Shown: positions 1 to 22,530 of the stretch, piece by piece
Layout: each line of letters opens with the position of its first letter
Position numbering within the stretch: the first letter of the stretch is position 1
Source of the DNA: a virus
Length of the DNA: 22,530 nt
IMG/VR virus record: IMGVR_UViG_3300020371_000065
Coordinates: 1 to 22,530 of that record
Reading direction: 5' to 3' (one strand)
Made by a program: the position numbers and the translations under genes
The notes under the pieces: generated by a model
Database searches by the model: none
Told to the model about the DNA's origin: nothing
The model's input: the letters and a program-made list of their open reading frames with translations, nothing else

Positions 1-724
1 GCCTAACTATAACGTCTCAGTTAAGTCGTCAAACTACAATGTACTTTCTGAACCACAGCAGAAGTACAACGTTGGTGTTAACTATGAGATTCCTAGTAAG
101 TATCTACAGTATGGTAACGAGATTCTCAATACCACTAACTGGGTATTTGATGGGACGACAACTGGTTACCCACTAATTGATCAGGCAGGAGATGCATATA
201 CTCCAGTCAATGATCAACAGTTAATTGTTGCCATCAACGGACTTGTACAAGTTCCTGGTATTGATTATAGTACCAGTGGCACAAACTTAATCTTTACTAA
301 TGCACCTGTTGCAGGTGATACAGTATATGTTGTAGGACTCTCCACAACTGCAGACCTAACAAGAACAATTAATTTTGTTGTTGATGCTGGGTCTGCACCA
401 ATGTCTGCTGGTATCAAAGGTGAGATGACTCTTGACGTTACTGGTGAAATTCAATCTTGGACTGTAATCGGTGATCAAGATGGTCAGGTTCAATTTGATA
501 TCAAGAAAGTAGACTTCGCAAACTTCCCTAATTTCTCTTCTATCTGTGGTACAGAGAGACCACAACTAGGTGATATTAACACTGGAGCAGTTGCGAGAAA
601 GAATACAAACACCACAATTTCAACTTGGAATAAGACTCTCAACGCGGGAGACATTATGCAATTTGAAGTTGTCTACGCTATAAATATACAGAGGTGTGTG
701 ATTTCAATGAAACTCGCACTCTAA
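1..724 (+). CDS. Phage tail/fibre structural protein, C-terminal part (5' end outside window)
   Basis: The frame is open from the window edge (first full codon at base 2) to a TAA at 722-724, giving 240 residues of a longer protein. Two recurring phage tail modules are visible. The first is a beta-rich segment around NGLVQVPGIDYS, followed by GTNLIFTNAPVAGDTVYV, a type seen repeatedly in marine phage tail proteins. The second is a C-terminal beta-sandwich starting near GEMTLDVTGEIQSWTVIGD, with the pattern SWTVIGDQDGQVQFDI, then a P-x-L strand and a GD-x-x-x-F-E-V ending, which is common at the C-termini of phage adhesins and tail proteins. Most likely a virion tail or fibre component. An ATG at 401 in the same frame is internal and is not taken as the start. 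The exact gene number cannot be assigned from this fragment. Confidence 0.75.
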   Translation, partial: PNYNVSVKSSNYNVLSEPQQKYNVGVNYEIPSKYLQYGNEILNTTNWVFDGTTTGYPLIDQAGDAYTPVNDQQLIVAINGLVQVPGIDYSTSGTNLIFTNAPVAGDTVYVVGLSTTADLTRTINFVVDAGSAPMSAGIKGEMTLDVTGEIQSWTVIGDQDGQVQFDIKKVDFANFPNFSSICGTERPQLGDINTGAVARKNTNTTISTWNKTLNAGDIMQFEVVYAINIQRCVISMKLAL

Positions 725-730
725 TATTTG

Positions 731-738
731 TATAAATA
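731..738 (+). promoter_or_regulatory. T4-type late promoter box TATAAATA
   Basis: TATAAATA lies in the 52-nt gap between the upstream stop (724) and the ATG at 777, leaving 38 nt between the box and the start codon. The octamer equals the T4 late-promoter -10 element recognised by the gp55 late sigma factor, a motif retained in cyanomyoviruses. No -35 element is expected for this class. The same gap carries an AAGGAG ribosome-binding site about 10 nt before the ATG. Confidence 0.75.
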
Positions 739-776
739 ACATTATCATAGGTAAGAAACTCAAGGAGCACACTTAG

Positions 777-2204
777 ATGGCACTTCTAGTCACAGACCAG
801 GGTGAAATTGATTCGCTACGTACACTACTAAATGCGACTCATAAGATTCCCAGGAACTTAGTTCTAAAACTATACACCAGCGATACAACTCCTGCTGAAT
901 CGGATGTCCCTTCTGCGACAGCTGGCAGTGAGAAGTATTACGAGCCATATGATGCAACCAATAACCTAGGTTATGGTGCTGCACCAACTACTGGTTATCC
1001 TCTCTGTGTAGACAACAGAACCGAGGAAGATCAGAACTTCGGTCAGCAGTATGGCATCCTTCTAAATGGTAACCGTTGGAGTATCGCTACTACTGTTAAC
1101 CCAGTTGCTACAACTACTTTTGCTGGTACTAACGCAACTTATTCTATCACTGTTGCTGACGCAACTGACATCAAAAAGGGAGACTACGCTGAAGGCGCTG
1201 GTATTCCTGCAAACACCTATGTAGTTGATATCCAAGGTCTTGACATTGAGATCAGTCAACAACTTACCGCTACCGCAAACGCAGGAACAGCAGTTTCCTT
1301 CGGTAGAGGTAGAACTACCGCTTCTTACCCTGAGCAAGTTTTCACCTTCACTTCTGCTGCTGGTAGCGTCTATGGTTACTACCTAGCACGTGCAAACAAC
1401 ATGCCTGTAACACTTCACGGTGTTCTAGATGGTGGTTCCGTTGCTGCTGGTACTCAGATTACCAAGACTGGTTGTAAGGGTGTTATCGGTGCTGATTACC
1501 TCAACCTCCTTGACGTTGATCTAACTCCAACTATCACTGCTGGTGTTTCTGGTACATTTGAAATTGCTGTTGACAACGCAACAAATATCGCTGCTGGTCA
1601 AAGAGTTTCTGGTACTGGTCTTGCTGCTGAAACTCGTGTAGTTGGTATTCAAGGCACAACTGTTTACCTAGACAAAGCACTCACAGGTGCTGCTTCTGGT
1701 ACAGCAACATTCAAAGTTAACGTTGCAGAAAACCTCACCGTTGGTATGAGAGTTTCTCAGACTGCAACTCCAAATGGTATTGCTGCTAACACAACTATTG
1801 TTGGTATTGACTATGAGACTCTCACTGGTGAGATTGGTCCTCGCGTTTACCTCAGCAACCAACTAGTTGATAACATTCAGGTATCAAACGGTAACGATTC
1901 AGTTCTATATGATTTCTCTGTTGTTACAACCGATCCTGGTGGTTCTGCAGTTGATCATGGTCTAAATCCTGGCGACGTTATCTACATCGCACAAGGTAGC
2001 ACCAGCAGCTGCACTGCAGCACACTACACTGTGTTTGAAACTCCTTCATCATCAACCTTCACTACCACTCCTGCATTGGATGGTACTGGTGATGTAACTC
2101 TACACAGCAGCATCTTCTTCGCTGAAAGATTCACGAATGGTCCATACGCTATTCAAAACAACGGTGACCAGATCAAAGTTACTCTAAATGTAAGCTTGGA
2201 CTGA
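777..2204 (+). CDS. Putative virion structural protein with three beta-module repeats (475 aa)
   Basis: The start at 777 is supported by AAGGAG about 10 nt upstream and by a late promoter at 731. The N-terminus (residues 1-100, with LVTDQGEIDSLRTLLNATHK) resembles conserved cyanophage structural proteins of unknown detailed role. Three copies of a roughly 50-residue beta module follow at about residues 121-175, 260-312 and 312-362. Each runs from a strand (SITVADATDIKKGD, EIAVDNATNIAAGQ, KVNVAENLTVGM), through G-x-G-hydrophobic-x-A-x-T and VVGIQG-like turns, to a short YLDKAL-type strand. The C-terminal 110 residues form a separate beta-rich domain ending in QIKVTLNVSLD. There is no signal peptide or membrane segment. 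The gene is alone between its promoter and a strong terminator. Probably a tail or fibre-associated virion protein; the enzymatic role, if any, is unknown. Confidence 0.75.
   Translation: MALLVTDQGEIDSLRTLLNATHKIPRNLVLKLYTSDTTPAESDVPSATAGSEKYYEPYDATNNLGYGAAPTTGYPLCVDNRTEEDQNFGQQYGILLNGNRWSIATTVNPVATTTFAGTNATYSITVADATDIKKGDYAEGAGIPANTYVVDIQGLDIEISQQLTATANAGTAVSFGRGRTTASYPEQVFTFTSAAGSVYGYYLARANNMPVTLHGVLDGGSVAAGTQITKTGCKGVIGADYLNLLDVDLTPTITAGVSGTFEIAVDNATNIAAGQRVSGTGLAAETRVVGIQGTTVYLDKALTGAASGTATFKVNVAENLTVGMRVSQTATPNGIAANTTIVGIDYETLTGEIGPRVYLSNQLVDNIQVSNGNDSVLYDFSVVTTDPGGSAVDHGLNPGDVIYIAQGSTSSCTAAHYTVFETPSSSTFTTTPALDGTGDVTLHSSIFFAERFTNGPYAIQNNGDQIKVTLNVSLD
1137..1862 (+). repeat. Three copies of a ~50-residue beta module inside one gene
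   Basis: The copies lie at about 1137-1301, 1554-1712 and 1710-1862; the second and third are back to back and the first is separated by about 85 residues of a different sequence. The shared pattern is strand - NATNIxxGxRVSGTGI - AxxTxVVGIQG - strand YLxxxL. A fourth, clearly related copy is in the large fibre gene (about 13652-13877), so the module is shared between two proteins of this window. Confidence 0.65.
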
Positions 2205-2243
2205 TACTATATACTTCAGACCCAATCTTTATTCTTCTTTCTG

Positions 2244-2274
2244 TGGGGGTTGCAATTCGCAATCCCCATTTTTT
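2244..2274 (+). terminator. Strong rho-independent terminator
   Basis: A 10-bp stem (TGGGGGTTGC at 2244-2253 with GCAATCCCCA at 2259-2268, one G-U pair) closes a 5-nt AATTC loop. It is followed directly by six T residues at 2269-2274. It lies 40 nt after the stop of the 475-aa gene, and only 15 nt separate the T-tract from the ATG of the 2112-aa gene. Confidence 0.9.
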
Positions 2275-2289
2275 ATGCTTCTGTAGTGT

Positions 2290-5200
2290 ATGGCTGTATT
2301 CTCTTTCATATCGGGAATAGAATCACAAACAGTTGGACAGTATTCCAGCTTCACTTTAAGCAGCCTTGCAACTAGACAGATTCAAAGTTTCACCAAAGCA
2401 GACGCAAGAGGTCTATTTGGTTTTATTTCAAGTGAAGAGAGTGTATCATATTGTTATGAACCAAGCATTATTGATAGGTATGTTGAACTTGATTACGGTT
2501 TAATAACCGTAAATCATACCGCATCAATTGACAGCGGAAGTATTACAGAGAAGAACCGTACTCTAGAAGATTACGGTAGAATTTATTATGTCACTAATGT
2601 TGAGTCCTTCGGATTTGTTAAGCTAGTAGATGGCGCTTCGTGGAAAGCGACACAGGCATATCAAGGATCAGGTAATTTAGGACTGTTTGGTAAGGAGCAA
2701 TCTCCTGCCTTCTATAATTGGATTACTGATGGTAAGGTCCGAATATTTGGAAAGTCGGATCCTGCGTTCTCTCCTGTCGTCAATGGCAGGGGAGGACCCT
2801 CCGTTCATGGTGACAGTGCCATTGGAATTACTGCTATTACATCTGGAAGTGGACATCTCTTCAGCAATGGTCTCAAGTCCGAGTCAAGAACTAAGGTATA
2901 TCCTCTAGGAGAGGAGATTCTTGACCTAGTAATTACACCAGATGATCTGGCAAATTACAATAGAAATATAACTAATGTTTCCATAACCAATGGTGGAAAT
3001 GGCACCAGCAGCAATGGCGGATTTAACATTGGTAGACATTATAGATTTAGTGGTGGAAACACAGGCGTAGACAGATACGTTTGGTTCCAAGTTGATGTAA
3101 GTAATTACGAATCTATTGACTTTGAAGTCATTAGAGGAAACTGGTCTAATGGTGGAGAGAGACCAGATTCCAATGAGCATCTATACTTCCAGTATTGGAC
3201 AGGATCTGCTTGGTCTACAATTGGATCTATACTTGCTAGTGACTCCAGTTTTGATAAGTTAAAGACATATTCAATAACCCCATCACAGACGGTAAGAAAT
3301 ACGAATGGTGGTTATGTATACATTAGAGCGGTACAGTTTAACCACAATGGTGGTGGAGTAGATAACTGGGGTCTTAGAAATGTTTCTCTAAGAGTATCTG
3401 CTGATACCCGCAAGACTCTATTTGATGTTATTGGTGATGCATATGTATTGCGTCAGCACGCATACGATACAGAAGGAAATCTATTCAACTTCTCTAGTGC
3501 AACAGAGAAGTCTATATTCAGTTATCAAGGTTCTGGAACTATCAATATTCTGGCAAGAAAACCAGAAGAATATAGATTATCAGAACTTGCAAATTACACT
3601 CTTGGAATTCATCCTGGTCTGGATGCAAATCTACCGCTGGGTCAGATTGAATTCTATGAAGGACATACCAATATTGGTAGCGTCCAACTAAGACATTTAA
3701 CAAAAGAATTCTCTCACGAGAAGCATACTGAGGTATACACCGAAGAATCAATCAACTACTTTGAGAAAGTTGATCATGGTGTACTTGACGTATGTACAAC
3801 TACACAAACAATTACTGGTGCTGTATCAGGAAATGCAACGGGATGTATTGTCTCTGTAAATGGTACAGCAAGTATTGCTCCTGGTCAGTCATTTAGAACT
3901 GCTCGTGGAATTAATGCAGCGACCAAGTTTATTGATAATGGTGATGTAGCAAAGACTGCCGCACCATTACATGATTACGGTCATATTCTGATCACTAGCA
4001 ATATAATGCCTAATGGTCTGTTCAAATTCAGAACAGACACTGGTGCTACTGATAAGTTTACACCTAACTGGAACGGTAGTGGTGTTATTAAGATTGCAAA
4101 CATTGAGACTGTTCCTCCTCTTGATGTTAGCATTGTATCGGAAGGTGGATTTAGAGCACTTGGTGGTGCAGCAGATACTACTCTTGTTACAGAACCAACC
4201 GAAGGATTGTTCAAAATTGGTGGGAATTCAACAGTTGTTGCTTCTCTACTACACGTTGGATCTGGTTCACTCAAGAAACTTTCTGGTGCCTCAGAGTCTA
4301 TCACTTTCAATCCAGAAGAAAGACAGATTCTATTCTCCTTTACTGGAACTCTCACAGAAAAATATTCACCAGATCATTTTGGAGAAGGTGTTCTATTCAC
4401 ACTTCAAACTGCTGTTGAGAAATCAGTATTCAGTTACTCTGGTTCTGGCGACCTCTTCGGATTCAATAATCTTGAGGAAGCAAGAGTATATGATTACAGC
4501 TGTAGTTCTATTGTTGAATACAGATACCTTGATTACGGTCTTATTGTTGATAGAAACAATCTTGCAGTTACGCAGATTGGAACAACAACAATCTCCACTC
4601 CAACAACTGGACCTTCAGGAGCAATCCAAGTTGCAACTGGTGCAACAGTAACCATTGCTCCTGGTGCATCTTACACTGTACCAAATCAACTATCCACTCC
4701 TCAATACTTTGAGGATTATGGATCTGTTACCAAAAATGCAGCACCTCTACATGATTATGGTTGGATCCTCGGAACAATTGCCGATGGTCAACCTGGATGT
4801 AAGTATGGCAATATTGAAATTGAAGGTGTTGCAGATGTTCAGTTTACACCAAGTTGGGTTGGTGAAGGATTCATCAAACTTAGTGGTGATGCTTATGTAC
4901 CACTTGATGCGAGAGAACTTGGTAGTGGAAATATCAAGAAACTTGGTGGTGCAGCAGAGACTGTTGGATTCTCGGAAGTATCTACAGATCTATTCAAGAT
5001 CAGTGGTACACCTACTGTTGGTATTACTGCAGTTACTATCAACGAAGGAAATCTCTTCGGTATTGGTGGTGCAGCAGAATCTGCAACATTCAATCCACCA
5101 GAAGAAACTCCACTTCTCAAGTTTACTGGATCCGCAGAACCACCTCTTCTCGTATACAGCGAGTTTTCCTCTGGAACTCTATTCTCGTTTGCTGGTGGAG

Positions 5201-8200
5201 ACGAAAGAAATACATTCTCCTGGAATGCAAGTGGTACTATCAAACTACATGCAAGAAAACCAGAAACTTACGAACTCTCGGAACTTGCAGCATTTACACT
5301 GCAAGATTATCAACTATGTTCTCCATACATCAATCTTGGAGATACAAGCTTCTACTCTTCTCATACTCAACTTGGTTGTACACAACTCAAGTGGCTCAGT
5401 CTGGAAGAGTCTCACGAGAAACACACAGAGGTATACAGTCTAGGTCTCTGCTTTGATCAACCTGAACTTGATTATGGTCTTATTGTTGATCGTAACGCAG
5501 TTGCATGTGTCACAATCAATGGTGGCACAGTAACAACAAATACTACAGCAGCAACTGGATGTACCAAAGTTGCTGTTGGAACTGTACTACAGATTGCTCC
5601 TGGTGTTACTTACGAAGTTCCACCACAACTTTCTGTACCAACAGACAAACAGAACTACGGAGATATCCTTAAGGATCTCACTGGTGCTCGTATTGATTAC
5701 GGTCATATTCTTGAGGGAACTGGCATTAACTGCCCATTCGGTTCTCTTGGAACGATTGGTAATAACGCAGAGCATAGATTCTTACGTAATACTGTTGGAA
5801 CTAATGCACTGGGTGGAATTATTAGACTCAGTGGTGAGACTGACGTATTCTTCACACCTCCATATATTGTTGAGGGTGGATTTACAATTCAAGGTGCAGC
5901 AACAACGCTGTTCAGTCTATTACATCCTTCCGAAGGTGGAACCATTGCAGCATTCAGTGGTGCTGCAGAAACCGTCAGATGGTCACCAGACGAAGAACAA
6001 CTTCTCTTCACTACGAAGGGTGCTGCAACAACTCTATTCAGTCTTCTTCATCCTGGTTCTGGTGTCATCCGTGTCACACAAGACGTTGATCAGGCAAGGA
6101 CCGTACATCCATTTACAGATGGTGTCATCAGTATTGATGGTACAGCAATTGAGTCCTTTATTGCTAACCCACCAGAAGAAGCACCACTATTCAGATTTGT
6201 TGGAGACCTATCAGAATCCTTTACCACAGAATATGTTGGTGATGGTAATCTCTTTGCCTTCAGTGGATCTTCAGAACTTCTCACTTTTGCTGAACAACCA
6301 GAAGTTGATATCAGAATTGGTGGTATTTCTGCAAATGCATTTGTTCCAAATCATATTGGTTCTGGTTCACTATTTGCACTATCTGGAGCAGCAGAATCCT
6401 TTACTGCAAATCCCGAAGAGAGACAATTATTGTTCTCCTTTACTGGAACTCTTGCAGAGTCCTTTACTCCAGCACCATATATTGGATCTGGAATTGCAAA
6501 ACTTTCTGGTACAACTTCACCAGAAATCCTTACATTTGCAGAGGAACTATTCGGAACAATCTCTGTTCTTGGAGATGCAAGAGATCGCTTTACTCCACAG
6601 CATATTGGTTCTGGTTCACTATTTGCACTCAATGGTGCTGCAGAAGCAGTTGTATTCAATCCACCAGAAGAAGCACCACTATTCAAGTTTACTGGAGAAC
6701 TTACAGAAGCGTTTATCGCGAATCCTCCAGAAGAAGGAACCGAGATCAAACTTTCTGGAGATACAACTCCTCAAATTCTCACCTTCGCAGAGCAACCATT
6801 TGGTGTTATCTCTGTATTTGGAGATGCAGAAACTCCAAGGGCAAGAGACTTTATTGGATCTGGTTCACTCAGAAAACTATCTGGTGCTGCAGAGTCTATT
6901 ACATTCAACCCAGACGAGAAGCAAATGCTCTTCTCGTTTACTGGAGCATCTACCAACAAACATACCGAATCTTACTTCGGTGTGGACACACCAATCAGAA
7001 TTCGCAGAGGTTCACTCAGCGACTTCCAGACTTACGACTTCCAACCAAATTGGAATGGTTCTGGCACAGTCAGAGTATTTGGCGAAGCAGTTGCAGTTTA
7101 CTCTCCAGTATACTTTGGTTCTGGTACGTTCAGGAAATTCTCTGGTGCAGCAGAATCTCTCACTGTCAATCCAGACGAGAAGCAGATGCTGTTCTCCTTT
7201 ACTGGAGAATCTACAGAAAGAACATCTGCAACTCATGTTGGCGAGGGCAATCTATTCGCATTCAGTGGTGGAGCAGAGAGAGTTGCATATGCACCTACTC
7301 TACTCGCAGATCTCAGAATCAACGGCGAAGTCGGTATTCGTTATGTACCTAACAACGTTGGATTTGGTAATATCTTCAATATTGGTGGTGCTGCTGAATC
7401 TATCACCTTCAACCCAGATGAAAGACAACTACTATTCTCCTTCACTGGTGAGGTAGTTGAGTCCTTCGGTGTTGCCGAGACCAAGCAAATTGAAGTTGAT
7501 ATTGCTGGTGATGGTGCCTTCATTAGATCTCGTGTATATGAAGGATCTGGAACTGTCTCTGTATTTGGTGAGTCATTTAACAAACTACTCATCAACAACG
7601 TTGGATTTGGTAATATCTTCAACATTGGTGGTTCTGCAGAGGCAGTTACTTTCAATCCAGAAGAAAGACAAATGCTCTTCTCCTTCACTGGAGAGAGGAT
7701 TGCAGAGAAGAGAACTTCCAGAGAAATCAGTCAAGGTGGAGTTATCACTATTACTGGTACTGCTGGAGATCCATCTCTCACATTTGCAGAGCAACCAGAA
7801 GTTCAGGTTGCACTTTCTGGAGATGCTTATGTATTGGTATCTCAAAGGCACTTTGGTTCTGGTTCACTATTCGCATTCTCTGGTGGGGCGGAAGCAGTTG
7901 GCGCAGTTCCACCAACAGAACAAGCACTATTCAAGGTTGTTGGAGATTCCGAGAACAAGAGATCTGCAGTATATGTTGGATCTGGTTCTCTCAGAAAACT
8001 ATCTGGTGCTGCAGAATCTGTCTCGTTCAACCCAGAAGAAAGACAGATGCTCTTCTCCTTCACTGGAGAAAGAATCTCCGAGAAGAGAACTTCCAGAGAA
8101 ATCAGTCAGGGTGGAACTCTCAAGGTATCTGGCGAGTCCAGTGTTCTTCTCACTCTTGCTCATCAGGGCGAAGGAACAATTCCAGTTACTGGAGATACCA

Positions 8201-8628
8201 AGTTTACCAGAGCGAGAGACTTTGTTGGATTTGGTACACTCAGAAAACTATCTGGTGCAGCGGAATCTCTTACTTTCAATCCAACAGAAAGAGATATGCT
8301 CTTCTCCTTTACAGGAGAACGCATTGCGGAGAGAACAACATTCAGAGAACTTGGAACCGCAGGCAAGTTTACCTTCACTGGAACAAGCGGCGATCCTCTC
8401 CTCACATTTGCAGAGCAACCATTCGTTAACATTGATGTTACTGGTGACTCCGTTGATATTCGTTCCCGTGCATATCAGAGTACAGGAACCCTGTTTGCAA
8501 TCAACAACGTTGATGAAGCATTCATTAGAACTGGTTATCAAGGTTCTGGTTCACTCAAACTTTCTGGAATTGCACTTGTACAAGTACAACTATTCCAGCC
8601 TTCCCGTGTTTATGTCTGGATAATCTAA
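2290..8628 (+). CDS. Giant repeat protein, putative virion surface/fibre protein (2112 aa)
   Basis: An uninterrupted 2112-codon frame. I do not recognise an enzymatic domain. The N-terminal half contains large modules: a DYGLI...IAPG...DYGHI module at about 3772-3987, 4531-4767 and 5470-5709 with a short form at 2491-2583, and a 62-residue ARKPExY...HEKHTEVY module in two copies. From about residue 570 to the end it consists of short beta-rich repeats of the type GSGSLRKLSGAAES, then TFNPEERQMLFSFTG. About fourteen NPxE-type copies are seen, spaced irregularly (roughly 80-125 residues between some neighbours), consistent with an elongated beta structure. No signal peptide, membrane segment or chaperone domain was seen. 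The start at 2290 has no visible Shine-Dalgarno site, and the same-frame ATG at 2275 meets TAG after three codons. Position among late structural genes suggests a fibre or whisker-like virion component; similar giant proteins are annotated only as structural in cyanophages. Confidence 0.75.
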   Translation: MAVFSFISGIESQTVGQYSSFTLSSLATRQIQSFTKADARGLFGFISSEESVSYCYEPSIIDRYVELDYGLITVNHTASIDSGSITEKNRTLEDYGRIYYVTNVESFGFVKLVDGASWKATQAYQGSGNLGLFGKEQSPAFYNWITDGKVRIFGKSDPAFSPVVNGRGGPSVHGDSAIGITAITSGSGHLFSNGLKSESRTKVYPLGEEILDLVITPDDLANYNRNITNVSITNGGNGTSSNGGFNIGRHYRFSGGNTGVDRYVWFQVDVSNYESIDFEVIRGNWSNGGERPDSNEHLYFQYWTGSAWSTIGSILASDSSFDKLKTYSITPSQTVRNTNGGYVYIRAVQFNHNGGGVDNWGLRNVSLRVSADTRKTLFDVIGDAYVLRQHAYDTEGNLFNFSSATEKSIFSYQGSGTINILARKPEEYRLSELANYTLGIHPGLDANLPLGQIEFYEGHTNIGSVQLRHLTKEFSHEKHTEVYTEESINYFEKVDHGVLDVCTTTQTITGAVSGNATGCIVSVNGTASIAPGQSFRTARGINAATKFIDNGDVAKTAAPLHDYGHILITSNIMPNGLFKFRTDTGATDKFTPNWNGSGVIKIANIETVPPLDVSIVSEGGFRALGGAADTTLVTEPTEGLFKIGGNSTVVASLLHVGSGSLKKLSGASESITFNPEERQILFSFTGTLTEKYSPDHFGEGVLFTLQTAVEKSVFSYSGSGDLFGFNNLEEARVYDYSCSSIVEYRYLDYGLIVDRNNLAVTQIGTTTISTPTTGPSGAIQVATGATVTIAPGASYTVPNQLSTPQYFEDYGSVTKNAAPLHDYGWILGTIADGQPGCKYGNIEIEGVADVQFTPSWVGEGFIKLSGDAYVPLDARELGSGNIKKLGGAAETVGFSEVSTDLFKISGTPTVGITAVTINEGNLFGIGGAAESATFNPPEETPLLKFTGSAEPPLLVYSEFSSGTLFSFAGGDERNTFSWNASGTIKLHARKPETYELSELAAFTLQDYQLCSPYINLGDTSFYSSHTQLGCTQLKWLSLEESHEKHTEVYSLGLCFDQPELDYGLIVDRNAVACVTINGGTVTTNTTAATGCTKVAVGTVLQIAPGVTYEVPPQLSVPTDKQNYGDILKDLTGARIDYGHILEGTGINCPFGSLGTIGNNAEHRFLRNTVGTNALGGIIRLSGETDVFFTPPYIVEGGFTIQGAATTLFSLLHPSEGGTIAAFSGAAETVRWSPDEEQLLFTTKGAATTLFSLLHPGSGVIRVTQDVDQARTVHPFTDGVISIDGTAIESFIANPPEEAPLFRFVGDLSESFTTEYVGDGNLFAFSGSSELLTFAEQPEVDIRIGGISANAFVPNHIGSGSLFALSGAAESFTANPEERQLLFSFTGTLAESFTPAPYIGSGIAKLSGTTSPEILTFAEELFGTISVLGDARDRFTPQHIGSGSLFALNGAAEAVVFNPPEEAPLFKFTGELTEAFIANPPEEGTEIKLSGDTTPQILTFAEQPFGVISVFGDAETPRARDFIGSGSLRKLSGAAESITFNPDEKQMLFSFTGASTNKHTESYFGVDTPIRIRRGSLSDFQTYDFQPNWNGSGTVRVFGEAVAVYSPVYFGSGTFRKFSGAAESLTVNPDEKQMLFSFTGESTERTSATHVGEGNLFAFSGGAERVAYAPTLLADLRINGEVGIRYVPNNVGFGNIFNIGGAAESITFNPDERQLLFSFTGEVVESFGVAETKQIEVDIAGDGAFIRSRVYEGSGTVSVFGESFNKLLINNVGFGNIFNIGGSAEAVTFNPEERQMLFSFTGERIAEKRTSREISQGGVITITGTAGDPSLTFAEQPEVQVALSGDAYVLVSQRHFGSGSLFAFSGGAEAVGAVPPTEQALFKVVGDSENKRSAVYVGSGSLRKLSGAAESVSFNPEERQMLFSFTGERISEKRTSREISQGGTLKVSGESSVLLTLAHQGEGTIPVTGDTKFTRARDFVGFGTLRKLSGAAESLTFNPTERDMLFSFTGERIAERTTFRELGTAGKFTFTGTSGDPLLTFAEQPFVNIDVTGDSVDIRSRAYQSTGTLFAINNVDEAFIRTGYQGSGSLKLSGIALVQVQLFQPSRVYVWII
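2491..5709 (+). repeat. Long modular repeats in the N-terminal half of the giant protein
   Basis: Two module types alternate. Module A, bounded by DYGLI/DHGVL and DYGHI/DYGWI with an IAPG core, occurs at 3772-3987 (72 codons), 4531-4767 (79) and 5470-5709 (80), with a core-less 31-codon version at 2491-2583. Module B, ARKPExYxLSEL to HEKHTEVY, occurs at 3553-3738 and 5251-5436. Both B copies are exactly 62 codons, align without gaps, and share 33 of 62 residues by my count. Module B directly precedes module A in both places, so a B-A block appears to have been duplicated. Confidence 0.8.
4240..8370 (+). repeat. Short beta repeats GSGxLxxLSGAAES / NPxERQxLFSFTG
   Basis: About fourteen copies of a two-part repeat, SGAAES then T-F-N-P-E-E-R-Q-x-L-F-S-F-T-G, can be followed from about 4260 to about 8320. 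Later copies are nearly identical at DNA level. Examples are the segment AACAACGTTGGATTTGGTAA, present at 7351 and again at 7594, and GAACTTCCAGAGAAATCAGT, present near 7712 and again near 8087. This indicates recent internal duplication or gene conversion. Confidence 0.8.
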
Positions 8629-8631
8629 TTA

Positions 8632-8639
8632 GATAAATA
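8632..8639 (+). promoter_or_regulatory. Late promoter box GATAAATA
   Basis: GATAAATA begins 4 nt after the stop codon of the giant gene, with 26 nt between the box and the ATG at 8666. It matches the cyanophage form of the T4 late -10 box. It could start a transcript for the next small genes and the large fibre gene. Confidence 0.65.
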
Positions 8640-8665
8640 CTTTTGAGAAAAAGTGTGCGTAAACA

Positions 8666-9124
8666 ATGACCACTCAGGTACAGTTTAGAAAAGGCACAAC
8701 TCCCGAACACGCTCTGTTTACTGGAGCGGTTGCTGAAATTACGGTTGATACCGATAAAAAGACAGCAGTTGTACATGATGGTACTGACATTGGAGGATTT
8801 GAACTCCAACGTGCGAGATGGGAAGTTGTTAATGCCAATGGAAGTTTATCATGTGGACTCAGATGGTTAGTTGATACTTCTGCTTCCGCATTAACTTTAA
8901 ACATGCCATATGAATCTGCAGGTGCAATTCCACATGTTGGTGACATGTTAGAACTGGTTGATTTTAAAGCAACCTGGGCTATAAATAATGTTACGTTAAC
9001 AACAAGTGGTGGGCAGCAGTTTTTGAATAAATTTGGAAATATTGATTCAGAATTTATTCTTGATGTTGCTGGACTGTATGTTCAGTTTATTTGGGATGGA
9101 ACTTACTGGAGGATCCTAGCATGA
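8666..9124 (+). CDS. Small fibre-like protein with Mtd-type N-terminal domain (152 aa)
   Basis: Residues 1-48 match the short N-terminal beta domain found on many phage tail fibres and named after the Bordetella phage major tropism determinant. The pattern is R-K-G-T-T-x-E-H-A-L-F-T-G, then AEITVDTDKKTAVVHDG and a G-G-F-E-L ending. This domain normally supports trimer assembly or attachment of the fibre to the tail. Residues 49-152 form a small beta-rich domain with hydrophobic strands and a C-terminal YVQFIWDGTYWRILA, a common terminal strand of phage tail proteins. There is no C-type lectin domain of the diversity-generating type. The start is the first ATG after the late promoter; no good Shine-Dalgarno site is visible. 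Its stop overlaps the next ATG, indicating co-translation. Probably a virion adhesin or fibre adaptor. Confidence 0.7.
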   Translation: MTTQVQFRKGTTPEHALFTGAVAEITVDTDKKTAVVHDGTDIGGFELQRARWEVVNANGSLSCGLRWLVDTSASALTLNMPYESAGAIPHVGDMLELVDFKATWAINNVTLTTSGGQQFLNKFGNIDSEFILDVAGLYVQFIWDGTYWRILA

Positions 9125-9489
9125 GTTTATATCTCAGCGCAAGCACAGCAGCATCTAGTCAAATTGTTGCACAATCAAATGATTTTACCGTTCATGCTCT
9201 GAGAAGAGATAAAGACGGTATGTTGTATTATACCGTGGCAAGATCCACAGAAGACGCAGTATTTGATTTTCACAGAACTGATGGTGAAGAATATACAGAT
9301 TTTCTTCAAGGAACTGAGTATGTTGATGCTACTCCAGGAGTAGCTAGAGAATATACTAATGATCCAGATGATAAATATCAACAGTTCAGGTTTGATTTCA
9401 GACGCTTGACATATTTCATTGACGATGATGGTTACTTAGTCGCAAGACTAAATAAATCATATGATCATACTACCCAAGGACCTAAGTAA
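9121..9489 (+). CDS. Hypothetical small virion-associated protein (122 aa)
   Basis: I chose the ATG at 9121 because it overlaps the upstream TGA (ATGA) and is preceded by GGAGGATC about 7 nt upstream; the in-frame ATG at 9091 lies inside the upstream gene without such a site. The protein is acidic and Asp/Tyr-rich (TEDAVFDFHRTDGEEYTDF, then DPDDKYQQFRFDFRRLTYFI) and looks like a compact beta domain with no signal or membrane segment. The sequence DKDGMLYYTVARST with the Asp-rich middle suggests a structural role. I do not recognise the family. Its place between two fibre genes, translationally coupled to the first, suggests a tail-fibre accessory or adaptor. Confidence 0.7.
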   Translation: MSLYLSASTAASSQIVAQSNDFTVHALRRDKDGMLYYTVARSTEDAVFDFHRTDGEEYTDFLQGTEYVDATPGVAREYTNDPDDKYQQFRFDFRRLTYFIDDDGYLVARLNKSYDHTTQGPK

Positions 9490-9500
9490 GGATTTAAAAA

Positions 9501-12500
9501 ATGGCAGATTTTAGACTCGGCAGACTGAAGTTTAAGTGGCGCGGTGATTGGGTCGCGTCCACAGCTTATGTCATTGACGATATTGTCAAGTTTGGTGCAA
9601 ACTCCTATGTTTGTACTACCAATCACACCTCCGCAGCTGCGGAAGCTTCTTTTTATGGAGATCTAAGTAATTGGGATATCCATACAGAAGGTCTTCGCCA
9701 TAGAGGAGAATGGCAAGGTGGAACTGGACAGCAAGGACAGAACCTCAATACGTATTACAAGATTAATGATGTTGTAAAGTACGGAAACTCGCAATATCGT
9801 TGTATTGAAGGTCACACGTCATCTGCCAACATTGACTTTACCAAGTGGTCACTTTACGCCGAAGGTCTAAAATTTGAAGATACTTACGTCAACACAACTG
9901 CTTATCAGTTAGGCGACGTTGTAACATTTGGCGGTTACTCTTATATCGCACTTCAAAATTCTACAGGAATTGCTCCTAACACAGACGGAACTGCATGGGC
10001 AGTAATTTCAACTGGATTCTCCGCACAGGGTGAATATACTACATCGGAAGTTTATGAGCCTGGTAATGTCGTAAGATACGGTGGTAATTCATATTCCTGT
10101 AAAGTTACAACCAACAATGAGACTTTTAACGTTGGTTCTGTTTCTGGTGATGGTTCGGTAGTAACTATTATTTTCCAAACTGCACAAGGAACTGCACCTT
10201 TTGGTGTCGGTGATGAAATCGTTGTTGCTGGTGCTAGTGTTGGTGGATATAACGGAACTCATAGAGTAACTTCATGTACAACTGTACAGGTAACCTACGC
10301 AGGTACAGAAACTGCAGGTGGAAGCACTGGTGGAAATATTACATACACACCAGTACCAACTAATACGAGATTCTGGGATCTAATTGTTGAAGGATTTAAT
10401 TGGACTGGCGCATGGTCATCCTCAACTTACTATCAACTTGGTGATGTTGTTAACAGAAACTCAAACTCTTATGTTTGCGTAACCTCTAATACAACTGGAG
10501 CAGCAAATGCACCAGAATTAGATACCCTAGGTAACTACTGGAACTATATGTCCCAGGGTGGTAATGCAGCGCAGGTGCTCCAAGAGGTTGGTGACTTGCT
10601 ATATCAATCTGCGGGTGGTATTAACAGAATTGCACTTCCTGCTGGATCTACTGGTACTGCTGCGGAACAAGCAGCGGCAAGTGGTCAGGTTCTAACAGTT
10701 GGTGGTTCACCACTTCTACCAAGATGGGAGACTAACAACTCAACTGCTCCTGTTTACTACGTTACTAAAGAAGGTAACGATGCGAACCATGGTAGAAGCA
10801 TTTCTAGAGCATTCGCTTCACTACGCCATGCTTGCGATTACATCGCTGCAAAAACTGGTGCAGATGCTCCATCTGCATCTAATCCACATACAATCTATGT
10901 AAAGGCAGGTGTCTACGAAGAGACACTACCAATTCAAATTCCTCAGTTTGTTTCTGTTATTGGTGATAACCTAAGAACTTCAATCATCAAACCTGAATTC
11001 GGACTGAACTCCGATATGCAGGCGATTGTCCTTGGTTCAAGTGTAACTCACCTCAAATTTGGTGATACTGTTTCTAACGCTGATGGAACTAAGACTGCTA
11101 AAGTTGTAGATTCTGACTATGCAACAAACATCCACTTAGTTTCTAAAACTGGTGGAGCATGGACAACATCAGATCTTTATGTTGACATTGTAAGTCATAA
11201 GCACGCTGATGCTCACGACTTAATTCTAAGCAATAAAGCATTTATTGCTGCAGAAGCATATCATCGCCATGCTGCTAATGAGGGTGCTGTTGCTGGCGTT
11301 GAAGCAGACGTTAAGACTCAGTTACAGGCGTTTATTGACGCACTTGCATACAACGTTAAAGCAGGTCAAAATAATAAAGTTTGGGACTTTGCCAATGCTC
11401 GCATCGGTGGTACAAACATTACTGGTAACGACACTCAAGATACAACGCTTCTAAACTACATTGATAGCATTGCGACTCAAGTAATGCGTAATGAGACAGT
11501 AACGGTCTCAGCAGGAAATACGGAGACTCAGACTAAAGATCTAAACGTCACAACTGATTCTACTTCTCCATATTGTGCTCAGGTTGCATCTGCAATTACA
11601 ACTCTGGTTGGTATTGTTACTACTGCAATCAGTAATACCAATATGAATGCAACTTCCAAAGTTGAACCTTATATTGCAATTACTGCTGCTACGACTCGCG
11701 TAAACCAAGAGTCAACCATGTTCTACGTTGGTTCTCATACCACCGTTAAGGACATGATCTTTGAAGGAATGAGTGGATTTGTCCCATCAACTAGCAATGA
11801 TCAAGATGTGGACACCTCCACAATCAAAGGTGTTTACTTCAGACTTGATCCTAATTCACCAATTACTAAGTCGCCATACATCCAAAACTGTACTGCGATT
11901 GGTGGTGCAGCAGTTGGTATCATGATTGATGGTGCGGTTCACGCACACTTTGATAATTCGGCAACACCATCTTATAAGTCAATGGTGTTTGATGCTTACA
12001 CCCAGATCCTAGATGGTGGTGTTGGTTTCTATGTAACGAGAGGCGCTTCTTCTGAGGTTGTTTCTTGCTTCACATACTACGCTCACATCTCATACAGCAC
12101 AACCAGAGGTGGTAAGATTCGTGCTGTTTCTGGTAACTCCTCGTATGGTAAGTACGGTGTTATCTCTAGAGGATTTGACGATACTGAAGCAACTATCAAT
12201 GGTCAAGTCAAGGGTCTAAGATTAGAACTTGATCCTCAGCAAGCAAAGAACGGTACGTTCACAGTTGGCGAGAGAATCAGTGGTGGTACATCTGGAGCAG
12301 TTGGTGAACTAATCAGTGACCAAACTGCATCTAATTACATCTATTACTTCCCAGTTAAAGGAACATTTGTTCAAAACGAAGTTGTTACTGGTGCATCATC
12401 AAGTGCATTCGTCACCCTAGTTAATAATACAGATGCTGTAACTGGTCAAAAAGGATTCCTACTTACTGTTACTGGTCTAACTGCAGCACCTGACCAAGGT

Positions 12501-14648
12501 GGTTCTGTTGAGATGGTTGACGATGGAGTTAATAATGACCCAGGTTCATTCGTTATCTCTAACTCAAGTTACTCTGCTCCAGATGGAAGAGGTACTATTA
12601 CAACTTCTAGAGCAAAACTAGGATCATCACCAGTCGCACACTTAGGTACAGCACAAGTTGACCTATATGCAAACCAAGGTCAAACTGCATCACTACAAGG
12701 AACAATCCTTCAGTCTGCAGGTTCTCCTTACACTATTGCAGTTAACAGTGTTACTGGAATGGTTATTGGTGGTTATCTTGTTATTAACGACGAGATGTTC
12801 CAAGTCGCTTCCTTCCCATCATCCACATCAGTTGAAGCAACTCGTGCGGTAGAAGGAACCACTGCTCAAGCACACGCTGCTGGAGATACAATTGAAATTC
12901 TAGCACAAAAAGTTAGTGCTCAGGATGAAGTTATTGAAGACTTTGGAAACGCTGCTTCTGATATTCGTGTTAGTGCTGCAAACATCGGTTTCAGCAACAC
13001 CGACTATATCAAGATTGATAATGAATTCTTCAAGATTACTGCGGTAACACCAGATACAACTGGTATTTCAATTCTGCAGTTGGCGGATGAGAAGACCGTT
13101 GGTGCTTCCAATCCTCAGGACATGAAGATTCGTTATCGTTATTCACAGTGTCGTCTAACTGCTCACGACTTCCTAGACGTTGGTACTGGAAGCAAGGCAA
13201 ATACTAACTGGCCATTCCTACCTCTATCACCAAATACACCTGCTAACGAGACCATTGAGGATCGCCCAGGTCGTGTTTACTACGTCTCCACGGACCAAGA
13301 TGGTAACTTCTCGGTTGGTAAGTTCTTTAAGGTTGAGCAGGCAACTGGTAAAGCAACTCTGGATGCTTCCGCGTTTGACTTGTCTGGTCTATCATCCTTG
13401 AGACTGGGTTCTATTGGTGCTCAACTTGGTGCATCAATTAACGAATTCTCAACTGATGGAACTCTATCACAAAATAGTGATGAAAAAGTTCCAACACAGA
13501 AAGCAGTTAAGACTTATGTTGATAACCTCTCTGGTGTTGACGGTAACTTCTTAGTTGGTGGAGATCTAACAGTTCAGGGAGCAACTACAACTGTTGCTTC
13601 AGTAACAGTTGAATCTAAGGATCGTAACATTACTCTAGGTAAGGTTGCAACTGGTACATTTACTGGTGATATGTCCTCAGGACAAACCACCATTCAAAAT
13701 GTAAGTGATACCGAAAATCTTGCTCCTGGTGTACTTATTAACATCACTAGTGGTGCTGGAGCACTAACACTTCCTGCAGGTGCTATTGTTCAAAGCATTT
13801 CAGGATCCACAGTAACTCTTAACCAGGCATTCCAAGGAACTGGTTCTGCTACTGGTGCTTCATTCTCTGCTGGCGGTCCAAGAAATGAGACTGCTGACGG
13901 CGGTGGTTTAACGCTACTCGCTGGATCTGATGTTGACAAGTCATTCGCATGGCAAGCAAGCAACTCTTCTTGGAATTCTTCAGAAGACCTCAACCTTGCT
14001 AGCGGTAAGGTTCTCAGAATTAATGGCGTAGAAGTTCTAAGTGCTACTCAAGTTCTTGGACTACAAGTTGGTGGTTCTGGATCTGGTGGAATTGTAACTG
14101 AAGATGCAACACAAACACTTACTAACAAAACTCTCTCTGGTGGTGTTCTTACTGGAACATTAACTGCTGGTAGTAGCACTGGTTCTGCTGGTTACTACCT
14201 AGAGTCAACTGGTAGTGGTGTTCAGTGGTCTCAACTTAATGTTGATGCTTCTGCAATTACCAATGGATCTACAAATATCACTGCTGCTAATGGTGGAGAT
14301 ATTACAGTCACAACTTCTGGTTCGCTCTGTGCAACATTCAATACCTCCAATAACTTGATTGTTACTGGAACTGTTACTGCACAGTCTTCCATCGCTCTCA
14401 AGGATAATGTAGAAACCATTACTGATGCTCTTGCTAAAGTAATGAATCTACGTGGTGTTGAGTTTGACTATAAGGCAAATGGTAAGCACCAAATTGGTGT
14501 TGTTGCTGAAGAAGTTGAGCAAGTTGTTCCATGTGTTATTGATGAAACAAACGGTATTAAGTCCGTTGCATATCAAAACCTTGTTGCTGTTCTTATTGAG
14601 GCAGTCAAGGACCTTAAGAACGAGATTGACGAACTAAGAGGAGTCTGA
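9501..14648 (+). CDS. Modular tail fibre with CBM-like repeats, beta-helix and S74 chaperone (1715 aa)
   Basis: The start has AAGGAT about 8 nt upstream. Residues 12-350 hold about five repeats of the chitin-binding/CBM5-12-like type (W-x-x-x-T-x-Y-x-x-G-D-V-V-x-F-G-G-x-S-Y-x-C), likely glycan binding; the fourth and fifth are separated by an inserted beta module at about 205-285. From about residue 418 (YYVTKEGNDANHG, then TIYVKAGVYEETLPI) a right-handed beta-helix of the pectate-lyase-like/DUF1565 kind begins. A helical Ala/Asn-rich insert occupies about residues 567-715 (AHDLILSNKAFIAAEAYHRH through VASAITTLVGIVTTAI). One copy of the beta module seen in the 475-aa protein is near 1385-1460. 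The C-terminal 87 residues form a Peptidase_S74 intramolecular chaperone (SSIALKDNVE, GVVAEEVEQVVP, VAYQNLVAVLIEAV). By analogy with endosialidases it trimerises the fibre and is then cut off at S1629. A likely receptor-binding or long tail fibre. Confidence 0.85.
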   Translation: MADFRLGRLKFKWRGDWVASTAYVIDDIVKFGANSYVCTTNHTSAAAEASFYGDLSNWDIHTEGLRHRGEWQGGTGQQGQNLNTYYKINDVVKYGNSQYRCIEGHTSSANIDFTKWSLYAEGLKFEDTYVNTTAYQLGDVVTFGGYSYIALQNSTGIAPNTDGTAWAVISTGFSAQGEYTTSEVYEPGNVVRYGGNSYSCKVTTNNETFNVGSVSGDGSVVTIIFQTAQGTAPFGVGDEIVVAGASVGGYNGTHRVTSCTTVQVTYAGTETAGGSTGGNITYTPVPTNTRFWDLIVEGFNWTGAWSSSTYYQLGDVVNRNSNSYVCVTSNTTGAANAPELDTLGNYWNYMSQGGNAAQVLQEVGDLLYQSAGGINRIALPAGSTGTAAEQAAASGQVLTVGGSPLLPRWETNNSTAPVYYVTKEGNDANHGRSISRAFASLRHACDYIAAKTGADAPSASNPHTIYVKAGVYEETLPIQIPQFVSVIGDNLRTSIIKPEFGLNSDMQAIVLGSSVTHLKFGDTVSNADGTKTAKVVDSDYATNIHLVSKTGGAWTTSDLYVDIVSHKHADAHDLILSNKAFIAAEAYHRHAANEGAVAGVEADVKTQLQAFIDALAYNVKAGQNNKVWDFANARIGGTNITGNDTQDTTLLNYIDSIATQVMRNETVTVSAGNTETQTKDLNVTTDSTSPYCAQVASAITTLVGIVTTAISNTNMNATSKVEPYIAITAATTRVNQESTMFYVGSHTTVKDMIFEGMSGFVPSTSNDQDVDTSTIKGVYFRLDPNSPITKSPYIQNCTAIGGAAVGIMIDGAVHAHFDNSATPSYKSMVFDAYTQILDGGVGFYVTRGASSEVVSCFTYYAHISYSTTRGGKIRAVSGNSSYGKYGVISRGFDDTEATINGQVKGLRLELDPQQAKNGTFTVGERISGGTSGAVGELISDQTASNYIYYFPVKGTFVQNEVVTGASSSAFVTLVNNTDAVTGQKGFLLTVTGLTAAPDQGGSVEMVDDGVNNDPGSFVISNSSYSAPDGRGTITTSRAKLGSSPVAHLGTAQVDLYANQGQTASLQGTILQSAGSPYTIAVNSVTGMVIGGYLVINDEMFQVASFPSSTSVEATRAVEGTTAQAHAAGDTIEILAQKVSAQDEVIEDFGNAASDIRVSAANIGFSNTDYIKIDNEFFKITAVTPDTTGISILQLADEKTVGASNPQDMKIRYRYSQCRLTAHDFLDVGTGSKANTNWPFLPLSPNTPANETIEDRPGRVYYVSTDQDGNFSVGKFFKVEQATGKATLDASAFDLSGLSSLRLGSIGAQLGASINEFSTDGTLSQNSDEKVPTQKAVKTYVDNLSGVDGNFLVGGDLTVQGATTTVASVTVESKDRNITLGKVATGTFTGDMSSGQTTIQNVSDTENLAPGVLINITSGAGALTLPAGAIVQSISGSTVTLNQAFQGTGSATGASFSAGGPRNETADGGGLTLLAGSDVDKSFAWQASNSSWNSSEDLNLASGKVLRINGVEVLSATQVLGLQVGGSGSGGIVTEDATQTLTNKTLSGGVLTGTLTAGSSTGSAGYYLESTGSGVQWSQLNVDASAITNGSTNITAANGGDITVTTSGSLCATFNTSNNLIVTGTVTAQSSIALKDNVETITDALAKVMNLRGVEFDYKANGKHQIGVVAEEVEQVVPCVIDETNGIKSVAYQNLVAVLIEAVKDLKNEIDELRGV
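14385..14648 (+). other. S74 (endosialidase-type) intramolecular chaperone domain
   Basis: These 87-88 codons encode the C-terminal chaperone of the 1715-aa fibre. The family signature is S-D-x-R-x-K-x-N; here it reads S1629-S-I-A-L-K1634-D-N. The cleavage serine and the catalytic lysine are therefore kept while the Asp and Arg are replaced. The later helices (LVAVLIEAVKDLKNEIDEL) form the usual C-terminal coiled coil that drives trimerisation. Autocleavage before S1629 is expected but not shown. Confidence 0.8.
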
Positions 14649-14652
14649 ACAT

Positions 14653-15186
14653 ATGTCATTGACAATGACGGGGCAGGGGTTGCAATTCCCCTCCCCTGGT
14701 AACAGAAGAAACATTAAGAGAACCTTTTTCTTAAGAGATAATAATCCAAATTCAACCACTTATAGTGGTAGTTGGACTACTGGTTGGACTACAAATACAT
14801 TCACAATTCCAGCAAAATGTGAACTTGACACTCATGTACATTGGCCAATTAGAAATAACTCAACTAGTTGGGGTGGCGGATATAGTCGCATGTATTATGA
14901 AGTAAATGGAAATGGTTGGATCTATGGTGGACAATATGGTTATTGCCGTGGTGCCATGGGACATGGACGTTACATGATTAGTGGAACTGACTGGGTTCAG
15001 GCATGGGATTTCAAAGGAATGACTAGTGATTTCACATTAAGATTTAGATATGATCACTTAACTCATGATGGCACTGCTTATACAGGTGCTGATCATGGAT
15101 TAACAGGAGCATCAAATCAAGATTACCATGGAGCACAAACTCCATGGATGTATTACCTAAATATTCAAGGTTGGCAGTACGAGTAA
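14653..15186 (+). CDS. WGG-motif Trp/Tyr-rich virion protein, paralog 1 (177 aa)
   Basis: The start ATG has AGGAG 9 nt upstream. The protein is small, beta-rich and unusually aromatic (9 Trp and 14 Tyr in 177 residues). It shares two signatures with two nearby genes: SWGGGYSRMYYEVNGNGW at residues 72-89 and W-D-F-K-G-M-T-S-D-F-T-L-R-F-R at 118-132. The N-terminus TGQGLQFPSPG resembles the GIQFP-type leader found on many phage structural proteins. No catalytic motif, signal peptide or membrane segment is visible. Its stop codon overlaps the next start (TAATG), so paralogs 1 and 2 are probably translated together. Most likely a tail-fibre tip, adhesin or capsid-decorating protein; the family name is not known to me. 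Confidence 0.7.
   Translation: MSLTMTGQGLQFPSPGNRRNIKRTFFLRDNNPNSTTYSGSWTTGWTTNTFTIPAKCELDTHVHWPIRNNSTSWGGGYSRMYYEVNGNGWIYGGQYGYCRGAMGHGRYMISGTDWVQAWDFKGMTSDFTLRFRYDHLTHDGTAYTGADHGLTGASNQDYHGAQTPWMYYLNIQGWQYE
14670..14696 (+). other. GC-rich hairpin inside the start of paralog 1
   Basis: GGGG-C-AGGGG at 14670-14679 pairs with CCCCTCCCC at 14688-14696, a 9-bp stem with one bulged C and an 8-nt TTGCAATT loop. It starts at codon 6 of the gene. No T-tract follows, so it is not a standard terminator. It shares the 13-mer GGGGTTGCAATTC with the terminator at 2244-2274. A role in translation or mRNA stability is possible; a coding explanation (LQFP leader) is also possible. Confidence 0.5.
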
Positions 15187-15743
15187 TGAGCATTTTAAGA
15201 CCAGACGGAATTCAATTTGGTGGAGGACATGGAGCCTCTGCTGGTGAAAACCTCCAAAATAGTGGATGGTTTCATTACAGATTTACCATGACCAATGGCG
15301 TTGGTTATGGTAGTGGTTGGACTAATACTCAAGACACAGGAACCATGAATTTGCCTGCAAGGGCAAAAGTGTTTGTTTACACAAATACTCCAACTAGAGG
15401 AGACACCAATGCTTGGGGTGGAATGTATGAAGATCTTCTCTATTCAGTAAATGGTGGAAGTTTTACTAGTGTAGGACGTGCTGGATTTGTTTGTAGAATG
15501 ATGACCAGTGGATATCCAATTTCCAACCATGCGGATTTCTGTGTATTTGATTTCAACTCAATTACCTCAGACTTCACTCTACAATTGAGAACTGCATCAA
15601 CCCAGTATAATTCAGGTGGTCAGGTTAATACTTCATGTGGTTTAAGTGGTGGTGACAATAATACTACTTACACTGCATTAAACCAGCAGAATAGTATGTA
15701 CAAACAAATTATTGTTTGGGGATTCGGCACTACTGCTGCTTGA
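15186..15743 (+). CDS. WGG-motif virion protein, paralog 2 (185 aa)
   Basis: I chose the ATG at 15186 because it overlaps the stop of paralog 1 (TAATG) and gives the N-terminus MSILRPDGIQFGGG, which aligns with the LxxDGIQF leader style of its relatives; an upstream in-frame ATG at 15144 lies within paralog 1. The core is conserved: NAWGGMYEDLLYSVNGGSF at residues 75-93 and FDFNSITSDFTLQLR at 121-135, closely matching FDFSSITTNFTVAFR in paralog 3. It is less Trp-rich (4 Trp). The C-terminal strand MYKQIIVWGFG parallels MYYLNIQGW in paralog 1. Beta-rich, no signal or transmembrane segment. Probably a virion adhesin or fibre component made together with paralog 1. The gene is followed by a late promoter. 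Confidence 0.7.
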   Translation: MSILRPDGIQFGGGHGASAGENLQNSGWFHYRFTMTNGVGYGSGWTNTQDTGTMNLPARAKVFVYTNTPTRGDTNAWGGMYEDLLYSVNGGSFTSVGRAGFVCRMMTSGYPISNHADFCVFDFNSITSDFTLQLRTASTQYNSGGQVNTSCGLSGGDNNTTYTALNQQNSMYKQIIVWGFGTTAA

Positions 15744-15744
15744 T

Positions 15745-15752
15745 TATAAATA
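15745..15752 (+). promoter_or_regulatory. T4-type late promoter box TATAAATA
   Basis: TATAAATA starts 2 nt after the stop of paralog 2, with 35 nt between the box and the ATG at 15788, the same arrangement as at 731. The intervening leader contains TTAGGATAA, a weak ribosome-binding site. It is the nearest recognisable promoter for the 148-aa gene, paralog 3 and the three enzyme genes downstream. Confidence 0.75.
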
Positions 15753-15787
15753 AACAAAGAAACGTTATTACATTAGGATAATTACCG

Positions 15788-16234
15788 ATGGCACTTAGAG
15801 GAACTGATGAGAACCTGAATAGATCAGTAAGGGTATCTTTTATGCCACCTTGTCTACTTGAGTGCGCCGAAATGTTAGATCCAAATTTTATTGGATCTTT
15901 TACAGAAAGAGGTGCTCTTGATAATTTTCCTGGAGAACCAGGAATCACATCGGTGGATGACTTTGAGTATAATCCTGCTTATGGAGATGACCCAAATACT
16001 CCATTAGCATATGATATGCCTTTTACTAAAGAAGAACTTCTCGCAAAGTATCAAGAACAATTTGCGGCATATGAAGCAACTGAAGTAACTAGACTAAAAA
16101 GAAAATTTGAATACCCTGGTATTGGAGAGCAACTAGATGCTCTTTTCCATGATATGGAAAATGGAACCGCAGATTCATCAGGAGAATTTTTCCGTTTAAT
16201 TAAAGAAGTAAAAGATACCTATCCAAAGGGTTGA
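15788..16234 (+). CDS. Phage protein with C-terminal YPxIxxQLDxL motif (148 aa)
   Basis: An acidic soluble protein. Residues 108-148 carry the motif Y-P-G-I-G-E-Q-L-D-A-L-F-H-D, a short spacer, then FFRLIKEVKDTYPKG. This combination (YPxxxxQLDxLYH ... IKxVKxxYPK) recurs in small phage proteins encoded beside tail fibres in many marine phages and T4-like viruses. The middle (TKEELLAKYQEQFAAYEAT, residues 79-97) is predicted helical. The N-terminal 70 residues with FMPPCLLECAEMLDPNF are not recognised. No enzymatic motif. It sits directly after a late promoter and 20 nt before paralog 3. A role in fibre assembly or as a small virion protein is an inference from context only. Confidence 0.65.
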   Translation: MALRGTDENLNRSVRVSFMPPCLLECAEMLDPNFIGSFTERGALDNFPGEPGITSVDDFEYNPAYGDDPNTPLAYDMPFTKEELLAKYQEQFAAYEATEVTRLKRKFEYPGIGEQLDALFHDMENGTADSSGEFFRLIKEVKDTYPKG

Positions 16235-16237
16235 TCT

Positions 16238-16257
16238 ACAGGAGATAGTAACAAGTG
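16238..16257 (+). promoter_or_regulatory. Ribosome-binding site deciding a GTG start
   Basis: ACAGGAGAT (AGGAG at 16240-16244) stands 10 nt before GTG at 16255-16257 in the 20-nt gap after the 148-aa gene. The first in-frame ATG is at 16321, inside the conserved part of the protein, so GTG is the only sensible start. Confidence 0.75.
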
Positions 16258-16818
16258 GCATTCACTCTAACAGCAGACGGTTTTACTGACGGTACAAATA
16301 CTCAGTCAACCGCCCCATTCATGTACAATCATACTGATACTTCGGGAACTGGTATCGGTAGTGGTCAAGTTGAATTGATGACCACTCCAGACTGGAAGAC
16401 TCCACCAAGAGCGATGGGTCAAGTTTGGATGTATATGCCCCAAAGAAATGATAATGGAAACTGGGGTGGTCACCACATTAGAATGTACTATAGAATTAAT
16501 GGTGGCAGTTGGGTTGATATGGGACAAAGTGGATATTCACAAACTGATACCACAATGGCATACCCAGGTGGAGGTAGAATTGATACTCAATGTCAGTCAT
16601 GGAGTTTTGATTTTAGTTCTATTACAACTAATTTTACTGTTGCATTTAGATTTGACGGTTACTATCATGATGGTAGTGGAGCATATTTAACTAGTTGTTC
16701 TTGTACCTCTGGTGGAAACTCCACTTATACTTTTAATTATGATGGCGATGGCAATAGAACTGCCAATGGTGGTAATTATAGTTGTGGACATGTTGCTTGG
16801 TTTGGACAAGGACAATAA
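16255..16818 (+). CDS. WGG-motif virion protein, paralog 3 (187 aa, GTG start)
   Basis: It starts at GTG with a good AGGAG site 10 nt upstream. The N-terminus AFTLTADGFTDGTNTQSTAP resembles the leaders of its relatives. The two family signatures are present: NWGGHHIRMYYRINGGSW at residues 69-86 (WGG at 70-72) and SFDFSSITTNFTVAFRFDG at 117-135. Six Trp and many Tyr, Gly and Asn. The tail after residue 150 is Gly/Asn-rich with a final HVAWFGQGQ strand. No known catalytic residues, signal peptide or membrane span. It is separated from paralogs 1 and 2 by the 148-aa gene and its promoter, and lies 18 nt before the enzyme cassette. Probably a fibre or surface virion protein. Confidence 0.7.
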   Translation: MAFTLTADGFTDGTNTQSTAPFMYNHTDTSGTGIGSGQVELMTTPDWKTPPRAMGQVWMYMPQRNDNGNWGGHHIRMYYRINGGSWVDMGQSGYSQTDTTMAYPGGGRIDTQCQSWSFDFSSITTNFTVAFRFDGYYHDGSGAYLTSCSCTSGGNSTYTFNYDGDGNRTANGGNYSCGHVAWFGQGQ

Positions 16819-16836
16819 TATCATGTAAATTTTAGT

Positions 16837-17499
16837 ATGATTGATATTGATAATTTTTATAATTCTACAGTAGAACTAAACCATAACGAACAAGAATCTT
16901 CTCCAAATAACTTAAAATGGCGTCAAACGATGTTTGGTTCCATAGATCCTGTAGAGTTATATGGAGACAAGGTTAAAGTTTTTAGAAATGTATTGGAATC
17001 TCATGCGGGTGTTTCATGGGATTCTATTATTCCAATAATAGATAAAGATTTAGATAGAGGACATGTAAGGATCTTAGATCCGAAAGCAAATACCCTTGCA
17101 ACATATAACCGACAATATCTTCCAGTAAATGAAGAAGTGCGGTTTGAAATTCCACCAGAAACTCAGCAGTGGATGTATGGGTTTGTTTTACATTCCGTAA
17201 AATCATATCCAGATGAATTAAAAAAATTATTTCTGGAAGCAAAAGAGAAATTTAAAATTAATCAGTGCCACACATACTGCTCACTATCAACTAGATCAAC
17301 TTTGTTAAGCAGACATGATGATCCAATGAGTGTTTTGATTGTTGGAGGATTGGGGGAAGTGGAATATGAATTTGACGATGGTAAAAAATACACTATAAAT
17401 CCTGGAGACGCTATTTACATACCTAGAAAGACTTATCATAAACCAAAAATTTTTGGATCTAGGATAACTTTTTCATATTGCTGGACATACGATACTTGA
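16837..17499 (+). CDS. Cupin/JmjC-like protein, putative Fe(II)-dependent oxygenase (220 aa)
   Basis: The C-terminal half carries a cupin double-stranded beta-helix. Metal-ligand candidates are H160 and D162 in S-R-H-D-D-P-M-S, followed by VLIVGGLGEVEYEF, and H201 at the end of the classic second cupin motif PGDAIYIPRKTYH (residues 189-201). An H-x-D...H arrangement is typical of cupin_8/JmjC and ribosomal-oxygenase-type 2-oxoglutarate enzymes, which hydroxylate protein side chains, but 2-oxoglutarate dependence cannot be decided from the sequence. The N-terminal 100 residues (LKWRQTMFGSIDPVELYG) may be the lid or substrate domain. No Shine-Dalgarno site is visible; an ATG at 16823 is followed at once by TAA, so 16837 is taken as the start. 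It is the first of three closely spaced enzyme genes (7 nt before the next). Substrate unknown. Confidence 0.7.
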   Translation: MIDIDNFYNSTVELNHNEQESSPNNLKWRQTMFGSIDPVELYGDKVKVFRNVLESHAGVSWDSIIPIIDKDLDRGHVRILDPKANTLATYNRQYLPVNEEVRFEIPPETQQWMYGFVLHSVKSYPDELKKLFLEAKEKFKINQCHTYCSLSTRSTLLSRHDDPMSVLIVGGLGEVEYEFDDGKKYTINPGDAIYIPRKTYHKPKIFGSRITFSYCWTYDT

Positions 17500-17506
17500 A
17501 TTAATT

Positions 17507-18157
17507 ATGTTTAACCCTAACGATATCAATATATTTGAAAATGTCTTACCTCTAGACATTAATAGTGAGATGCATTCTGTACTAATGAGTCATCCAAGAT
17601 GGACTGTTGTTTCAGATAACCTACCAATTGATATATTTCAGTTGACACATGGTGGATGTGATGCAGGTATGATTATTTGTTCATACAGAAATCTTAAGAG
17701 TAACTCTATCAGAATAGAAAGTGAAAGAATAAGAACAGATTCAGATCAAGGTGATCCTACCATGAATGATTTGAATTTTTATGGAGATCTAATTAAGAAG
17801 TTGATACTTAATAAGTGTATTGTAAAAAATGGATATACTAGTTACGAGGCATTTTTTAATATAACAACGGTAAGATATTTTTGGAATTACTACCATGATA
17901 GTTCTGTAGGAGTTCCCCACACAGATATCAATGAACCAAATCATTGGAGTATCATTTATTACTTAAATGACAATCCTGGGAAAGGAACTATTGTTTGGAA
18001 ACCAAATGAAGATGGAACTGTAGAAGAGATTTTAGTTCCCCATGTTGCGGGGAATGCTTGTATTTTCCCATCTCATTGGAGACATAGCGGTACTACACCA
18101 AATAAGAATACTCATAGGTCTTGTTTGAATATTCTTTTCAAAGCAGAATTGAGATAA
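17507..18157 (+). CDS. 2-oxoglutarate/Fe(II) oxygenase, prolyl-4-hydroxylase type (216 aa)
   Basis: The catalytic core is clear. H138 and D140 in VPHTDINEPNHWSIIYYLN form the first two iron ligands. Residues 185-209 contain A-C-I-F-P-S-H-W-R-H-S-G with the distal His (H193 the better candidate, H190 the alternative) and R204 in THRSCLNILF, which would bind the 2-oxoglutarate carboxylate. GKGTIVWKPNEDG gives the usual strand between them. This matches the P4H-like family found in many cyanophages, which hydroxylates proteins or small metabolites using O2 and 2-oxoglutarate. The N-terminal 130 residues are not recognised. There is no Shine-Dalgarno site; the start is the first ATG 7 nt after the cupin gene, and 6 nt separate its stop from the next gene. 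Substrate unknown. Confidence 0.85.
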   Translation: MFNPNDINIFENVLPLDINSEMHSVLMSHPRWTVVSDNLPIDIFQLTHGGCDAGMIICSYRNLKSNSIRIESERIRTDSDQGDPTMNDLNFYGDLIKKLILNKCIVKNGYTSYEAFFNITTVRYFWNYYHDSSVGVPHTDINEPNHWSIIYYLNDNPGKGTIVWKPNEDGTVEEILVPHVAGNACIFPSHWRHSGTTPNKNTHRSCLNILFKAELR

Positions 18158-18163
18158 TATAGT

Positions 18164-19315
18164 ATGTTTGAATATGAAGATTTTGAGAGTTTAAAAAAAT
18201 TACTTGATACTGTACCAGTTGTAACTCCATCATTTGAAACAAAAATTGCTGTAATTGGAAAAGGGACTGCTTCGTTGCTTTTAATTCCTTCTCTAATACG
18301 GAATGGTTGTGATGTAACAATATACTTTGATTCCAATAAACCAGAGTTAGGCGTTGGAGAATCAACAGTTCCAACAGTTCAAAAACAATTGGCACCAGTA
18401 GGAATCTTCATTGAATCCTTGGTGAGAAAAAACATTGCTTCATATAAAACTGGAGTAAGGTTTTTTGATTGGGGTAAATCTGATACGTTTGATCATCCAT
18501 TCAATTCTAATGATTTGGCATTTCATTTTTACACAAAAGATTTTAATAAACACGTCAGCGGTGTTTATGAAAAAACTAAAGTGTGTAAATTTGTAGATGA
18601 AAAAGTTGATAAAGTTGTTGAGACAGAAAGTGGCGTAACTGTAAATGGGAAACAATTTGATTTTGTTGTTCATGCTTCTGGATGGTCCGAAGATTTAACA
18701 ACATACATCTCCTCCCCATTTGAAACTGTAAATACAGGGATTACGTTTACAAAAAATCCACACACAGCATTTACAACAACTGTTCATAGAGCAACAGAAA
18801 ACGGTTGGCAATTTGAACTTCCGTATCCAGAGAATAATAAGTCTAGATGTGGATATCTTTTTAACAGAAATATTTCAAATGCAGAAGAGATACTTAACAA
18901 CTTTGGTTATGAGATTGAATCTTATCTAAAATGGAATCCTAGGTATTCCGAAAATATTATTGTATCAAATAGGCAAGCATTAATTGGAAATGCTTTGTTC
19001 TTCTTTGAACCATTGCAAGCATTCTCTACTCATTATTATTGTGTCTTTTCCGATTTTATTTCGGAATATATTCCACATATTGGCACAGAATCAAAACGTT
19101 CTGAAATTAATCAGTCATATAAAGAGTATATAAAAGATTACTTAAACGTTATTGCTTTTCACTACAAACATGGTTCAAAACACAAAACCCCCTTTTGGAC
19201 AGATATACAAAGAAGAGCAAACGAATTTCTCCCAGACTCTGTAAAATCTTTTAAGTTTTTCGGACAGTATGATTTTGATGTGATCTTAAATGGAATGACT
19301 GGTCACGTCAATTGA
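18164..19315 (+). CDS. Flavin-dependent tryptophan-halogenase-like protein (383 aa)
   Basis: Residues 27-40 (KIAVIGKGTASLLL) form the FAD-binding Rossmann turn, GxGTAS instead of the usual GGGTAG. GVGESTVPTVQ at 63-73 is the halogenase GES loop. K95 in ASYKTGVRFFDWG aligns with the catalytic Lys79 of PrnA. DFVVHASGW at 166-174 is the second FAD motif. GWQFELP at 214-220 corresponds to WxWxIP with the second Trp replaced by Phe217. GNALFFFEPLQAFSTHY at 275-291 corresponds to the GDA...EPLEST region; by eye the catalytic Glu/Ser pair of PrnA falls on Q285/A286. The length is well below the ~500-540 residues of bacterial tryptophan halogenases, so the C-terminal part is reduced. Related proteins occur in cyanomyoviruses; VirX1 of cyanophage Syn10 is a known viral halogenase favouring iodide. 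Halogenation here is plausible but unproven; a non-halogenating monooxygenase is the alternative. Third gene of the cassette, no own Shine-Dalgarno site. Confidence 0.8.
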   Translation: MFEYEDFESLKKLLDTVPVVTPSFETKIAVIGKGTASLLLIPSLIRNGCDVTIYFDSNKPELGVGESTVPTVQKQLAPVGIFIESLVRKNIASYKTGVRFFDWGKSDTFDHPFNSNDLAFHFYTKDFNKHVSGVYEKTKVCKFVDEKVDKVVETESGVTVNGKQFDFVVHASGWSEDLTTYISSPFETVNTGITFTKNPHTAFTTTVHRATENGWQFELPYPENNKSRCGYLFNRNISNAEEILNNFGYEIESYLKWNPRYSENIIVSNRQALIGNALFFFEPLQAFSTHYYCVFSDFISEYIPHIGTESKRSEINQSYKEYIKDYLNVIAFHYKHGSKHKTPFWTDIQRRANEFLPDSVKSFKFFGQYDFDVILNGMTGHVN

Positions 19316-19321
19316 TAAATA
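19314..19321 (+). promoter_or_regulatory. Late promoter box GATAAATA
   Basis: GATAAATA overlaps the TGA stop of the halogenase-like gene, with 27 nt between the box and the ATG of gene 13. It matches the cyanophage late -10 box and probably drives the neck/terminase operon 13-14-15-16. Confidence 0.7.
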
Positions 19322-19348
19322 CCATTAGGAAAACTATAGGTATATCGT

Positions 19349-20152
19349 ATGGCTCAGCCTGCCAGTAGGACCGAGCTAAGGGACTATTGTCTTAGACAGT
19401 TAGGGTTCCCAGTTCTGGAGATCAACGTAGACGATGATCAAATTGAAGACGCTATTGATGATGCTCTGCAATATTATAGAGAGCGTCATTATGATGGTGT
19501 TGAGCGCATGTACCTCAAGCATGAGTTTACTGCTGCTGACCAAACTAAGTTTGAAACTTCAGATACTACCACAACAATCAATGGTGATGTTTGGGAAGAG
19601 AGAAACAGATACATCTCTATTCCACCTCACGTCATGGGAATTTCTAAAGTTTTTGGACTTGCAAGTAATGCCATCAGAAATAACCTATTTGGTATTGAGT
19701 ATCAGATATTTCTAAATGATCTCTATGCAGTTGGTTCCCTTGACATGCTTAACTACTACATGGTTAAGCAGTGGATGGAAACTATTGACATGGTTCTAAA
19801 CAACGGATCATTCGTAGAGTTTAGATTTAACCAACGTCAAGATAGACTTTATCTAGATGTTGGTAAGGACATGCTTGACGAAGACGTATATGTCATCATT
19901 GATTGTTACAGAGCATTAGATCCAGATACTTTTACGCAAGTTTATAATGATCCTTTTGTCAAAAAATATACCACATCACTGATTAAAAGACAGTGGGGTC
20001 AAAACTTGATTAAGTTCAATGGCATCCAACTTCCTGGTGGTGTCAGTATGAACGGTAGAGAGTTATATACAGATGCAGTAAATGAGATTGCCGAGATGAT
20101 GGCAAAATCATCTAGCACATTTGAATTGCCCCCAATGGACATGATCGGATGA
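19349..20152 (+). CDS. 13: Head completion/neck protein gp13 (267 aa)
   Basis: The sequence SRTELRDYCLRQLGFPVLEI, then NVDDDQIEDAIDDALQYYRERHYDG, is the characteristic N-terminus of T4-type gp13 in cyanomyoviruses. Gp13 joins with gp14 to complete the neck of the filled head before tail attachment. Length 267 residues against 309 in T4. The C-terminus (TDAVNEIAEMMAKSSSTFELPPMDMIG) is typical. The gene begins 27 nt after a late promoter, with only a weak AGG upstream, and its last four bases overlap gene 14 (ATGA), indicating translational coupling. Identification is supported by the order 13-14-15-16, as in T4. Confidence 0.92.
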   Translation: MAQPASRTELRDYCLRQLGFPVLEINVDDDQIEDAIDDALQYYRERHYDGVERMYLKHEFTAADQTKFETSDTTTTINGDVWEERNRYISIPPHVMGISKVFGLASNAIRNNLFGIEYQIFLNDLYAVGSLDMLNYYMVKQWMETIDMVLNNGSFVEFRFNQRQDRLYLDVGKDMLDEDVYVIIDCYRALDPDTFTQVYNDPFVKKYTTSLIKRQWGQNLIKFNGIQLPGGVSMNGRELYTDAVNEIAEMMAKSSSTFELPPMDMIG

Positions 20153-21555
20153 AAAAGGTTTACTTTCCCCAACATGGCGGTAATAAAACAGAACAGAATC
20201 TCGTACAGGATCTTGTGGATGAGCAGATCAAACTGTTTGGTGCAGATGTATTTTATCTACCTAGAGTAAGTCTAAAGGATAAAACTCTAGGAGAAGTCAT
20301 TCAATCTGAATTCAATCAGAGTTACATGATTGAAATGATGCTAGTGAATGTAGAGGGTTTTGGTGCTGGTTCTGAGTTTGTAAGTAAGTTCGGACTTAGG
20401 ATTACAGATGAGATTACTTTTGTAGTATCACGCAGGAGATGGGAGCAGTCTGCTAATCCTGCACTAAATCTATCAGTAGAGGGTAGACCTAATGAGGGAG
20501 ATCTCATTTACTACCCACTAACAGAAGATATTTACGAAATCAAATATGTTGAGAGGGAGCAACCATTCTTCCAATTGGGGAAACAGTATTTTTATATTCT
20601 TACTGCAGAGCTCTACGAGCAAGGTGCGGACAAGTTTGACACAGGACTTGACGAAGTTGACGATATTGAAAGAGAGTTCAGCAACATCACCACCCTTAAT
20701 CTTGGTCTTACTACCAGACAACAATCTACTGGAACAGTTAGCGTTGATGCAAGTGGTACAATCACTGGAGCAACAGTAACTCTTGCTGGTACTGGATATA
20801 ACACAGCACCAACTGTAACGTTATCTGGTGGTGGAGGAACTGGTGGTATTATTGAATCCACCATCCAAGACGGTGGAGTAGTATCACTATCAGTTGTTAG
20901 TGGAGGAGTTGGGTACAATCCAGCAAGTCCACCAGTCGTTTCTATTGCTGCACCACCAGAGGCAGTTAACTTTATTAAAGACGAACATGTTGTTATTGGT
21001 GGATTTGTTGAGCAAGGTTCTAATAGAAACTGGACATCATCCAATAGTGTAATTAATGTTACTGCTCTTGGTGGATTTGATCCAAACTTTGCAACTACAA
21101 CACAAACAAAGTATTTTTATTGGAAATTTGAGGACACTCGTATTTCTTACGTGTACACATACAATGGTACTGATGCAACTACTGTCCCTGGTTTCTTCTA
21201 TTACGATACAACAAACCTACAGTATGTAATTAATGCATACGAAGATACCAGCACCAGTGGACAAAGAGCAGCAATGTATGATCTTGATAGTGCTACCATT
21301 GCTGAGGTTGCTGATTGGAATGGTGTGACATATACCTTAGAGGTTATGAACCGCACTGGAAACTTTATTGATGGAGACCTTATTCGTGGCGTTGAATCTA
21401 ATGCGATATATACACTAGGAACGTTCTCCACAATTAATAACACAAGCACTGAGTTTGACCAGAATCAAGCAATAGAAGATGGTGCTGACGACATTGTTGA
21501 CTGGGGTGAAAAGAATCCCTTTGGTGAATTTGGTAATTATACAGGTAGCTTCTGA
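20149..21555 (+). CDS. 14: Neck protein gp14 with extra beta-rich insert (468 aa)
   Basis: The N-terminus KKVYFPQHGGNKTEQNLVQD, then L-F-G-A-D-V-F-Y-L-P-R, is diagnostic for gp14, the partner of gp13 in head completion. The C-terminus (DDIVDWGEKNPFGEFGNYTGSF) is also typical. At 468 residues it is far longer than T4 gp14 (256). Part of the excess is a Gly-rich segment at about residues 195-270, with two copies of a G-x-G-Y-x-x-A-P-x-V-x-x-S-G-G-G-G pattern, the kind of beta repeat found on phage and cyanobacterial surface proteins; further unaligned sequence follows (about 270-420). It overlaps gene 13 by 4 nt and gene 15 by 1 nt (TGATG). Confidence 0.9.
   Translation: MKKVYFPQHGGNKTEQNLVQDLVDEQIKLFGADVFYLPRVSLKDKTLGEVIQSEFNQSYMIEMMLVNVEGFGAGSEFVSKFGLRITDEITFVVSRRRWEQSANPALNLSVEGRPNEGDLIYYPLTEDIYEIKYVEREQPFFQLGKQYFYILTAELYEQGADKFDTGLDEVDDIEREFSNITTLNLGLTTRQQSTGTVSVDASGTITGATVTLAGTGYNTAPTVTLSGGGGTGGIIESTIQDGGVVSLSVVSGGVGYNPASPPVVSIAAPPEAVNFIKDEHVVIGGFVEQGSNRNWTSSNSVINVTALGGFDPNFATTTQTKYFYWKFEDTRISYVYTYNGTDATTVPGFFYYDTTNLQYVINAYEDTSTSGQRAAMYDLDSATIAEVADWNGVTYTLEVMNRTGNFIDGDLIRGVESNAIYTLGTFSTINNTSTEFDQNQAIEDGADDIVDWGEKNPFGEFGNYTGSF
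20731..20958 (+). repeat. Gly-rich beta repeat insert in gene 14
   Basis: Codons 195-270 of gene 14 contain ITGATVTLAGTGYNTAPTV, then TLSGGGGTGG, and a second, related half SLSVVSGGVGYNPASPPVV. The shared core is GxGYxxxPxV. T4 gp14 has no counterpart, so this looks like a domain grafted onto a neck protein. Confidence 0.6.
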
Positions 21556-22352
21556 TGTTAGGAACACAATTTTATAACGAGGCAGTAAGAAAAACTGTCA
21601 TTACATTTGGTACTCTGTTCAACAACATTGAACTGAAAAAGACTATTGACGGTCAGACGATTGAAACTGAAAAGGTTCCACTTGCATATGGACCTAAGCA
21701 AAAGTTTCTCTATAGACTTCAAGGCAATCCTTCTGATGGCAGAAAGATAGCAATTACATTGCCAAGAATCTATTTTGAAATGACCAGTATTGATTATGAT
21801 GGAGCAAGGAAAACTTCTGCTCTACAGAAATACAAAACTGTTATTGATGATAACGGGAATGAAGTAAGAACTCAGTACGTTCCTGTTCCATATAACCTAG
21901 GTTTTGAAGTTGGTATCATTGCCAAGTCTCAGGATGATGGTCTTCAAATTCTTGAACAGATCTTACCTTTCTTCCAACCATCTCTCAACGTAAGTATTAA
22001 ATTCATCCCAGATATGGATGAGGTTAGAGATGTTGCTTTTGTTCTTAATAGCGTAAACATGGAAGACGACTGGGAAGATGACTTCACAACCAGAAGATCT
22101 ATTACATATACACTCCAGTTTACCGCTAAGTCTTACATCTACGGTCCTTACACCAAGGCAGATGTTATCCGTAAGGCACGTGTTATTGAAACCATTGGTG
22201 ATCTTAATGTCAATAAGAGACACGTTGAGTTGTCTTACACACCAAAAGCAACGGTTGATTACAACCAGGATGGTCAAATTGACACTGCTGATGATGCATT
22301 CGTCACAGCAGATGATGACTTTGGATTTAACGAAGGAATGGAGTTCTTATGA
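21555..22352 (+). CDS. 15: Proximal tail-sheath stabiliser gp15 (265 aa)
   Basis: The N-terminus (FYNEAVRKTVITFGTLFNNI, then ELKK) and P-L-A-Y-G-P-K-Q-K-F-L-Y-R-L match T4 gp15 (FYNSSFRRYATLMGDLFSNI and VPITYASKEHF). Gp15 forms the ring that terminates the tail tube and sheath and joins the tail to the head. Length 265 residues against 272 in T4. ISIxNVSIKFIPDM-like sequence in the middle (LNVSIKFIPDMDEVRDVAFV) and YTLQFTAKSYIYGP near residue 195 are conserved in cyanophage homologues. The C-terminal Asp-rich tail (DYNQDGQIDTADDAFVTADD) resembles an EF-hand-like calcium loop, an extra not usual for T4 gp15. The ATG overlaps the stop of gene 14 by one base, and the stop overlaps gene 16. Confidence 0.9.
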   Translation: MLGTQFYNEAVRKTVITFGTLFNNIELKKTIDGQTIETEKVPLAYGPKQKFLYRLQGNPSDGRKIAITLPRIYFEMTSIDYDGARKTSALQKYKTVIDDNGNEVRTQYVPVPYNLGFEVGIIAKSQDDGLQILEQILPFFQPSLNVSIKFIPDMDEVRDVAFVLNSVNMEDDWEDDFTTRRSITYTLQFTAKSYIYGPYTKADVIRKARVIETIGDLNVNKRHVELSYTPKATVDYNQDGQIDTADDAFVTADDDFGFNEGMEFL

Positions 22353-22530
22353 GCTTAGAAGAGAACATGGAGGATATTCTCAATATTGATGCTGAGGTTG
22401 TAGAAAGTAAACCCAGCAAACCTACACCTCCTAAAGTTGATAAGGATGATCGCACTAAAGACTATGAGTATACCCGTGGGGAATTATACTCACTCATAGA
22501 TCAGGGTCAGGAGGCGGTCAGAGGCGCTTT
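22349..22530 (+). CDS. 16: Small terminase subunit gp16, N-terminal part (3' end outside window)
   Basis: Sixty codons are visible, starting MSLEENMEDILNIDAEV and continuing to DYEYTRGELYSLIDQGQEAV before the window ends. Position directly after gp15, overlapping its stop by ATGA, and the acidic N-terminus followed by a D-Y-E-Y-x-R-x-x-L/M helix start, fit the T4 gp16 family (DDYGVVRRNMHFQQQML in T4). Gp16 regulates DNA packaging by the large terminase gp17, whose gene would be expected just beyond the window. Identification rests mainly on synteny because the fragment is short. Confidence 0.8.
   Translation, partial: MSLEENMEDILNIDAEVVESKPSKPTPPKVDKDDRTKDYEYTRGELYSLIDQGQEAVRGA

Follow-up and report, generated by a model that had tools for sequence, protein, structure and literature searches.

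Genes A, B and C, which encode a putative JmjC/cupin-like Fe(II) oxygenase, a predicted 2OG-Fe(II) oxygenase and a predicted compact flavin-dependent halogenase, appear from comparison with related genomes to be one filling of an exchangeable island that T4-like cyanomyoviruses carry between gp13 and the fibre-tip genes. The existence of this exchangeable island together with its late transcription unit is very probable. To our knowledge, cyanophage halogenase and 2OG genes have been listed for over a decade without a known role, and the comparison places them in an exchangeable, probably late-transcribed island between the fibre module and the gp13 late promoter. The fuller statement, that the enzymes of this exchangeable late island decorate fibre-tip proteins, is tentative and falls just short of an even chance.

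Boundaries, exchange and transcription of the island

The window, which is the whole stretch of DNA analysed (22,530 nucleotides), is a 22.5-kb IMG/VR virus record and represents a genome fragment of a marine T4-like cyanomyovirus. Its gp13, which shares 64% identity with the gp13 of Synechococcus phage S-CAM3, is followed by gp14 and then gp15. The three enzyme genes were confirmed on the + strand with gaps of 7 and 6 nt (Table 1), in agreement with an earlier note on this sequence. The "adhesin paralogs" of that note are a real family of three putative adhesins, beta-rich and with weak jelly-roll resemblance; a scan for further loci with close relatives of adh3 gave none. In the region encoding the 2112-aa protein (2290-8628), long shadow ORFs are present in other frames.

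Table 1. Features of the window, from the large repeat-rich gene to the neck gene
Feature	Position	Strand	Remarks
2112-aa repeat-rich protein	2290-8628		phrog_11522 (12 matching stretches)
1715-aa tail fibre	9501-14648	+	phrog_9851
adh1, small beta-rich fibre-tip-like paralog	14653-15186	+	
adh2, small beta-rich fibre-tip-like paralog	15144-15743	+	
Late-promoter motif TATAAATA	15745-15752	+	43 nt upstream of orf148
orf148	15788-16234	+	phrog_1787 family; first gene of the probable late unit
adh3, fibre-tip-like paralog	16255-16818	+	GTG start; low-confidence beta-rich model
Gene A, JmjC/cupin-like putative Fe(II) oxygenase	16837-17499	+	H160-x-D162, H201, R209
Gene B, predicted 2OG-Fe(II) oxygenase	17507-18157	+	H138-x-D140, H193, R204
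Gene C, predicted compact flavin-dependent halogenase	18164-19315	+	catalytic K95, GWQFELP motif, FEPL motif
Late-promoter motif GATAAATAC	19314-19322	+	35 nt upstream of gp13; right boundary of the island
gp13 neck gene	19349-20152	+	conserved right flank

Both edges of the island can be located by comparison with rearranged relatives. On the right, backbone homology resumes at 19309-19324 in ten of them (19270 in L008), a position that coincides with the gp13 late promoter GATAAATAC. On the left, homology to L005 and L008 stops where adh3 ends, and homology to L089, L101 and L095 stops where the large fibre gene ends; for these last three, the 1715-aa tail fibre is the limit of conserved homology. 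This placement of the left edge suggests that fibre tips and enzymes are replaceable as one block.

Close IMG/VR relatives have the adh3 and gp13 flanks in common and differ in what lies between them. The slot of L004 contains A-B-C, that of L005 and of contig 3300021376_000518 contains C-B in inverted order without A, and that of L008 contains B alone. In L089, whose gp13 is 99% identical to that of the window, the slot reads 2OG, full-length halogenase, unknown protein, 2OG, 2OG, B ortholog and carbamoyltransferase, and in L101 two 2OG genes accompany a full-length halogenase. These differing fillings of a single slot across the window, L004, L005, L008, L089 and L101 support the reading of an exchangeable island. 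Between the window (18164-19409) and L004, gene C and the following intergenic region are 98-100% identical, and identity falls to about 80% inside gp13 at what has the appearance of a recent recombination junction. The difference between gene C (about 99%) and gp13 (about 80%) suggests that genes recombine individually. The earlier note had proposed that the three enzymes may act on one substrate in sequence. With order and membership varying among relatives, from C-B to B alone or another halogenase with oxygenases, a fixed three-gene, single-substrate pathway can be set aside as a unit. The trio is not conserved in co-occurrence or order, largely the pattern that the earlier note had itself named as contrary to its proposal.

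The late promoter of gp13 is conserved (NATAAATAC), and the window sequence GATAAATAC conforms to the late-promoter motif already known from cyanophages, NATAAATA (PMC2984593). This motif lies within 100 nt upstream of gp13, mostly near -35, in 50 of 80 distinct loci, compared with 97 of 3460 random windows (2.8%). A second late motif, before orf148 at 15745, is conserved in L005, L008, L089, L095 and L101, and no late-promoter motif occurs between adh3 and gene A; the absence of a promoter belonging to the enzymes themselves, as the earlier note had it, is thus borne out for the late motif. Together, the motif before orf148 and the lack of one between adh3 and gene A point to a transcription unit orf148-adh3-A-B-C. 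The late promoter at 15745 would drive orf148, adh3 and the enzymes, and the late promoter belonging to gp13 would form the right bound of the island. Promoter motifs therefore agree with the expectation of late expression, and the slot enzymes are probably transcribed late with the fibre-tip gene. A scan for sigma-70 promoters gave fewer matches than in shuffled sequence and is therefore uninformative.

The composition of the island is distinct from that of the structural genes. The GC contents quoted earlier for four 60-base lines (25, 28, 40 and 45%) are correct, and the difference holds per gene, with 0.330, 0.327 and 0.325 for A, B and C against 0.37-0.45 for the other genes of the window; the minimum among 100 structural windows of 220 codons is 0.383. 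Enzyme islands in L089, L093, L095, L101 and L110 also have 28-36% GC, which weakens low GC as a sign that the trio was recently acquired. Of the "separately acquired functional unit" that had been suggested, an exchangeable low-GC island therefore remains, while the compositional argument for recent acquisition of the trio loses force. Similarly, Shine-Dalgarno sites are indeed absent before A, B and C, but they are likewise absent before giant1, gp13, gp14 and gp15, so their absence is uninformative and is excluded as a mark of foreign origin. The dN/dS values of A, B and C (0.11-0.18) indicate purifying selection.

Genes A, B and C and their families

The active-site residues of the three enzymes are intact. 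Gene A remains below the Pfam cut-offs for Cupin_2 (9.5e-6, 25.7 bits, cut-off 27.2) and JmjC_2 (5e-4, 20 bits, cut-off 22) and matches phrog_4992 at 2.7e-24. Its HxD...H metal triad and R209 are invariant in 4 relatives with identity down to 26%, and a scan for further loci with close relatives of gene A gave none. In L044 (11588-12791), a gene A relative that exceeds the JmjC_2 cut-off (1.7e-11) is directly followed by the N-terminus of a carbamoyltransferase (4.8e-16), and the surrounding fibre array includes a halogenase and oxygenases as well.

Gene B is, as judged from its sequence, a divergent 2OG-Fe(II) oxygenase. Its match to 2OG-FeII_Oxy_5 (PF13759) is below the cut-off (0.0075, 17.1 bits, cut-off 27), related 2OG oxygenases in the slot of relatives exceed that cut-off, and it matches phrog_274 at 2.4e-16 and phrog_81 at 1.1e-5. 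The iron triad and downstream R204 are invariant in 4 sequences. Orthologs of gene B (61-94% identity) are found in all five lineages that carry the adhesin family of the window, with none above 38% identity outside those lineages, and gene B is kept in L089 despite rearrangement of the remaining island. Within this comparison, gene B appears as the constant partner of the adhesin family of the window, with A and C optional. The PHROG label of gene B as a DNA endonuclease is rejected, given the 2OG triad and the lack of any match to an endonuclease family in Pfam. More widely, the labels "DNA endonuclease" and "DNA endonuclease V" have been given to proteins (phrog_274, phrog_2297 and denV in S-SSM7) that resemble 2OG-Fe(II) oxygenases; the HxD...H...R motif is present in those at L170:6138-7128, L183:14960-15514 and window 17507-18157, and the denV-labelled protein of S-SSM7 matches PF13640 at 5.1e-9. 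Such labelling is apparently a mistake in annotation that is being propagated through cyanophage records.

Gene C passes the cut-off for Trp_halogenase (PF04820; 1.3e-24, 87.3 bits, cut-off 21) and matches phrog_2928 at 4e-57. K95 is invariant in 27 relatives and aligns with the catalytic-lysine region of solved enzymes (K79 in PrnA). At the position of the WxWxIP motif, gene C has GWQFELP, in which W215, F217 and P220 are invariant, the second W is replaced by F and the I by L. At the GxGxxG position it has GKGTAS, with the first two glycines invariant and the third replaced. The AlphaFold model (pLDDT 91) has TM scores of 0.75-0.80 to solved halogenases, including 0.79-0.80 to 2pyx and PrnA by query length. 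With 383 aa, the protein lacks 100-150 residues relative to most of the solved family members and, from the fold of this model, is a predicted compact flavin-dependent halogenase.

In a maximum-likelihood tree, the halogenases of the slot fall into at least two distant clades, a compact clade (window, L004 and L005) and a full-length clade (L089, L101 and S-SSM7), which indicates that halogenases entered the slot on more than one occasion. For the compact clade together with its relatives there are 268 viral matches. Among 84,980 cellular species genomes, a scan with short patterns, which can miss distant relatives, gave a single match, on a Nonlabens contig. This 188-kb contig (NZ_RMVE01000006.1, L188:1-8954), part of the Nonlabens xiamenensis assembly, contains genes like those of cyanophage P-TIM40, including the halogenase and thyX-like and phoH-like genes, and is probably a contaminant cyanophage genome; with such neighbours, the match does not sustain a cellular origin of the compact halogenase. 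Members of the gene C family occur in many unrelated genomic contexts, with relatives near gp55/gp47, gp44/62, baseplate genes, thyX/phoH or psbA. In L028 (3957-10062), a 385-aa and a 490-aa halogenase, which belong to different clades, lie near a psbA-like gene on one contig.

Slot contents in other cyanophages

Across 80 gp13 loci and several isolates, 2OG oxygenases are frequent in the slot and halogenases are found there at times. The word "unusual", which the earlier note applied to metabolic genes in tight co-transcription with fibre-like genes, is therefore not apt, the S-SSM6a cluster being known as well (PMC7824862). The slot carries four 2OG genes in L093, three in L110, two in L092, about six or seven in L095, one or two in each of L153, L154, L156, L162 and L164, and at least eight in S-RSM4; S-PM2 and S-BM3 have none. 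In the 12 kb before gp13 of 15 isolate genomes there are 15 2OG genes against 8.6 expected, a modest enrichment driven by S-RSM4 and S-SSM7. The S-SSM7 slot contains carbamoyltransferases, 2OG genes, a halogenase, a cupin and heptose/sugar genes, and that of S-CAM3 contains sugar genes, a carbamoyltransferase and a cupin. The island would thus often collect Fe(II)/2OG oxygenases and sometimes flavin halogenases, along with genes for cupins or carbamoyltransferases, all of which would reassort. In another recurrent filling, about three reverse-strand genes (roughly 290, 295 and 150 aa) form a block between the fibre genes and gp13; this block is present in L119, L121, L123, L125, L153, L154, L156 and L164, often with 2OG genes.

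Halogenases accompanied by oxygenases are also found in or beside fibre arrays in L010, L012, L021, L044 and L052, and the isolates S-SRM01, S-ShM2 and S-RIM4 have a halogenase beside fibre genes. In the freshwater Synechococcus phage S-SRM01 (L180:2410-7018), a tail fibre and an annotated gp37-gp38 adhesin tip complex flank a full-length halogenase. Oxygenase and halogenase genes are neighbours in 6 of 22 clusters, where 2.5 would be expected by chance (p 0.02), in a test with small numbers in which only locus composition was held fixed. A general coupling of halogenase and 2OG genes across cyanophages is unsupported, as only 2 of 10 halogenase-carrying isolates have an oxygenase nearby.

Halogenases of viruses (VirX1), expansions of 2OG genes and the S-SSM6a cluster have been described before, and the trio of the window is a minimal version of a recurring, partly described island. 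The halogenase/2OG/cupin cluster of the jumbo cyanophage S-SSM6a (Iyer et al. 2021, PMC7824862), together with that of S-SSM7, resembles the window in combining a halogenase, 2OG oxygenases and a cupin. The S-SSM7 cluster (101657-113847, gp13 at 113885) also lies between a tail fibre and gp13, a location observed here and outside the published definition for S-SSM6a. Unlike these clusters, the window island has only three genes and a compact halogenase of another clade, and its slot, in a genome fragment, contains neither the S-SSM6a-type core of carbamoyltransferase and amino-acid methylase nor sugar genes. VirX1 of cyanophage Syn10 (PDB 6QGM) is likewise a phage flavin halogenase, which gene C matches at 1e-8 with the catalytic-lysine region in common, but VirX1 has 531 aa against 383 aa for gene C, in which GWxFxLP replaces the usual WxWxIP. 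The array of several 2OG-Fe(II) oxygenases before gp13 in S-RSM4 occupies the same slot, though without a halogenase and with some members annotated as DNA endonuclease or ferrochelatase. Published cyanophage hotspots (Sullivan et al. 2010, PMC3037559) similarly hold variable auxiliary genes between conserved virion genes; they are listed near gp5, gp46-gp25, gp16-gp17 and near psbA, and the slot between fibre genes and gp13, bounded by a late promoter, is not one of them. In the literature searched, no description was found of the fibre-gp13 slot as a late-promoter-bounded exchange site, of repeated installation of unrelated halogenases in it, or of the constant pairing of gene B with one fibre-tip family.

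Possible substrates of the slot enzymes

In the favoured reading, the enzymes would chemically decorate fibre-tip proteins produced from the same late transcript. Genes A and B would hydroxylate and gene C would halogenate aromatic side chains, and the decoration would diversify or harden the adsorption surface. This reading is favoured by the probable late co-transcription with adh3, by the constancy of gene B with the adhesin family of the window, by the unrelated halogenase-oxygenase pairs in fibre arrays without recognised sugar genes, and by the compact halogenase fold, which in the model may have a more open active site. Against it stand the many gene C relatives in contexts without a fibre link, the scarcity of oxygenases near the halogenases of isolates (2 of 10), the slots of S-SSM7, S-CAM3 and L089, whose carbamoyltransferase genes (with sugar genes in the first two) better fit glycan or metabolite chemistry, and the fact that the pairing of gene B with the adhesin rests on five lineages in which the slot may have common descent. 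That fibre-tip proteins are the substrate of the slot enzymes is accordingly a possibility held at somewhat less than even confidence. The stronger form, in which the island is a virion post-translational modification system whose hydroxylases and halogenase modify the co-transcribed fibre-tip proteins, with tips and enzymes swapped together, is unlikely.

No relevant report emerged from a literature search on the modification of phage tail fibres by 2OG enzymes, and we know of no report of halogenated amino acids on a phage virion. In the available part of a proteomic study of S-SZBM1 virions, the one enzyme detected is a cytidylyltransferase and no halogenase or 2OG oxygenase is named among the virion proteins, so this part gives no sign that such enzymes are virion components (PMC9146016). 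If modification of fibre tips is true, it would reveal a layer of host-range chemistry. The comparison makes the question of why phages carry halogenases directly testable on fibre-tip proteins.

Nearly as likely as the modification of fibre tips, though itself held with reserve, is the tailoring of surface glycans or small molecules. The enzymes would then modify a polysaccharide on the host surface and so block superinfection, or produce a halogenated metabolite derived from an amino acid or sugar, and the linkage to fibres would reflect co-transfer of receptor-binding and receptor-altering genes. Its standing comes from the sugar and carbamoyltransferase genes that accompany halogenase, 2OG or cupin genes in the slots of S-SSM7 and S-CAM3, from the carbamoyltransferase in L089, and from the published prediction of secondary metabolite or capsule decoration for S-SSM6a (PMC7824862); in addition, VirX1 acts on small aromatics in vitro (PMC8407142). 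However, the slot of the window has no sugar, carbamoyl or carrier-protein gene, none was recognised beside the halogenase-oxygenase pairs in L012, L021 and L052, and late transcription would leave little time for remodelling of the host.

A pure hotspot, in which insertions are simply tolerated in the slot and genes A, B and C serve separate functions without a common substrate, is less likely than either of these readings and improbable overall: unconserved order and membership, the gene-level recombination with L004 and the genome-wide abundance of 2OG genes in cyanophages (1-19 per isolate here, 24 reported in S-SCSM1; PMC9602691) agree with it, but two distant halogenase clades recur in one slot, oxygenases adjoin halogenases above chance, the slot contents of several lineages are largely oxidative tailoring enzymes, and gene B stays with one adhesin family through rearrangement.
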